The notes under the pieces: model-generated
What the model saw: the letters and a program-made list of their open reading frames with translations, nothing else
What the model was told of the DNA's origin: nothing
The model's database searches: none
Shown here: piece after piece, positions 1 to 64,000 of the stretch
Layout: every line of letters begins with the position of its first letter
Position numbering within the stretch: position 1 is the stretch's first letter
Position numbers and translations under genes: made by a program
Assembly (NCBI GenBank): GCA_021373255.1
Contig: JAJFTD010000199.1
Coordinates: 64,611 to 128,610, forward strand
Length of the DNA: 64,000 nucleotides
Reading direction: 5' to 3'
Source: a bacterium
GTDB lineage: Bacteria > Armatimonadota > UBA5829

Positions 1-134
1 CTCAGAGGCTCAGCGATCTCTTTTTGCTATGTGCCTATCTGGCATTGCCGTAAACACATGGTTGCTTACGAATGATCCTCTCATCCTGCACAGTGTGGCG
101 CTCCGCGTTTGCGCCAGAACTGGCGCGCTCGGAA

Positions 135-1232
135 TTACCACACATACGGCAGGATAATCGGGTACACAGCCGAGATGAAATTTCCAAATCCTTTTGCGAT
201 TGCCTCACTGCTGGAGAAATCAACATTGTCCTGCTTTATCGGATACTTTGTCTGTGAGCCAATCAAAACCTCATCGGCGGAGCAAGCAAAATCGTTGATC
301 AGTCGTCGTTTCTCCGCCTGCAGCGCAGCCGTTAGGTCGGAGCACAAATCCAGTCGCTTCTCTGCATAAAGCTCGAAATGGGGGCAATACTCGACCTTGC
401 TCCCATGCATGTACTTGGTCGAGATAGAGAACTGCACCCCTATCTTCAGTCCCCACGGGAAAAAGCTGGCGATATCATTCTCGAATCTTACTTTTGTGTA
501 CAGCTTTGACGTTCCACGTAGTGGCTGAGGCAGGTACTGCGGAAGCTTACGATCAACTTCTGCAAATCGCGAGGAGAGATCACGAGACCACACATGCTGA
601 TTCGTCGGCAAAGTATCTGCACAATGAATGCTCGTGCCGCATTTACCACTCCTGAAGATACTCTTGACTCTTGACGTGCCGTCGATCGAGATCATGCCAA
701 TATTCCTGTCGCGCCGACCACGGATCTCCATTATCTGGACTTCGCAGGGATACGCCTTATCACGATCAACCTCAGCCTGCTGCTCGGCTAACTGAGTGCC
801 AATGTCATATACTTGATCATCTACTTGCCATGCGCCAACTACGACGACCAAACTCTTTGGATATGCGTTCAGGTCAATCTCTGAGACGCCCAGTTGTTCT
901 TGAATACTCGGTACGGTGCCCGTTGGATCACAGTAGCGCTTATAATAGGTGCGGTATAGCCTTATCAGGTTGCCGTAGCTCGCGTGCCAATATAGGTGTC
1001 GGCCATATGCCCAAGCTTGCTCGATAAGCGCGTGGTGAGCGATTTTAGTGTTATCCAGTTTACGTTCGAGCTCACAGACTACAAGATTGAGTTTATCGTC
1101 AAGCAGCACCACATCCGCGCGGCCCTCCGGCGTCTTCTTTGTGTCTAGGTCCACAATCTGAACGCGCCTGCCGAACGCCTCGTTGGGATTAAGGTGAACT
1201 AAGTGTTTGAGTGCATCTTCGTGCCAGATCAT
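135..1232 (-). CDS. PD-(D/E)XK nuclease-like protein, end of the defence block
   Basis: Unnamed protein of 365 residues. The first 80 residues carry a nuclease-like signature: D40 in a beta strand (ADVVLL), then E54-L-E56-R-K58 in the next strand (VVCELERK), and a helix with Q72 and Y76 (QAWAY), the QxxxY motif of RecB-like nucleases. The usual ExK is written ELE-RK here, so catalysis is likely but not certain. The rest of the protein has no motif I can name. I chose the ATG at 1232 because an AAAGGAG ribosome site lies 6 bases upstream. An in-frame extension to 1394 would overlap the upstream helicase gene and has no such site. It is the last gene of the co-directional block, about 100 bases behind the PLD-helicase gene. 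A partner role in foreign-DNA degradation is inferred from position. Confidence 0.6.
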   Translation of the reverse strand: MIWHEDALKHLVHLNPNEAFGRRVQIVDLDTKKTPEGRADVVLLDDKLNLVVCELERKLDNTKIAHHALIEQAWAYGRHLYWHASYGNLIRLYRTYYKRYCDPTGTVPSIQEQLGVSEIDLNAYPKSLVVVVGAWQVDDQVYDIGTQLAEQQAEVDRDKAYPCEVQIMEIRGRRDRNIGMISIDGTSRVKSIFRSGKCGTSIHCADTLPTNQHVWSRDLSSRFAEVDRKLPQYLPQPLRGTSKLYTKVRFENDIASFFPWGLKIGVQFSISTKYMHGSKVEYCPHFELYAEKRLDLCSDLTAALQAEKRRLINDFACSADEVLIGSQTKYPIKQDNVDFSSSEAIAKGFGNFISAVYPIILPYVW

Positions 1233-1330
1233 ATCCTTCTCCTTTCTGATTTGATCACGACTCCCGGTTCTTATCTTAGCTAGCGGGCTTAAGAGTGGGG
1301 TATCAGATCCAATTGCCATGGTCCAAACCT

Positions 1331-4300
1331 TCACACCACCATACGGGCTGTCTTGCGCAGCAGTCTCGCGGGCATTGGATGTTGAAGCTTCCACGTGAAA
1401 CTGATGGGCCTGCTTCCAGAGTGGCTCAAGTAATCCGATGGACCGAGGAAGTAATATGGCGCGGACAAACCGTTGATGCTTTTATGCTCCCGCACGAAAA
1501 GCAGAATCGTATTCCCGCGCTGTATATGCTCGATGTAGCGGCGCCCGGTGGGTGAATCTTCAGATGTTGTGCTCTGCGATTGCCAGTGGAATAGCGTATT
1601 GCTAATGGCGTAGTCCTCGTACATTGTCGTAGGTGAGTATTCGGTCTCAGTCTTATTCAGCGTAATAAGAAACACATCCGCACGAATCTCAGGCAAATGC
1701 AGAACACCCTCACGCATCTCCCTTTGATCGTGAAGCGTCCAGTGTCCCAGTCCAGCCAGGATTTCGTCGCGAGTATACTCGGCGTGCAGCGTAAGCGGGC
1801 ATAGGAAAGGCAATTCGACACCGGGAGCGACAGAATCGATCCGTCCGAGTCTATACTCAAGCAGTTGCACGAGTTCTCCGATAAGGATAGGATTGGCCTC
1901 CAACTTCCTGATCCCCTCGGTGATCATCTCTAACCCAGAATTCTTGCCCCAGATTGTGAAGTCCATCATCAGGATCAGGCGACGTGCAATCTCATCAAGC
2001 TCGTCATCGCGATCCACGGGTGTGGCCTGCTTGAGCATCTCAAGCAGCCTTCTGATCTGGCCGGCGTCACCAATATGCTCTATCCGCCTCAGTCCTTTCG
2101 TGATGCGCTCCTCGTCCGGTTCCGAAAAATCCTGCGCTATTCCTGCCTCGACGCACAGTCTCGACCAAGATACGCCTCGGCGATAGATATCCTCTGGCTC
2201 CAGCCGGTAGAACTCCAGGAATTCCCCAAACGAAGGAACTCGGCCCCAACGATCAACAAGGTCTGCAATCTCCTGAACAAGGTAGCTTCTTGTGCCAAGT
2301 AAGCTCTGGCGGATATTTCGGAGTATATGCTGCTTTGCGATACGCTCCAGATGGATTGAGCAGCCGGCAGGCAGATGGGGAAATCCATTCTCCACCTGAT
2401 CAGCTACGGACCGCGACGGATCATCAATAAGAGCGCGGTAGCGGACATCGAACCGAAACTTCCTGTGTGCTTGTCCAATGAAATCGAGTACTGTTAAGCA
2501 GTCCTTACCATCGCTGTGGCGGAGCCCTCGTCCGAGCTGCTGAAGGAACACTGTAAGGCTCTCAGTTGGTCGCAAAAATAGGACCGTGTCTACTTCTGGA
2601 ATGTCGACTCCTTCATTGTATAGGTCCACTGTAAAGATGAAGTTGATCTCCCGATCCAAGAGCCGCTTCTGCACAGTATTCCTGGATTGTCTATTCGACT
2701 CAGCAGAGAGTGACTCTGCAGGTATTCCAGCCTGTCGAAACTTCTCGGCCATATACTCCGCATGTGCTATGCTCACGCAGAACCCAAGCCCGCGGGTCTG
2801 TCGTGGATCTAACAGGATCTCCGACACTTTCTGAATCACCAAGTCTGCTCTAAGGTCGTTTCCGGTGAAGATAGTGTTGAGTTCATCGAGCCGGTAACCT
2901 CCGCGTTGCCAGGCAAGTCCACTCAAGTCCACCGAATCAGAGATACCGAAATACTGGAATGGGCACAGGAGCTTCCTGTTGATCGCATCCGGCAGCCGGA
3001 TTTCAGCACTCATATGGCCATTGAAGTATCGGAGGACATCGATGCCGTCCGTCCGTTCTGGGGTGGCTGTCAGCCCGAGGAGGACTCTCGGACGGATGTG
3101 TTTCAGGAGACGTCCGTAGCTGGCCGCGGCGGCGTGATGAAACTCGTCTACCACTACGTAATCGTGGTAATCCGCGGGCAGCGTTTCCCAAAGTCGCTGC
3201 GCATTGTAGCTCTGGATCGATACAAAAACGTGATCCAAGTTATCAGGGCGGCTCTGACCAACCAGCTTATCGCCGAAATTCTGATCACGAAGTACGTGCC
3301 GGAACGTGTGAAGGCTCTGTGTTAGGATCTCCTCTCGATGGGCCACAAATAGCAACCGAGGCCTGTTGCCGTCCCGGCCCCCGCACCAATGCTTGTAGTC
3401 GAATGCCGCTATCATTGTCTTCCCGGTGCCGGTTGCCGCAACTACCAGATGGCGGTCTCTATAATGCACTTCACGCTCGGCCTCCAGTTGGTCGAGAATC
3501 TCTTGTTGGAATGGATATGGCCGCAGATCGAAGTTAACAGCGAACCCATTCTCCTCAGCTCCCCCGCGCTCGCTCTGCAATGCTTCGTGTAGTCGAGGGC
3601 GTTCTTCTTCCGAATAGGACACAAATTCCGCATCGTTCCAGTAGGTCTCAAAGGCTGCAGTCACCTTTTCCCAGAGATGTAACGACTCATACTGGCTCAC
3701 CTTCACATTCCATTCTAGGCCCTCCGTGAGCGCTGGTCGCGACAGATTGGCGGAACCGATATAGGCGGTGCCAAATTCTGTCTTCCGATGGAAAGTGTAA
3801 GCTTTGGCATGCAGGCGTGTCCTTCTCGTGTCATAGGACACCTTCACCTCGGTGTTCGGGAGCTTTCGCAGGAACTCAATCGCCTTCAGTTCCGTTGCAC
3901 CCAGGTAGCTTGTCGTAATAACACGGAGCAGTGCCCCGGTCTTAGCCGTGAACTCCCGAAGCTCATCTTCGAGCATTCGAATGCCGCTCCATTTGATGAA
4001 CGAGCAGAGGATATCGATGCGGGAAGCTGTGCGTATCTCTTTCTTGATCTGTGACTCAAAACTCGGGTCCAAGCGGGTGCCTGTCAGGATACATCCTTGT
4101 GAGATCGGAGTATCAGGCCGTTCGGGATAGACAGGGGGCAAGGCGCGTTCATCCAGAACGTACAGGAGGCGTCTTGCGTCGGGCATCACGGAGGCTGGAT
4201 CTAACTCGATGCCGTCACGATCTGCAGCTGAGAGCTGTTTGATGATCCGATTGCAGATATCCACCTGCCTGGACAGTTTCTCTGGTCCTGTAATACCCCT

Positions 4301-4492
4301 GAGCTTACTGCCGATGACATGCTGAAGATACTCCGATAGCACATTATGGCTTTCACCATCATCAAGGATCTCCGTCCTTATCAGTGATGGATCCATCTGC
4401 GACATCGATTCGTGAATGAGCTGGTCAACTATTTGTTCATAAAGTCCTGGTTTCAGCAACGAATCCGCCTCTGCGAGCTTGGCTAAATGCAT
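1331..4492 (-). CDS. PLD-fold nuclease / DEAD-box helicase fusion (DUF3427 type)
   Basis: Large helicase of about 1053 residues. The N-terminal third holds a phospholipase-D-type nuclease fold, seen as the H-x-K motif in LHAKAYTF followed by GSANLS. The middle is an SF2 helicase: Walker A in AATGTGKT, Walker B as DEFHH, motif III-like LTATPERTDG, and a C-terminal helicase lobe with GRGLRHSDG. The C-terminal third resembles the DUF3427 region that ends this family. Such proteins are known as ATP-dependent DNA helicase-nucleases, often found in defence islands. The start is uncertain. ATG 4492 is given, but an in-frame GTG lies at 4507 and neither has a clear ribosome site. A well-placed GTG at 4528 is cut off by an in-frame TAG (see findings). 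It sits between addA-like and the terminal nuclease gene and may be expressed with both. Confidence 0.85.
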   Translation of the reverse strand: MHLAKLAEADSLLKPGLYEQIVDQLIHESMSQMDPSLIRTEILDDGESHNVLSEYLQHVIGSKLRGITGPEKLSRQVDICNRIIKQLSAADRDGIELDPASVMPDARRLLYVLDERALPPVYPERPDTPISQGCILTGTRLDPSFESQIKKEIRTASRIDILCSFIKWSGIRMLEDELREFTAKTGALLRVITTSYLGATELKAIEFLRKLPNTEVKVSYDTRRTRLHAKAYTFHRKTEFGTAYIGSANLSRPALTEGLEWNVKVSQYESLHLWEKVTAAFETYWNDAEFVSYSEEERPRLHEALQSERGGAEENGFAVNFDLRPYPFQQEILDQLEAEREVHYRDRHLVVAATGTGKTMIAAFDYKHWCGGRDGNRPRLLFVAHREEILTQSLHTFRHVLRDQNFGDKLVGQSRPDNLDHVFVSIQSYNAQRLWETLPADYHDYVVVDEFHHAAAASYGRLLKHIRPRVLLGLTATPERTDGIDVLRYFNGHMSAEIRLPDAINRKLLCPFQYFGISDSVDLSGLAWQRGGYRLDELNTIFTGNDLRADLVIQKVSEILLDPRQTRGLGFCVSIAHAEYMAEKFRQAGIPAESLSAESNRQSRNTVQKRLLDREINFIFTVDLYNEGVDIPEVDTVLFLRPTESLTVFLQQLGRGLRHSDGKDCLTVLDFIGQAHRKFRFDVRYRALIDDPSRSVADQVENGFPHLPAGCSIHLERIAKQHILRNIRQSLLGTRSYLVQEIADLVDRWGRVPSFGEFLEFYRLEPEDIYRRGVSWSRLCVEAGIAQDFSEPDEERITKGLRRIEHIGDAGQIRRLLEMLKQATPVDRDDELDEIARRLILMMDFTIWGKNSGLEMITEGIRKLEANPILIGELVQLLEYRLGRIDSVAPGVELPFLCPLTLHAEYTRDEILAGLGHWTLHDQREMREGVLHLPEIRADVFLITLNKTETEYSPTTMYEDYAISNTLFHWQSQSTTSEDSPTGRRYIEHIQRGNTILLFVREHKSINGLSAPYYFLGPSDYLSHSGSRPISFTWKLQHPMPARLLRKTARMVV

Positions 4493-4717
4493 GTATGCCA
4501 GCAACACCTATTTTTTCGCCGTGCACACTGTTAACTCCTGTGTTTCAAAGTCTGTGCAGAGCGGTAACACGCGCACGTCAGCTCGTCATTCATATTGGCC
4601 TGCAACAGGGCGGCTTAGGGAATGCGGGTGACAAATTTCACTGCTTGTTTCATCTGGTCTTCTAGCCACATATCAGAGTGTCTCCGTTTCACGCTCGCCA
4701 CTGCAAATACCTACGTC

Positions 4718-7700
4718 TCACGAGCTTGCACCGACGCCTTGCTCTCTACATAACTTGTCTTTGTAGCCACACCAGTGACATTCCCTGCCGACGCTGCAAC
4801 CGAACGCTCTGCTTCTCACCCCACCAGCGACCTGATGAAGCAGAGCTTCAGTATCTTTAAGAAGCTCGCTGTCTACCTCAAGCGAATAGTCAGTGCCACC
4901 GCCAAGACTGATCAAGGCCACCTCTTTCGGCCTCACGCCCACGCATTTCTCCACTGCCAATGCATACATGCCGATTTGCTGTTTATATCGAGCGCTGTCC
5001 GAGCCTGATCCAGTCTTGTAGTCCACCACAATCCAGTCAGCTTCATCTTTGATCAGAAGATCGATGCGACCGACTATGTTGCAGATGTCGAGCCTAGCGT
5101 TAAAAGGCGTTTCCTGCATTCGAATCTCTGCATAAACAATGCGACTGAGCCATGGTGATGTCAGTAGTTTTGTGCACGATTCCAACGCAGCAGCACGCAT
5201 CCGCGGGTCTTGAAGCTCTGCGAGGTGCTCGAGCTGTGGGGACAAATCTAACGCAAAATCCACTGAGCCCAGCATCTGGTGAACAGCAAGGCCAAGATCA
5301 GCGGATGATTTGTTGTCAGTCTCATCACTGCTGTAGTCACGCGTCGGAACTGACTCATCGATCCCCAGAACCCATCTCAGCTGATACTTCCGTGGGCACG
5401 CAATGTAGTCCAAGATTCTCGTCACTGAAAGAACCACTGGAGTGCTACAAGTGGGACGCCGGGAGAAACACCGCTCTATTATCTCCCTCCCTGCATCAGA
5501 CTCCTCGGCAGACAGCTTATCGCCAGCCATGAGTATCTCTGGATAAGCCTGAAAAACTGACGGAGTCGACGTGTCGGCACATCTGGATACGCCGTTACCT
5601 GCGCTCAGAAAAACGGGTATATCACCCGCACTTAGAGTGCAACCGCTGATCCCGGGGTGCGAAGCGATGCTGAACGCTTTTTCTAGCCAGCCAGACCATG
5701 AGCCCACCTCGGAGTATGAGCCCTTCGCTGCCGCGCTGCCCTTGAAATCACTTGCTCCGCAGAGCACGAGCAATTCTTCGGCCCGTGTGGCAGCCACATA
5801 AAGCAGTCGTTTTTCTTCCTTGATGTCTTTCTGCTTCAAGGCGTCTGAGACCATCTTGTGGGCGCCAGTGGCCACCAACTCATCGGTCAAAGGGTTTCGG
5901 AGCTTGCAGGCAATGCCAGCATTCTTGTCGACCACGAATGTATCTGAGTCGCCGGCCTTGATGCTGCGCGAACAATCAGCTACGAAAACAACGGGGGCCT
6001 GGAGCCCTTTTGCCTTATGGACTGTCATCAACCGAACAACCGGGCTTTCCTCAGTCTCTGTTGGTGCTTCGCCCTCCCTGTCAGCCATAACCACCAGGTT
6101 CTCTATGTGCCGGATAAAGTCAGATAATGAGAAGATGCCCCTGGATTCGAACGCCTCTGCTACTCCCATTAGTTTGCGGATATTCGCATACTTGCGCCTG
6201 CCGTTTTCCGACGCGAGCAACTTGAGCTCATAACGTGTTTGCTTCAAACCCGCATCCAGAAGTCGAGTTATCTGGCTTTCAGAACGGATCGAGTGCAGGA
6301 GCCGCATGGTCTCACGAAACTCAGTCAGCTTACCTCTGTCGATGTCATTCAAGCTGGTAAGCTTCTCCAGGTTTTCAAGTGAGCTGAACAGCTTTCCAAT
6401 GAAGCGGTTCCTGGGTGGTATGTCCGTTTCCTCATCCAGGTCGCGATCATCAATTGATGGCATTTCATCATGATCTCGGGTGAGCCACCACAGTGCGTCC
6501 GCAGAGACAGCAACCATGGGCGATCTGAGAACCGAAGCCATTGCGACATCGTTGAGCGGATTATCTATGATCTTAAGTAGGCTAAGTATGTCTTGGACCT
6601 CGTGCGTCGAGTAGAACCCGCGCCCACTCACAACATAGTACTCAATCCCGGCCTCACGCAGTGCCCGTTCGTAGAGAGCAATATGTTTGGTGGAACGGAA
6701 TAAAAGCATAATGTCGCCGGGCTGCAAAGGCCTGGAAGAATCGCTTCCTTTCTTCTTGGTAATATGAAGTGAAGGATTGCCATTTCTGCCCAGAAGATCG
6801 TTGATACGGTTAGCGATGGCCCGCGCCTCAATGAGTCTGGCCTGGTCTATCCCAGAATCTTTGGGCACGAACAGCAGCTCTACTTCAGGCCCCTCCTTGT
6901 CGTGGAAGCTGCCCTCGCAAACCAACTGCTCAAACTCGAAGTCCCTATCTTCGGTCCAAACCTGCTGGAAGAACCAATTGACGAAGCCGATGATATCGTT
7001 TCGGCTGCGGAAGTTCTCAACAAATGCCAGCGGCTTTCCTTTTCCATCTTGCTTCATAGACTCGTGATGATCAACAAAAACAGAAACGTCGCTGTGAATG
7101 AAGCTGAAGATGGATTGCTTGAAATCGCCGACAGTGAAGAGCCTATCAGGCCTGCATACAGCATCAATAATGCCCTTCTGGAGTGAGTTTGTATCCTGGA
7201 ACTCGTCCATCACGACGAACTTGAACTTGTCTTCGTACTCCAACGCAGTCTGAGTCCGGCCGCCGTCATTTCCCAAGAGCAAAGCGCGAGTCGTAAGCAA
7301 GAGGTCGTCGAAGTCCAAGACTCCCACTCGGTGCTTCGCCTCTGCATACTCGCGCTGGAAATCGGCTGTGATGGCTTTCAGGCAATCGGCGTAGTAGACA
7401 CCCATTGGAGAGATGAGCGAACTCAGGAACGCTTTGGCGGCTTCCTTTGCCGGCTTTATAAGCTGCTCTTTTACATCCTTTCCTCCGACCCGATTGTCAA
7501 CGAAATCCACCGCAAGCGAAAGCTCTTCGTACTGGTCCCAGTCGAAGTCAGCTGTATATTTTGCTAGGTCGTCCGACTGCAGCACTGCAAGTGCCTGTTG
7601 CAAGTTAACCTTGAGGCTAGGGAAGCGGGGTGCAAAATCCGCAAGTTGCTCATCCAGTTTCCCGCCAAATGAGCCCAATCTAGCAAGGATCGTCCCCATC

Positions 7701-8317
7701 AGCTCGATGTAATCGCTAAACGATTGCTTTGCATCTTCATCGGCCAGGATTGCAGTTGGCAGATTTCTAATGCTTTGGCCCAGGCTGCACAAGTGGCCAT
7801 GCAGCTTCTTGACACTCGAAGAGATTGTGCTCTTTCCGAGTGCAAGAACGACATCAACATAAGCCGCATTGCCGGCAGCATATCCATCGGCAATGAGATC
7901 ATCGAGCACGCTGTCTTTCAGAGTCTCGGCTTCAGCGTCGGTGAGCATACCAAACTTCGGATCGATACCCGCTTCGAAAGCGTTCTCCCGAAGAACCCTG
8001 GCAGCAAAAGAGTGTATCGTGCCGATATAGGCAGACTCTACATTCCGCCTTGCCTCTTCAAACCTGCGATCACCTGTGTCGCGGAAGCGCTGATCGAACC
8101 TGCGGACGATGCGCTGCTTCATTTCCTTGGCAGCTTTTTCGGTGAATGTGACGGTAAGTATCTCATCAACATCAGCTTTGCCTTGCTCGACGATGTTGCA
8201 GAAGCGATGGACCAACACTTCCGTCTTGCCTGCGCCTGCACCAGCAGAGACCGATACGTTCTGATCCAACGTATTAATGGCTAATTGCTGTTGCTCGGTA
8301 AAAATTATCCCGCTCAT
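4718..8317 (-). CDS. addA: AddA-like UvrD-family helicase with RecB-type nuclease domain
   Basis: Protein of 1199 residues matching the AddA subunit of the AddAB double-strand-break resection complex. It has a Q-motif (FTEQQQ), Walker A GAGAGKT at residues 26-32, Walker B DEFQDTN, motif V in TVHKAKG and motif VI in YVAATRAEE. The C-terminal 230 residues are a RecB-type nuclease, with GRID, VDYKTG and a Q-x3-Y helix (QQIGMY). Unusually for AddA it also has four cysteines in the layout of an Fe-S nuclease: one in the IACPRK segment, then C-x2-C-x6-C near the end. Its ATG overlaps the addB-like stop by 4 bases (ATGA), so the two subunits are translationally coupled. In the family the complex unwinds and degrades DNA ends and can destroy phage DNA. 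Whether this copy is the housekeeping enzyme or an island-specific one cannot be told from the window. Confidence 0.88.
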   Translation of the reverse strand: MSGIIFTEQQQLAINTLDQNVSVSAGAGAGKTEVLVHRFCNIVEQGKADVDEILTVTFTEKAAKEMKQRIVRRFDQRFRDTGDRRFEEARRNVESAYIGTIHSFAARVLRENAFEAGIDPKFGMLTDAEAETLKDSVLDDLIADGYAAGNAAYVDVVLALGKSTISSSVKKLHGHLCSLGQSIRNLPTAILADEDAKQSFSDYIELMGTILARLGSFGGKLDEQLADFAPRFPSLKVNLQQALAVLQSDDLAKYTADFDWDQYEELSLAVDFVDNRVGGKDVKEQLIKPAKEAAKAFLSSLISPMGVYYADCLKAITADFQREYAEAKHRVGVLDFDDLLLTTRALLLGNDGGRTQTALEYEDKFKFVVMDEFQDTNSLQKGIIDAVCRPDRLFTVGDFKQSIFSFIHSDVSVFVDHHESMKQDGKGKPLAFVENFRSRNDIIGFVNWFFQQVWTEDRDFEFEQLVCEGSFHDKEGPEVELLFVPKDSGIDQARLIEARAIANRINDLLGRNGNPSLHITKKKGSDSSRPLQPGDIMLLFRSTKHIALYERALREAGIEYYVVSGRGFYSTHEVQDILSLLKIIDNPLNDVAMASVLRSPMVAVSADALWWLTRDHDEMPSIDDRDLDEETDIPPRNRFIGKLFSSLENLEKLTSLNDIDRGKLTEFRETMRLLHSIRSESQITRLLDAGLKQTRYELKLLASENGRRKYANIRKLMGVAEAFESRGIFSLSDFIRHIENLVVMADREGEAPTETEESPVVRLMTVHKAKGLQAPVVFVADCSRSIKAGDSDTFVVDKNAGIACKLRNPLTDELVATGAHKMVSDALKQKDIKEEKRLLYVAATRAEELLVLCGASDFKGSAAAKGSYSEVGSWSGWLEKAFSIASHPGISGCTLSAGDIPVFLSAGNGVSRCADTSTPSVFQAYPEILMAGDKLSAEESDAGREIIERCFSRRPTCSTPVVLSVTRILDYIACPRKYQLRWVLGIDESVPTRDYSSDETDNKSSADLGLAVHQMLGSVDFALDLSPQLEHLAELQDPRMRAAALESCTKLLTSPWLSRIVYAEIRMQETPFNARLDICNIVGRIDLLIKDEADWIVVDYKTGSGSDSARYKQQIGMYALAVEKCVGVRPKEVALISLGGGTDYSLEVDSELLKDTEALLHQVAGGVRSRAFGCSVGRECHWCGYKDKLCREQGVGASS

Positions 8318-11300
8318 GGTTCCACCTCTTCACTCACGCTGTCGTTCCCTGCTTGTGCCGCTTCTTTCTGCATCAGCAGCTTATAGCTATCGATTCTGCA
8401 CACTCCACCAAACGAGCAATAGTCCTTGCATTCCTTCGGCTCGATGCATATCCTGCCTGACCTGATGTCCTGTGCAAGTTCAGTCACCAGCTGCTCGCAC
8501 TTCCGAAGCTTATCCGCAAACTCAGCGTCGCTGAAGACTCTGTTTCTCTTCGTTATGCCGGTGGAATCGGTGTAGTAACCCTCAGGAGCCCATGTCTTGA
8601 TCGGCCGATATTCCGTTCCGGCAGGAACCAGACCGAAGACTTCCCGCAGAGCTAGCGCATAGACCATTGCCTGGAGTGTGATCCCATCCTCAAACTTCGT
8701 GATCTTCGTTGAGGTTCCAAGCTTGTAATCGATGACCAAGGCGCCGCTGGATGAGATATCGACTCGGTCCATCCGTCCACCTACCGAGAATCGGAATCCA
8801 TCGTCTGACGTGATAACCAATGGCTGATCCGTGGACATGGGGTCGCGGGGCCGGTCATCGCGAGCACAAAACCCGAACTCTAGCTCGAAATGCTTGGGCA
8901 CAAAACCATCCCAGCCTTTCTTGATCTCAGCCGTGACATACCGTCTGATGTAAGCCCGAAGATTGTGCAACTGCAAATCAGACTCGTGTGCGGGCAGTTG
9001 CGAGAGCCTGGAACTCCGGGCAAACTCGTCATCAAGTATGGCCAGAGCAGCTTGAACGGTGGACTCTGCATCAAGTTCCCGAACTCTGAGGCCATCCCCA
9101 TACTCGGATCGTAGTTGGATGAAGAGCCGGCGAAGCGTTTCGTGCAGAATTCCACCGAAATCAAGTGCGCCGACCTCTTCGCGGATGGGTTCCAAACTGA
9201 GCGTGCTCTGACAGAAATGCATGAACGGGCAGGAAGCATAAGCCTCAAGTTCAGTGCATCGGTAAACCCGCTCAGTCTCTAGAAGATACACGAGCAAGCG
9301 CGGGTCCGATAAGAACGCGTCACTCTCTTGGCAGTCTCTGAATACTCGACCTAGAATCATCCGTCTGGATGCAGGCAGTCCGTTGTAAATGGCGGATGCT
9401 ACATCTGATGCATTAGCAGATTGAGATAGTGAATGTACCACAGCTCTCTCTAGGGATGCTTCGCTACATGCGTCGGCAATGTCCGGCACAACACTGGATA
9501 CGTCTCTACGCACCCGGGTGAGAGGATCTGCGAATAGCTTTGCGGCCTCCTCAACATAGAATGAGGGAAGACTATCTTTTGCAGTCTCATCGGACAGAGG
9601 ATAGCACAAGTACAGCTTGTCATCGGTTGCGGCAATAGCTGAGTGGAAAAGGAGTCGTTCGGTGTTTTGCTGTGGCAAGCGCATCCTGAGGTCGTGTCCG
9701 AGGTGCTTGCACAGCACAAAACGTTCTCGGTCACGCAGGAACGACTCCTCACGGATCTGTCTTGGGAAGGCTTTCTCAAGTAAGCCAACAACAAACACGG
9801 TCATAAAGTGCCTGCCATTAATGGCATTTACGGAAATCAGCTGAACGGAGTTTTTCACCTGCGCTGGGATTTGGTATTCGCTTCTGGTGACGGCGCCTTC
9901 CAGCAGACCCAGAAGCCTGCTGGAATTAATATCGATATCGATCAGGCGGGTGGCACCTATCAGGTCATCGAGTATCCCACGAAGCGCTTTGTCGGCAGCC
10001 GAATCTTGAGCAAGACACTGGTCATCACTAATGCGCCAACTGAAAGAATCTAGAAGTGCACTCACTGCTTTCACAGTCTCTTCTGTCGAGTTGGCATTCT
10101 GCAAAGAGTCTTCGAAGTCAGCAAATGGCTGCAGGACCGTCTTTCGGAATTCTAAGGTCGAGTCACCATTGCTCCATTGGCGAAGCCAGTTCTCGCGACC
10201 ACTGGTAGTCCCAGCTTGCTTGGCATCTACCTCGACTTTGCACGCAGCTGCCAGATCCGCGGTAACCATCTCGGACTTCAGTATTCGAAGCACATCGTCA
10301 CGCTGCCAGGAGTTTCGAACCAAGTTGATACCGGTCACTAAGAGTCGGGCTACCGTTGTCTCGGTTAAAGGCTGATTGCTCTGAGAAACAGGAATATGGT
10401 AGTCAGCAAATATCCTGCATATGCGTCGCCGGTAGGAGCCAATATCGCGACAGGTAATCGCAATGTCACCAAACGCACAATCGCCGTGCCATACGAGCTT
10501 GTGTATCTCCTCGGCAACCAGCTCGATCTCAATTGTTGGGTCACCACCTTCAAGAATGATGACTGAGTCATTGGGTTGTGACGGATCGGATGTGCTTCGG
10601 AAGATCGAAGACTCCAGACGCGCTAGTGCTGACTCATTAGCTTTCTTACGCTGAAGACGTATCTCGCTGGCACCCAATTCCAGAAGGAACTTGTGCGTGT
10701 CCTCTACTGCGCTGAACACTTCTGGCCGGTTGGGCTCAAATGGAAGCGTCACAATTACTTCCGGAACCCGCGAAGCAATGATCGAAAGGAATTCCCGCTG
10801 AACGCCATTGAGGTCATTGAACCCATCGAAGATGACCAGTTCCAACTCCGTCGGAATGCTGGGCCCTTTCGCGATCTCAAGAGCACGCCACATAAGACCT
10901 TCGCGGTCGTGCAGATTGTTGTGCTCGAGGATATCCTTCTGATAGCGAGTATACAGTGCAGCGAGTTCCGCAACCTTGTTGACGGACGTTGAACTGAGCT
11001 CTGATCCGCACTTGGAGAGTGCATCGGTCAGTTCTTCTGGTGTCACGAGGGAAGTTTTGAGTTCGCCGATGATCTCATCAAGAGCTTCAATAAAGCCAGG
11101 GTAAGTAGCAGATTTAGCAAAGTAACTGAGCTCCATCCCTTGCACAAGACTCTCAAGCATCAGGCCCTTCTGGATATCTGAGATGAGCCTGCCGGATAAT
11201 CCCAACCGTGAAATAAACTCGTCAGCAAAGCTGTAGAACGTGCAAACCACATTTCCCAGTATGCCTGAGAGGCCGATCTTTTCCAAAACGCAGGATTCGA

Positions 11301-11439
11301 CCGCTCGAGCCGAGTCAATCGTTGGAACGACATAGCGGACTTTTGAGGTCCAATCCAGCGGATCTAATTGACAGATGCGATCTAAAGCATAATTGGTCTT
11401 TCCACTATGAGCTGGACCGCTTATAATTCTTACAGCCAA
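8314..11439 (-). CDS. addB: AddB-like helicase-nuclease subunit with Fe-S cluster motif
   Basis: Protein of 1041 residues, the partner of the downstream AddA. It starts with a P-loop (SGPAHSGKT). The middle resembles the inactive helicase lobes of AddB. The C-terminal part is a RecB-type nuclease with GGRMDRVD, VIDYKLG and a Q-x3-Y helix (QAMVY). Cysteines in the ASCPFMHFC segment and a late C-x3-C-x5-C group match the 4Fe-4S staple that holds the nuclease of AddB together. The start is a TTG at 11439 with a GAGGAGAG ribosome site in front. No ATG is available near the P-loop. It precedes addA in the usual addB-addA order and overlaps it by 4 bases. A 372-base gap separates it from the upstream YhaN-like gene, so it may have its own promoter. 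Confidence 0.87.
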   Translation of the reverse strand: MAVRIISGPAHSGKTNYALDRICQLDPLDWTSKVRYVVPTIDSARAVESCVLEKIGLSGILGNVVCTFYSFADEFISRLGLSGRLISDIQKGLMLESLVQGMELSYFAKSATYPGFIEALDEIIGELKTSLVTPEELTDALSKCGSELSSTSVNKVAELAALYTRYQKDILEHNNLHDREGLMWRALEIAKGPSIPTELELVIFDGFNDLNGVQREFLSIIASRVPEVIVTLPFEPNRPEVFSAVEDTHKFLLELGASEIRLQRKKANESALARLESSIFRSTSDPSQPNDSVIILEGGDPTIEIELVAEEIHKLVWHGDCAFGDIAITCRDIGSYRRRICRIFADYHIPVSQSNQPLTETTVARLLVTGINLVRNSWQRDDVLRILKSEMVTADLAAACKVEVDAKQAGTTSGRENWLRQWSNGDSTLEFRKTVLQPFADFEDSLQNANSTEETVKAVSALLDSFSWRISDDQCLAQDSAADKALRGILDDLIGATRLIDIDINSSRLLGLLEGAVTRSEYQIPAQVKNSVQLISVNAINGRHFMTVFVVGLLEKAFPRQIREESFLRDRERFVLCKHLGHDLRMRLPQQNTERLLFHSAIAATDDKLYLCYPLSDETAKDSLPSFYVEEAAKLFADPLTRVRRDVSSVVPDIADACSEASLERAVVHSLSQSANASDVASAIYNGLPASRRMILGRVFRDCQESDAFLSDPRLLVYLLETERVYRCTELEAYASCPFMHFCQSTLSLEPIREEVGALDFGGILHETLRRLFIQLRSEYGDGLRVRELDAESTVQAALAILDDEFARSSRLSQLPAHESDLQLHNLRAYIRRYVTAEIKKGWDGFVPKHFELEFGFCARDDRPRDPMSTDQPLVITSDDGFRFSVGGRMDRVDISSSGALVIDYKLGTSTKITKFEDGITLQAMVYALALREVFGLVPAGTEYRPIKTWAPEGYYTDSTGITKRNRVFSDAEFADKLRKCEQLVTELAQDIRSGRICIEPKECKDYCSFGGVCRIDSYKLLMQKEAAQAGNDSVSEEVEP

Positions 11440-11811
11440 GTCTTCTCTCTCCTCAACAGTATTTACGAGCGCGCTCTCAGAATAGATCAGTGCGCAAGTT
11501 CATCACCTCATCTTCCAACGTGCAACGCATTACTACACTCAGTGGCGATGCATGGCTTTACTCTGTCTGCTTGCTGCACAGAGGAATAGATGCTGATCTC
11601 GCAAAGCCAGCATCTTCGATTCTGAATGTCTACATCGATTCTGCATATAAGGTCTCGCATTCGCCTATATCCCGCGAGTATGACAAGATGGGTAACATCA
11701 CCTGCCCAGTTTGTATCGGCGTCAGATTCAGCATACGAGCAATACCTATATCTTGAGTTGATGTTAAGCGCCCCAAACCATAACATTTCCTAGTCGAACT
11801 CGCTTTGTGGA
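11440..11811. other. Intergenic gap without a recognised gene
   Basis: This 372-base stretch lies between the yhaN-like gene and addB. Open frames of 60-92 codons exist on both strands, but none has a ribosome site with a plausible protein sequence. It may hold the promoter for addB-addA; I could not pick out convincing -35 and -10 boxes. No hairpin followed by a T-run was seen. Confidence 0.5.
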
Positions 11812-14800
11812 TTAATCTCTAGCATTACTGTTAGGAATCAGTTGCTGTAAGTGCATGCAGCTGGATCCCAGGACCTCATTAGCGAGATCAACAATGTGCT
11901 TATGATGAGTGAAATACAGCACCTGTGTCTTCTCTGACAGTTGCGCGAGCGTATTGAGAGCTGCGCCTGCTCTTTCGTCGTCGAACTCGATCAGTATGTC
12001 GTCTAGGATCAGGGGCAGTACCACTCCGTTCTTGATATGCTGCTCAAGGCTCGCTATTCTCAACGACATGTAGAGCTGATCGCGGGTGCCATCGCTCATT
12101 CCACTCACATCTACCGTCGTGCCACTAGGGCGGACTCCCACTATCACCTGATTGCCTTTTGTTGTATGCTGGGTGTCCACGCGTTGGAATGAGTTGAGCG
12201 TCAGTATGGGGAAAACCTCACTGGCTCGGGTCAGCACAGGATCCTGATTCTCTCTTTGATACCGTTCTATCTCCATACTAAGTATCTCTGTAGCAAGGTG
12301 CAGAGATACATAGCGTTCAACCGCGGACTTAGCTACAGCGAGCGCACTCTGGGCGTTCTGGACTTCGGTGGCAAGATCATCACTTCGATCAAGATTGGCT
12401 AGAGCAGTGCTTTTCTCACCCCGCTCATTGCTGAGCTCGTCTCGCCTGCAGTCGAGATCCTCCATCTTTTTGACCAATCCAGCTATTAAGCCAGCGAGCT
12501 CATCCTCACTGACGTCAGATAACTCCTGAACAAATGCTTCTACACTGGCGCCAGATGAGTAGACCGTCAGTTTCTCATCAAGCTCTTTCCTCTTGCTGTC
12601 TAGCTCGTAGTAATCCCTCGAGTCTTTAGCGGCTATCGATAGCAAGTCTAGGTTTTCGCAACTGGTTTCGTCGGCTAAGGCAGCGAGTGCTTTCTCGGAC
12701 TCATCTTGAATAGCCTTCGCGGCGGTGAGCTGTGACTCCAATAGACTTAGGCGAGCCTTATCCTCTGCAGCTTGTTGAACCTTGTCCTGAAGCGTGCGTG
12801 CTGCTTCGCCAGCATCAATACTCACCAGTTCAGTCATCTGAGTGTTGGTGATCAACTTCGCTACGTCCGACTCGAACTCCGAAATAGATGTCTGCATCAG
12901 CTCCACCCGGGACCGGCATTCATCAGCTTGTCGGATTTCACTCCCGAGATCCTTAAGGATGGTCACAGTATCTATGACCTCTTTCGCCCGCGCGATGAGA
13001 TCCTGGAGCGTAACATCCTCCGGCGCATTGCTAAATTCCATGCCAGATAGTTCATTTTTCAGGAGCACTTTATGGTTCTTGATTACCTGTTCCATATCGG
13101 AGAGCTCTGTCTCTTTTTCACCGATGTCACTGCAGATCCCGGCCAAATTTCGATGTCGCTGTAGCCATTCCTGCATCTCCGCAGGCGTGAGTGGTTCGTC
13201 AATTCCTACCGGTTTCCATTGGGCTGCCCAATCCGCAGTCTTCTTCTTGCGCCGAGTCTGCAGTTCTAACAGGTCACCCCGAAGCTGCCCTAGCTCCTCG
13301 TCTGCTCTGGCCGAAGCTGCTCTTAGCTCTGCCAGGCTAGCCACACGTTCTGCCTCACGTCTCAAGCGGTCTGACGTTTCATCGGCTTTCCCCACACTAA
13401 GCTCGTAGGCTTGATCGAGAGGATGATCCAGATCGAAGTCCCCTGAGTCCTCAGATACATCTTCCGAGTCGAGCCAAGCCCGCCGAATCAACTGCCAGCC
13501 GTATTCCCGACGCTGGCGATCTTCTATCAAGTCATTCTCAGACGGCACGGTCTGTGCCTGGATGAATGCGCTTATCTTCTCTTGGCACTGCGCGCGATTC
13601 TTCTCAGTGCTATCGATATCACGCTCGATGTCTCTGACGGCACTTTCGATCTCCGAAAACTCCCTGGAGAACCGGCTAATGGTCTCATCGAGCGGCACCG
13701 GCAGTGCTACAACATGCTCTAGCTTTCCGCTCCAAAGCGTCAGGGACGAAAGCGCCGTTTGTGCCTGCGCCTTGAGTTCCACTATCTTTGTTCGCGCCCG
13801 TGATGCCGATTGCTCGATCTTACCTTCACTCGAAGCGGCTTCGGCCAGTAGCTTCAGACCGGCACAGCCATTGGTTGGGTGCAGCATTATGGTCTGCACT
13901 GGCTCTTCCACACCGAAGTGCTGCTTCAAAAATGTGGCGATGACGGCCCGTTCGCTGCTATCAATACACGTAAATCCCGAATTCTTGATCAGATTCTCAG
14001 CGCCACATTCTTGGATAAGCTCTTTTGCTCTTGACTCGTACTTATTCTGATCTTTTGCAACCTTGGGTAAATCGTCCTGCGCAGCCTCGTATTGTTTCAA
14101 CCTGCCTTGTATGCTTATAACATCATCTCTGTGGGTAGCCAAGCGATCAATCAGAGTAGAATCGGGCCATCGATTCCTGATCTCGCGCTCACGCTCAACT
14201 AGGCGATCCTGTTCTGCCACCGCGTCAAGGCGTTTTTCATTGTCGCGCTGATACTGCTCGATCTGAAGCTCCGTGAGGATGTGTTTTGCCAGAAGCTCCG
14301 ACAAGCACTGAATGGCGGCACCGCGCTGTGAAGCTAGAGGGAATGCCTTCTGATATCGCTCATAGCGGGCTTTCTTAGCGACGCAACTTTCGTATTCCGC
14401 TTTTGTCTTTGCGAACTCATCCTCAATCCTATTTATCTCTTCTGCCAGCTTCTGCCATTCTCTTGGTCGCACCGAGAGATCACTAACACTCTTCATGGAC
14501 TCCTTGTAGCGCTTCATCGCGGCATTGATTGATGGGTTCTTCGCAGTGGCTCTGGGAGAGAAAATCACTTCTTTCTCCTTCTGTAATTCCTCCAGAATCC
14601 CGCGCAAACCAGTTATTCCCATTCCGGCTTGGAACAGACTCTCAGCCAGGTCTCCCTTGCCTTCTTTGAGATCACGTCGGCCTTCAAGCAAGGTGTGGTA
14701 GTCGAAGCCAAACATTGTAGTGAATGCGTTTTGTTGAATGCCGCACAAGTATGCAGCAAGGACTCCCTCATCCACTAGCTGCTGATTCGAATCGAGGAGC

Positions 14801-15078
14801 GTTGCTCTGTTACCCTTTCTTCGGATGAATGTAGCTACATCTCCGCTAAGATTTTCTAGACACGCCGTGAGGCGCATATCTTCATACGAGTAGAGGAATC
14901 CATCCTGCGTCTGAGCCGGGATGCCATACAGCATGTTCACAATAGCACGCAAGGCTGTGCTCTTCCCTGCCTCGTTGGGTCCATAGATGATGTGCAAATC
15001 TTGAGATCTATCGGAGAAATCGAGTAGTTGTTTCGCGAAGCAGCCGAAGCGCTCGATTTGGAATGTCTGTATCCTCAT
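11812..15078 (-). CDS. YhaN/SbcC-like SMC-type AAA ATPase
   Basis: Protein of 1088 residues with the layout of YhaN and other SbcC/Rad50 relatives. It has an N-terminal half-ATPase with Walker A GPNEAGKS, a very long coiled-coil centre rich in E, K, R, Q and L, and a C-terminal half-ATPase with a signature segment (GMSDGTRDQLY) and Walker B LILDDIL. No C-x2-C zinc hook is visible in the coiled coil, which fits YhaN rather than Rad50 or SbcC proper. The start codon abuts the stop of the upstream nuclease gene, so the pair is co-translated. Family knowledge suggests that the ATPase opens and closes around DNA and controls the partner nuclease at DNA ends. Confidence 0.85.
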   Translation of the reverse strand: MRIQTFQIERFGCFAKQLLDFSDRSQDLHIIYGPNEAGKSTALRAIVNMLYGIPAQTQDGFLYSYEDMRLTACLENLSGDVATFIRRKGNRATLLDSNQQLVDEGVLAAYLCGIQQNAFTTMFGFDYHTLLEGRRDLKEGKGDLAESLFQAGMGITGLRGILEELQKEKEVIFSPRATAKNPSINAAMKRYKESMKSVSDLSVRPREWQKLAEEINRIEDEFAKTKAEYESCVAKKARYERYQKAFPLASQRGAAIQCLSELLAKHILTELQIEQYQRDNEKRLDAVAEQDRLVEREREIRNRWPDSTLIDRLATHRDDVISIQGRLKQYEAAQDDLPKVAKDQNKYESRAKELIQECGAENLIKNSGFTCIDSSERAVIATFLKQHFGVEEPVQTIMLHPTNGCAGLKLLAEAASSEGKIEQSASRARTKIVELKAQAQTALSSLTLWSGKLEHVVALPVPLDETISRFSREFSEIESAVRDIERDIDSTEKNRAQCQEKISAFIQAQTVPSENDLIEDRQRREYGWQLIRRAWLDSEDVSEDSGDFDLDHPLDQAYELSVGKADETSDRLRREAERVASLAELRAASARADEELGQLRGDLLELQTRRKKKTADWAAQWKPVGIDEPLTPAEMQEWLQRHRNLAGICSDIGEKETELSDMEQVIKNHKVLLKNELSGMEFSNAPEDVTLQDLIARAKEVIDTVTILKDLGSEIRQADECRSRVELMQTSISEFESDVAKLITNTQMTELVSIDAGEAARTLQDKVQQAAEDKARLSLLESQLTAAKAIQDESEKALAALADETSCENLDLLSIAAKDSRDYYELDSKRKELDEKLTVYSSGASVEAFVQELSDVSEDELAGLIAGLVKKMEDLDCRRDELSNERGEKSTALANLDRSDDLATEVQNAQSALAVAKSAVERYVSLHLATEILSMEIERYQRENQDPVLTRASEVFPILTLNSFQRVDTQHTTKGNQVIVGVRPSGTTVDVSGMSDGTRDQLYMSLRIASLEQHIKNGVVLPLILDDILIEFDDERAGAALNTLAQLSEKTQVLYFTHHKHIVDLANEVLGSSCMHLQQLIPNSNARD

Positions 15079-16341
15079 CTATGCCTCCTTTCCCAGCAGA
15101 CGTGAGAGCAACAACTGCTTGACCTCAGGAAGTGCTTCAATGACTACCTGAGGGTCTGAGAGGCTGATTGGGTCATCTCCGTTTCGGAGTTCTAGGGGTA
15201 GCTTCGACTCCAACTCAGCCAGTCCACTCAGCAGCCTCTGCTGAAGCTCCGTTGATTGGGCCACCTGGGATACGGAATCCAGTAGTTCATTCCACTGCTG
15301 AGCATCTTCGCCGCTGTCCGGGTCTTCGGTTAGCATCTTCACTTTCTCGATCCACACTTGGTCAGATAGAGCGTCGGCGCATATCTGGTTGGTCCATCTC
15401 TCACTGTCTGAGCACAGTGCCGAGTGCGCTGCGCACGCACCCCGGATTTCAACTCTTAGGGCAAGTAGGTGTTCTGGAGCCTCGGCCTTTTTTGCCTCCA
15501 CCTCTTGCTGAACTCGATGAAGAATCTCCTCTGGAGTTACTGCATCGGCTGCATCCACAATGCATCTATACCAGCGGACCACGTCCAGGTCACGATGCTC
15601 GACAGCGGTTATCTCGCCGTCCAGTGCCGTAACTACCGTGCATCCCTTGGGCCCTGTTTCGCGGGCGTGACGGCCCTGGGTGTTGCCAGAGAAGACAACC
15701 CATGGCGATAAACCGCTGTGATCCTCAGGCCTGCATACTTCCTGTCTAGTATGGATGTGTCCCAATGCCCAATAATCGTAACCTTTGGCTGCCAGATTAG
15801 TGGTGCTGCACGGAGCGCATTCATCGTGGCCTGAATAGCCAGATGCACTGGTGTGTAAAACTCCGATGTTGAGCATAGCGGGAATTGCATCTGGATAGCC
15901 GCTGGCAAGATCCGTTGCCACTCCACGGCTTGCGAAGCTCTGACCGTGGATGGCGACCCCTATATCATCGAGAACCTTGGTTTCGGGGCGGCTCGGGGAA
16001 AATACAGTAACGTTGGGTGGTAGTTTGAGGAGTTTCGTGATTTGGCTCTCGGCATCGTGATTACCTCGAACAACAAAAACTGGAACGCCAGCTTCTTGCA
16101 GAATCGACATTTGCTTGGCGAAGAATAGGCCGGTGCTGTAATCCCGCCAATCTCCATCGTACAGGTCACCGGAGATCAAAACAAAAGCGATCTCTTCGCT
16201 AGGATCAGCAGCAAAGTTGACAAGGTTTTCTAATGCGCGGCGAGTGGCTCCACGAATATCTTCGACAGGTGCCCCTTCGTAATACGCCAGGCCGCGAAGA
16301 GGACTGTCGAGATGAATATCAGCGGCGTGGATGAATCTCAT
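15079..16341 (-). CDS. YhaO/SbcD-like metallophosphoesterase (Mre11-type DNA nuclease)
   Basis: Protein of 420 residues. The calcineurin-like metal-binding motifs appear in order: AADIHLDSPL, ISGDLYDGD, RGNHDAES, VLHTS and ALGHIHTR. These are the two-metal active-site motifs of Mre11/SbcD-type nucleases, and DIHLDSPL is typical of the YhaO branch. The C-terminal 150 residues probably form the capping and ATPase-binding regions. The start at 16341 has an AAGGAGG ribosome site 9 bases upstream. It forms a two-gene unit with the YhaN-like ATPase, the expected nuclease-ATPase pairing, and would process DNA ends or hairpins. A 545-base gap upstream suggests a separate transcription unit from the SNF2 helicase. 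Confidence 0.88.
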   Translation of the reverse strand: MRFIHAADIHLDSPLRGLAYYEGAPVEDIRGATRRALENLVNFAADPSEEIAFVLISGDLYDGDWRDYSTGLFFAKQMSILQEAGVPVFVVRGNHDAESQITKLLKLPPNVTVFSPSRPETKVLDDIGVAIHGQSFASRGVATDLASGYPDAIPAMLNIGVLHTSASGYSGHDECAPCSTTNLAAKGYDYWALGHIHTRQEVCRPEDHSGLSPWVVFSGNTQGRHARETGPKGCTVVTALDGEITAVEHRDLDVVRWYRCIVDAADAVTPEEILHRVQQEVEAKKAEAPEHLLALRVEIRGACAAHSALCSDSERWTNQICADALSDQVWIEKVKMLTEDPDSGEDAQQWNELLDSVSQVAQSTELQQRLLSGLAELESKLPLELRNGDDPISLSDPQVVIEALPEVKQLLLSRLLGKEA

Positions 16342-16886
16342 AACGCAATGCCTCCTTCCCTCGTAGCCGGCACAGCGTTGATACTGCGCAAAACTCCGCT
16401 GGACTGGGCACGGGAGCTATTATGATAGTCGTACCTAACTAACATAGTGTTAAATGTTTATGCCAGTAATTCCTCCACAGTATCAGCTTGGACCACAGAC
16501 GAGTGATCAGTAATCGATTCTGGCCAAATATTTTTGTAGGCATTGTCGCAATTGTGACTATTATCAAATCTTGCCAGAGAACCACGCACATCGCCTTCTT
16601 CAAACGAATGAATGCCAGGATTAGGCAGTTGGCTAGGTTCAATACCACGGGTTATTCAGGATCCATGACTGTCGTCAGCAGCTATTCCTAGTTCTGATGT
16701 TTGCGTCAAATAGTGAATACTGGTAATGAAGATCTATGTTGGGTCCATTCTCGCTATAGTCCTAAAATCGCACATCACGAAGCATGTTCACCTGGCTTCG
16801 GACCGCATAAAAGCTACAATCCAGTCATAAACCTCTATCTCAGCTGTTACAGTCGAATATACAGACGATAAGACCAGAAGATCGAT
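16342..16886. other. Long intergenic gap, AT-rich, no gene recognised
   Basis: This 545-base stretch lies between the SNF2 helicase and the YhaO-like nuclease. It is visibly more AT-rich than the flanking genes. Open frames of about 67-69 codons on either strand lack ribosome sites and look random. The 3' end of the gap should carry the promoter for the yhaO-yhaN pair. A CATAAT-like box near 16420 is the best -10 candidate, but its -35 is poor. No terminator hairpin was found. Confidence 0.5.
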
Positions 16887-19574
16887 TTACTGTTCCGAGC
16901 GTGGCCATAGTAATGCCACAATATCAAACCTCGGATACTTATAGCCGTGATCGAGCCTGCTTATCTCTTCTGCTAGAAATCGCTCAGCTGCATTCAGAGT
17001 GTCTTCCACAGCAGGCGCTGAGATACTCGGCGCACTTGCTAAGCTCTGCCTTCCCCTTGGCAACGCGTTAAGCTTAAGTAATAATTCCCAATCAAGCAAA
17101 AGCCTGTATGAACTTTCGCTTTCACATTCAACAGCAGCAACGATAGCTCGACACGATTTGTGGCCTGTAGTAACTCGGTCCTGTATCCGGAACACGACAA
17201 CTGGCAGCGGCAGTAGTTCTGCTGGAATGGTGGTTGCTGAGACTTGCCTAGAACTAGCCTGGTTTAGAGCTGCATTGAGAGCCCTATGGCCAATCCCTAG
17301 GATCTCACTCCTGAGCTGTTTGGATCGATTTTGTCTGTCTACTGAGAAGCCTCTATACTCGCTTGGTACAAGTGGATCATTCTTGCGCCACTCGTCAGGA
17401 GTCAGAAAAGATAACTCGCCTGATTCATCTCTCAATCGGCGGCCATTTAGGGCTAGAGACATCTCAAGAAATGGCCTTAAGTCAGGCAGATCTACCCTGG
17501 GAAGCAAAGGAGAAACATTCTGGTAATCATACTTGCTTACGTTGCCGGTGATCTCCTTGACTGCCCGCACTACATCATCACCGCCAAAGGTGGCAGTCTT
17601 GTCGTCGAACCATTCAGACAAAGAATCCCGCTTCACGTTTGCTGCTTCTGAAAACACCTCATTGAAGAGGGACGGCGAAGTCATACCCAGAACGAGTTGG
17701 AGGAGGTCCTCTGGCTCCTCCATTACCAGCCCAAGCGCCCTCGATATCCGCTCTAATTTCTCGTTAAGCTTCTCCCATATGAGTGACTCTACGGTATCCG
17801 GATTCCTGAAGCTCATGACCTCAACTCTGTGTTTCTGTCCGTATCTGTTGAGTCGACCTACTCTCTGGTGTAACCGCATCGGGTTCCACGGCAGGTCAAC
17901 GTGGATTAGAGTGTGGCACTGCTCCTGAAGGTCGATGCCCTCACCGCCAGCCTCCGTTGAAATGAGGAACTTGACACGCCCGGCGTTGAAAAGGCTTGCG
18001 GCCTCCTCTCTGCTTGTGACCACAGACCTAATTGTACCGTCCGGGAAAATGACTTCTTCTGCACGTTCGTCACCATTAATGAATGTCACGCATCCGGATC
18101 CGTATTCCTTTAGGAGCGCCGTCATCAGCAGTGACTGCGTCGCTTTATACTCGGTAAAAAATAAAACCTGTTGTCCTTCACACCGTTCTCTGATTATCTC
18201 TACAATGGACTTTATCTTCGTCTCATTATGGATCTTATCGGCCGCGGCAATCAGTTCATCGAGAAAAGGTGCTTCGTTCTCCATTAGACGTAAACCTGAA
18301 GACAATGATGCGATCTGTTCCTCTAGAGTCGCAACCACATCTCCATCTGCATCTGGATCGCTGAGCATGGCCATTTGGTCTTTGAGCAACGCAAGCCGGT
18401 GTTTTCCAGCGGTCAATCTTTCTCTTCGCCCTCGGAGTGCCCGTCGGACAGCTGCTACAGAGCTTGATGCTAGCTTCTGCATGGCAATGAGAACCAGTAC
18501 AACAGCGCGACCTTCCGTACTTTCCAAACCCGAGGCATAAGCCCGTCCGGTAGCAATAAACTCGGTCAACAGCTCGTAGAAGCGCGCTTCTTCTGGGTTA
18601 TAACTGTAGGTGTGGCTAGTGACCAACGGCTTCTGGAAGAGTTTCTTGCCCGTCAAATCAGTAACTCCGCTCTTATTGTTGCGTATCATCACATCAGGCA
18701 GATAACGCATCTGCTCCAGAGGTGGCTTCCGCGGGTCAAACCAATCTGGCTTGAGTAGTTGCAGTAAAGAGAAGAAGCCATAGTTTTTCCCTCGATGCGG
18801 AGTGCCAGTGAAGAATAGCATCGATCTAATGAGCTTTCGATCTTGCAGTTGCCTTATAAGCTTGTAGGAGAGAGTCGGTCCAGCGTGCTCGTCGTTATTG
18901 AGATGATGCGCCTCGTCGACTATTACCAGATCCCACGGTTCAGCTTCCAGCATCCGCTGCAGGCGACCATTCTGGTCCATCCGCAGAGTGTGTATAGAAG
19001 CAACTACACGATCATGGGTTTGCCAGAAGCCACTGCGCGGACCATCCTGCTCGCTGCCATACATGGCCATTCGGATGTCGAACATCGTCCGCATCCTATA
19101 TTGCCACTGCTCGACAAGCGAAGCCGGGCATAAGATTAGCAAACGATTCACGACCCCCTTAGCCAGGAGCGGCCACAGAATCATGCCAGCCTCAATCGTC
19201 TTACCTAATCCTACGTCATCCGCTACCAGCCAACGTGTCGGCCAGATGGAGTTGACTTTTCGACATACCCAGAGCTGATGTGGGAGTAGCTCAATTCTGG
19301 ATACCGAGAACACCCCCCAAGTATCATTCACAGATGTGATGCAGTCCGCTTGGATCTTATTAATAACCTCTAGAGGCACGTCCCATGATTGGCTGAGAGC
19401 TTTCGACAGCGGGCCTTCTAGTAACCGTAGTTCTTGCTTCTCACATTCCTCAATACCGTGGATGAAGCGCACGATCACTGTTGGCCCATTGTCCTGCACT
19501 ACGGTCCCGGACCCGTATCTCGAGTGTTGGACCTTGTCGCCTGGAGATAGTGTAGATGTTGTTTCGCTGGTCAA
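16887..19574 (-). CDS. SNF2/RapA-family DEAH helicase
   Basis: Protein of 895 residues. After an N-terminal beta-rich segment that starts PGDKVQHSRYGSGTV (a Tudor- or CarD-like fold is possible), it carries an SF2 SNF2-type motor: ADDVGLGKTIEAG (Walker A), VDEAHH (Walker B), FTGTPHRGKN (motif III) and, in the second lobe, STEAGGEGIDLQ and RVGRLNRYGQKH. The C-terminal 250 residues have no motif I know. The start is a TTG at 19574, placed 7 bases after GGGGAGG. It overlaps the stop of the upstream GHKL gene by 4 bases (TTGA), so the two products are made together and probably act together. It resembles the SNF2-like helicases of several defence systems (for example DrmD of DISARM), but no other DISARM gene is present. 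Confidence 0.85.
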   Translation of the reverse strand: MTSETTSTLSPGDKVQHSRYGSGTVVQDNGPTVIVRFIHGIEECEKQELRLLEGPLSKALSQSWDVPLEVINKIQADCITSVNDTWGVFSVSRIELLPHQLWVCRKVNSIWPTRWLVADDVGLGKTIEAGMILWPLLAKGVVNRLLILCPASLVEQWQYRMRTMFDIRMAMYGSEQDGPRSGFWQTHDRVVASIHTLRMDQNGRLQRMLEAEPWDLVIVDEAHHLNNDEHAGPTLSYKLIRQLQDRKLIRSMLFFTGTPHRGKNYGFFSLLQLLKPDWFDPRKPPLEQMRYLPDVMIRNNKSGVTDLTGKKLFQKPLVTSHTYSYNPEEARFYELLTEFIATGRAYASGLESTEGRAVVLVLIAMQKLASSSVAAVRRALRGRRERLTAGKHRLALLKDQMAMLSDPDADGDVVATLEEQIASLSSGLRLMENEAPFLDELIAAADKIHNETKIKSIVEIIRERCEGQQVLFFTEYKATQSLLMTALLKEYGSGCVTFINGDERAEEVIFPDGTIRSVVTSREEAASLFNAGRVKFLISTEAGGEGIDLQEQCHTLIHVDLPWNPMRLHQRVGRLNRYGQKHRVEVMSFRNPDTVESLIWEKLNEKLERISRALGLVMEEPEDLLQLVLGMTSPSLFNEVFSEAANVKRDSLSEWFDDKTATFGGDDVVRAVKEITGNVSKYDYQNVSPLLPRVDLPDLRPFLEMSLALNGRRLRDESGELSFLTPDEWRKNDPLVPSEYRGFSVDRQNRSKQLRSEILGIGHRALNAALNQASSRQVSATTIPAELLPLPVVVFRIQDRVTTGHKSCRAIVAAVECESESSYRLLLDWELLLKLNALPRGRQSLASAPSISAPAVEDTLNAAERFLAEEISRLDHGYKYPRFDIVALLWPRSEQ

Positions 19575-22500
19575 ATCCAATCCTCCCCGCCACTGTTATC
19601 GTAAAGATCGAGTCTACTTCGCAGCTCAAGATCGTCAATTCTGTCCACCATCTGGAACGGGATGTCAAACGAATTACAGAACGTGCCATCGCCAAGGAAG
19701 GATTCTGCTCCATCGTATATGGCTCGCGATGCGAGTTCGTGCGGGCAAGCAAAGTCGACCGTTATGCCGGAGTAATTGGCAAGCCTTCTGACTCTGGCGC
19801 TGGGAACGTAGCACAACGGCTCCAGCTTCTCATTCGCTATAACCCCTTTACGCACCAGTTCGCGTAGCACGAAATGTGCTCCAATGCCCAAGACATCCTT
19901 AATCGGCGGGGAATCCGGATCCCCTGGACCAAGACTGGAGTTGATCCTTGGAGCAACGATTATATCCATTGTGTGATGCGCCAAGTGAGGGGCCATTAGG
20001 AATGACCGCGCATAATCGCCAAGCCATTTTGATATCAGGAACATGGGCACGAACTGCTTGATCCATTGGAAGTATTCGACACGCTGCGCTTGCCGGTCAA
20101 TGTAGCTCTGGATCATTCGAACCAGAGCCTCAGGAACATCCGAAGTCGCCGCTAGTTCCGAGATCCAGCCATTTCGTTTGCACAGATCAAGAAAGCCTCT
20201 GTGCTGGCGGGGCTTGCATCGGCCCATCGTTTCTAGAGATCCCCGGAGAAGCAGCTCTAACCATGTTTCTCGCTCCTCTTGCGAATCGCGATAGTCTCCT
20301 TTTAAATTGGCGAACAGCCAATCAGGGTCCGGGTAAGTCTGCTTCTCGTACTCACGCAACATCTGTTTGCCGCAATCCTGCCACCACGAGTACATGCGCA
20401 TAAGTAGATCTGGTGAGCCAACCATCACGCTACTGATTGCCCCAGAACCAGGTGACATTTCTTCAATGTCCATGTCTAGTTCAGCCTGCAATCCGATTGC
20501 CTGTTTTCGGGTAAGCTCAGAGAAATAGCCGGAGTGCGGGTCATCGAGCCAGGTGCTATCCCGCTTTGAAGCTGCCAATTCGCGAACTCTCAGAGCAAGC
20601 TCACCGCGACTCATGTAGGCGATGAATGCCTTTCTTGACTGATCGCTCTGGGCTTGCAGCCCCCACTCGACAAGTTTCTCCGCTGGTGCAGTCATGGCAC
20701 GACGACAGCAGAGAAAGAATGCGACGCCGTGTTCGTCGTAGGACGTGCTTAGGAGATGACTTGCGGGAGCGAAGGCCGCACGCAAAGACTCTTCTTCGTG
20801 TTCAGCTGCACTCTCGACCAAGACATCTGTGCACGCACGCATAAAGCCATCCTGTGTCTCGAACTTTAGTAACTTCAGGTAGTTCTTCAGATCATCCAAT
20901 TCCTTCGAATAGTCATGTCTGTTTGGATGACGTTCGCGATTAAAAAGGTCCTCATTCACGAGCATCCCAAGCGAATTCGCCACTATGGGCACAGCCTCAT
21001 TGCGAGCACGAAGCGCTGTGGTAACCACATCGGCCAACATCGTTGTCGCTATGGCCGGCATACGACTGGATACTCTTTGCAGCCCATCGGCGATGGCTTC
21101 TGATACCGAGTTGCCAGGAGCTATTCCAACATCATCCAACAAGTGCAGTTCCCAGCATCTCTGAAGAATGTTTTCGGTTCGCAAAACGCCGCATATGATT
21201 CGTCTGATCTCAGAGATTCCCACTAGACACTGGAACTTGCCTTCTAACCCGCTTGGAACTGCTGATCTCGTATGTAGCAGCAGAGACATCCCGAATCCTT
21301 CGGACCAGATGATATTCCTCAAGATTCCGTTTGGAGATTGGCCTCTGTCGTCGACAGTGCAGTTTGCGGAGGAGGTCAATTGCCAAAGACTATTCCAGAA
21401 GTCGTATTGACCACATTGGGCATCAAGGCTCATTGCTGATCTGAAGCCATCCCAGTCACTATTCGAAAAGTCAAACAAATTAAGAAGTGCTCTTCCCAAT
21501 GCGTCGCCTGCTTCTGCTGCTGTGTTTGATGTAGTTTCTGAATTGCACGACAGTCTTGCCCGACCGACGTCCAAGCCGAAATTGCCATTTACTGCGATTC
21601 CGGCAGACAGCAGCTCGCTGGTAGGAGCAGTAACCCAGAAGGTGGGAACGTCATCAGGCAACCGAACAAATCCTGTCTTTTTTAGCCCAAACATAACCGA
21701 TGAGTTATTCTCTCCGCGTATGACAATGCATCGCATCTGCTGACCCCGATACTGCGTCAGTTCCGCTACAGCGGCCCCTGTGTTGCCGAGCTTCTGTTCG
21801 CACCACTGTAGCACCTTGTCAGCGTCCTCATCGAAGACTAACCGACAAGTGCAGATGGCACGAGAAAAGCCGATCTGGATATGTGCGAGAGAGCAGAAGC
21901 GTTCCATGACGGCCGGAGCTGTCAATTCGCCGTTTGATCGGAGAGAGATTACCGTGCCAGGCTGTGAGGTCGATTGATGGTGATTGCCAGATAGTGCCGC
22001 TCTATCCTGACTTGAAAGTCTTTTGGGATACATTCCACCGACTATTCGGCACCCAAGGTTGCCACTGCGAATGCATGGCCGGTCCGAAAACAGGAATACG
22101 CTCTTGAAGCCGAGGCCAAATTGGCCTGTGGTGTCATCGGATTCCGATTTGCTCGAGAACGACAGCACAAGCATCTTCTGGAGATCTCGATCATATCCTC
22201 GCTTCCGCGCATCATCCACGCTGATGCTAGGGAAGCGGAAAGCGTTGACAGGACGACCCCAGTGACACACGCAGATCTCGTTTCCTGTCCAGTGGAACTC
22301 AATTGTTGAGGCAAGCTCATCGTCATTGACTCCTCCGGCACTTCGGAGCTCAACTACCGCGTCGTCGGCATTTTGGAATAGCTCGAATGGAATAGACTGA
22401 GGTGAATACCGGTTGTCCTCTACGCGCCGTCTGACTGCTGTTAGAGCCTCCCGCTGAAAATCGGCGTCCTGCTCAAAGGACTGGCGCAGATCTGCTCTGA

Positions 22501-25500
22501 GTTGGATCGTTTCCCGCCTGATCTCATCCCTCACGTTTTCTGGGAGTGAATCGTGAGATGACCGGTATTGATAGGATAAGTAGCGGAGATCATCTCTTCT
22601 TTTTGCGAACCCCTTGAGCTTGCCAAGGTTGCGATCTGTCAACTGCTGGAAGTAGAACAGTGCATCATCCAGAATCATCTGCTGTGCGATCGCTAGGTCA
22701 GCCTGGTCTGTCTGAGTGAGGAGTTCCCATGTGTTGCCCAGATTGGTTGGCTCCACGCGAAACACTGTGCGGAGGATACCGCATAGCGTCTGGTAGAGCA
22801 AGTCGTGAAGCTTCGCCGGTGTGTAGCTGGCGGGGTCGATCTTCCGCAGCCGTATTCTGGCATGTACGGACTGCGCATTTCTCGTCACTATTGGGTTGCC
22901 CAAGAGTAGGTGGTCAAAGTGCTGCGTCTGCTCAACATTGATAGGATCTCCGAGCAAGTTCAAGACCATTATAGGCGATCCGGCATCCGTACACTGAAGT
23001 GATACAATGGTCGATCGCATCACCTGATGAACATCAAAAGACTCCAACGATTGGTAGTCGAGTGTCCTGCAGAGCTCTACATGGGCTACATCTCTGAAAA
23101 GATTGCGAAGTTCGGCCCTATCCTCCTCAGGCGTGGTCAGAATCAGTCTGCTAAGCTCCGTATATACCGGTGTCGTGTGTGCTTTCAAGTGCTCCTTTAC
23201 CTGATCGTTGAATCGGGCCAGCAGAGCTTCCCAAGCACCATTCCACTTAACCTGCTCTCTCAGTTCTCGAATCCGGAACCTTGGTTGCAGCCACTCAACT
23301 GCCTGATGCAAGATGGACGTTGCATCTCCTAACAATGACAGAAACAGCCCCATGACTTCGAAGCTTATCACACTGCCCCAATCGCGGAAGTATTCCAATG
23401 GAGTAACATCAGTAAGGTTCGGTTGCGGAAGTGGGACAGCCCCGGTAGGCTGTTGGGAGTAAGTAGCTATACTCATCAGAACCTGCTCGAGGATCTCGCG
23501 GTGGTTTTCGCATAACCGAGCATCGCTGTGTACTCCCTCTTCGATGGTAAGGCAGGCTGCTGGCTGCCATCTACCTGACTCGGTCTTTAACTTCAGCTGT
23601 CGAAGGTCACTTACTGAAAAGTCGCTGCACCAGACAAGGAGTCTGAGATAGTCTGCAAACACTATCTCGGCAGCAGCATCCGAGGCGGCGGGATCCTCAA
23701 GAGCGACCAGGGTTGTCAGTATCTCTCGCTTATTGATGGGACCTAACAGGTATTTTGCCAGCGACTCGGCCGCCCCAGAACCGAGAGCCGCATACACCTC
23801 CCCGAGAACTCGCAGACCAGGTAGCTCTGAATTGAGGTTCGGTAAAGCCCGAGCGAAGACTGGCGCCAGTTCTGCTCGTGCAGTCTCAAAGGGCCCGATA
23901 GCATACTCAGGAGTATTCTGCAGTACTTCGCCCAGTAAGCTAATAGCCTGTTTACCCTTGGTGAAGAACCGATCACGCAAAACGCCAAGTTGTGGGGAGT
24001 TCTCAATAGTGGTCGCCAGAAGGCGTTCGTACATAACAGGCTGACACAGACGTGAATCTGATGAGATCCGCTCCAGAACGTCCTGTATTTCCGGAATGTA
24101 GAGGACATCCTGAGGCGCAACAGGGGATCCATCACCATTCGTGGGGAGCCAAGGGCGTGATCTCACAGTCTCTGTGATCTCAGAAGGCAGTTGAGTCGTG
24201 GACAAAGTTCCCAGTGCCGCCATAACGTCCGACGCATACTGCTCAGCATGATCGACGCTAAGAGCAGTCTCGATAAGCCGTGCCGGCTCCCACATCGGCA
24301 CCAGTCTCTCGTAACGAGCCTCCAAACTTGGAAGCACCTCGATCTGGTCCACTGACCCAACAAGCGACGATGGTACTGGATAGTCCCGCACTCTGAAAGC
24401 TTGGCCCGCTACTATTGCGTGCTCTCGCCCATCTGCCGACCTATGGATAGGGATTCTTTTCCATAACTCATCGTCTCTAATTTCGGTCAACAGCTCGATC
24501 CTCTGATCTTCGTCAAGATCGAGCCCAGTCAGTATTTCCGGATCTTCCGAAAGAAGACGTTCCACAGTCTTCGGACTCAGATTCTCCAATTCCAACGCAT
24601 CCCAGCAACGTGGAGCTATCAACTGGGCAAGTTGGAATGGGATAATGCACGATACACGATCCTGCTTGCTATAGATCCACTTGATTACCACATCCCACAC
24701 GGAGGTGGAGGAAGTGGTGGCAAACAGCGGCATGTCAACTTGGTCGTAGAGATGGGTGTCGCCGTGAAGCAGATACCTAACAGCCTTGACTGAAGGCAGA
24801 TCGCTTTCAAGATCTGCAGATAGCAGCGAGTTGAGCAGATTCGCACGTTGCTCGGGAGAATTCAGGGCTGGCATTGTAGCGAGTAATGCAGAGACGTAAT
24901 GCAGGTCGAACTCCGGCGGCACTTGTCCGGCAAACAAGGCGGTGGATGCAAGGCGACTCCGGGGGTCTTCCGGCAACCTCCAAGCCTCCCATTTCTGAAG
25001 TGCTTCTTGCAGCCCCGTTAGGAGTTTCTTATCAAGATTGCCTCCAAGGATCTTCTTCTGACTGTGTAGTTCGTCTAGCTCATGCCACGTGAATGCATGC
25101 TCTTCCTGCGAACCGAGTTGCTGTGCTCTGAAAAGGCGGAAATGCCCCAATGACTGCAGTTTCTCCAGCCTCTCCCCCTTGGTTGCTCGGAGAATGATGA
25201 GTGCAAGATTGGACCGCGATGCGGTCAGATCCCCATCGGCCAGATACTCCAACAGGCTCAATGACTCGTCTATGCAAATGCCTCTGCCACCACTGTCAGG
25301 TATTGTTGGCAGGAGAATGAACGAAATGCCTGTGCGCGACATAAACGCATCAAGAGCATTGACATCAAGATCCCTTGGGCGATCCAAATCACTCACGTAA
25401 ACTTTGTACGATTCGGGTACATCCACGATTACCTGCTGGAACGCTTGATCGGCCAAGCCGACTAATCTCCCTTGGGACCTTGCAGCCTGCAATAGAGCCA

Positions 25501-27142
25501 CGACTCGATCCCAAGCTGGGTCTAAGGCCAACAATCTCTTTGCTGTTGAGAACTCATGGAAATACTGCAGAGCCTTGCTCTGGCGGAGTATCTCTGGCGG
25601 TGTCTCAGCCAAGAGAGAATTAGCATGATTTTGCCATCCTCTAGGAAGCCGAGCTGAGATTCGCGGTGATCTTCGCATCACCACCGGGATGCTGCCAGAT
25701 AGGCTGAGCAAGGCCGGGAAGAGTTCTAGGCAGGTTTCCAGCTGTTCGTAGGATCCTGGAAGACAACGGTAGTCCAGCTGTGTGCTCTCCAGTTTCCAGA
25801 CACACTTGCCACCGTTGACAACGGGCAGCAGCTGTTGTTCTTGGCAGATCTGTTGAATGTGCTCTTTGCAGAATTCCGAATCGGCTAGCGCAGATACAAT
25901 GTGGCCAACGTGAGCAGGATCCAGACCAAACTTGGTGATGGAGTCATATAGAGTGGGTAGCAGAAGCCTTGTTACGATCTGCTCTTCGATAAGCTTATTC
26001 CAATCGTTATCTGCCTCAATTCTCTTACGACCCGAATCCAGGAAGAAGCACCCGTGCAACAGCAACTCAACCGATGGGCAGATATTGCCAGTTGGTGTCT
26101 CTGCATCGTCCGAAAGCGGCAGGAATACACACTTACGGATTGCCATGCTGGTGAATGTGGCACTGTCGCGGAAGCAAAAAACGACAGCACCGTGAGGCAT
26201 CGCTTTATCTGGCACTTCTTCTGTTGTGCCATCACTTTGTATGCTTGCGCTTCTAGGCCAAGTATCTAGCTGCTTTATCTCGTCAAACCGCCGATCGCTG
26301 GATACTGCTTCTCGCCCGCAGTAGCGTATATGCGTGTGTTGTGACGACTCCTCAATCTCTACAGTTCCACAGAAATCGCGATCCTGGTCTGATTGCATCT
26401 CCGAAAGGGTACGTCGCGTCGAATCCTTGCTGAGAGTTACCCGGCACTGATCCGTCAGCTGACCATTGGCATCCCGCCAGAATGTCACTTGCCGAACGTT
26501 CTTCAACAGCGGCATCATTATCGCTATCTGGTCTGCCATGTCCGGTATGTTGATGACATCGGTATCAGGAAAATCCCGGCGGATCGCATCCCGACCGTCA
26601 AGTTGATTCTGGGTCCTTAGCGGCAGCCATAGGCAGAACCATCTGGCACATCCGTGCGGCCATTTGTCCAGATAGCTGTGAAGGTAGTCGCGATCATTGT
26701 TTTGCAATTCCCAATCATTGTGCTTTTCTAAGTCGAACCACGGGCTGACTATATCTCCAATGCGGCCATTTCTCGCCGGCTGGTTTTCCGAAAAGCTGTA
26801 TAGGAATGCCTCACACCAGTGGAAGACACTCTTCATTCCCAAGCCGAATTTACCAACTTTATCCTGATTAGCGCCCTTTGTACCGGCTCCAATATCAGTG
26901 AGTGCCTCTTCGTGCTCTGGACAGAACTCCCCATTGTTTAGCACGACAACAGCCGGGCTGCACAACATTGGATGCTCCGAGCCAGGCAAGCAAGACACAG
27001 GGGCTAGGTGGAGCTCAGTTGCGCCAGCATCATCAGCGTTTTGCACAATCTCCTTTACGACCGAGCCCTCATCGTATCGGTCACGGAGCATATTGCGCAG
27101 TTCCTGTATTCTACCGTAAGGTGACTGCTTCAGCGTCTTCAT
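19571..27142 (-). CDS. Giant protein with two HSP90/sacsin-type GHKL ATPase modules
   Basis: Protein of 2523 residues. Residues 1-300 form a sacsin-like GHKL ATPase: the N-box EIVQNADDAGAT near residue 34 and the G-loop GKFGLGMKSVF near residue 100. A second, clearly separate GHKL module lies near residues 1560-1800, with N-box ELFQNADDA at about 1587 and G-loop GQFGLGFKSVF at about 1674. About 1250 residues of helical and mixed sequence lie between them and about 700 follow; I recognise no nuclease or transmembrane motif there. GHKL ATPases of this type (HSP90, MutL, sacsin) clamp and open on ATP hydrolysis, and sacsin-like ones are recurrent in prokaryotic conflict loci. It is coupled to the SNF2 helicase downstream and lies just behind brxL. 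No good ribosome site precedes the ATG at 27142. The function is unknown; an anti-phage role is inferred from position. Confidence 0.82.
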   Translation of the reverse strand: MKTLKQSPYGRIQELRNMLRDRYDEGSVVKEIVQNADDAGATELHLAPVSCLPGSEHPMLCSPAVVVLNNGEFCPEHEEALTDIGAGTKGANQDKVGKFGLGMKSVFHWCEAFLYSFSENQPARNGRIGDIVSPWFDLEKHNDWELQNNDRDYLHSYLDKWPHGCARWFCLWLPLRTQNQLDGRDAIRRDFPDTDVINIPDMADQIAIMMPLLKNVRQVTFWRDANGQLTDQCRVTLSKDSTRRTLSEMQSDQDRDFCGTVEIEESSQHTHIRYCGREAVSSDRRFDEIKQLDTWPRSASIQSDGTTEEVPDKAMPHGAVVFCFRDSATFTSMAIRKCVFLPLSDDAETPTGNICPSVELLLHGCFFLDSGRKRIEADNDWNKLIEEQIVTRLLLPTLYDSITKFGLDPAHVGHIVSALADSEFCKEHIQQICQEQQLLPVVNGGKCVWKLESTQLDYRCLPGSYEQLETCLELFPALLSLSGSIPVVMRRSPRISARLPRGWQNHANSLLAETPPEILRQSKALQYFHEFSTAKRLLALDPAWDRVVALLQAARSQGRLVGLADQAFQQVIVDVPESYKVYVSDLDRPRDLDVNALDAFMSRTGISFILLPTIPDSGGRGICIDESLSLLEYLADGDLTASRSNLALIILRATKGERLEKLQSLGHFRLFRAQQLGSQEEHAFTWHELDELHSQKKILGGNLDKKLLTGLQEALQKWEAWRLPEDPRSRLASTALFAGQVPPEFDLHYVSALLATMPALNSPEQRANLLNSLLSADLESDLPSVKAVRYLLHGDTHLYDQVDMPLFATTSSTSVWDVVIKWIYSKQDRVSCIIPFQLAQLIAPRCWDALELENLSPKTVERLLSEDPEILTGLDLDEDQRIELLTEIRDDELWKRIPIHRSADGREHAIVAGQAFRVRDYPVPSSLVGSVDQIEVLPSLEARYERLVPMWEPARLIETALSVDHAEQYASDVMAALGTLSTTQLPSEITETVRSRPWLPTNGDGSPVAPQDVLYIPEIQDVLERISSDSRLCQPVMYERLLATTIENSPQLGVLRDRFFTKGKQAISLLGEVLQNTPEYAIGPFETARAELAPVFARALPNLNSELPGLRVLGEVYAALGSGAAESLAKYLLGPINKREILTTLVALEDPAASDAAAEIVFADYLRLLVWCSDFSVSDLRQLKLKTESGRWQPAACLTIEEGVHSDARLCENHREILEQVLMSIATYSQQPTGAVPLPQPNLTDVTPLEYFRDWGSVISFEVMGLFLSLLGDATSILHQAVEWLQPRFRIRELREQVKWNGAWEALLARFNDQVKEHLKAHTTPVYTELSRLILTTPEEDRAELRNLFRDVAHVELCRTLDYQSLESFDVHQVMRSTIVSLQCTDAGSPIMVLNLLGDPINVEQTQHFDHLLLGNPIVTRNAQSVHARIRLRKIDPASYTPAKLHDLLYQTLCGILRTVFRVEPTNLGNTWELLTQTDQADLAIAQQMILDDALFYFQQLTDRNLGKLKGFAKRRDDLRYLSYQYRSSHDSLPENVRDEIRRETIQLRADLRQSFEQDADFQREALTAVRRRVEDNRYSPQSIPFELFQNADDAVVELRSAGGVNDDELASTIEFHWTGNEICVCHWGRPVNAFRFPSISVDDARKRGYDRDLQKMLVLSFSSKSESDDTTGQFGLGFKSVFLFSDRPCIRSGNLGCRIVGGMYPKRLSSQDRAALSGNHHQSTSQPGTVISLRSNGELTAPAVMERFCSLAHIQIGFSRAICTCRLVFDEDADKVLQWCEQKLGNTGAAVAELTQYRGQQMRCIVIRGENNSSVMFGLKKTGFVRLPDDVPTFWVTAPTSELLSAGIAVNGNFGLDVGRARLSCNSETTSNTAAEAGDALGRALLNLFDFSNSDWDGFRSAMSLDAQCGQYDFWNSLWQLTSSANCTVDDRGQSPNGILRNIIWSEGFGMSLLLHTRSAVPSGLEGKFQCLVGISEIRRIICGVLRTENILQRCWELHLLDDVGIAPGNSVSEAIADGLQRVSSRMPAIATTMLADVVTTALRARNEAVPIVANSLGMLVNEDLFNRERHPNRHDYSKELDDLKNYLKLLKFETQDGFMRACTDVLVESAAEHEEESLRAAFAPASHLLSTSYDEHGVAFFLCCRRAMTAPAEKLVEWGLQAQSDQSRKAFIAYMSRGELALRVRELAASKRDSTWLDDPHSGYFSELTRKQAIGLQAELDMDIEEMSPGSGAISSVMVGSPDLLMRMYSWWQDCGKQMLREYEKQTYPDPDWLFANLKGDYRDSQEERETWLELLLRGSLETMGRCKPRQHRGFLDLCKRNGWISELAATSDVPEALVRMIQSYIDRQAQRVEYFQWIKQFVPMFLISKWLGDYARSFLMAPHLAHHTMDIIVAPRINSSLGPGDPDSPPIKDVLGIGAHFVLRELVRKGVIANEKLEPLCYVPSARVRRLANYSGITVDFACPHELASRAIYDGAESFLGDGTFCNSFDIPFQMVDRIDDLELRSRLDLYDNSGGEDWI

Positions 27143-27170
27143 CCGGAATTTGGGACTAGCTCAGCACTAG

Positions 27171-27479
27171 TTAGAACATGCCGCCGTCGTTAGACGAAAA
27201 TTTCAGCTTGCCGCTTACCTCCTTTAGAATGTGGTTTAGATTCTCTACTTCTTCTTCAGGCACTGCCGAATCTATTTCGACAGTCACTGTATTGTCCGGC
27301 TTCTACGCAATTTGGACAGCTTAGCACTTGGTTTGGCCAGCCCACACTCTCTGGTCACGTTGTGATATCACAATGTGCTCGATAGATAGTTGCACGGTAT
27401 CGTATCCACAACACATAGCGCGGAACTCATCAGGATGTATCTCGACCCAACAGAGCAATAGTAGGCCCGAAGATAGCAT
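27171..27479 (-). pseudogene. Broken or frameshifted small gene, possible zinc-ribbon protein
   Basis: In one frame this stretch would encode about 102 residues, starting with an ATG 8 bases after the brxL stop. Two in-frame stops (TAA at 27321-27323 and TAG six codons on) interrupt it. The two halves look protein-like: first 52 residues including WVEIHPDEFRAMCCGYDTVQ, then a tail with KPDNTVTVEIDSAVPEEEVE that ends SSNDGGMF. Between the stops, the +1 frame reads VLSCPNCVE, which contains a C-x2-C knuckle. A pair of compensating single-base indels would restore one continuous frame. It may be a decayed gene, a sequencing error, or two short genes. I do not recognise the family. The only other content of the gap before 27142 is a spacer of about 30 bases. 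Confidence 0.4.
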
Positions 27480-27487
27480 GTTATCGC

Positions 27488-29518
27488 CTAGACTTCCACT
27501 GCCTTCATAAGCGCCCGATCAGGATCACCGTAGAATACTACATCCATTTTCTCCACGACCTCTTCGGGCAGAGCGGTGAACTGAGATTTGTTAGCAAGTG
27601 GCACCAGAACGCGAAGTGCACCATTATCGAGACCCAGTTGCAGTGGCTCAGTGATTGAGGTTGCTCCTTTAATGTTCCCCTGGATTGTCAAATCGCCTAA
27701 AATCATAGTCCCAGCTTGTATCCTGCGATTCTGGACAGCTGACATAATCGCAGCATAGAAGGCAACTCCGCAAGCACATTCAATTCTTCCACCACTCAAG
27801 TCAACAGCTTCTGCCGATATATCTTTCTGTGCAAGGATTTCCACTAGGCCCATCCGCTCCTTTGCAGTTTGCAGATAACTAACAGCTCTGTTGAGCGATT
27901 CCTTGAGACCTTTTTCAAGTCCAGCCGGAGTTCGAACTTTTCCTGTTCCAAGACTAATTGTCACCTCTATCCGGTAGATCGCCACATTGCCATCGATGTC
28001 GACGCTTGCAGTGTATACGGTACCAGGCGGCAATGGATCTGGTGAGATAAGATTAGAACCGCCCTGCTCGGGGATACCCACACTTCTCTCGATGCCATCA
28101 TCGATATCCATGTAGGAAAAACTGGTCTTATAGAACTCGAAAGAGCCGCGTTTCTTCAGTTGCTCCTTCACGCGTCGGCGGCCTTCCATTGCCAATTCAA
28201 GATATTCGATGATCTCGGGCCTCTCGAACTCCCCGTGTGGATGTATGAGCTTTAGTAGCCCGCTGACCGTGCGCCTGATTCCGTTAGCATCACGACCTTC
28301 AACATGCGAGCCAAACCTGAATGATCTCTCGGCAGTATCGTAATGATTAAGTTTCCGCAGGCTGTGAAAAGCTTCCGCTAAGTAATCGGTCACAAATCCG
28401 TAGCCAGATGTCAAGATGTCTTTGCTGTTCTTTGGCATCTCCCAGCCAGGAAGGTAGAAGTGGAATCGGTCGATAATGGCGAGGTCGAACTCCTTGGGCA
28501 GTGGTTGGAACAGATCGGTGGCGCTGTTCTGCACCAACGTATCGACAGGTTGGTTTAGGTTGCCGACGAAACACATGGACGCATCTGCATAGACCTGGGT
28601 GATCCCGCGGCTGAACCGACCGTTGGCCATATAGTCCTTCATGATCTGAAGCGCGTCAGAATCAGAGACTCGCATGCCCCCGACTTCATCAAAGGCAACT
28701 GTATCCCAATGCCCAACAAGACCCACCTGCCGGCGCGCATTGTTGTAAAAGAGATTTGCAGTGCTGGCTTTGCCGCCGGATATCAAGATGCAGTATGGAG
28801 ACATCTCGCTGTAGACATAAGACTTGCCTGTACCACGTGGGCCGAGTTCAATGAAGTTGTAGTTCTTTTCTACCAAAGGTATCAGTCTGGTCAGTTGAAG
28901 CAGCTTGACGCGGTGCTCCATCCTGTCGGGTTCAAGACCAATACTGCGGAGCAGGACATCAATCCATTCTTCAGTAGTGAACTGCTTGCGGCAGTCAAGA
29001 AACTCGTCAAAGTCGAACCTGGCCAACTGAATGGGCTTCAGGTCATTGATGTGAAAAGGGCTACCCTTTTTGCCGTCTTCACTGGGCATATACTCAATAT
29101 CTACTATCGCCCATACCCCTCCCTCAAGGAGGCGCTCGTAGTTCCTGTAGAAATTGTCAGTGATGTGGACCTTGTTATAGCTGAAGTTATCCAGCGTAGC
29201 CCAATACTTGTCTTCGCTTGGTACAAAGCGTACTTCCACGCGGTCAATGAACCGATGATGCCCGCGTTGTTCAACCATGGACTGCGCCTTATTGGCTTCG
29301 TCATGCCTAAAATAGTTGGTGCGGAGTGTTTCTTTGACGGCATCAATACCTATTCGTATTTCATCTTCGTCGTCGGAGGCACAGTACTTGCCCAGCAGGT
29401 ACTCCAGGACGTAGGAGGGCACATTCTCTCCGCCTTTGATTTGATGCAGCAGGTCCTTGCGGACTACCTTGCCCGCACAGACCCGGCAAAGCTTTTGATT
29501 CAGTTCCGATTGCCCCAT
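27488..29518 (-). CDS. brxL: BREX protein BrxL (AAA+ ATPase with Lon-like C-terminal domain)
   Basis: Protein of 676 residues with the usual BrxL length and layout. It has an N-terminal region with a CRVC pair, a AAA+ core with Walker A GPRGTGKS near residue 227 and Walker B-like FDEVGG, and a C-terminal Lon-protease-like fold (about residues 570-676). Aligned by eye with E. coli Lon, the catalytic Ser falls on Ala in ECACGVAF and the catalytic Lys on Pro in SITEPLQ, so proteolysis seems unlikely. BrxL is known as a DNA-stimulated AAA+ ring needed for phage restriction but not for BREX methylation. The start at 29518 has an AGGAGG site 5 bases away. It follows pglZ by 12 bases, the canonical type 1 BREX order, and closes the recognisable BREX gene set. 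Confidence 0.93.
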   Translation of the reverse strand: MGQSELNQKLCRVCAGKVVRKDLLHQIKGGENVPSYVLEYLLGKYCASDDEDEIRIGIDAVKETLRTNYFRHDEANKAQSMVEQRGHHRFIDRVEVRFVPSEDKYWATLDNFSYNKVHITDNFYRNYERLLEGGVWAIVDIEYMPSEDGKKGSPFHINDLKPIQLARFDFDEFLDCRKQFTTEEWIDVLLRSIGLEPDRMEHRVKLLQLTRLIPLVEKNYNFIELGPRGTGKSYVYSEMSPYCILISGGKASTANLFYNNARRQVGLVGHWDTVAFDEVGGMRVSDSDALQIMKDYMANGRFSRGITQVYADASMCFVGNLNQPVDTLVQNSATDLFQPLPKEFDLAIIDRFHFYLPGWEMPKNSKDILTSGYGFVTDYLAEAFHSLRKLNHYDTAERSFRFGSHVEGRDANGIRRTVSGLLKLIHPHGEFERPEIIEYLELAMEGRRRVKEQLKKRGSFEFYKTSFSYMDIDDGIERSVGIPEQGGSNLISPDPLPPGTVYTASVDIDGNVAIYRIEVTISLGTGKVRTPAGLEKGLKESLNRAVSYLQTAKERMGLVEILAQKDISAEAVDLSGGRIECACGVAFYAAIMSAVQNRRIQAGTMILGDLTIQGNIKGATSITEPLQLGLDNGALRVLVPLANKSQFTALPEEVVEKMDVVFYGDPDRALMKAVEV

Positions 29519-29530
29519 CTGTTCCTCCTA

Positions 29531-32056
29531 TCAGTCTATGACGCCGTTCTTCAGAACTAGCCGATTCCACACAGCACCAGTCGCGGGATCAATGGCACGG
29601 ATCTCTACCAAGTCACCGTTGAAGTCCGCATCGATTTGGACGGGAACCTGCGTTTCCTCGTTCTTAGTCAGTATCACTTCTTTTGTCGCATCGTCGCGAG
29701 CATCGCAGTCCGCTGTCTCGCCGACCTTCGCGGCCTTGGCTTCTGAGCCGTTGTAGGCTTCAATCCTGACCCGGACCGAATCTGTCAAAAGCGACGAGAA
29801 TGTTGCCTTTAGGCCGATCACCTTGCTGGTGAATGTGTCCCGCTTATAGGTCAGTTGAATGTCTTCTCTGCTCTGTTGCGCGATACTGCCGGTGCTGTTG
29901 AGAGACACCACGGGCACAATGCATTCCTGTAGACTCAAGCCTTCGTGGAAGTAACCATCGCCCTGCACAAACGTCTTGTAGCCGGCGGCGAATGCTATAT
30001 CTTCAAAGTCGCTCTGCATTCCCAGGCGTTCTATTGGAATGACGATCACGCCATCACCAGATGAGTGCGACTGGCCAATGGTGCACCTCCGCTTCGTTGC
30101 GGCCCACTCGCCGGATGGTGCGTTGATCACATCACCAGCCGGTATTTCCGGCAGCAGCATATGCCCATGGTCCGCTGTAAACACCTGGTGTCTGTAGCCC
30201 ATGCCGGATAGCCTCACCGATGCTATCCGCAGATCACCAATGATGCCGCTCATGTATTTTCGCGCGTCATAGAGGCTGAGGTTTTCGGCCATGTCATCCA
30301 CTGAGCTGCGGACAATGAGGACATCTGCCGCCGAGACCTGCTTCTCGAGCGTTTTGGGAGAGATCGAAAGCACGTTTCCAAGGGTCATTTCGCGGAACCG
30401 GTCGCCGTATATGGACCGAACATAGGCCATTCTTGAAGCACTGTCCGGCAGAAGTGTCTCGCTTATAGCCGGCACCGCTTTGCCGTCCTTGTTAGTGATC
30501 CGAAGCCCTGCATCGGCGTTGGGCATCAGTGCAGCCATACCGAACACCGTAGCCGTCGGTAATACCGATGAGGCAGCAGTCAAGTCTACCTCACCAAGAT
30601 CAGAAAGAGCTCCTGACAGGTCAAAGCCCATTTCATATCGTAGTGAATCAACAAGGAAGTAAGCGACCTTCTCCTTCGCCTGGAGCAGAGGCTTCACCCG
30701 GGAATCAAAAACTTGTGTCTGCCTTAGGATGCCGTCTGCCGGCCAACCATCACTTAGCACCTGCGACTGGAACCTGTTCTGAATTCGCTCAACCGACAGC
30801 CTGTATGCTGTCCTGCATACCTCCAGAAGCTGGGCAACCTCGCTATCTTCGGCGCACTCGGCGGCGCTGTTCTCCATAAGCCTCTGGCGGCGGTCCAGTT
30901 CGGCCCATCCACCCTTGGCGGCATAAAGCTCAACCATTCCTCGCAGAGTCTTCGTCCCATTGGGAGCCGATTGGATGCGCTCAGCGGCCTGCAGCAAGTC
31001 CATGCAACGTTCAGCGACTTTCCACAGTTGAGCGCGTTCGGGCAGCGTCTTCCAAATGCACCCCCGGCGAGCATCCAGCACGTTGCGCACATCCGCCAGA
31101 TTGCCCTGCTGTGCCAGCTCCGCAAGCCGGCGCAAGAACACTCGCTCCTCGAATGGAAAAGTATCCCGCTCTCCGAGTTTCGCATCAGGTGACAGTATGT
31201 CCTGAAGCCTGAGTTGCTGCTCAAGGCTCGATGCAAGGATGACGTATCCTTCTTTGAGACCGTCGTTGGTACGCATCCTATGGCAGCAGTCCAATATCCG
31301 ATCTCTGTAGCTGTCGCCCGCAATAGTGACGCTCTTCAGGGCATCGGGGAGATCATCTGCTGTATCGAACGCGAACTCGCTCAAGAGCACATACTGACCA
31401 AGTTGCTTTACCGGATCATCTGGGTCGGATGATGCGCCCACCGGCTCGAAACCCAGATCCTGTTTCAGCAGTCTCAGGGTCTCTTCTTTTGCGCCTGGAA
31501 GATCAAGCACCTTGTCCCAAGCGCCATCCTCGCATAATATCAGCGACGCTGCCTGCACGACCGATTCAGTGTCGAGGGCTTCCCGGACAAGCGGGTATGA
31601 TCGTCCAGCCCCCAGACTGTCCAGAATTGCGAGTGTGGGCCTGCCGTTTACGAATAACTCATCGATCTGCTGGGTCAGTTCCGGAACTGCTTGTCTGGCC
31701 AACGATTGGAGTGTATGGGCTTCTACATCGCCGAAAACTGTGCCGATCACGGCATACTGCTCAAATGGGTCCTGAGGTCGCTTTTCCAGGTCGGTCTCTC
31801 GCGCGCGCGGCACATAGATCAGCAGATTTGCCGAGTTCTCCGCCATGTCACTGCTCACATTCATCTTCATGTAGACGTCATCTGCGGCTCTGCGCGCGGC
31901 CAGAGATGATTCAGCGGCGGATACCACTTTGCACTTGGCAGCCTTGAAACTACTGGCGAAATCCGTGAAGTCGCCCGGTGCGTCGTACCAGACGACGATC
32001 CGCCTTTCATCGAGCAGATCAATGAGTGTTCTTGTGATGAATTTGGATATCCTCAT
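29531..32056 (-). CDS. pglZ: BREX protein PglZ (alkaline-phosphatase superfamily)
   Basis: Protein of 841 residues. The PglZ domain lies in the middle and shows alkaline-phosphatase-type metal and nucleophile segments: FLVDSLRYEMG, a Thr in VLPTATVFG, and FTADHGHMLLPE. The N-terminal 400 residues are helical. The C-terminal 150 residues form a beta-rich tail typical of bacterial PglZ. PglZ is essential in BREX for both methylation and phage restriction; its substrate is not settled. ATG 32056 has AGGAG 7 bases upstream. The gene follows the embedded nuclease-like gene after 35 bases and is followed closely by brxL. Confidence 0.94.
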   Translation of the reverse strand: MRISKFITRTLIDLLDERRIVVWYDAPGDFTDFASSFKAAKCKVVSAAESSLAARRAADDVYMKMNVSSDMAENSANLLIYVPRARETDLEKRPQDPFEQYAVIGTVFGDVEAHTLQSLARQAVPELTQQIDELFVNGRPTLAILDSLGAGRSYPLVREALDTESVVQAASLILCEDGAWDKVLDLPGAKEETLRLLKQDLGFEPVGASSDPDDPVKQLGQYVLLSEFAFDTADDLPDALKSVTIAGDSYRDRILDCCHRMRTNDGLKEGYVILASSLEQQLRLQDILSPDAKLGERDTFPFEERVFLRRLAELAQQGNLADVRNVLDARRGCIWKTLPERAQLWKVAERCMDLLQAAERIQSAPNGTKTLRGMVELYAAKGGWAELDRRQRLMENSAAECAEDSEVAQLLEVCRTAYRLSVERIQNRFQSQVLSDGWPADGILRQTQVFDSRVKPLLQAKEKVAYFLVDSLRYEMGFDLSGALSDLGEVDLTAASSVLPTATVFGMAALMPNADAGLRITNKDGKAVPAISETLLPDSASRMAYVRSIYGDRFREMTLGNVLSISPKTLEKQVSAADVLIVRSSVDDMAENLSLYDARKYMSGIIGDLRIASVRLSGMGYRHQVFTADHGHMLLPEIPAGDVINAPSGEWAATKRRCTIGQSHSSGDGVIVIPIERLGMQSDFEDIAFAAGYKTFVQGDGYFHEGLSLQECIVPVVSLNSTGSIAQQSREDIQLTYKRDTFTSKVIGLKATFSSLLTDSVRVRIEAYNGSEAKAAKVGETADCDARDDATKEVILTKNEETQVPVQIDADFNGDLVEIRAIDPATGAVWNRLVLKNGVID

Positions 32057-32091
32057 TAGGAAGCTCCTAAGCTATGTGCCATTGCGCTTTA

Positions 32092-32751
32092 TCAACGGAC
32101 CTTATAATCTTTGAAACAGTCTTCCAGTCTGGATCTAAAGCGATTCTCGATTCGGGAGTTAGGCTCCAACTCCAACTGCCAATGCTTACCATGAGCCGTG
32201 AGTACCTTCGCAACAGATGGTGCTGAGGTGTTGCTAATGAGACTACAGAAACCATAGTTAAGCTCGGCAGATAAACCTAGAAATGAACGTCCAAGGGATA
32301 GGCCCAGCGGAGTTGTGTAGTATTTGCACTCAGCAGATGCTACCACCTTGCTGCATCTAGGATGGCCGCCTCTGCGTGCCGTATCTGCTTCCTGAGACTC
32401 GAGAATAACGACATCACATTCATGCGCAACATTCGACCGGCCAGACACGTAAACGCCCAAGTGGATCTCAAGTTCGGGAACTGGTCCTGGAAACTGGATA
32501 GTCGCATAAGTGTAAGAATGTGTCGTCGAGTATATGGCACCAGGAGATGTTCGAAAGACTACGCCTGCAGAGGAGCTTACCGGATGTTTACGAAGGGTAA
32601 CAGTTCCTCCCTCATTTCGTGCAGCCTCTACAGCCAATGCAAATATATAGGCTTCAAATAGGTCGCAAGGTAAGGCTCTTGACCGATATCGGGCTGCAAG
32701 AGGTGCCAACCGCTGCTCAATGGATTGGACTAGATCATTTACCGTCGCCAT
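32092..32751 (-). CDS. PD-(D/E)XK nuclease-like protein embedded in the BREX operon
   Basis: Protein of 219 residues with no name I can give. It shows the core of a PD-(D/E)XK fold: an N-terminal helix with E33 (FEAYIFAL), strands with E95 (ELEIHLGV), D113 (ECDVVIL) and E141-C-K143 (ASAECKYY), then a helix-rich tail. D113 and E141-x-K143 are spaced and placed as in restriction endonucleases. It begins 3 bases after the stop of the small basic protein, and the GGAGGAG inside that gene's end serves as its ribosome site. It therefore belongs to the BREX transcript, between pglX and pglZ. It could be an accessory restriction effector or a modification-dependent nuclease. This role is inferred; none of the core type 1 BREX genes encodes it. 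Confidence 0.6.
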   Translation of the reverse strand: MATVNDLVQSIEQRLAPLAARYRSRALPCDLFEAYIFALAVEAARNEGGTVTLRKHPVSSSAGVVFRTSPGAIYSTTHSYTYATIQFPGPVPELEIHLGVYVSGRSNVAHECDVVILESQEADTARRGGHPRCSKVVASAECKYYTTPLGLSLGRSFLGLSAELNYGFCSLISNTSAPSVAKVLTAHGKHWQLELEPNSRIENRFRSRLEDCFKDYKVR

Positions 32752-32754
32752 ATA

Positions 32755-33243
32755 CTATATCTCCTCCCGCAATTGCGAGATCACAGCCAATAACCCACGA
32801 GCTTGTTCAGCTGCTTTGTTGATATCGCTTAAGCTCATGCCAAATTCCTCCTCAGGCCCAGTTGCGGGGATATCTTCTGCTGCTGCAGCATCACGTTTGA
32901 ATGCCAGTGCTGTGTCAGGCGATCCCAGTTCTGGCATTAAGACCTTCATCGTCTTCTCCGCCATTAATGACGGAGATACCAGTGCCTGGCTAATAGCATT
33001 TATCAGCAGTTCCAGCTTCTCTTTGTCTGTGTAAGGTATGTTCGAGAGTAGTTTGACTTTGCGTCGGCGTCCGCGCCGTCTGGTGCCATCGATCCATTGT
33101 TCGGGAATCTCCTCGACATCCTTGAGCACGACCTTTCCCTCTGCAATTGCCTCGTCCACCTCGTTGAGAACCCAGTTTAGCTCGTGTTGCCGAAGTACTG
33201 CATAGAGTCTTTCGTATGCGCCTCGCGCCTCTTCGTTTGTCAT
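32755..33243 (-). CDS. Small BREX-operon protein of unknown function, basic patch
   Basis: Protein of 162 residues, not recognised. It has a helical N-terminus, a strongly basic stretch RRRGRRRK near residue 55, the segment IPYTDKEKLELLINAISQAL, and an acidic, helical C-terminus. The basic run suggests nucleic-acid contact. It starts 2 bases after the pglX stop, using the GAGGAGGA within the pglX end as ribosome site, and is followed 3 bases later by the nuclease-like gene. The three are therefore tightly co-translated. Such placement suggests a partner, specificity factor or inhibitor for the nuclease or for PglX. No enzyme motif is visible. Confidence 0.7.
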   Translation of the reverse strand: MTNEEARGAYERLYAVLRQHELNWVLNEVDEAIAEGKVVLKDVEEIPEQWIDGTRRRGRRRKVKLLSNIPYTDKEKLELLINAISQALVSPSLMAEKTMKVLMPELGSPDTALAFKRDAAAAEDIPATGPEEEFGMSLSDINKAAEQARGLLAVISQLREEI

Positions 33244-33245
33244 GC

Positions 33246-36200
33246 CTATGCATCCTCCTCTACATCGTGATTATCATTCTCAACCGCCTTACTGCTCTTT
33301 CGGCGTTTCGCTTTCTTCGGCTCTTTCACCTCACGCAGGTGTTCAAGATCGTGCGCTATGGCGATGGAGCGGTCTTTCTTGCAGACTTCTTTCACTCTAT
33401 CCGGCCAGACGTTGAGAGCCATGTGCGCCCAGTCGTAGTCGCCTTTTTCCAGCTTCTTCCAGCATTCCTCGCAGGCTTTGGACCATTTGGGCAAGCGGAA
33501 GAGCTTGTGCAGCGGAGCGGCGTTGATGATGACGCCGTCGTTCAGGTCCGGCTTGTATGGTAGCTCGGCAACGCGCAGAATCTCGGACATCAGGTCGTTG
33601 AGTTCAGCCAGGAATGCTTTTGCCTTGTCCAGTTCGTCGCGTGCCTTCGTGCCGGCTGATCCAGATGACAGGTTAAGATCGGATTCTGCTGCGTTGATCC
33701 GGCGTTCCACATCGGCTATCTTCGGCTTCAGACGGTTGTTAATGGCGCTGTAGAGCGTGTCCGATGTCAGGCGAGGATAGTAGAGCCACAGCGTGTAGCT
33801 GCCGGATGCTGTCGAAAGCGGCCAATATATGGGAGCCTGCCTGCGGCTCTTGGAGTAGCGCTTCAGGTGGTCAGCAAAGAACCCGCCGGGTTTACGGAAG
33901 TAGTCCCGAAGAGTCTTTACTCCCAGTATCTCACATGCTTCCCGCTCGATTGCTTCTGCCCGGTCTTTCCAGATAAGCTGGAATGCTTCCCGCATACGTC
34001 GGATGATGTCGTCTTTGGAGTCCCGATCATCCACCAGAATGCCTTCCCAGGCAACCAGCATCGGATAGTACTCGTGTTCAGTCTGGTCTACGCCTGGCAT
34101 CGCCTCATACATCTCAGCCTGTGCCCGCGCACGTGGCAGACGGAATTGTGACTCATCCAGCTTGTCTAATACGTTCTCTCTTGCCCGAAGCCACTCAGAA
34201 GATGCGATATTCTCCACAGTCGCAGGCAGCCCATCAGTCCCCACAAGCATTCCGGGCGGGCACACCGGCAGTGGGTCGAATGGGTCCTGAAGCTTGGGAA
34301 TCAGTGATGAGTCTAATGCCATTCGGATGTCCCAGCGTCCGAAAGCGCAACCAAGGCTGTAGGATATACCAATGGCAGCGTAGAGGCCCTGATTCTCCTC
34401 TCGACGGCCCCGGGCTGAAATATCTGGTCGCGCCAGTGTGTTAGCATTCATCTCTATAACTTCGACTGTTCGCATGCCCAACAGTGCCGATACAGCCTCG
34501 TCTATCTGCCCAATGAGCTCTGCCAAGCGTTCACATTCTCTGCAGTATGCCTTGGCGGACTCCTGCAAAGAACGTTTAGCCTGCAGTTCATGCTGCCACA
34601 CCCACGGCGTGCAGAAGAGTGGATCAACCTCGTATGTTTGGCATAGGGTACGGGCCGTAAGATACGCTGTCTTGGCTAAATCACTGCATTGACTTACTAA
34701 ATCAGATGTGAGTTCTGGGAGAGGCAATATATTCACATATCCAACTTCCTTATGCTGTCCGCTGTAGAAGTTAAGAGCGTACTGCACGGGTTTGGAATTG
34801 AGATATGCAAGTAGGAACCAACAATCTCTATTGTCAGGAAATGGACCTCCAAAGCCCTCGTTGGTCAGAATGAAACCCGCAGGCAATACCTGCACATCTA
34901 AGTAATCGCCACGCTTGCCGAAACAGAGGCCGGGTCTGCCGTGCTTATCCGGATTGCGAAGGATGGTTGATGGGTGGTTGTTGAGACCACCAGCATAATC
35001 ATCTACAATGGTCGCCTCGACCATAGAAACGTAGAATGGGGAGTATTCGGAGCCATTCCACATCCGCGACCATGAATGGCCGCGGCTTGATAAGGGTAAC
35101 TCCCAAACCAGTCGCTTCAGAACGTCACTCTTTATAGTGTGTCCGTTGAAGAAAGCCCCAACTGCCTCGTCCATCCTTGGCCAATTGGCAAGTGCATGCT
35201 TTAGGTATTCCGGCAGTCTAAATGTAATTGCAGAGTACGGTGTATCGTCAAAATATTCTAGACATCGCCAGTCTGGTACTTCCGTGCACTCCAGAAGCCT
35301 ATCTGCCTTGTTCTTATCGTTTGTCAAATCCACACCAAACACGTAGTGACACCCACCTGCATTGCCCGATGAAACTACGATGGCCGAGACCTCTACGCTT
35401 GCGTCCAGTACTTCCCAACCTAGATCAGCCACACCCATGAGCGGGATTGCATCGAGCAGTAGTTCGCGTCGGAATCTCTCGTAGCTGTTCCTAATGAGAA
35501 TTGTCCGATCCACAACCGCGCCAAGCAGGCCTCCCGCCACCGTTCTCGTTGTAGTCATGGCCACAAACGCACTAGCAAGGTTCTTAGACCAAACAAGGCA
35601 TTGCTTTTCTACATATGCCTGAATAGTTGCTGAAGCATCGCCAAACGGCGGATTCATCAGCACCACATCGTAGCGCTTCCTGCACAGATCAATGAACGCG
35701 AACCCCCTGGCGGCATCGCTGGCGAAAAGCCTCCGGCTAAGCGTGTGACCGTTTGTGACCTGCTCCGCATATCGTTCGAGGGCAGAGAGTACGTGGCTCT
35801 CCATCTCCTGCCAAAGCTCTTCATCTGTCTTGTCCGCCGCATCGAACAGCCTCTGCTGGGTCTCGCCGGCCATCTTGTCCATGTCGGACTGCGTGAACAG
35901 GAGCTCATTGCCTTTTTTGTCTTTGGCGCGTTCGACCTCGGCGCGACGCTCCTGCTGCGCAAGCTCAATCAGGTCACGTATGTCTTCCTCTATCTTCAAG
36001 AGCGACCCAGCCTCGCCAGCAAGCTCCATCTTCTTGAACACTTCCCGCACGATGTTCGCCAGCGTACCCCAGCGCAGGTCCGAGCAGAACTCTTCCAGCA
36101 GATCAGCTTCACCCGGCATCGGCTCGGCGGTCACTATATTGGATTTCGTTATCTGTGGCCTATCCGCGCCTTTCAGCCCCAGCTTCTGATAAGCCCGCTG

Positions 36201-37382
36201 CACCCTAAGCCAAAGCGCCAGCGCCGCTATCTGACACGCCCGCGGGTCGATATCGATGCCGTGCAGGTTGTGGCGCAAGATCAGATCAGGCAGGGCGAGT
36301 TTGAGGTCATCAAGGGTCTGATACTCGTCCTTGAGCCGCTTTCCCGTTTCAGAGAAAGCCGGCGAGTCATCATCTTGCCAGGCTTCTTCGTATATCGTCT
36401 CCAGTAGATCATACGCATAGAGAAGAAAGTGACCGCTGCCGCACGCCGGGTCAAGTATTCTGATGTCGCGGGGGTCTTTCTTCTCGCGGTGGGGAATGAA
36501 CTCGGTTGTGATGTCCGGCTCAGTATCCTGGCGTGGCTGCTCACCTGGCGCCAGGAATACAGGGCTCTTGCGGACCACCATATACCGGTATTCATCAACA
36601 AGCCGGGTATCGCCTTTGCGCATCTCATACCAGGTGCGGCCGAGTGTATTGTCTGTGAGGAACTCGACCACATATCGCGGTGTGAAGAACTGGTTACGGA
36701 CGGCGAGCTCACGGCTGTTGCGCGGCGCACTGGACGCCTTGCGCATCTCATCGCGTTCGCTCTTGGGGTTAAAGTATTGGTAGACCCAGCCAATGGTTTC
36801 ATCTTCCTGCCAAAGGTCGCGGATGCTCACATCATCTATGAGCGCGAACACCTGCTCCAGACATCTCTCCGATGGAAAGATCACCGACTGCGGATCGGAC
36901 TGATCGAACAGTGCGCCAAGGTCGACCGACATCTCGCGAAACATCAGCTTTATAAAGAAGCGGTAGGTCTCGTATCGGTTGCCCAGCGATCCCCCGACAA
37001 GCCGCTCATAGAGCCGAAATCCATCGGACTCCATGCCCCGATGCACACATTCTATTATGTGCCCGCGCTCCTCGCACATCCGCAGGGCTGCGAACCGGTT
37101 CAGGATGGTGAATGCAATCTCGCGGGCCATGCGTTCGTATGCCGCCGAAAAGCTCTTCCCAGGATCTGCGGATATCAGATGGGAAAGATATTCACGCAGC
37201 TGAACAGTCTGCGATTTCTGGCCGGCGGTAAGGTGCTCAAGCGAGTCGATATCCAGCAGCTGACCATTCGGATAGATGCCGTAGACAGACTGCAACTGGT
37301 CCCGCACATCATCCGTCAAGATTGTCCGGCAGGATTCCACCATTCTGGCTAAGGCATTTCTTGTCGGCTTATCGAAGCTCAT
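33246..37382 (-). CDS. pglX: BREX adenine-specific DNA methyltransferase PglX
   Basis: Protein of 1378 residues. SAM-binding motif I is DPACGSGHFLL near residue 312, and the catalytic motif IV is NPPFGD near residue 576. The order and the NPPF form indicate an N6-adenine methyltransferase of the gamma-like class used by BREX. The region after about residue 700 holds the target-recognition part, and the C-terminus is basic. In BREX, PglX methylates the host at a non-palindromic site and is also required for exclusion of phage. The ATG overlaps the brxC stop (ATGA). The gene appears intact in one frame. I see no second pglX or partial copy that would suggest switching by inversion within this window. 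Confidence 0.95.
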   Translation of the reverse strand: MSFDKPTRNALARMVESCRTILTDDVRDQLQSVYGIYPNGQLLDIDSLEHLTAGQKSQTVQLREYLSHLISADPGKSFSAAYERMAREIAFTILNRFAALRMCEERGHIIECVHRGMESDGFRLYERLVGGSLGNRYETYRFFIKLMFREMSVDLGALFDQSDPQSVIFPSERCLEQVFALIDDVSIRDLWQEDETIGWVYQYFNPKSERDEMRKASSAPRNSRELAVRNQFFTPRYVVEFLTDNTLGRTWYEMRKGDTRLVDEYRYMVVRKSPVFLAPGEQPRQDTEPDITTEFIPHREKKDPRDIRILDPACGSGHFLLYAYDLLETIYEEAWQDDDSPAFSETGKRLKDEYQTLDDLKLALPDLILRHNLHGIDIDPRACQIAALALWLRVQRAYQKLGLKGADRPQITKSNIVTAEPMPGEADLLEEFCSDLRWGTLANIVREVFKKMELAGEAGSLLKIEEDIRDLIELAQQERRAEVERAKDKKGNELLFTQSDMDKMAGETQQRLFDAADKTDEELWQEMESHVLSALERYAEQVTNGHTLSRRLFASDAARGFAFIDLCRKRYDVVLMNPPFGDASATIQAYVEKQCLVWSKNLASAFVAMTTTRTVAGGLLGAVVDRTILIRNSYERFRRELLLDAIPLMGVADLGWEVLDASVEVSAIVVSSGNAGGCHYVFGVDLTNDKNKADRLLECTEVPDWRCLEYFDDTPYSAITFRLPEYLKHALANWPRMDEAVGAFFNGHTIKSDVLKRLVWELPLSSRGHSWSRMWNGSEYSPFYVSMVEATIVDDYAGGLNNHPSTILRNPDKHGRPGLCFGKRGDYLDVQVLPAGFILTNEGFGGPFPDNRDCWFLLAYLNSKPVQYALNFYSGQHKEVGYVNILPLPELTSDLVSQCSDLAKTAYLTARTLCQTYEVDPLFCTPWVWQHELQAKRSLQESAKAYCRECERLAELIGQIDEAVSALLGMRTVEVIEMNANTLARPDISARGRREENQGLYAAIGISYSLGCAFGRWDIRMALDSSLIPKLQDPFDPLPVCPPGMLVGTDGLPATVENIASSEWLRARENVLDKLDESQFRLPRARAQAEMYEAMPGVDQTEHEYYPMLVAWEGILVDDRDSKDDIIRRMREAFQLIWKDRAEAIEREACEILGVKTLRDYFRKPGGFFADHLKRYSKSRRQAPIYWPLSTASGSYTLWLYYPRLTSDTLYSAINNRLKPKIADVERRINAAESDLNLSSGSAGTKARDELDKAKAFLAELNDLMSEILRVAELPYKPDLNDGVIINAAPLHKLFRLPKWSKACEECWKKLEKGDYDWAHMALNVWPDRVKEVCKKDRSIAIAHDLEHLREVKEPKKAKRRKSSKAVENDNHDVEEDA

Positions 37383-40300
37383 TTGGACACCCTCAGGCGG
37401 ACATACTTGTTGGCCTTCAGAATCTCCATCAAGCGTGTCTTAATGGATCCCACCAGCGCCTCGACGTCATCACGTGACCGCAGTACGCTCTCGTGGACAA
37501 GCTCGCCAAGAGCGACTTCCTCTTCTTCGGCAGGGCCATCGTCGCCGCCATCATCCACCGGTGGTGTGATCGGAACCCTGGTCTTCACCAGTTCTGTCCA
37601 CATATCTCGCATCTTAGGTAGGCTGCTTACGCGTATCAGCAGCGTTCCCATCGAGTCCCACGGATACTTGGTGTTCACTTCGGGCACAGAGAAGGAATCA
37701 ATAGATGCCATGGTCTCGGCGCGATCATCTTCAGCTAGAATTGACCATTCGGGCATAGACTGGATATGGTCCACTATGTCTGCCTTGCCCTGGTCGAACG
37801 CTTCCTGATTCTGTCTGAACAGTCCGACCAGCCTGTTTCGAATGCCATCGGCTACCCCGCGAATATTCGGCAGTCGATCAGGGAAGTCTTCGCTGCCCAG
37901 GAACTCACGCATCGCCTCTTCATCCGTCTCAGCAACAACACCCTGAACATCCTGGCGAAAGTCCTGTTCAAGCTTGGTGACTGCAAGGAGTAGATTACCT
38001 ATGTCTCGAATCTCATCTTCGCCGCCTTCGGACAGGCACTTCGAAGCAGATTTTGCCCACTTCACATCAGCTGGTATTGCACAGCCCACAACGCCCAGAA
38101 TACCGGCCGCGCCGCTCGCGTCCTCTTGCAGCAGCTCGGCGATATCACTCTTCAGGCTGGCAGCACGTTCTTCACCAGCCAAACCGAGAAGGCGAAGCCG
38201 GTCAGGCAGTGAGCCGATAGAGGAGAGCACAGCGGGGAAGTTGCGGCGCACGGCCTCGCTTATGTGGTCTTCCAGCGGAAGCACATCTACGCCGAAAAGG
38301 TCTTGCAGCAACCGGGCTGCCCGGTCCAACGCCTCGATTGGCACCTGAGAATCTCTGATTGCCACACCCACGCTGTTGAAGTTGTTTGTGTTCTTCATCG
38401 CCTCAACAGCCGTTGGGCCGGCGGTCTTGATCACACCGGATGATGCATATAGCTGTATCTGGCCTGCCCTGAGCAATGCTGCCAGCGCATACCTCGCGGC
38501 ATCTTTGGTCCATCCGTATGGCGGGCCGGACAGGACGTCCTGCATTACCTTACCTGGAACACGACCAGAGCCGAGTTCGCTTGATTTCTCAGTAAGCACG
38601 CGCAGGACTTCTTTGAGCGTGGCATTGTCGGCATCTATGCGCGGGGTGCTGCCGGTCTTCACGACGAACCGTAAGGGGTCAATATCCGATGGAATTCTGT
38701 CGATTCGCTCAACGTCCAGGAACTTCGCAGCAGCGTCTGTCGCGGGCCGAACCGGCATGAGATGCAGCATATCAAAGACAACACTGCCGGCTCTGCCGAG
38801 AATGTGCCGCATTGCAGCATCCGTGGTATCTGCCATCTCGGCGACCGGCGTTGGTTTCCCACGGAAGATGAACGTCCCATCGAGCAATGCACGGCTGAGG
38901 AGTGCACCAATACGATCTCGATTGGTCTCGGCGAGTTTGCGCTGTGCTCGGAGGTATTGAGCGACATCCTTTTCCACTTCGTATTCATGATACTTCTGCA
39001 GAAGAACCTCGGACTTTACTACCTCGGGAAGCAGATCCTCGACTTCCGGATTATTCCTGGCAAGCAGAACAATCGCGTTCTTGTAGTCGATACTGTTTGT
39101 CGTAGACAGGAACTCAGTCCGCCGGTCGTCCCATTCCGATGGATCTATGAACTCAATCCGCAGCGTGAGGTCACCGCCGTCGTCGGTTATCAAGCTGCTG
39201 GCAGTGCGAACCGTCGCCCTTACGTCTTTGATGTTCTCAATGCGCGCAGCCGGCTGAGACGGGAAGACCTTTTCCTGAAGCGCCTTGTTGCGGACCCGGT
39301 TGCACTCGCCGCTCGTGGGATGATACTTGTCGCGTTCCTCTCGAATCGGCCGCACCCCCTCGCTGAGGAAGATGAAACCACCGGATTGCGGGTCTTCAAT
39401 TAGGCCGCAATCTTTGTCGGCAACCATTGTCGAGAGCACATCACGAACCTCATTGATCAGTGCACCTGCGCCGATCTCTGAGTAGAGCAAAGCTGCGATG
39501 TTCTCAGCGGTCTTAGGGAAGCTCTCCAGCGGCTGCAGTGCGGCCACAGCTTTGGCTACACGCACAGCCAGAGCGATATCTGGAAAAATCGTCTCCGTTC
39601 GCTCCACACCTGCGATCACATGTGGAAGCACCTTGCCAATATCAGCACGCAGGACATCATAGAAGTAATCAATGGTGGCTAACGAACCTACAGGCCTGTC
39701 AGCGAGCCTATCCACTCCTGTCGGCAGGACGTTGCTAGCATCCACCAGAACATCCTGGATTACCCGAATTGCCGAGCGCAGCCCTATGCCGCCTGTAGAC
39801 CTAGCAAGCGAACGTATCAGTTCCAGTAGCAGGTCAAAATGCTGTGGAAGAAACGGGTAGAACTGAACGAACGTCTCTGCGTTCAGCGATTCCCTATACA
39901 GCGCCGTGCCGGCCAAAGCAGAATGCGCAATGGTCGCCTGACCGGATAATTCGAAGAGCTTCTTAAGGGTGCTGGTGCCATCGACTGACTTTGTGAGTAA
40001 TCTGCGGTAGGTGATCTCCTTGATGTCGCTGGCATCTATGTGTATGGAGACCGGGAAGCGATCCCGCAGCTTGTTGAGCTCTTGCGAGTTGACTGCTGCT
40101 TTCTCAACGATCTCAGCAAGGGTTTGCTGACCTGTGGCAATAACCCAGACCTTGCCCTTTCCCAGTTCTTTGACATTGCGCGCAAAGCCGTCGAGATTAA
40201 GTATAAGAGAGTTGTTGTGCGCAACATATTGGCCGGCCTCATCAATCAGAAACAGAATGTTGTCCCTGCCGGCCTTGCGGCGGATTACAGCAATCATCTC

Positions 40301-41032
40301 TTCAACGAGGTTGCGCGCATCCTGGGCCTCTTCTGACCTGAGCTTGCCAAATGTATCCGGCTGCTTGAAATCGCCGGGCAGAATCTCATGGACGATCTCC
40401 GATGCGCGTGTCACACCTAGCAGCGCATCGTTATGTATATCTGTCCACGCTTCATCATACTGGCTTTCGTAAAGCTCTTTGAAGCGATCATACTGGCCTT
40501 TGCGCTCCAGCAACAATTCAAGGTGAGCTGTCTTCTTAACACGCGAGTAGCCAGCCCACTGAAGTACCTTCCAGTAAAGCACACTGGAAACAGGGACTGT
40601 TGCCGATTCGACCAACTGCTCTGCACCAAGGTCGAGCATGACAACAGTGCATGGCTGCTTGGTGGCCATTGTCAGAAGTCCTGCTGCTACGGGCGAGTGC
40701 TTGAACCGATTACAGAGCAAATTCAAAAACCTGTCCCCATCGATCTGCTTATCGGCGTCCAGTGCGAAGCCCAGATACTTTGTGAACGAGCTCTTTCCAG
40801 AACCGTAGAAGCCGGAGACCCATATTCCAATGTTGGGAATGCCTGAAGCTGCTGTTGTATCACCGTAGTTATCTATGAATTTCTGGAAGCATGCCTCCAG
40901 GTTGTCGGTGACCTCGTATTCCTCAATCTCGGCCTTCAGTCGCCTGTCATCCGTTGCATAGTAATCTATGACCTTTTCGATAGGCCTATCTATCGGGCGT
41001 TGGGTTGAGAACAGATCCCGTATGGAACTCAT
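37379..41032 (-). CDS. brxC: BREX ATPase BrxC
   Basis: Protein of 1217 residues. It starts with the BrxC segment MSSIRDLFSTQRPIDRPIEK and has Walker A GFYGSGKS at residues 74-81 and a Walker B-like ILFLIDEAGQYV. Its length matches type 1 BrxC (DUF499/PglY-related STAND-like ATPases). BrxC is a core BREX component of unknown mechanism. It overlaps both neighbours by 4 bases (brxB stop to brxC start, brxC stop to pglX start). The C-terminus has an acidic run (DDGGDDGPAEEEEV) before the last helical segment. Confidence 0.95.
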   Translation of the reverse strand: MSSIRDLFSTQRPIDRPIEKVIDYYATDDRRLKAEIEEYEVTDNLEACFQKFIDNYGDTTAASGIPNIGIWVSGFYGSGKSSFTKYLGFALDADKQIDGDRFLNLLCNRFKHSPVAAGLLTMATKQPCTVVMLDLGAEQLVESATVPVSSVLYWKVLQWAGYSRVKKTAHLELLLERKGQYDRFKELYESQYDEAWTDIHNDALLGVTRASEIVHEILPGDFKQPDTFGKLRSEEAQDARNLVEEMIAVIRRKAGRDNILFLIDEAGQYVAHNNSLILNLDGFARNVKELGKGKVWVIATGQQTLAEIVEKAAVNSQELNKLRDRFPVSIHIDASDIKEITYRRLLTKSVDGTSTLKKLFELSGQATIAHSALAGTALYRESLNAETFVQFYPFLPQHFDLLLELIRSLARSTGGIGLRSAIRVIQDVLVDASNVLPTGVDRLADRPVGSLATIDYFYDVLRADIGKVLPHVIAGVERTETIFPDIALAVRVAKAVAALQPLESFPKTAENIAALLYSEIGAGALINEVRDVLSTMVADKDCGLIEDPQSGGFIFLSEGVRPIREERDKYHPTSGECNRVRNKALQEKVFPSQPAARIENIKDVRATVRTASSLITDDGGDLTLRIEFIDPSEWDDRRTEFLSTTNSIDYKNAIVLLARNNPEVEDLLPEVVKSEVLLQKYHEYEVEKDVAQYLRAQRKLAETNRDRIGALLSRALLDGTFIFRGKPTPVAEMADTTDAAMRHILGRAGSVVFDMLHLMPVRPATDAAAKFLDVERIDRIPSDIDPLRFVVKTGSTPRIDADNATLKEVLRVLTEKSSELGSGRVPGKVMQDVLSGPPYGWTKDAARYALAALLRAGQIQLYASSGVIKTAGPTAVEAMKNTNNFNSVGVAIRDSQVPIEALDRAARLLQDLFGVDVLPLEDHISEAVRRNFPAVLSSIGSLPDRLRLLGLAGEERAASLKSDIAELLQEDASGAAGILGVVGCAIPADVKWAKSASKCLSEGGEDEIRDIGNLLLAVTKLEQDFRQDVQGVVAETDEEAMREFLGSEDFPDRLPNIRGVADGIRNRLVGLFRQNQEAFDQGKADIVDHIQSMPEWSILAEDDRAETMASIDSFSVPEVNTKYPWDSMGTLLIRVSSLPKMRDMWTELVKTRVPITPPVDDGGDDGPAEEEEVALGELVHESVLRSRDDVEALVGSIKTRLMEILKANKYVRLRVSK

Positions 41033-41598
41033 AGGTCGCCTCCAATGATGGTCGAGCGGTAGTTGCCGTCTTCAGCGTAGAATCCCAGAAAATGAAGCCC
41101 ATATTGCCCGGTGCGCCTTCCGGGATAAAAAAACACAGTAGGGATCTTGACCCGGTCATGTAGTGCGCTCTCGATAGCACGAGTTCGGAAGAACGGATGA
41201 AGCAATTCGATGTCCATAATGAACACAGCAGAGTCTGGTTTGTCTTGTGTAACAAGGTTCGCGATTCGCTCGACGAGCCTATTCTGATAGCAGAGGCATT
41301 CCCGGACAGCATTGTTGATCTCTGACTGGGCGAAATCACCTTCTACCTCAACCCAGCTATCATACCGGCCTGATTCATTTATTGTCTCCCAAAGCAATGT
41401 CCCTGCTGACACCACTTGAATATTCCAACCGTCGTTTCTCAAGGCGGCAACCCAGATGGGAATCTGTTTGCGTAACGCGAGCGCCTGCACCGGGTCGTAG
41501 ACGGCGTAATATATAGGATCTGATTGCGCCGGATGCAAGCTGTCGGCTTTGCCCAGCTTGCTTCTCAGTTCATCGAATAAGGCGCTCTGCGATTGCAT
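41029..41598 (-). CDS. brxB: BREX protein BrxB (DUF1788)
   Basis: Protein of 189 residues. I placed the start at the ATG 41598 (MQSQSALFDELRSKLG), where GGAGG lies 9 bases upstream inside the end of brxA. The longer frame to 41694 would add 32 residues that do not look like BrxB and would overlap brxA by 125 bases. The chosen start overlaps by 29 bases. The sequence has the BrxB hallmarks DPIYYAVYDPVQAL near residue 30 and a C-terminal PTVFFYPGRRTGQYGLHFLG. It is a small core BREX protein of unknown biochemical role. Confidence 0.92.
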   Translation of the reverse strand: MQSQSALFDELRSKLGKADSLHPAQSDPIYYAVYDPVQALALRKQIPIWVAALRNDGWNIQVVSAGTLLWETINESGRYDSWVEVEGDFAQSEINNAVRECLCYQNRLVERIANLVTQDKPDSAVFIMDIELLHPFFRTRAIESALHDRVKIPTVFFYPGRRTGQYGLHFLGFYAEDGNYRSTIIGGDL

Positions 41599-42367
41599 CA
41601 ATAGCTTCCTCCATTGACCCAAACTGCCATGTGATAGTGACCACGGAGCCTGCGTGCTGCATAGCGAACAAACCACGGTCCTGCAGATCTTCAAGCCTGG
41701 ATATCACCGTGTTTCTGTTCAAACCGTATAGCATCCAATCATCGTGTGAGCAGACGGCTCCATCACTCAGTCCCAGTGAATGTAGATCGTAGGCAAGATA
41801 CGCTACCGCGATATCCGTTGGCCTGTATGATGCGATCTCACGAAGACCGCGTTTGTGTTCTTCGATCATTCCAAACTCCCGCAGCGCCCCCAGCAGCCCG
41901 CGGGCAATTTTGATTTGTACTGCTGGTGACCATGGAGTGGGTATTAGGCCGGCTCGTGATGCGTCATCGAGAAACGCCCGGGCATCATCCATGGTGACTA
42001 CAAGCTTTCCGTCGTTTCTTGCTCGCCAGAAGAAGTCGCGCACGAAGTCATATAGGAGATCATCATTCCTGCACGCATAGAGCATCACGATATCCGAGAA
42101 ATCGCGCTGTGAACAACCCGCAGCAAGAAGTTGCTTGAGACTCCTTGCCGGCATGCTGCTTGGACGCAGATAACGCCGTGCGAAGACGCGACGGACAATG
42201 TCGCGGGTCCGGTATGCCGTGCATTTGCTCAAAACACCGGTGGATTGTACGCGCTCAGAGAACGAGTTAAGACTATCGCTGGGAACCCAAGATTCCAGCA
42301 GTGTTCTCGTCTCATCTAGCAGCCCAGCCCCTTTGCATATGCTGATTGTGTAGCGTTTGTTATTCAT
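41570..42367 (-). CDS. brxA: BREX protein BrxA (DUF1819)
   Basis: Protein of 265 residues matching the BrxA family in length and in segments such as LSKCTAYRTRDIVRRVFARRYL and LYACRNDDLLYDFVRDFFW. In the family it is a small, winged-helix-containing DNA-binding protein. It follows the brxE-like gene by 10 bases and overlaps brxB. Nothing unusual is seen. Confidence 0.93.
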   Translation of the reverse strand: MNNKRYTISICKGAGLLDETRTLLESWVPSDSLNSFSERVQSTGVLSKCTAYRTRDIVRRVFARRYLRPSSMPARSLKQLLAAGCSQRDFSDIVMLYACRNDDLLYDFVRDFFWRARNDGKLVVTMDDARAFLDDASRAGLIPTPWSPAVQIKIARGLLGALREFGMIEEHKRGLREIASYRPTDIAVAYLAYDLHSLGLSDGAVCSHDDWMLYGLNRNTVISRLEDLQDRGLFAMQHAGSVVTITWQFGSMEEAIDAIAERLIR

Positions 42368-42377
42368 AACGCTAATA

Positions 42378-42893
42378 TCACTTCACGTCCATCACGAAAT
42401 ACGGGTACGTCTCTTTCCCGTCTCGGAACCCAATCCAGTAGAGTCCAGCCAGGCGAGACAGCATATCAAGCAGCTCTGACTGATTGACACTACCTAATGA
42501 AACCGGACCCGATCCTGCTTCGTTCGGAATGGACAACGCAATCTCCGCAAGCAGTGACCGCAGTTCCTCACGATCACTGGTGGAGATAAGTTTTATCTCC
42601 CGTCTCTGTGCCTCAGTGTTACTGATCATCGCTTCCAAGTTGAGTCCATCGGAGCCAGGAAGTCGAAAGAGATGAAACACGCTTGTGCTGCCCACATGGG
42701 AATCGTGGACACGTGCGGCAGCCTCTGCGGTCGTCAGAACCACCGCGGTGTCACCCGTCCTCGGCAGTATCCTGTTCATCATACTGACGCCTGTAATCGT
42801 TGCAGCATCGGTTTTCCACCATCCATATTCTGGATCCGCACCCAACCGAGCCACTATCATTGCGAGTCTTGCCCATGCGCTCTGATCATGCAT
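42378..42893 (-). CDS. brxE: BrxE-like protein at the head of the BREX operon
   Basis: Protein of 171 residues. The N-terminal LAMIVARLGADPEYGWWKTD and the later NRILPRTG and SVFHLFRLP resemble BrxE, a small protein that heads type 6 BREX loci. The match is from memory of the family pattern, so confidence is moderate. The rest has no enzyme motif. The ATG at 42893 has an AGGA 8 bases upstream. It is the first BREX gene after the HTH regulator (72-base gap) and precedes brxA by 10 bases. Its presence together with brxL is the reason the operon looks like a type 6/type 1 hybrid. Confidence 0.7.
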   Translation of the reverse strand: MHDQSAWARLAMIVARLGADPEYGWWKTDAATITGVSMMNRILPRTGDTAVVLTTAEAAARVHDSHVGSTSVFHLFRLPGSDGLNLEAMISNTEAQRREIKLISTSDREELRSLLAEIALSIPNEAGSGPVSLGSVNQSELLDMLSRLAGLYWIGFRDGKETYPYFVMDVK

Positions 42894-42965
42894 GTTAATT
42901 GTCCTGTCTTCTGCTTAGGAAATACAAAACCGAGATGTCCCTTATGACAGACTACAAAGCTCTTG

Positions 42966-43154
42966 TCAGTCCTGCTTACGGTCATCCGCGCCGCCGGACT
43001 TAACCCATTCGTCGACCTCATCCTTGCGAAACTTCCACCGGCGGCCCAGTCTATGGACCGGGATGTTCTTACTGTCGATCCATCTGTATATGGTGTCCCT
43101 CGTGATGCCGAGGTACACAGCGATCTCATCAACCGATAACCAGCGATCTTCCAT
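42966..43154 (-). CDS. Excisionase/AlpA-type helix-turn-helix protein
   Basis: Protein of 62 residues consisting of one winged HTH of the MerR/excisionase class: LSVDEIAVYLGITRDTIYRW followed by a KNIPVHRLGRRWKFRKDEVDEW wing. Proteins of this type bind DNA as small regulators or excisionases. The start has GGAGG 8 bases upstream. It is the first gene of the BREX transcript. The dyad between its promoter and its start (43234-43256) is a natural site for autoregulation, but that is inference. It could instead be an excisionase working with the nearby serine recombinases. Confidence 0.88.
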   Translation of the reverse strand: MEDRWLSVDEIAVYLGITRDTIYRWIDSKNIPVHRLGRRWKFRKDEVDEWVKSGGADDRKQD

Positions 43155-43233
43155 CTGAGTGGCCTCCGTCTATTCCGACTGCAATGCCGAATATCTCCTA
43201 AAACTACTATGAGTAAGGCGGAAGTATTGGTGT

Positions 43234-43256
43234 GGTGACAAGCTAGCCCTGTCATC
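43234..43256. promoter_or_regulatory. Candidate operator dyad at the BREX transcription start
   Basis: Inverted repeat GGTGACA - 9 bases - TGTCATC, six of seven positions symmetric. It begins about 7 bases after the -10 box of the minus-strand promoter, so it would cover positions +1 to about +22 of the transcript. A repressor bound here would block initiation. The small HTH protein encoded next is the obvious candidate. No binding evidence is available. Confidence 0.45.
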
Positions 43257-43262
43257 AAATGG

Positions 43263-43292
43263 ATTATAGCAGGCTGGCGTAGTCCTATGCAA
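43263..43292 (-). promoter_or_regulatory. Sigma70-type promoter for the HTH-BREX operon
   Basis: On the minus strand the sequence reads TTGCAT (43292-43287), an 18-base spacer, then a perfect TATAAT (43268-43263). The predicted start is about 100 bases upstream of the HTH gene. It is the best promoter match in this gap and is correctly oriented. Confidence 0.6.
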
Positions 43293-43534
43293 ATTTCGTT
43301 TTGCTTTTAACCGACTTGATGCGTGTTAACTGGATGCTATCCGAGATTAGTGCGAAGCGACAAGAGCGGAATAAAGAATTAGGTTACAGCTAGCTGTAGT
43401 CGAACTAAGGAAGAAGCGGTGTTCAGGTTGCACGACAACACCAAAGATGAGATACCTATATGAACTGTTTGGTCAGCAGTAGACCCACACCCTGCATGTG
43501 TCTGCAGCACTATGGCTATATAACCAGAGGGTTC

Positions 43535-43837
43535 CTATATCACGTATTTTACTACAAAAGTGCCAGGTGGCCTGAACATGATGATAGATTCGAATCTGTC
43601 ACGATTCCGGACGATAGCCCGAGCTTCATCCAAATTGAGAACCTTCGGGACAGCTCTCAGGTGGTGACTGCCTGCGCATTGGTAGAGAGTCAGGTGGATT
43701 ATGTTCTCGAACACCAGCAGACCAGAGATGGCTTCCCTCTGCTTGGCCATTATCCCAACATACTTATCGTCTTCAGGATAGTAAAGAGCGATCATAGCCT
43801 TTGGCAGCTTGCCTGGCATCACGTTCAGCTTACTCAT
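43535..43837 (-). CDS. Small protein of unknown function (100 residues)
   Basis: The start is set at ATG 43837 because AGAGGA lies 5-6 bases upstream and the residues before it, in an extension to 43972, overlap the neighbouring membrane-protein gene fully. The product has a mixed alpha-beta look, with ALYYPEDDKYVGIMAKQREA and a hydrophobic middle LLVFENIIHLTLYQC. It has no signal peptide and no known motif. It overlaps the membrane protein gene by 8 bases, so both are co-translated. The function is unknown. Confidence 0.6.
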   Translation of the reverse strand: MSKLNVMPGKLPKAMIALYYPEDDKYVGIMAKQREAISGLLVFENIIHLTLYQCAGSHHLRAVPKVLNLDEARAIVRNRDRFESIIMFRPPGTFVVKYVI

Positions 43838-44129
43838 GTCGTTCCTCTTTGCCGTTACTGGAGGACGCTTTCCTTGTAGGTGCCGTGTCAGCTCTACGTG
43901 GGTAACTCCTTTTTTGGATCGTTCCGGAGACGCTTCTACTGACCCAAATAAGCAGCATGATAGCCAAGCCAAGAGCGGCGAGAGTCAGTGCAACAAACAG
44001 CAGTGGTAAGAGAATCATATTCAGCCAGTCTATGACTGCACAAATGCCAGTGACCAAGAGCACGAAGCCAACACAGCCCATGATTCTCTGCTCGCATCCT
44101 CCCACAATGTCCACTGGTTCTGCATTCAT
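43830..44129 (-). CDS. Small membrane protein with two hydrophobic helices
   Basis: Protein of 99 residues. ATG 44129 is chosen because GAGGTGA sits 6 bases upstream. It has a short polar N-terminus, then two transmembrane stretches: about residues 18-37 (MGCVGFVLLVTGICAVIDWL) and 39-62 (ending GLAIMLLIWV). The basic tail is rich in R, K and S. No family is recognised. It overlaps the next gene, and together they form a two-gene unit between the BREX operon and the recombinases. A membrane effector or anchor role is only a guess. Confidence 0.6.
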   Translation of the reverse strand: MNAEPVDIVGGCEQRIMGCVGFVLLVTGICAVIDWLNMILLPLLFVALTLAALGLAIMLLIWVSRSVSGTIQKRSYPRRADTAPTRKASSSNGKEERHE

Positions 44130-44226
44130 CCGTATCACCTCATTCCTGAGTAATATCACCTTGGCTGCGTGGCATCACACGCTGTATGACGAGCACACTG
44201 CGGCGGCAACAAACACGATATCATGG

Positions 44227-44255
44227 AGTATACTTCAGGACAGTCAGGGTTGAAA
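44227..44255 (-). promoter_or_regulatory. Possible promoter for the small membrane-protein gene pair
   Basis: On the minus strand the sequence reads TTTCAA, 17 bases, TATACT (five of six to the -10 consensus), about 95 bases upstream of the membrane-protein start. The -35 is weak, so this is tentative. Confidence 0.3.
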
Positions 44256-44389
44256 ACAGGTACAATTGCGGGGATTCTATCCGTGCAGTTGTCGGTGTCT
44301 CTGATTGTTCCACTGCATGCCGATGCCGATCCTCGGCAAACTGATCATAGACCCAACTCGCGCCGCTGAGCAATTACGGCAATGCCGTG

Positions 44390-47300
44390 TCACCTCGAGG
44401 CAGCACTGGGTCGTGTGTCATTCTGCCGAGGCAATTGTCGTACGTTCGCTGTGACACCTGATTTGTTGCGAATTTTGCGCAGCAGCGACTCGACATAGCT
44501 TTCACGCAGATGTAGATGCTGGGCTATCTCGTGTCTGGTCAGCCCGTGCTCCTTGAGCTCAAGAACCTGACGTTGTCTGGGAGACAGGGGACGTCTTGGA
44601 TGCTCTGTGGCTGAGTGTGCTCTATTCCAGGTCGAAGCAACCGCTTTCTCTCGCCGTACCGCATCGACATACCGAGCAAGATCCTTTGGTGTATTTATCC
44701 GCTCACGGATCGAGATGGCCTGGATCTTCAGTGGGATCAGGTACTCGGTTATTAGCTTCTGCCAGGAATCCGGATCCAAGGCTGCATTCTGACACGAGTA
44801 AAACACAAGACACTTTACCTCGCGGCGCCGAATCGTGTCGATGAGGGCCGACAGGCGTGACGCACCACCGGAGTTGCAGGCAGCATCGCGCCGTGATGTG
44901 TCCTCGACCCAGACAATCTCTTCATCGTATCGGAACTTTACCCGGCATGCGTTAGTAATGGCTTCCTTTTGTTCGGCGACTGCGACGCAGCCATTTTTCA
45001 TCAGAAGACCGACAGCGACTCGGTCGCCACAAGGTATGTGTTCGACTCGCGGTTCAACACTATTATCGTTTGTCACGACCCCGATGCAGGCATCATTCAC
45101 ATCGTCAGTTTGTTCGCTTTGTCCCTTCGCTGTGTCGCATTCGCTCACTTCTTCGGTGTGGGGTGCCTGGAACCAGTTCCTTTTGTGTGCGAGTTCGAAT
45201 AGCTGATGTGGTTTTGTCACGCAGTAGGCAGCGCAGAGTTCCTTCAGCCGATCCATCAGCGCCTTTACGCTCAGACCATGTTGAGATGCAACTTCAGCAT
45301 AGCTAGTCTCCGCAGACAGCTTCCTGATTATATCAAGGTCCTCGGATTCCGGCGGGCCGGATTTCTCAGGGTCGGGCATCAACCCCAGCTCTACGGCTTT
45401 TTGGAGGGCCTGTCTGGGACTATGCGCATCGAACCTGCGATAGAAAGCAGTACGTATGCGCTCGATCTCACGCATTTCAAGACCGGTCACTTCGGATATG
45501 TCGCGTGGAAGGTGGCCTGCAGCCAACTGAATCAGGACCTGTCGGTGTAATTCAGATGAGACTGTGACATCATTTTCTGGCCGGGTTTCGCACAGCTCAA
45601 GCTCTTTCTTTCGAAGCTTAACAATCGGCGCCGCCAGTTCCAGAACTTTGAAAATATCATCCGTCCCCGCACGCACGCGCAGGTTGTGCACGTGCCACAT
45701 TACAGTAACTATTGCTACGCCGCGTATTGCCGCTATCTCTTCAATGGTCATGCCCTGCAGCAAATAGTGCGCAGTGTAGAGTTCGGCCCTAAGCATGCCA
45801 TCCATCTTTAGGGACTTGCCTCCCCATGAATACAGGCGCCGCGTTATTTGCTCACCGGTCACGAGCCGCAGAGATACCGCGATGTAGTCTCCGTCCGGCT
45901 TTACAGATGCATCAGTAACCAGGTTCGCGGCTACTTTACGCTTTGCATCAATATCCAGAGACTTCCACATCTGCGTGAAGTGACCCCTAAGATGCGAAGC
46001 CGCTGCTGATAGCTGATTCCTTCGTTTGTCTTTTTCTGCCAGCTGCGCGTCAATTGAATTGAGTTCGGCTTCAAGGGACTCCCTTTCTTGGCAAGACTTG
46101 TCGGCAACGTCGTCAAGATCAACTCGTCTGCGAATACTGGTTCGAGCCTGCTGGACGAAGCTCCGCCTATTGGATTCTATCTGAGCAAGGAGACGTTTCC
46201 GTCTGTCATCGAGCTTGCCGAACTCATCATATAGCATTCTCTGCATACGGGCCTCGGATAGGTCGGTAAACCTCTCTGAGTTTGCCAGTTCCATCAATGT
46301 CGTATGGATGATGTTGTAGAGATTGGCCGATAAGACAGTGAAGCAATCGTGCTTTGAACCTTTCTTGCGCCCTTCGCAGCAACGTTGCCTGTTAACACTG
46401 CGGTAACCCAACTTGGCCCCGCATATCCCGCATTTCAATAGATCGCCGTATATCCTGTCTTCAGTGCTGGTCTGATACCACTCCCGTGTCGAGATATCAG
46501 CCAGCAATTCCTGCACAGCATCAAACTCCGATTTCTCAATTATTCTGTGTTCATAATGAGCTCCACGCACGATATTACCATCATAGTCTCTCATATACCC
46601 GCAGTGAACGGGAGAGCGCAGCATATGCATAATGCGTCTCTCGGACAGCCTGAGACTTCCACTTGCTGCAGACACGCCACATCGATTGAACTCTCTGGAT
46701 ATCCAATAGGCAGCGCGGCCCGAAAGGCAGAGATGAACTGCCTTTCGGACAACGGGAACTTGCTCTTCCACTGGTATAATGCTGCGCCGCTGATCGTCTC
46801 TTCTGGTTGTTGGCTCTTCCCAACGCCACCCAAACGGCGGAATGCCACTTAAATATCCTGCCGAGGCACGGTCATGAAGGCCCTTCTTGATACGTCTAGC
46901 CATATGTTTCAGTTCTGCGGCAGCTCTTGCCATGTGCTCATCGAGTTCGCAGGTCCGTTCGGGGTCAAGTGTGTCAATCTCCTCGAGAACCGAAATGAAC
47001 GCCGCACCATGAGGATCAAGGATTTCCTTCTTTAGACGCTTCCAGATAAAAAGATCTCTACATAGACGGCTGCAGTCGAGAGTGATCACAAACTGAATTA
47101 GTCTACGCTCAATGAGCTCGACCAGAAATGTTAGGCCAGGCCTATTCGGTCGAATTGGACAGTCCCTGTGCGAAAACGGCACATCGCCCGAGAAGCCCAG
47201 ATCCTCAATGATGACCAGATGGTAGCCATTGCCGAATCTACGGAGGCATTCATTTCGAGCCTGCGCTATCTGGCTCTGGGGAGAGTGGCCCCTGTCAGCT

Positions 47301-47419
47301 TGGCCTGGACTGGAGACACGGATATACCCACAGGCAACCGGCAACCCATCAAAGAAGTGAAGCATTTGCCGGGCCCCGTCTATGTTGTAATCGTCGATAA
47401 CGATCTCACTTGATTTCAT
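44390..47419 (-). CDS. Large serine recombinase with HTH repeats and a degenerate second resolvase domain
   Basis: Protein of 1009 residues. The N-terminal resolvase catalytic domain has the nucleophile S36 in GYIRVSSPGQ and the arginine pair in CSRLCRD. A recombinase DNA-binding domain follows, then a zinc ribbon (CGICGAKLGY with later Cys) and a coiled coil near residues 400-490, all normal for large serine recombinases. The C-terminal half is not normal. It has three LuxR-like HTH units near residues 540-590, 617-672 and 690-743. Then comes a stretch near 806-923 that follows the resolvase fold but lacks the serine and the arginines, and then a fourth HTH (RQRQVLELKEHGLTRHEIAQ) near 940-988. 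Its ATG overlaps the end of the upstream recombinase gene by 14 bases. It probably catalyses integration, excision or inversion; its target is unknown. Confidence 0.85.
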   Translation of the reverse strand: MKSSEIVIDDYNIDGARQMLHFFDGLPVACGYIRVSSPGQADRGHSPQSQIAQARNECLRRFGNGYHLVIIEDLGFSGDVPFSHRDCPIRPNRPGLTFLVELIERRLIQFVITLDCSRLCRDLFIWKRLKKEILDPHGAAFISVLEEIDTLDPERTCELDEHMARAAAELKHMARRIKKGLHDRASAGYLSGIPPFGWRWEEPTTRRDDQRRSIIPVEEQVPVVRKAVHLCLSGRAAYWISREFNRCGVSAASGSLRLSERRIMHMLRSPVHCGYMRDYDGNIVRGAHYEHRIIEKSEFDAVQELLADISTREWYQTSTEDRIYGDLLKCGICGAKLGYRSVNRQRCCEGRKKGSKHDCFTVLSANLYNIIHTTLMELANSERFTDLSEARMQRMLYDEFGKLDDRRKRLLAQIESNRRSFVQQARTSIRRRVDLDDVADKSCQERESLEAELNSIDAQLAEKDKRRNQLSAAASHLRGHFTQMWKSLDIDAKRKVAANLVTDASVKPDGDYIAVSLRLVTGEQITRRLYSWGGKSLKMDGMLRAELYTAHYLLQGMTIEEIAAIRGVAIVTVMWHVHNLRVRAGTDDIFKVLELAAPIVKLRKKELELCETRPENDVTVSSELHRQVLIQLAAGHLPRDISEVTGLEMREIERIRTAFYRRFDAHSPRQALQKAVELGLMPDPEKSGPPESEDLDIIRKLSAETSYAEVASQHGLSVKALMDRLKELCAAYCVTKPHQLFELAHKRNWFQAPHTEEVSECDTAKGQSEQTDDVNDACIGVVTNDNSVEPRVEHIPCGDRVAVGLLMKNGCVAVAEQKEAITNACRVKFRYDEEIVWVEDTSRRDAACNSGGASRLSALIDTIRRREVKCLVFYSCQNAALDPDSWQKLITEYLIPLKIQAISIRERINTPKDLARYVDAVRREKAVASTWNRAHSATEHPRRPLSPRQRQVLELKEHGLTRHEIAQHLHLRESYVESLLRKIRNKSGVTANVRQLPRQNDTRPSAASR

Positions 47420-49715
47420 CTATCCAACCTTTCTCCCTGGCACAATTCAGCAGCTGGCTGATCCGGTTGAAGCCATATCTGCGAAACATGCCCTTTATGC
47501 GCTGCTTGAATGCCGCTTCGCTGATCCCTATTCTTTTTGCGGCTATGCGCTGTTTGCAACCGCAATTGGCGGCCCTTAGAGCCTCCGCCTCCTTTGGGGT
47601 GGGCACATCTTGAGCATGCGCTCCACTTATCAGGCCCCGCACGCGCCCCTTGCGAATTGCATCGCGCGCATTCGTCACACCAAGCCTGTCGTAGAGCCTC
47701 GCCCGCTGGGTCGCAATCGTTGCCGGAGACTTACCTGTGACTTCAGCGATCTCGCGGTTGCTGAGTCCTTTGGCTATGTAGTCCAGCAACTGACTGTCAA
47801 TTCGGGTGAACCGTCGCTTTACGGACCGCGCTCGAGCCGTACCAAGGAGCAGTTCTCCCTTGCGGCTTTCGAGAAGAGGTTTCACGATCTCAAGGGCTTC
47901 TTCGAACGTCTTGGCCCCTGTGTGCTTTATCAGGCGCTGCCTGTGGATGTAGACGGTATCGATGGCAAGCTCACGCTCGACGGAGATCTGCCTGTCTGTG
48001 TGTCCTTTCAGCCAGTAGTACGCGCTGGTGAGTTCGGTTGGTGCTATGCGTTCAAGACCCTCGCGCTGCCTTATCCCATTTCCGCGGTACGGGATTGCAA
48101 TGACCTGCGTCTCGCGGAATATCAGCTTCAGGTGCATGTCGGCGTGCCCCCGCTGCGGCTCAAAGAGAACACTCTCCACCACAAGAGACACCAGGCGCTG
48201 TCGCTGGTCCGGACTCATAGAATCCCAGGCAGAAAATGAGCGCAACATCCCCAGGGCCATCTTCAGCCGGTTCTCGCGCAGGTCGCGCTGACCAGAACGC
48301 GCACGAATCTCGGCAAGCCTATTCTCTGCCCGTTTGAGGTCGTTCTCCACGCCCTCCAGAACAAGGTCGTAGTCGTCCTGACTCAGTCGCAGGGCTTTCT
48401 GTCTGAATTGGAGAATCAATTCCGCCTTTTCTCTGTTCAGAGCCTCAAGTTCCTCCAGCTCTGCCTGTTCCTGTTCCTCAAGCAGCGCTTCCTCTTCGTC
48501 GAGTCTTTCCTGCAGCCTTTCTCTCGCTAGCGACAGATTCCTCGGATCTGCAGCCAGCTCCGCTAGGCGTTCGATAACACGAGATTCGACAGCATCGAGC
48601 GCCATGCTGAATGCATCGTGCTCGTGCTTGCCGTCTTTTGTTCCGAGGCACTTGTATCTTGGTTTTGAGTTCGAACCGGCGCTAAAATGCATTGTGGAGC
48701 CGCACAGAGCACATCTGGCAAGCGTTCCGAGAAAGCAGTTTGACTTTGGGCCGACAGAGGATTCCTTTCGCTCCACATGCTTTCTTACGGAGAGATACCT
48801 GTAGTAGACATCATCATCTATGATCCGCTCCTGATCGAAATGAACGCCCTTGACAAGCTTATCGCCCTGCCGGAGCAGTCCGCAGTGAACGGGGTGATCC
48901 AAGATTCCGAGGATGGTGCTGATCCTCCAGATGGACTTCCCTAAGGGACTGAGAATACCCTGGCGCTCGAGTTCTGCCTTGATCCAGTAGGCACTGTGAC
49001 CGGAGAGATACCAGTCATACATCTGCCGAACGATGAGTGCTTCTTTCTTTACGATGCGGATTCCAACCCTGTTGGACCCAGCGCGTTTGCCCCGGCTGAG
49101 TGTGGGCCTATCGTCAAACTCCCAACCGTATACACAGCGGCCACAAAGGTATCCGTCCTTTGCACGGTCGGCCATCGCGATCTTTACACGTTTCGAAAGC
49201 TTGCGGCTGAACTCGGCGGCGTAGATTGCTTTCTGTTCGAGAACATAATCTCTTCCACCGCTTTCGGACTCATAGCCGTCCATCGCAGAAATCAACCACG
49301 CGCCGGACTTGACCAGGTAATACTCGCAGAACTGAAGATATACCAGCGTCTCACGGGCCAGGCGGTCTATGTCCAGAACGACGAAATACCCAAACAGCTT
49401 TTGGTCGCACATATCGGCCGCCATGGCAAGGCCCGGCCGGATTTCGCTTTCTCGATTTCTGCTGCGGTCAAATGACCGCGTGCCACTCAAGCCGCCGTCG
49501 TCTATCCAGAGTGCATTGTACTTTCCGATACCGAACTTAGTGTCGAGATATTGCCTTAGAAAGTTTTCCTGGCCCTCCATGGAGTATCCCTGATGGACCT
49601 GCCAGGGTGTGGAAACACGTATGTAGCACAAGCAGTTCGGCAGACCATTGCGAAACAATCGGTGTTTTGCAACCTGATCTATGTTACTATGCTTATTGAT
49701 CCATAACTCGGCCAT
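47406..49715 (-). CDS. Large serine recombinase with three C-terminal LuxR-like HTH units
   Basis: Protein of 769 residues. The resolvase domain has S35 in CYIRVSTPWQ and the arginine pair in DIDRLARE. A recombinase domain follows, then a zinc ribbon with CALCG near residue 350 and a coiled coil near residues 405-470. After that come three HTH units resembling LuxR or sigma-4 domains: near 560-620 (WLKGHTDRQISVE), 637-682 (YIAKGLSNREIAEVTGKS) and 706-755 (KQRIAAKRIGISEAAFKQRI). Ordinary serine integrases end after the coiled-coil and zinc regions. The start has GGAGG 9 bases upstream. It is the first gene of a two-recombinase operon transcribed from the promoter at 49807-49835. Confidence 0.87.
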   Translation of the reverse strand: MAELWINKHSNIDQVAKHRLFRNGLPNCLCYIRVSTPWQVHQGYSMEGQENFLRQYLDTKFGIGKYNALWIDDGGLSGTRSFDRSRNRESEIRPGLAMAADMCDQKLFGYFVVLDIDRLARETLVYLQFCEYYLVKSGAWLISAMDGYESESGGRDYVLEQKAIYAAEFSRKLSKRVKIAMADRAKDGYLCGRCVYGWEFDDRPTLSRGKRAGSNRVGIRIVKKEALIVRQMYDWYLSGHSAYWIKAELERQGILSPLGKSIWRISTILGILDHPVHCGLLRQGDKLVKGVHFDQERIIDDDVYYRYLSVRKHVERKESSVGPKSNCFLGTLARCALCGSTMHFSAGSNSKPRYKCLGTKDGKHEHDAFSMALDAVESRVIERLAELAADPRNLSLARERLQERLDEEEALLEEQEQAELEELEALNREKAELILQFRQKALRLSQDDYDLVLEGVENDLKRAENRLAEIRARSGQRDLRENRLKMALGMLRSFSAWDSMSPDQRQRLVSLVVESVLFEPQRGHADMHLKLIFRETQVIAIPYRGNGIRQREGLERIAPTELTSAYYWLKGHTDRQISVERELAIDTVYIHRQRLIKHTGAKTFEEALEIVKPLLESRKGELLLGTARARSVKRRFTRIDSQLLDYIAKGLSNREIAEVTGKSPATIATQRARLYDRLGVTNARDAIRKGRVRGLISGAHAQDVPTPKEAEALRAANCGCKQRIAAKRIGISEAAFKQRIKGMFRRYGFNRISQLLNCAREKGWIDEIK

Positions 49716-49806
49716 GAATCTTTATCCTCCAGGTAGAGCTAAGTGGTGTCGCAATACTACAATCCGCGGATGATAGTTGCACTGTGCGTATCAGCAGGTG
49801 GGTCGT

Positions 49807-49835
49807 TTAATACGTAGGCTCTGAACTCGCGTCAA
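49807..49835 (-). promoter_or_regulatory. Promoter for the recombinase operon
   Basis: On the minus strand the sequence reads TTGACG (49835-49830), 17 bases, TATTAA (49812-49807), about 90 bases upstream of the recombinase start. Its -35 box directly abuts the -35 box of the divergent glycosidase promoter. Confidence 0.55.
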
Positions 49836-49864
49836 TTGACAAGCTAGCTTTCTTAGGCTATTAC
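49836..49864 (+). promoter_or_regulatory. Promoter for the secreted glycosidase gene
   Basis: A perfect TTGACA (49836-49841), a 17-base spacer and TATTAC (49859-49864). The expected start is near 49871, 40 bases before the ATG at 49911. This -35 and that of the recombinase promoter together form the palindrome GTCAATTGAC (49831-49840). Confidence 0.6.
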
Positions 49865-49910
49865 TGTGGTATAGAGGTGCTAAAACGCTTTAGCTATAGG
49901 AGTTGTGAGA

Positions 49911-52900
49911 ATGCGCAAATTCTATCATCCCTTAGCGGTTGTTATATACGCTACCATCATTCTGATAGCCTGCCTTGCTAGCTCATCCCTTGCTGTTACG
50001 AGTGGCGACGCCTATATCACGTACAGCGGAACCCAGTGGACGTTTGGTACCGCAAGCGTGGAGCGAGTGGTTGCTCTTGAAAATGGCAAGTTCTTGCTGA
50101 AAAGTTTCAGGAACAAGGTGAGTGGCCGCGAGATGATCCCGTCCGGGGTTCAATCCGAAGAGTTCTTCGTCGGAAACTCCACGCGCAGGTATACCGGCGG
50201 CAGCGGATGGACTTATCTCAGTTCCAACACCACGACGCTCAGCCAAGGCGAATTACAACTGGATGTAACCCTACAGAAGGGTTCTCTACAGGTTACAAAG
50301 ACCTATGTAATCCACCCATACTCCAGCTTGATACGAGAGTGGCTTACGTTCAAAAATGTTGGTTCGGCTTCGCTGCAAATCTATGAGCCGAGTATGCTGA
50401 ACTTTACCGCAAAGACGGGTGAGCCGGGTTCGCTTGATCTCGACTGGATGACCGGCGGAGAGAACCAGGCGGGGTCATGGAACCTGAAAACAGAAACTCT
50501 TAGCACAGGCACTCCACGAACATTCAACTCCTACCAGCCTTTCCCAAAAGAAGGCCCATATTACCCCGGTGATGGAATTAACGCACGCATTACAAAGAAT
50601 GGTCAGCAGGTGTGGCCGGCTTCAGGATGGCAGTATGTCGCAAGCGCTGATGTGACGGTTCCGTTCGATTTCACTATAAATATTGCAACGGGCGATAAGC
50701 TGGCATTCGTTGTGAACATGAGTTCAAACATCATGTATGACACCACAGCCTTTGACCCTACAATCAAATATACGGATGGGGAGACCCATACCGCTTCATC
50801 CGAATTCAGCGGAGTACAAGGTCAAAACGGTTGGCGGTATCAATATATCGAGAACAGTTCATACGTTGATTTGGCCTATTACCCAACACCAAACCAGTGG
50901 CGCAAACAATTGGATAACGCTACCGGAACCCCGTTCATTGGGGTGAACAGCCAGCACCCGGATTCAGGGCAGGATTCAGCCAGAGTGTGGACGGCTACAA
51001 AGTCCGGGACGGTAAGGATTACCGGATCAATCTGCAACACGGGTAACCAGCAGTCAAGCGGGCTTGGGTTCAAGCCGGGCACTTCGAGCTACGCCCCGTG
51101 GTATGCTCTTTACAGCAAGGACACAAAGGACGGAATTTTCATCGGATGGGACTACTTCGGCCACTGGGCGTCTTCATTCACCCTGGGGACGAATGGAGAA
51201 GTCACCTCGCAATTGACTGTTGCAGGGCACAACCAGACGCTTGCCCCGAATCAATCCGTTACCACACCTAAAACCTTCGTCGGACTCTTCAACAACGATC
51301 TGGACAATGCCGGCAATGAATGCCTGGACTGGCAATACCGGTATATGTGGGACTACACCCGTGATGACTGGTTCCCGGCGATCAGGATGCTTGGGTGGTG
51401 GTGGAACGGCACAGGCTGGGGCCAGCCGGGTACAGGCTGGGCCGGTGGAAACGCTGACTGGACTAGCACGTTCCGTAAAGTCTTCCGGGTGGCGGACCTG
51501 ATGCGCTATTGTGGGGCTGATGTTTATCACCGAGACTGGGGCTGGTGGGATTGCGCCGGTGACTGGAACGGGCCGGATTGGCGAACGACGATCAATTACC
51601 TGCATAAGTATGATATGGGGCAGCTCATATACGCATTTCTCTACACGATAGATCCGCAGTCGCAAGTGGCGCAGCAGCATCCGAGTTGGTCTTATGGGGG
51701 CACGTTGGACATGTCCCAGCCGGTTGTGGTCGATTTCATCAAGGGACAGCTCGATGGGTTCGCCAGCCAGTGGGGGAACTTCGAATGGCGAAACGACAGC
51801 TTCTTCACAACTCCCATAAATGGCAATGACACGCCACTTCTCGCCCAAGATCAGGGATTCCGGCAGGTGATGCAGGGATTCCTTGATAATCATCCAGGGT
51901 GTGCGTTCCAGGCTGTAAATGGTGGTGGGAACTACGGAGGATACGATTACACGAGGTTTGCATCATCGTTCTCATTCAGTGATGGCGCGGTCGGCATCCT
52001 GCGTAACTACTATGCTTCGCTGTTGTTCCCACCGGACAAGCTGAGCGATATCCCCGACGCATGGCAGCCACCGAACTATGACAAGTCTACCTGGAGGGGG
52101 CTGCTCTGCATCAACTTCGATATGACCGGTGATACATTCGATACGGTAAAGCTCGAAGGTATTCGTGAATTAATCGATATCTATCACTATCTGCATGCTC
52201 AGGGAGTGGTGGGCCGGTGGGTTCATGTATATCGCCCGACGATCACTGGAGATGACCCTACGATGTACTTCCAGCGCCTGAGCCAGGATGGGCTTAGGGG
52301 CATAATCATCCCGAAGCGGCCTATTGGGTCGGCGGTGAACGTAAAGCCTAAGGGGCTATTACCGAATCAGAACTACATCGTGTCCTACCACGAGTCTACG
52401 GCCAGCGTGACCCGGACAGGGGCTGACCTGATGGCAAACGGGATCAGTTTGAACTCAATACCATCCGGAGAGTTGATCTATCTGAACCTGCCGCTTCATC
52501 CAGGGAGCAGGCTGGATACGATATCACCGACTACTCCAATTACTGCAACAAAGAGTCTTGGAGAGAACATGGGGTATCCGGGGGTCGAATTGACTTGGAC
52601 TCCCGGTGCCGACAACAATTGGATCTCTTACTATGAGGTCTTCCGAAACGGCACATATCTGGACAAGATAGCGAAGGGCACATTCTACTTCGACCATTCG
52701 GCTGGCGCGGATCTCGCGGCGGTATATGAGATTCGGACGGTAGACGGGGCTGGTAATGCGTCACGAAAGGTTGTAGCGATAGGACCTGCAGCGGACTCGT
52801 CACTCATAATCGATGATGCAGTCGGCGCAGGGGTCACATACACCGGCAGTTGGAGCCATCAGACGAGTTTATTACCGGCGTATGCTGGGACGTTGAGTTC

Positions 52901-54887
52901 ATGTAGTCAGGCAGGTGCCGCGGCTCAGTTGGTATTTAGGGGGAGCGAGGTGCTACTGTTCGGTAAGATTGCGAACAATTGCGGCAAGGTAGCGATCAGC
53001 ATTGACGGTGGGACACCGGAGGTGGTCGACACTTATAACGCAGATGAGATTTATGGAGTCTGCATCTACCATAGAACTGTGACGGCGGATGTTCAACACA
53101 CACTCCGGGTGGAGTTGTTGAGTGACCGAAACACAAGATCGTCGGAAACGATGTTCTACCTGGACGGAATCCGTGTCACGGGCTCGTCGAACACCCATGA
53201 TTGGGATGCATCCAAAAACTTTTCCTCAGGCAATACCGAAGGCAGCGCGTGGTCATACGGCTGGGCAGTGAATTTGAATAACGGGTATTCGTTCACAAAA
53301 TATGGCTCTTCGGACACTGTTGGAGGGTCGCTTACTCGATGGTTCTCGCCTCAGTTGGGCAACAACCCGTGTGTGGTCTACAACCCGACAAACCAGAGCC
53401 AGGATTACAGCGGGACAATACCAGCCGGTGGCGTTGCGGCATGTCCAAGCCCGGGTGGTCAGAAGAGTATAATCAGGTGGACCGCGCCGAGGGATGGGAA
53501 GTATGCGATCTCGGTTATATTTGCGCCGAATTCCGGCGCTTCGACGAATACCGACGTGCACGTGCTTCGGAATGGTGCCAGCCTGTATGACGGCGTAATG
53601 GACGGCGATTATAAATCCTATTCGGTGCCCACTTCGCTTGTGAGTGGGAATACGGTAGACTTCGCAGTTGGATTTGGCCCGGACGGAAACAGCGAGAGCG
53701 ATACGACAGGGATCAACATTGTCATCGATTATACCCCGGAGCCTCCTCAACTTCTTGCCTGGGATGTGGCAGCGGACTTCTCGCTGGCCAGTAATCCAAA
53801 CGGGCAATGGTCCTATGGCTGGACGCCGAGCCTGAGCAGCACCTATACATTTAACTTGTATAACTTGCCGAACATCTACCCACTTAGCTCACTGGAACGA
53901 TGGAGTGCGACTGATATCACTCCAGAGTTGAGTGTCGTTCACAATGCAACAGATCAGCCTCAGTCCTATGGCGGACCGGTGCCACCTGGAAATCTGGCGC
54001 TCCATCCTGGACCGAGTGGGCAGAAGTCCATCGTGAGGTGGACTGCGCCGAGGAATGACTGCTACTCCGTGAGTGCGCTCTTCTACCCAATAGGGGGAGG
54101 CGGGACTGATGTGCACGTCCTTTACAACAGGTTCAGCTTGTTTATCGACGAGGTCACAAACAGCCCGAAGCAGTATTCGACAACCAAATGGCTGAATTCG
54201 GGGGATGCCCTGGACTTCATCGTCGGTTATGGTTCGAATAACTCGTACGCATCGGATGCGACTGGACTGGATGCGGTGATCATGGAAGCATTGGGCGTAA
54301 CAGGGCTGAATGGCGCCAAGTCGCTTCCTGACGGCTATCTGGTAAGCATAACCGACGCAAAGATCATCACCGCAGCATCAGGTATCTTCAGTGACGGCAC
54401 CTTCTACATTGAAGAACCCAAAAGGGCTACGGGGATTAAAGTGGTTCCAGTATCCGGTGTCCCGAGCGTAGCCTTGGGAGAAGCTGTAACACTCTCGGGC
54501 ATATTGGATACTGACGCAAATGGCGAGAGAGTTATCAGGGCTTTGTCTCTTTCCAAATCCAATAGCGCGCCTGCTCCACTTCGCCCACTTGGAATGATCA
54601 ACAAGTCAGCCGCCAGCGGAGCAGTATCGGGAATCCTAGTGCGTGTGTGGGGACGAGTAAAGTCAACAGCCAACAATGGCTATGTCATCATAGATGATGG
54701 AAGCGGCGTTCTACTTCGTATAATGGTAACCGGGCTCAGCACTCCGCTCACGAAAAGTATTACCTCAGGTCAGTATATCGCGGTCACGGGACTTGTTGGC
54801 TCAATGAAAGACGAAACATCAATAGTGCCGGTAGTTCGGCTGAGAGGTAACGGGGATATTACCAGCATTTCAAGCCCGATCGACTAG
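49911..54887 (+). CDS. Secreted multidomain glycoside hydrolase, alpha-galactosidase-like
   Basis: Protein of 1658 residues. ATG 49911 is preferred over GTG 49905 because AGGAG lies 8 bases before it. A Sec signal peptide occupies residues 1-28. Residues 30-480 are beta-rich. A (beta/alpha)8-like catalytic part covers about 480-870. Its AIRMLGWWW, YHRDWGWWDCAGDW (about 538-551) and EWRNDSFF (about 625-632) resemble clan GH-D (GH27/GH36) enzymes, with acidic residues suited to catalysis. An FN3-like domain (872-957), a jelly-roll-like domain (960-1095) and two tandem copies of a beta domain (about 1097-1277 and 1283-1460) follow. The end is an OB-like domain (1460-1658). The protein probably acts on extracellular plant or microbial polysaccharide; the exact linkage is unknown. 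It has its own promoter and terminator. Confidence 0.78.
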   Translation: MRKFYHPLAVVIYATIILIACLASSSLAVTSGDAYITYSGTQWTFGTASVERVVALENGKFLLKSFRNKVSGREMIPSGVQSEEFFVGNSTRRYTGGSGWTYLSSNTTTLSQGELQLDVTLQKGSLQVTKTYVIHPYSSLIREWLTFKNVGSASLQIYEPSMLNFTAKTGEPGSLDLDWMTGGENQAGSWNLKTETLSTGTPRTFNSYQPFPKEGPYYPGDGINARITKNGQQVWPASGWQYVASADVTVPFDFTINIATGDKLAFVVNMSSNIMYDTTAFDPTIKYTDGETHTASSEFSGVQGQNGWRYQYIENSSYVDLAYYPTPNQWRKQLDNATGTPFIGVNSQHPDSGQDSARVWTATKSGTVRITGSICNTGNQQSSGLGFKPGTSSYAPWYALYSKDTKDGIFIGWDYFGHWASSFTLGTNGEVTSQLTVAGHNQTLAPNQSVTTPKTFVGLFNNDLDNAGNECLDWQYRYMWDYTRDDWFPAIRMLGWWWNGTGWGQPGTGWAGGNADWTSTFRKVFRVADLMRYCGADVYHRDWGWWDCAGDWNGPDWRTTINYLHKYDMGQLIYAFLYTIDPQSQVAQQHPSWSYGGTLDMSQPVVVDFIKGQLDGFASQWGNFEWRNDSFFTTPINGNDTPLLAQDQGFRQVMQGFLDNHPGCAFQAVNGGGNYGGYDYTRFASSFSFSDGAVGILRNYYASLLFPPDKLSDIPDAWQPPNYDKSTWRGLLCINFDMTGDTFDTVKLEGIRELIDIYHYLHAQGVVGRWVHVYRPTITGDDPTMYFQRLSQDGLRGIIIPKRPIGSAVNVKPKGLLPNQNYIVSYHESTASVTRTGADLMANGISLNSIPSGELIYLNLPLHPGSRLDTISPTTPITATKSLGENMGYPGVELTWTPGADNNWISYYEVFRNGTYLDKIAKGTFYFDHSAGADLAAVYEIRTVDGAGNASRKVVAIGPAADSSLIIDDAVGAGVTYTGSWSHQTSLLPAYAGTLSSCSQAGAAAQLVFRGSEVLLFGKIANNCGKVAISIDGGTPEVVDTYNADEIYGVCIYHRTVTADVQHTLRVELLSDRNTRSSETMFYLDGIRVTGSSNTHDWDASKNFSSGNTEGSAWSYGWAVNLNNGYSFTKYGSSDTVGGSLTRWFSPQLGNNPCVVYNPTNQSQDYSGTIPAGGVAACPSPGGQKSIIRWTAPRDGKYAISVIFAPNSGASTNTDVHVLRNGASLYDGVMDGDYKSYSVPTSLVSGNTVDFAVGFGPDGNSESDTTGINIVIDYTPEPPQLLAWDVAADFSLASNPNGQWSYGWTPSLSSTYTFNLYNLPNIYPLSSLERWSATDITPELSVVHNATDQPQSYGGPVPPGNLALHPGPSGQKSIVRWTAPRNDCYSVSALFYPIGGGGTDVHVLYNRFSLFIDEVTNSPKQYSTTKWLNSGDALDFIVGYGSNNSYASDATGLDAVIMEALGVTGLNGAKSLPDGYLVSITDAKIITAASGIFSDGTFYIEEPKRATGIKVVPVSGVPSVALGEAVTLSGILDTDANGERVIRALSLSKSNSAPAPLRPLGMINKSAASGAVSGILVRVWGRVKSTANNGYVIIDDGSGVLLRIMVTGLSTPLTKSITSGQYIAVTGLVGSMKDETSIVPVVRLRGNGDITSISSPID

Positions 54888-54912
54888 ATAGATTACTGTA
54901 AATGACCATGTC

Positions 54913-54948
54913 AAAAGTCCACTCCTGGTTGCGGGAGTGGACTTTTTT
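54913..54948 (+). terminator. Rho-independent terminator of the glycosidase gene
   Basis: A perfect 13-base-pair stem (AAAAGTCCACTCC, 54913-54925, with its complement 54934-54946), an 8-base loop, and a run of six T at 54943-54948. It begins 26 bases after the stop codon. The A-rich left flank could make it work in both directions. Confidence 0.9.
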
Positions 54949-55119
54949 GGCTTTTCAGGATTAACACCTGCTCCTATTGTTTCACTTCATTAAACTTGCG
55001 AACAGTTTCGTCAACTCTGAGCTATGGGTATATGTAGGGAGCTAACTTGAAGTTGGCATCCGGTTGAATGAGCAAGACTCAAGCATCTTCAGAAATAGAA
55101 GTCCTTATTGGAGCACTGG

Positions 55120-56502
55120 ATGGGGAGAGCTTTCACATTACTACTGGTTTTATTTGGCATATCTTCAGTTGCACTAAGAGCCGAACAAGCTCAGCCGGTT
55201 TGTCTGGATCTGGCGCGCACTGCCGATCTTGCCGTTCAACGAAACCTGACAATTAAAGCATCCAGGCAGGATATAACCACGGCTGGCAAAGTTGTTAATC
55301 AAGCCAAGGGTCAGAACAACTTTTATGCAGATGCTAACTTGAGCTATTACCGGTTGAATGATGAGATTACCCTGGATTCTGAAACAATCACAGCCAACGG
55401 CACAACCATAACAATCCCCGGACAGACTGTCGCTAACGAGAACGTCTATTTCGCCAATATATATGCATCTTATCCACTATATAACGCCGGTCGCATTCGT
55501 TACGACATACGCAGTGCGAACTATGGGGTAGCGGAAGCGCAGAACAGTGCCGCCGACACTGAGCTGTCCGTAGTCTTGCAGACGACTCGGACATACCTTG
55601 CCGCTGTGTATGGCAGGGAGAATGTCAAGGTCAATCAAGAGTCCCTGGCATCCTACCAGGAGCACCTGTCCCAAGCGCAGAAGTCTCGCAAAGAGGGCGT
55701 AGCCACTGACTACGATGTGATTCGCGCAGAAGCTGCTGTTGAGGATCAGAAAAAACGGCTGACTCAGGTGCAGAATCAATATGAACTCGCACTGGCTAAC
55801 CTCAGAACTGCCCTGCTTCTGCCTAAGGATGCTCCTATAGACCTGCGAGGTGGTTTCTTTGATGTCTCTGCCCAACAGCCGGTAGACCAGGCTGAAGAAA
55901 GCGCAGTGCAGGCAGATCCTTTACTCCGCAGCATGTCCAGCAGGTCTAGTTCATTGTTTTGGGATGAGAGATCTATAAGGGCAGAGGGGAAACCTCAACT
56001 GGATGCCGTTGGATTTGCAAACATCTTCAGGCGGCAAAACGGTTTCCTTACTGATCCACAGTGGTTTGTCGGGCTACAACTATCGCAAGTTGTATTTGAT
56101 GGTGGAGTCATTCGGGCGCGTGCCGAGGAAATAGGCTCAAAACGTGTGAAGAACGACACACAACTCAACAGCACCGCCAATGACGTGAGGTTATCAGTTC
56201 GAAGTGCTTATCTTGATATGGATACCGCAAGCAGTGCGATTACGGCTGCCCGAAAATCGGTAGATTTGGCTAAAGAAAGTCTGAGGCTGGCGGAACGCAG
56301 GTTTGCCGAAGGAGTCGGGACAAGCCTGGAAGTACTCGACGCCAATGTAAATCTTCTGTCGGCTGAGACAGGCCTGCAGCAGTCGCTTTACCAACTTGAT
56401 TCCGCTTACCTCACTACCCATAGATACCTTGGAGATCTGGCGCAAGTGGCTCACAGTGCGCAGTCGACCGGACAAGTGAATTTTGAGGGGAGGTTGCAGT
56501 AA
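55120..56502 (+). CDS. TolC-family outer-membrane efflux protein
   Basis: Protein of 460 residues. ATG 55120 has GGAG 6 bases upstream; a TTG at 55108 in the same frame is less likely. The N-terminus MGRAFTLLLVLFGISSVALR is a signal peptide. The mature part shows the two internally repeated helical and strand segments of TolC-type channels (for example YPLYNAGRIRYDIRSANYGV and VVFDGGVIRARAEEIGSKR, the paired strand entries). It would form the outer-membrane tunnel of a tripartite pump. This is direct evidence for a two-membrane envelope. It is the first gene of the export operon and ends 7 bases before the adaptor gene. Confidence 0.9.
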   Translation: MGRAFTLLLVLFGISSVALRAEQAQPVCLDLARTADLAVQRNLTIKASRQDITTAGKVVNQAKGQNNFYADANLSYYRLNDEITLDSETITANGTTITIPGQTVANENVYFANIYASYPLYNAGRIRYDIRSANYGVAEAQNSAADTELSVVLQTTRTYLAAVYGRENVKVNQESLASYQEHLSQAQKSRKEGVATDYDVIRAEAAVEDQKKRLTQVQNQYELALANLRTALLLPKDAPIDLRGGFFDVSAQQPVDQAEESAVQADPLLRSMSSRSSSLFWDERSIRAEGKPQLDAVGFANIFRRQNGFLTDPQWFVGLQLSQVVFDGGVIRARAEEIGSKRVKNDTQLNSTANDVRLSVRSAYLDMDTASSAITAARKSVDLAKESLRLAERRFAEGVGTSLEVLDANVNLLSAETGLQQSLYQLDSAYLTTHRYLGDLAQVAHSAQSTGQVNFEGRLQ

Positions 56503-56509
56503 CGCAACT

Positions 56510-57949
56510 ATGAGAAAGCTGCTAACCCGCAAAAATATAATAATCATAATGTTGGTCTTGGCTATAGGGATTACCACTTACCTTCTAGTGCGCAAGACTC
56601 CACTGCCTGAAGGGCTTGTTCAGGTTAATGGACGAATTGAGGGAGACGTTGTAGTCATCTCCAGCAAATACAGCGGCAAGATCGCTCAACTCCTTGCCAG
56701 AGAAGGCGACAGCGTAACGCGAGGCCAGATGGTGGTCTCTCTGGATGACCCTGAAACCAGAGACCGACTAGAACAAGCTCAACAAAACATGGATGCCGTT
56801 ACAGCTCAAGCCAAAGCTGCCGGCCAGAATGTTGGCCTTACGTCCGAAACCGGCAGTTCCAGCATAGAGCAAGCAAAAGGACAGGTGGAGCAGGCTCAAG
56901 GTGATATAGAGGATGCACAGGCTTCTGCCAGCAGCGCAGGGGCGAATGTGAAAAACGCTGAGGCTGCTGTGCGTTCCGCATCGGTATCAGTCCGGCAGGC
57001 GCAAGAGGCAGTCAAGCGATATTCAGCAGATGTGGCAACAGCCAAAGCTAATTTGCAATCTTCTCAGAAGACAGTCGAGGCTGCGCAATCGCAGGCTAAA
57101 CTATCGACTGCGAATGCACGCCGCTTTACCAACCTGGCCAAAGAAGGCGTTGTCACTGAAAGACAACGCGATGAATATGTTACTGCGGCGGCGAAAGATC
57201 AGGCTCAACTCCAAAGCGCATTAGCGAATGCGAGTTCAACAAAAGCACAGGTAACATCAAAACAGTCTGACCTCCAAAATGCGAGAAATCAGGTTGCGGC
57301 GTCTCAAGCCGATTTTCAACGTGCGCAGGCCCAACTCGCCGCCGCAAGGCACGATCAAAGTGCAGCGAATGCACGTGTACTCACCGCAATAGGGAAGAAA
57401 ACCCAAGCTGAGGGTATCCTGAAACAAGCAATGGCCTCTCCAATACAGGTGGCTATCAGCAAAAGCAGCCATGCCAGTTCGTCATCTCAGGTGAAGCAGG
57501 CCCGGGCTGCAGTGAATGAACAGTTGAGCATTCTCAACAATCTATTTGTTGTGTCACCGATCACCGGAATGGTTGTCACTCGCATAAGAGATAATGGCGA
57601 GGTTGTGACTGCTGGCTCTCCGATATTGGAAGTTGTCGATCTTGACAAGCTGTATCTCAAGGCTTATGTTCCTGAAAATCAGATTGGAAAAGTCCGGCTT
57701 GGTTTACCGGCGAAGATTTATGTGGATTCTTACCCGAATGAGCCTTTCGATGCTACTGTCAAGTATATCGCATCTCAAGCCGAGTTCACCCCAAAAGAAG
57801 TGCAGACGCCGGATGAACGCGTGAAACTGGTCTATGCAGTCAAACTTTATCTTAACAAAAACCCTGGCCACCGCCTGACACCCGGCATGCCGGCTGACGC
57901 TATCATTCGGTGGAAGGAGGGCGTTGCATGGCGACGGCCTCAGTACTAA
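56510..57949 (+). CDS. HlyD-family membrane-fusion (adaptor) protein
   Basis: Protein of 479 residues. ATG 56510 is preferred to an upstream in-frame TTG that lies within tolC. A single N-terminal membrane anchor (about residues 8-27) is followed by a biotinyl-lipoyl half (VVISSKYSGKIAQLLAREGD) and a very long A/Q/S-rich coiled-coil hairpin (about residues 80-340). The second lipoyl half (NNLFVVSPITGMVVTRIRDN) and a beta-barrel domain follow. It would join the ABC transporter in the inner membrane to the TolC-like channel. The end overlaps the ATPase gene by 22 bases. Confidence 0.92.
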   Translation: MRKLLTRKNIIIIMLVLAIGITTYLLVRKTPLPEGLVQVNGRIEGDVVVISSKYSGKIAQLLAREGDSVTRGQMVVSLDDPETRDRLEQAQQNMDAVTAQAKAAGQNVGLTSETGSSSIEQAKGQVEQAQGDIEDAQASASSAGANVKNAEAAVRSASVSVRQAQEAVKRYSADVATAKANLQSSQKTVEAAQSQAKLSTANARRFTNLAKEGVVTERQRDEYVTAAAKDQAQLQSALANASSTKAQVTSKQSDLQNARNQVAASQADFQRAQAQLAAARHDQSAANARVLTAIGKKTQAEGILKQAMASPIQVAISKSSHASSSSQVKQARAAVNEQLSILNNLFVVSPITGMVVTRIRDNGEVVTAGSPILEVVDLDKLYLKAYVPENQIGKVRLGLPAKIYVDSYPNEPFDATVKYIASQAEFTPKEVQTPDERVKLVYAVKLYLNKNPGHRLTPGMPADAIIRWKEGVAWRRPQY

Positions 57950-59925
57950 ATGGTGACGGATCTGCACTCCCAATCCGTGTCAGTGAATTCGGCAAAAGTT
58001 ATGGTAAAGTGGTCGCCGTGCGAGAGGCAAGCCTGGATGTGGTCAAGGGGGAGATGTATGGCCTTATCGGTCCTGATGGAGCGGGCAAGAGCACTCTGAT
58101 GAAATCAATTGCCGGAGTCCTGGCTTACGATGCCGGCAGCATCGAGGTATTCGGGCAGAAGGTTGATTCTGAGGAATCCGCAGAGCTGATTAAGAGCCGG
58201 ATTGGATTGATGCCGCAGGGGCTTGGTCTGAACCTGTCGCCCGACCTGTCAATCGAAGAAAATATAGACTACTTTGCCAGGGTGAGGCTTGTTCCTCCGA
58301 GCGAATTGGAGGCGCGTAAAGATCGTTTCCTCAAGATGACCCGCCTCGACAGCTTCCGAAATCGACCAATGAAGAACCTGTCCGGCGGTATGAAGCAAAA
58401 ACTCGGGCTCATCTGTTCGCTCATTCACCTGCCGGAACTGATAATCCTGGACGAGCCGACCACTGGCGTAGACCCCGTTTCACGCCGTGATTTCTGGGCG
58501 ATTCTATCCGAACTGAGCCGGGCCGAGGGTATGACGGCTCTGATCAGCACTGCCTACATGGAAGAAGCCCTGCGGTTTGATCGCGTCTCACTTATGCACG
58601 AAGGCCGCTTCCTTGCATCAGGCACACCTGAGGAGCTTGTGGGGCTGGTTCCGGGCACGATGGTAGAATTACGATGCCCTAATCAGATCGAAGCGCTTGG
58701 TGTGCTAAGAGAGTATTATGCGCAAGTTGAGCCTCGGGGAGAGTGGGTCAGATTACTGGCAGACACTGCAGACCGCGACAAAGCAAAATCCGAAGCCATA
58801 TCATTCCTGCCGCCAGACCTGCAGCCAACAGAAGTTCGAACGTGGGACCCTGATCTGGAAGATGTGTTCATCGCGCTTCTTCGGCAGCGCGAGCAGACCG
58901 AAGGTGAAGCAACGTCTGCTGCAGGCACGGTCGAGACTTATGCTGCTCTGCCTGAAGAACAGATGGAAAGGACCGCAATCGAGGCGATGGAGCTCACGCG
59001 GATATTCGGCAGCTTTACTGCAGTTGACCACGTGACATTTCAGGTCAAGCAAGGTGAGATATTCGGTCTGCTTGGGGCAAATGGAGCCGGTAAGTCGACC
59101 TGCATCAAGATGCTGACTGGCATACTGCCTCCCTCCAGCGGAGAGGGGCAGGTCTCAGGGGCGGATATGCGCTTCGCGGGTCAGGAGATTAAGGAACGCA
59201 TAGGTTATGTGTCGCAGGCGTTCTCTCTGTACATCGATCTAACTGTGCTGGAGAACATCATGCTCTACGCAGGGATATACGGCGTTCCCAAGGATCTAAG
59301 GCCGGAGCGCGCGGAGTGGGTTTTGAATGTAGCCGGGCTGTCAGGTCGCGGGGATGCCAAGGTAGCGAGCTTACCAATGGGACTTCGCCAGCGTCTTTCA
59401 CTAGGCTGCGCACTTGTTCACCAGCCATCAACACTCTTCCTTGATGAGCCCACTTCAGGAGTCGACCCGGTAGGACGCAGGCAGTTCTGGGATATACTCT
59501 ATCGCCTTTCAAGAGTGCATAACGTTGCGATACTTTTCACAACGCACTATATGAGCGAGGCTGAGAGCTGCGACCATATTGTTCTGATGTTCGCTGGGCG
59601 AGTCGTGGCTGATGCTCCACCTGAGTCACTCGAAGATAACATCGAAAACCAGGTCGGTCACCTGCTAGAGTTTAGAACTAGCGATCCGCCCAATGCGCTG
59701 GGATTAGTCACGAGTATCTTTCCGGAAGCTTTGGCTTATGGGAGTCGCATTCGCCTGATCTCCAGCGACCCTACAGGAGATGAACAACGAATTCGTGAGA
59801 TTCTGACAGAACATGGGATACAGGTTCTCTCAGTAACTCCAAAGCCTATATCGATGGAGGAAGTCTTCGTTCATACGGTCACCTCTCTTGAGCGGGAGTC
59901 AGAGAAAGCGAAAGGAGCGGCATAA
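57928..59925 (+). CDS. ABC transporter ATPase with two fused nucleotide-binding domains
   Basis: Protein of 665 residues, layout as in E. coli YbhF. ATG 57928 has GGAGG 7 bases upstream. NBD1 has Walker A GPDGAGKS, signature LSGGMKQ and Walker B LIILDEPTTGVDP. NBD2 starts near residue 345 with GANGAGKS and LFLDEPTSGVDP, but the signature reads LPMGLRQ instead of LSGGQ. Degenerate second signatures of this kind are known in the family and suggest asymmetric ATP sites. It would power export of a drug or other hydrophobic compound through the two ABC-2 permeases encoded next. The stop and the permease ATG share one base (TAATG). Confidence 0.93.
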   Translation: MATASVLNGDGSALPIRVSEFGKSYGKVVAVREASLDVVKGEMYGLIGPDGAGKSTLMKSIAGVLAYDAGSIEVFGQKVDSEESAELIKSRIGLMPQGLGLNLSPDLSIEENIDYFARVRLVPPSELEARKDRFLKMTRLDSFRNRPMKNLSGGMKQKLGLICSLIHLPELIILDEPTTGVDPVSRRDFWAILSELSRAEGMTALISTAYMEEALRFDRVSLMHEGRFLASGTPEELVGLVPGTMVELRCPNQIEALGVLREYYAQVEPRGEWVRLLADTADRDKAKSEAISFLPPDLQPTEVRTWDPDLEDVFIALLRQREQTEGEATSAAGTVETYAALPEEQMERTAIEAMELTRIFGSFTAVDHVTFQVKQGEIFGLLGANGAGKSTCIKMLTGILPPSSGEGQVSGADMRFAGQEIKERIGYVSQAFSLYIDLTVLENIMLYAGIYGVPKDLRPERAEWVLNVAGLSGRGDAKVASLPMGLRQRLSLGCALVHQPSTLFLDEPTSGVDPVGRRQFWDILYRLSRVHNVAILFTTHYMSEAESCDHIVLMFAGRVVADAPPESLEDNIENQVGHLLEFRTSDPPNALGLVTSIFPEALAYGSRIRLISSDPTGDEQRIREILTEHGIQVLSVTPKPISMEEVFVHTVTSLERESEKAKGAA

Positions 59926-61079
59926 TGAACGGCAGAAGGATCATTGCTGTCGCGTCTAAAGAAATCCGCGAGGTGGCCCGTGACAAGCTGTTCGCTGTCC
60001 TTGCTTTTGTGCTGCCATCGTTTCTGATGCTGCTTCTCGGAGTGTGTCTCTCGATGGATGTCGAAAATATACCGATTGCAATCGTCGACAACGACAACAC
60101 TCCTGAAAGTCGCGACTTTACTAGCCGTTTCTCCAGTTCGCGTTACTTCAACCTGGTGTCGATTGCCTACGACGACCGCGAACTCGACCCATTGCTGAAG
60201 AACAATGTAATCCGAGCCGTAATAATTATCCCGGCGCACTTCGGCAAGAACATCAACAAAGGGCGACCAGCGCCAATTCAAACGTTGCTGGATGGCACTT
60301 ACACAAGCCGGGCTCAAATTACTAAAGGCTACATCTCGTCAATCATTGCTTCAATGAATGGAAACCTGCTGGCTCAGTATATATCGCGGATAAAGGGGAT
60401 ACCTCTTGATCGCGCACAGATTGCGGTGAGGCCTGTCAGCGTTGATAGTCGCTACCTATATAACCCGTCAATCAAGAGCGTATTAGGACTGGCGCCGAGG
60501 CTACTGGTCTTGATTCTGTATATGGTGCCTCCGCTATTGACTGGTCTGGGTGTTGTAAGAGAGAAGGAAACAGGTTCCATCTTCAACGTGTATGCATCGA
60601 CACTGACTCGCGGCGAGTATCTGATCGGAAAGCTGATTCCATATGTAGGTATTGCATTTCTTAATGCAATAGTACTTTTATTAATAGCCTTGCTTGTCTT
60701 TGGCGCGCCGTTCAAAGGCTCAATGCTGTTCTTCCTGGTATCTACACTTGCCTATGTTGTCAGCACCTGCTGCCTGGGGCTGATGATATCGACTCTCATG
60801 ACGACGCAAGCCGCAGCCATGATCTTCACCGCGATTGTTACTCAGATCACAGCCGTCAACTTTTCCGGGGTGATGGTACCGGTGGGATCACTCTCACCTG
60901 GCGGGCAGAAGATTGCGCATCTGTTTCCGTGTATGTTCTACACCCGGATAATTGAGGGCACATTTCTGAAGGGCACGGGAACTGCGCAGCTCTGGTTGAA
61001 TGTCCTGATTCTGGTAATATTTTCAATTGTGCTGTTCACAATCAGCTATTTGCAATTTCACAAGAGGACAAACGCATGA
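59925..61079 (+). CDS. ABC-2 type permease, first subunit
   Basis: Protein of 384 residues, similar to YbhS/YbhR. It has one N-terminal transmembrane helix (about residues 23-42), a large periplasmic domain with IAIVDNDNTPESRDF typical of ABC-2 exporters, and five C-terminal helices. The segment GVVREKETGSIFNVYASTL is the amphipathic coupling motif before the last helices. AAAGGAG precedes the ATG by 7 bases. It overlaps the second permease by 4 bases (ATGA). Confidence 0.92.
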   Translation: MNGRRIIAVASKEIREVARDKLFAVLAFVLPSFLMLLLGVCLSMDVENIPIAIVDNDNTPESRDFTSRFSSSRYFNLVSIAYDDRELDPLLKNNVIRAVIIIPAHFGKNINKGRPAPIQTLLDGTYTSRAQITKGYISSIIASMNGNLLAQYISRIKGIPLDRAQIAVRPVSVDSRYLYNPSIKSVLGLAPRLLVLILYMVPPLLTGLGVVREKETGSIFNVYASTLTRGEYLIGKLIPYVGIAFLNAIVLLLIALLVFGAPFKGSMLFFLVSTLAYVVSTCCLGLMISTLMTTQAAAMIFTAIVTQITAVNFSGVMVPVGSLSPGGQKIAHLFPCMFYTRIIEGTFLKGTGTAQLWLNVLILVIFSIVLFTISYLQFHKRTNA

Positions 61080-62233
61080 GCCTGATGAATGTCTGGAAAA
61101 ATTGGGCAAGCCGTCTGAGTGTTATGACTTACAAGGAAATACTACAATTCCTAAGAGACCCAATCTTGATGCTTATACTGGTCTATGCATTCATCCTGGG
61201 AGTGCGCAATGCAGGAACATCGGTCTCGATGCAGATAGAACATGCACCAATCGCATTCATTGACAACGACCGGTCCAACACATCGCGGGAGGTTATATAT
61301 AGTTTTCAGGAGCCATGGTTTTCGCCGTATGGTGTTATATCGGGGCCACGTGAGGGACAAAGGCTGCTTGATTCTGGAAAAGTGATGGCTGTCCTGGATA
61401 TACCTCCACAGTTCGAGGAATCACTAATGCGAGGTGACCCTGAGTCGATACAACTCCAATTGGATACCAGCAACTCGAGTATTGCCGAAATTGTAGAGGG
61501 ATACGCGTCGCAGGTGATGGCCCCATTGGGGCAAACCTTTGGTCTGAAAAGCCTTGGGATATCCTCATCATCAAGCAGCCTGCCGCCGGGTATAATAGAT
61601 GCCCACAGGATATGGTTCAACCCAAATGTGCTGGACTCGTGGTTCCAGTCAGTTTGCCAGCTCATTCAGGTCATTACAATGCTGGCTCTGTTGCTTCCGG
61701 CTGCGGCGATGGTGCGCGAGAAAGAACGAGGGACAATTGAGCAGCTTACAGTCTCACCGCTGAGCCCACTGCAGATCATCCTCCCTAAAGTCATCTCAAT
61801 GACACTTGCAATCATCATAGGATGCTGCCTCAGTTTGTTTATAGTAATCGGCCCAATGTTTCACGTTCCGATGAAGGGCAGCCTGCTCTTGTTCTTCGTG
61901 ATTACAGCGATATATGTGTTCTCCATGACCGGAATAGGAGTGTTCATCGCTTCAATCAGCCGAAACCTCGCCCAGGTGGGACTTCTGAGCATAATGCTGC
62001 TCACACCTATGATCTATCTATCAGGCAAGTTCACTCCCCCAGAGGCAATGCCGGGGGCGTTATTGGCCGTCATGTATATCCAGCCGACTTACTACTATCT
62101 GAACATAGTCTTCGGTATACTGCTCAAAGGCGCAGGCGTACAGATTCTCTGGCTGCAGATACTGATCATGATTGCGCTTGGCTCGGTAATATTCATAGCA
62201 GCAATGCGCCGGTTCAAGCGGCAGATGGGTTAA
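61076..62233 (+). CDS. ABC-2 type permease, second subunit
   Basis: Protein of 385 residues, a paralogue of the preceding permease with the same plan: an N-terminal helix near 30-45, a periplasmic domain with IAFIDNDRSNTSREV, five C-terminal helices, and AAMVREKERGTIEQLTVSPL as the coupling motif. With its neighbour it forms the heterodimeric membrane channel of the TolC-HlyD-ABC exporter. It is the last gene of the operon. The palindromic element that follows may help end the transcript. Confidence 0.92.
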   Translation: MSLMNVWKNWASRLSVMTYKEILQFLRDPILMLILVYAFILGVRNAGTSVSMQIEHAPIAFIDNDRSNTSREVIYSFQEPWFSPYGVISGPREGQRLLDSGKVMAVLDIPPQFEESLMRGDPESIQLQLDTSNSSIAEIVEGYASQVMAPLGQTFGLKSLGISSSSSSLPPGIIDAHRIWFNPNVLDSWFQSVCQLIQVITMLALLLPAAAMVREKERGTIEQLTVSPLSPLQIILPKVISMTLAIIIGCCLSLFIVIGPMFHVPMKGSLLLFFVITAIYVFSMTGIGVFIASISRNLAQVGLLSIMLLTPMIYLSGKFTPPEAMPGALLAVMYIQPTYYYLNIVFGILLKGAGVQILWLQILIMIALGSVIFIAAMRRFKRQMG

Positions 62234-62278
62234 CAGAAAGTCATAAGGTCAAAAGGTTGTGAAGGGATGGCTTACCTA

Positions 62279-62440
62279 ATGTTCGGGCAGATCTCTGATC
62301 TGCGCCGAAAAGGACAAGATGGGATCTCCTGATCCAACCCCGTATCGGTCTATAAGTCAACTTGTAGGGGCGCGTTACGTGGTGGCATCAGGAGATGCCA
62401 TTTTGCCAATGCGGGCCACATCAGAGATGTGCCCGAACAT
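62279..62440. repeat. Long imperfect palindrome made of four hairpins (REP/MITE-like)
   Basis: The outer 21 bases (62279-62299) and 62420-62440 are inverted copies with one mismatch; similarity continues inward for about 60 bases per arm. Four small hairpins lie along it: GCAGATC-TCT-GATCTGC (62287-62303), GGATC-TCCT-GATCC (62322-62335), TGGCATC-AGGA-GATGCCA (62383-62400) and CACATC-AGA-GATGTG (62417-62431). Where the two arms differ inside a stem, both sides of the stem have changed so pairing is kept. No gene lies within it. A weak outward continuation reaches the stop codon of the HAD gene. It separates two convergent transcription units and may act as a terminator or a mobile repeat. Confidence 0.75.
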
Positions 62441-62449
62441 TCTTTTAGG

Positions 62450-63070
62450 TTATGGGAGCGACAATCCGTATTTCTCTAACTCCGCTCTGGTCGTTGCAAC
62501 ATCCGAGTGACATATCGTTGGTATGCCCAGCTCTATACCTACTTCACAAAGTATAGGTGTGTCATCAATGTAGATTACTTCGTCTTTAGATAACTGAACC
62601 TGGTCCATTGCGAAGCTGTACATTGCAGGGTCAGGTTTCCGCGTTCTCACAAAGCAGGAAAACACGAAAAAGTCTATAAGGGACGGGAGATCAAACTTCT
62701 GAATGCGGTGCATAGTGATCTCCCGACCTTCGTTGCTGAGCGCGACTGTCTTCAGGTTGTAGCACGCTTTGAGTAGTTTACAAAAGTCAAGCATATCCGG
62801 GTATGGCTGTGACTGCTCATAGATAAATTGCTTGAACTCATCCGGGGAGAAATCGCGTTCCCTATAGAACACTATCCTCCTCAGATATTCATCAATGGTA
62901 ATACGACCTGTCTCATAAGTCTGAAAGACAACGTTGTGCCGTTCCTGCATTTCCTCCAGATCGAGTCCAAACTTGGCAGCGGCACGCTTGCGCGCGTCAC
63001 GATCCCACCCCTTTGTCAGGAGCACGCCTCCTATGTCCAGCAGAAAAGCCTTTACACCCGTCGATGCCAT
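62450..63070 (-). CDS. HAD-family hydrolase
   Basis: Protein of 206 residues. HAD motifs: I in FLLDIGGVLLTKG (D-x-G form, as in YihX-like members), II in VALSNEG, III with K in RTRKPDPAMY and IV in VIYIDDTP. A helical cap (about residues 20-85) marks subclass I. It probably dephosphorylates a small metabolite; the substrate is unknown. The start has GGAGGA 8 bases upstream. It lies 25 bases behind the phosphoketolase gene in the same direction, so the two are likely co-transcribed and the substrate may be a sugar phosphate. Confidence 0.88.
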   Translation of the reverse strand: MASTGVKAFLLDIGGVLLTKGWDRDARKRAAAKFGLDLEEMQERHNVVFQTYETGRITIDEYLRRIVFYRERDFSPDEFKQFIYEQSQPYPDMLDFCKLLKACYNLKTVALSNEGREITMHRIQKFDLPSLIDFFVFSCFVRTRKPDPAMYSFAMDQVQLSKDEVIYIDDTPILCEVGIELGIPTICHSDVATTRAELEKYGLSLP

Positions 63071-63095
63071 TTGAATACTCCTCCAGACTGTGATA

Positions 63096-64000
63096 TCACG
63101 CTACAGTCTCTGTCTCACTTGCCTGCGACGGCCATCTCCAGTTGCGAATCTCCGGCATATCTTCACCATACTCACTGATGTATGTCCTGTGCTCGACTAG
63201 CTTGTCCCTTAGCGCCTGCTTAACGTAAGCCGCAAGATACCCCAGCTTAGGCACGCGCTCAATCACATCAGCAGCCAGTTGGAACCGGTCCATATCGTTC
63301 AAAACGAGCATATCGAACGGCGTCGTGGTTGTGCCCTCTTCCTTGTAACCGCGAACGTGCAGGTTCTTGTGATTGGTGCGCCTATACGCCAATCGGTGTA
63401 TCAACCAGGGATAGCCATGGTAGGCAAAGATGATCGGTTTGTCTGTTGTGAAGAGGCTGTCGAAGTCCTTGTCCGAGAGACCATGCGGATGCTCTTCCTT
63501 GGGCTGAAGCGTCATCAGGTCCACCACGTTCACAACACGCACTTTCAGGTCGGGTAACTGCTTTCGGAGAATATCAACAGCCGCGAGCGTTTCCATTGTC
63601 GGTATGTCTCCGGCACAGCCCATTACCACATCAGGCTCGGTACCCTTGTCATTCGAAGCCCATTCCCATATTCCAATACCTGACGCAACATGCTTGATAG
63701 CGGCATCCATGTCGAGCCATTGCGGAGCGGGATGTTTGCCGGCCACAACTACATTGACAAAGTCACGGCTCTTGAGACACCTGTCCATAACACACAGCAG
63801 CGTGTTGGCATCCGGCGGAAGATAGACACGAACAACATCGGCCTTTTTGTTCACCACATGGTCTATGAACCCAGGGTCCTGATGGGAGAAACCATTATGG
63901 TCCTGTCTCCACACGTGAGAAGCGAGGAAATAGTTCAGCGAGGCTACCGGTCTGCGCCATGGAATGCCTTTGGACACCTTGAGCCACTTCGCGTGCTGGT
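63096..64000 (-). CDS. Phosphoketolase, C-terminal part (gene runs off the window)
   Basis: About 300 C-terminal residues of xylulose-5-phosphate/fructose-6-phosphate phosphoketolase, a thiamine-diphosphate enzyme that makes acetyl phosphate from sugar phosphates. The segments [49 protein letters not shown] and [17 protein letters not shown] are highly characteristic. The frame stays open to the window edge, where codons read [17 protein letters not shown] without a start, so the 5' part lies beyond 64000. It lies upstream of the HAD hydrolase in an apparent two-gene unit. Confidence 0.97.

Follow-up and report, generated by a model that had tools for sequence, protein, structure and literature searches.

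The window, that is, the whole 64,000-nt stretch of DNA analysed here, carries on its minus strand two overlapping genes encoding a giant sacsin-like protein with two GHKL ATPase modules and an SNF2/RapA-type helicase. The giant open reading frame (ORF; 19571-27142) starts with ATG and encodes 2523 amino acids, and the helicase ORF (16887-19580), which matches the Pfam domains SNF2-rel_dom and Helicase_C, encodes 897 amino acids from a TTG start. An initial sequence-only reading had claimed a polypeptide of 2523 residues with two GHKL modules and an adjoining SNF2 helicase, and the ORFs are present as claimed; because the same architecture was found again in dozens of genomes, a chance arrangement can be ruled out. 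The four-base overlap described in that reading corresponds to a helicase start at the TTG within TTGA; with the first TTG of the frame as start codon, the overlap is 10 nt (19571-19580). Each gene is present as a single copy in the whole genome.

A BREX operon lies upstream of the pair on the same strand (27488-42893) and comprises genes for BrxE-like, BrxA, BrxB, BrxC and PglX proteins, two small ORFs, PglZ and BrxL. The BrxE-family protein that heads it (42378-42893, minus strand) scored 103 bits against a cut-off of 40, and the two small ORFs between PglX and PglZ (32092-33243, minus strand; 219 and 162 aa) had no match in Pfam, PADLOC or NCBIfam. None of the promoter consensus matches falls inside the 345-nt gap between BrxL and the giant gene, and their number around these two genes (10, against 9.1 in shuffled sequences) is not above background. 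Directly downstream of the helicase, an SMC-like ATPase (AAA_27) and a calcineurin-like phosphoesterase form an SbcCD/YhaNO-like pair (11812-16341, minus strand), and an AddAB-like unit, in which a UvrD/GajB-like helicase overlaps an AddB-like protein with a PD-(D/E)XK nuclease, occupies 4718-11439 (minus strand). Elsewhere in the window are two overlapping large serine recombinases (1009 and 769 aa; 44390-49715, minus strand), both of which end in a LuxR/GerE-type HTH, an unusual feature, and a cluster of six ORFs (49905-62233, plus strand) that is possibly another defence operon; its members include an unknown protein of 1660 aa, a coiled-coil protein that matches JetC/LmuB weakly and an ORF of 671 aa matching mad3 and mad8 of MADS.

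The giant protein matched the Pfam family SACS (PF25794; 102.7 bits, curated cut-off 32.8) and the NCBIfam sacsin ATP-binding domain (NF047352; 107.6 bits, cut-off 50), each in two stretches. Module 1 with its S5-like region occupies residues 1-400 (25943-27142; SACS match at residues 13-110), and module 2 with its own S5-like region occupies residues 1541-1990 (21173-22522), where the SACS match was found in 28/28 homologues scanned. Between them lies a long middle region, mainly helical in the predicted structure and poorly conserved (residues 401-1540; 22523-25942), and the chain ends in a helical region without a nuclease signature (residues 1991-2523; 19574-21172). The general-base residues Glu31 and Glu1587 are 1556 residues apart, in agreement with the spacing of about 1550 residues estimated beforehand. 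The two modules are homologous yet far diverged (hhalign E 1e-12, 19% identity).

Both modules retain the hallmarks of the GHKL superfamily, the motif I N-box with its Glu and Asn and the motif III G-loop, and the key positions of these motifs are invariant or nearly so in alignments of 38-40 homologues. The N-box of module 1, EIVQNADD (E31-D38; 27029-27052), has E31, Q34, N35 and D38 invariant in 38/38 sequences, and that of module 2, ELFQNADD (E1587-D1594; 22361-22384), has the corresponding residues E1587, Q1590, N1591 and D1594, with the Glu kept in 39/39, the Asn in 39/40 and the last Asp in 39/39. The G-loops follow the patterns G97-x-F-G-x-G-x-K104 in module 1 (GKFGLGMK, residues 97-104; 26831-26854; glycines and Lys invariant in 38-39 homologues) and T1672-G-x-F-G-L-G-F-K1680 in module 2 (TGQFGLGFKS, residues 1672-1681; 22100-22129; T, G, G, G, F and K invariant in 40/40). 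Both modules also retain a GR motif within their S5-like regions, and its arginine, R372 in module 1 (26027-26029; 38/38) and R1861 in module 2 (21560-21562; 40/40), is likely the Arg finger by comparison with HSP90 and MutL. The loss of ATP-site residues from both modules, which would have spoken against the initial reading, was not found across these homologues. Its description of the modules as complete-looking, each with an N-box and a G-loop, needs qualification: both motifs are there, but the canonical adenine-contact Asp of motif II is replaced twice, by Asn69 in the N-(D/N)-G motif of module 1 and by His1627 in the H-(W)-G-R-x-(I/V)-N motif of module 2, and the motif IV Thr is present in module 2 only (T1730, 40/41). 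From their sequences, the two GHKL sites are read as non-equivalent. Both modules may hydrolyse ATP; one of them may bind ATP weakly or just structurally, since module 1 has no motif IV Thr and neither module has the canonical motif II Asp.

Structure prediction of both ATPase modules, proposed in the sequence-only reading as a check, gave GHKL-type folds. AlphaFold2 models were built from 28-row alignments for residues 1-1190 (pLDDT 81.7) and 1330-2523 (pLDDT 80.6). A Foldseek search with the N-terminal half returned sacsin SR1 first (E 2.5e-8), followed by HSP90, MORC2 and SMCHD1, and the C-terminal half returned the HSP90 N-M and GyrB ATPase domains. Sacsin SR1, HSP90, MORC2, SMCHD1 and GyrB are GHKL ATPases that dimerise through the ATPase domain, and the likeness of the predicted folds to such dimerising enzymes indirectly supports the idea that the giant protein works as a clamp.

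The closest solved relatives of the helicase are RapA proteins (E about 1e-47). Its Walker A motif ADDVGLGKT (residues 120-128; 19197-19223) is conserved in at least 95% of 40 homologues at all positions but L125, and the DEAHH box (residues 222-226; 18903-18917) reaches the same level. A Tudor/RID-like segment at the N-terminus (residues 14-50; 19431-19541) rests on a weak PcrA_UvrD_tudor match (E 0.001), and the N-terminus of a helicase homologue gave a similarly weak CarD/TRCF RID-like match (E 0.03). The best PADLOC model for the helicase, PDLC02634 (1001 bits, full length), is labelled DrmD. Identity with the DISARM helicase DrmD was nevertheless rejected: the score against the NCBIfam equivalog NF038317 was 305.5 bits against a cut-off of 610, a phylogenetic tree set the pair helicases in one clade with a support of 100, apart from DrmD, and the loci L014/L094 and L022 contain a genuine DrmD in addition to the pair. 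In Paludisphaera (L094/L014), where DrmD, DrmMI, DrmA and DrmB precede the pair, the genuine DrmD scored 1055 bits against PDLC02621 and just 125 bits against PDLC02634. No DrmA or DrmB protein was found among the window ORFs scanned. PDLC02634 appears to describe the helicase of the pair and not DISARM DrmD, its label being most likely an artefact of neighbourhood. When assigned automatically, the label is consequently unsafe for these helicases, and an unrelated module may be inflating some DISARM counts.

Further evidence on the pair came from a scan of the contigs of 84,980 genomes, seeded with five pair helicases. The scan recovered 45 family loci at 42% identity or more, separated by a sharp gap from other SNF2 helicases, which reached at most 35%. 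At all 43 loci with usable upstream DNA (L032 and L034, with less than 250 nt upstream, were not counted), the giant gene lies directly upstream of the helicase on the same strand. It is mostly complete, split in cyanobacteria, fragmented in a few metagenome-assembled genomes (L030, L055) and reduced to a C-terminal remnant in L042. At 35 other SNF2 loci of the same scan, the giant gene was found upstream in none, bar two distant sister pairs. The helicase and the giant protein also have congruent histories, with mirror-tree correlations of 0.82 for helicase and module 2 and 0.79 for helicase and module 1, against a maximum of 0.33 in 2000 permutations; median identity was 47% for the helicase and 30-31% for the GHKL modules. 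Constant linkage, co-evolution and a single helicase clade bear out the earlier proposal of a discrete two-gene unit, and the pair is a real mobile, co-inherited unit. It is spread across at least ten phyla, with hosts in Desulfobacterota, Chloroflexota, Planctomycetota, Proteobacteria, Cyanobacteria, Verrucomicrobiota, Lentisphaerota, Gemmatimonadota, Spirochaetota, Acidobacteriota and Deinococcota. The pair is rare: among about 290 genomes from the window's phylum it occurs in 4 to 5, and among 369 genomes of one proteobacterial class in the seed only, and the E. coli and phage collections searched for the giant gene gave no match. In the cyanobacteria Trichormus, Pseudanabaena and Phormidesmis, module 1 is encoded by its own ORF (about 706-830 aa) and module 2 by the next one; the two ORFs either share 1-4 nt or almost abut, and in Phormidesmis the second part is fragmented further. 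The modules can thus function on separate chains, which is what a heterodimer would require. Related arrangements were seen in Verrucomicrobiota (L077:4231-12706 / L074:5527-12610), where one sister pair has a protein of 1906 aa that appears to contain two GHKL modules and the other a protein of 1443 aa whose module-2-like match is weak; each of these proteins overlaps a different SNF2 helicase (28-30% identical).

The general kind of gene pair is already known, since operons combining a GHKL ATPase of the MORC/paraMORC group with an SF2 (SWI2/SNF2) helicase have been on record since 2008 (Iyer, Abhiman and Aravind; PMC2292703). Together with the sacsin SR1 fold, they are the nearest precedents of the pair. 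In those operons too, the gene for a GHKL-S5 ATPase adjoins that for an SNF2 helicase, and the surroundings are mobile and restriction-like (PMC2292703); GHKL and SF2 helicase genes share an operon at 43/43 evaluable loci here. For the S5 region, in which MORC proteins carry the motif GhXhhpXXRhl, the comparison covered the candidate Arg finger. The MORC proteins of those operons, however, contain a single GHKL module, and endonucleases or methylases usually accompany them, whereas the present pair has two non-identical modules on a chain of 2.5 kilo-residues and lacks a constant nuclease or methylase partner. Module 1 is matched best, in sequence as in structure, by sacsin SR1/SACS (PF25794, NF047352; PDB 5v44), and module 2 belongs to SACS too; human sacsin has three such modules (PMC3710099) against two in the giant protein, which is bacterial, has a helicase partner and gave no DnaJ or conserved HEPN domain. 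In PADLOC, the best matches of both ATPase regions were to Tiamat TmtA, but they cover only residues 21-111 and 1586-1699, and TmtA models are 1063-1655 aa long and describe a single gene; with about 80-115 residues aligned per module and no full-length match, identity with TmtA was rejected. DISARM DrmD is, like the helicase of the pair, a RapA-like SNF2 helicase. VcSduA, a validated Shedu defence protein with an N-terminal GHKL domain, has a GHKL clamp, but its GHKL domain is fused to a PD-(D/E)xK nuclease and no helicase partner is described for it (PMC12137116); the pair differs in both respects. The DruE-DruH pair of Druantia III also joins a conserved helicase to a giant, faster-diverging partner with congruent trees, although DruH is unrelated to the giant protein and the helicase is of the YprA family; there the divergent partner is the sensor (PMC13192584). 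ARMADA (PMC12458937) was set aside because its gene content differs. No earlier description of the pair was found in the open-access literature that was searched, so that a prior description elsewhere is possible. To judge from that literature, the combination of a double, asymmetric, sacsin-like giant protein with a helicase clade of its own, and with no nuclease, is undescribed.

The genomic neighbourhoods of the pair bear on whether it serves the adjoining BREX operon, in an accessory or regulatory role, or is an independent system. BREX genes do occur nearby: PglZ lies within about 25 kb of the giant gene in about 8 of 35 genomes, against roughly 0.4 expected from match numbers and genome sizes. 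The window order PglZ-BrxL-giant-helicase recurs in L048 (BrxC-PglX-PglZ-BrxL-pair), the pair sits within a BREX operon in L024 (PglX-giant-helicase-PglZ-BrxL), and in L054 it follows a PglW-type BREX (PglW-PglX-BrxC-PglZ-x-pair). On the other hand, the linked BREX types vary (type 1-like and PglW type), no PglZ match exists anywhere in 17 of the 35 pair genomes, and on two Deinococcus plasmids that carry the pair, the 37 kb inspected have no annotated BREX or DISARM genes. A role as a BREX core component was rejected on these last two grounds. Elsewhere DISARM genes, class 1 among them, lie beside the pair (Trichormus, Paludisphaera, Marinobacterium and probably Treponema), at some of these loci in place of BREX. 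On a temperate-phage-like IMG/VR contig (L133, 2484-12652) the pair adjoins an integrase, in the company of RecE/RecT, a CI-like repressor and an O-like replication protein, and is possibly a prophage-borne defence cargo. The survey proposed for the pair away from BREX thus located it on plasmids, in a prophage and in DISARM islands, and its absence from other defence islands, which would have counted against the earlier reading, is contradicted by its presence in islands of DISARM and of several BREX types. Many pairs have no recognised defence neighbour in the contig sequence at hand, and no constant third gene, including a companion endonuclease or methylase, was found among the neighbourhoods compared. 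Other genes recur locally: a PDC-S68-like RecD-type protein of 1257-1274 aa (L012:12747-17313, L107:12522-19182), a 252-258-aa protein (these two loci and L013:12735-15538) and a PglZ of about 676 aa (L013:12735-15538 and L107:12522-19182). Taken together, dependence of the pair on the BREX operon is unlikely.

Other explanations concern what the pair does. It could be a restriction-like system under GHKL control, in which clamp and translocase rely on a nuclease, either one that escaped recognition here or one provided by the host. The usual nucleases and methylases of MORC/paraMORC-SNF2 operons (PMC2292703), the validated GHKL-nuclease protein VcSduA (PMC12137116) and the methyltransferases found near some pairs all fit such a system, which we consider a minority possibility given that no nuclease family or conserved motif was found in the C-terminus of either protein and that no third gene is constant. 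The helicase might instead act on RNA polymerase as RapA does, with the giant protein remodelling the transcription complex, so that foreign DNA would be silenced at the level of transcription. The structural kinship with RapA and an N-terminus resembling RNA polymerase-binding Tudor/RID domains point this way, but those N-terminal matches are weak and the helicases DrmD, BrxHI and DpdE are likewise RapA-like without known RNA polymerase binding, which leaves the idea decidedly unlikely. Membership of both modules in the sacsin SACS family would also suit a protein-quality or stress chaperone, unconnected with defence, beside an unrelated helicase. The strict coupling to SNF2, the patchy, mobile distribution and the defence-island, plasmid and prophage contexts make this highly improbable; in addition, the giant protein has no Pfam match to DnaJ or HEPN, and a sacsin-like C-terminal HEPN RNase was rejected, the R-x5-H motif (R2308, H2314) being kept in only 20/28 and 16/28 homologues.

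The pair is a strong candidate for a stand-alone two-gene defence system, with a putative antiphage output. Our preferred explanation, to which we give about an even chance, is that of a self-standing, horizontally mobile two-component module against mobile genetic elements, most likely phages, composed of a GHKL clamp or sensor and a translocase. The giant protein would be a sacsin/MORC-like GHKL machine acting as the variable sensor or clamp; the sensor role is suggested by its faster divergence relative to the helicase, by analogy with DruH of Druantia III. Modules 1 and 2 would most likely pair, either inside the single chain or, in the split-gene versions, as a heterodimer; the split cyanobacterial genes are the best, if indirect, support at hand for this pairing. 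The paired modules would most likely open and close the large helical frame in an ATP-dependent cycle, and the SNF2/RapA-type partner would be a conserved dsDNA translocase loaded onto the clamp or gated by it. With no nuclease domain visible in either protein and no constant third gene, the pair probably acts without degradation, by forming a roadblock, by compaction or by remodelling the machinery of replication or transcription; alternatively, a host nuclease may be used. A more specific version is put forward tentatively: a nuclease-free two-gene immune machine of a novel type, present in at least ten phyla and misnamed DrmD in databases, in which one chain would form an intramolecular, functionally asymmetric GHKL heterodimer (a prokaryotic sacsin/SMCHD1-like clamp) and load or gate the SNF2 translocase, so that foreign DNA is silenced or excluded but left uncut.

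In conclusion, what began as a curiosity of one window has become a gene family whose boundary is defined and can be tested, consisting of two genes, one clade and specific catalytic residues. If the pair protects on its own, it would represent an unusually large immune ATPase and provide a tractable bacterial system for studying how a MORC/sacsin-type GHKL clamp cooperates with an SNF2 motor, a question that is also open for eukaryotic silencing by MORC and SMCHD1.
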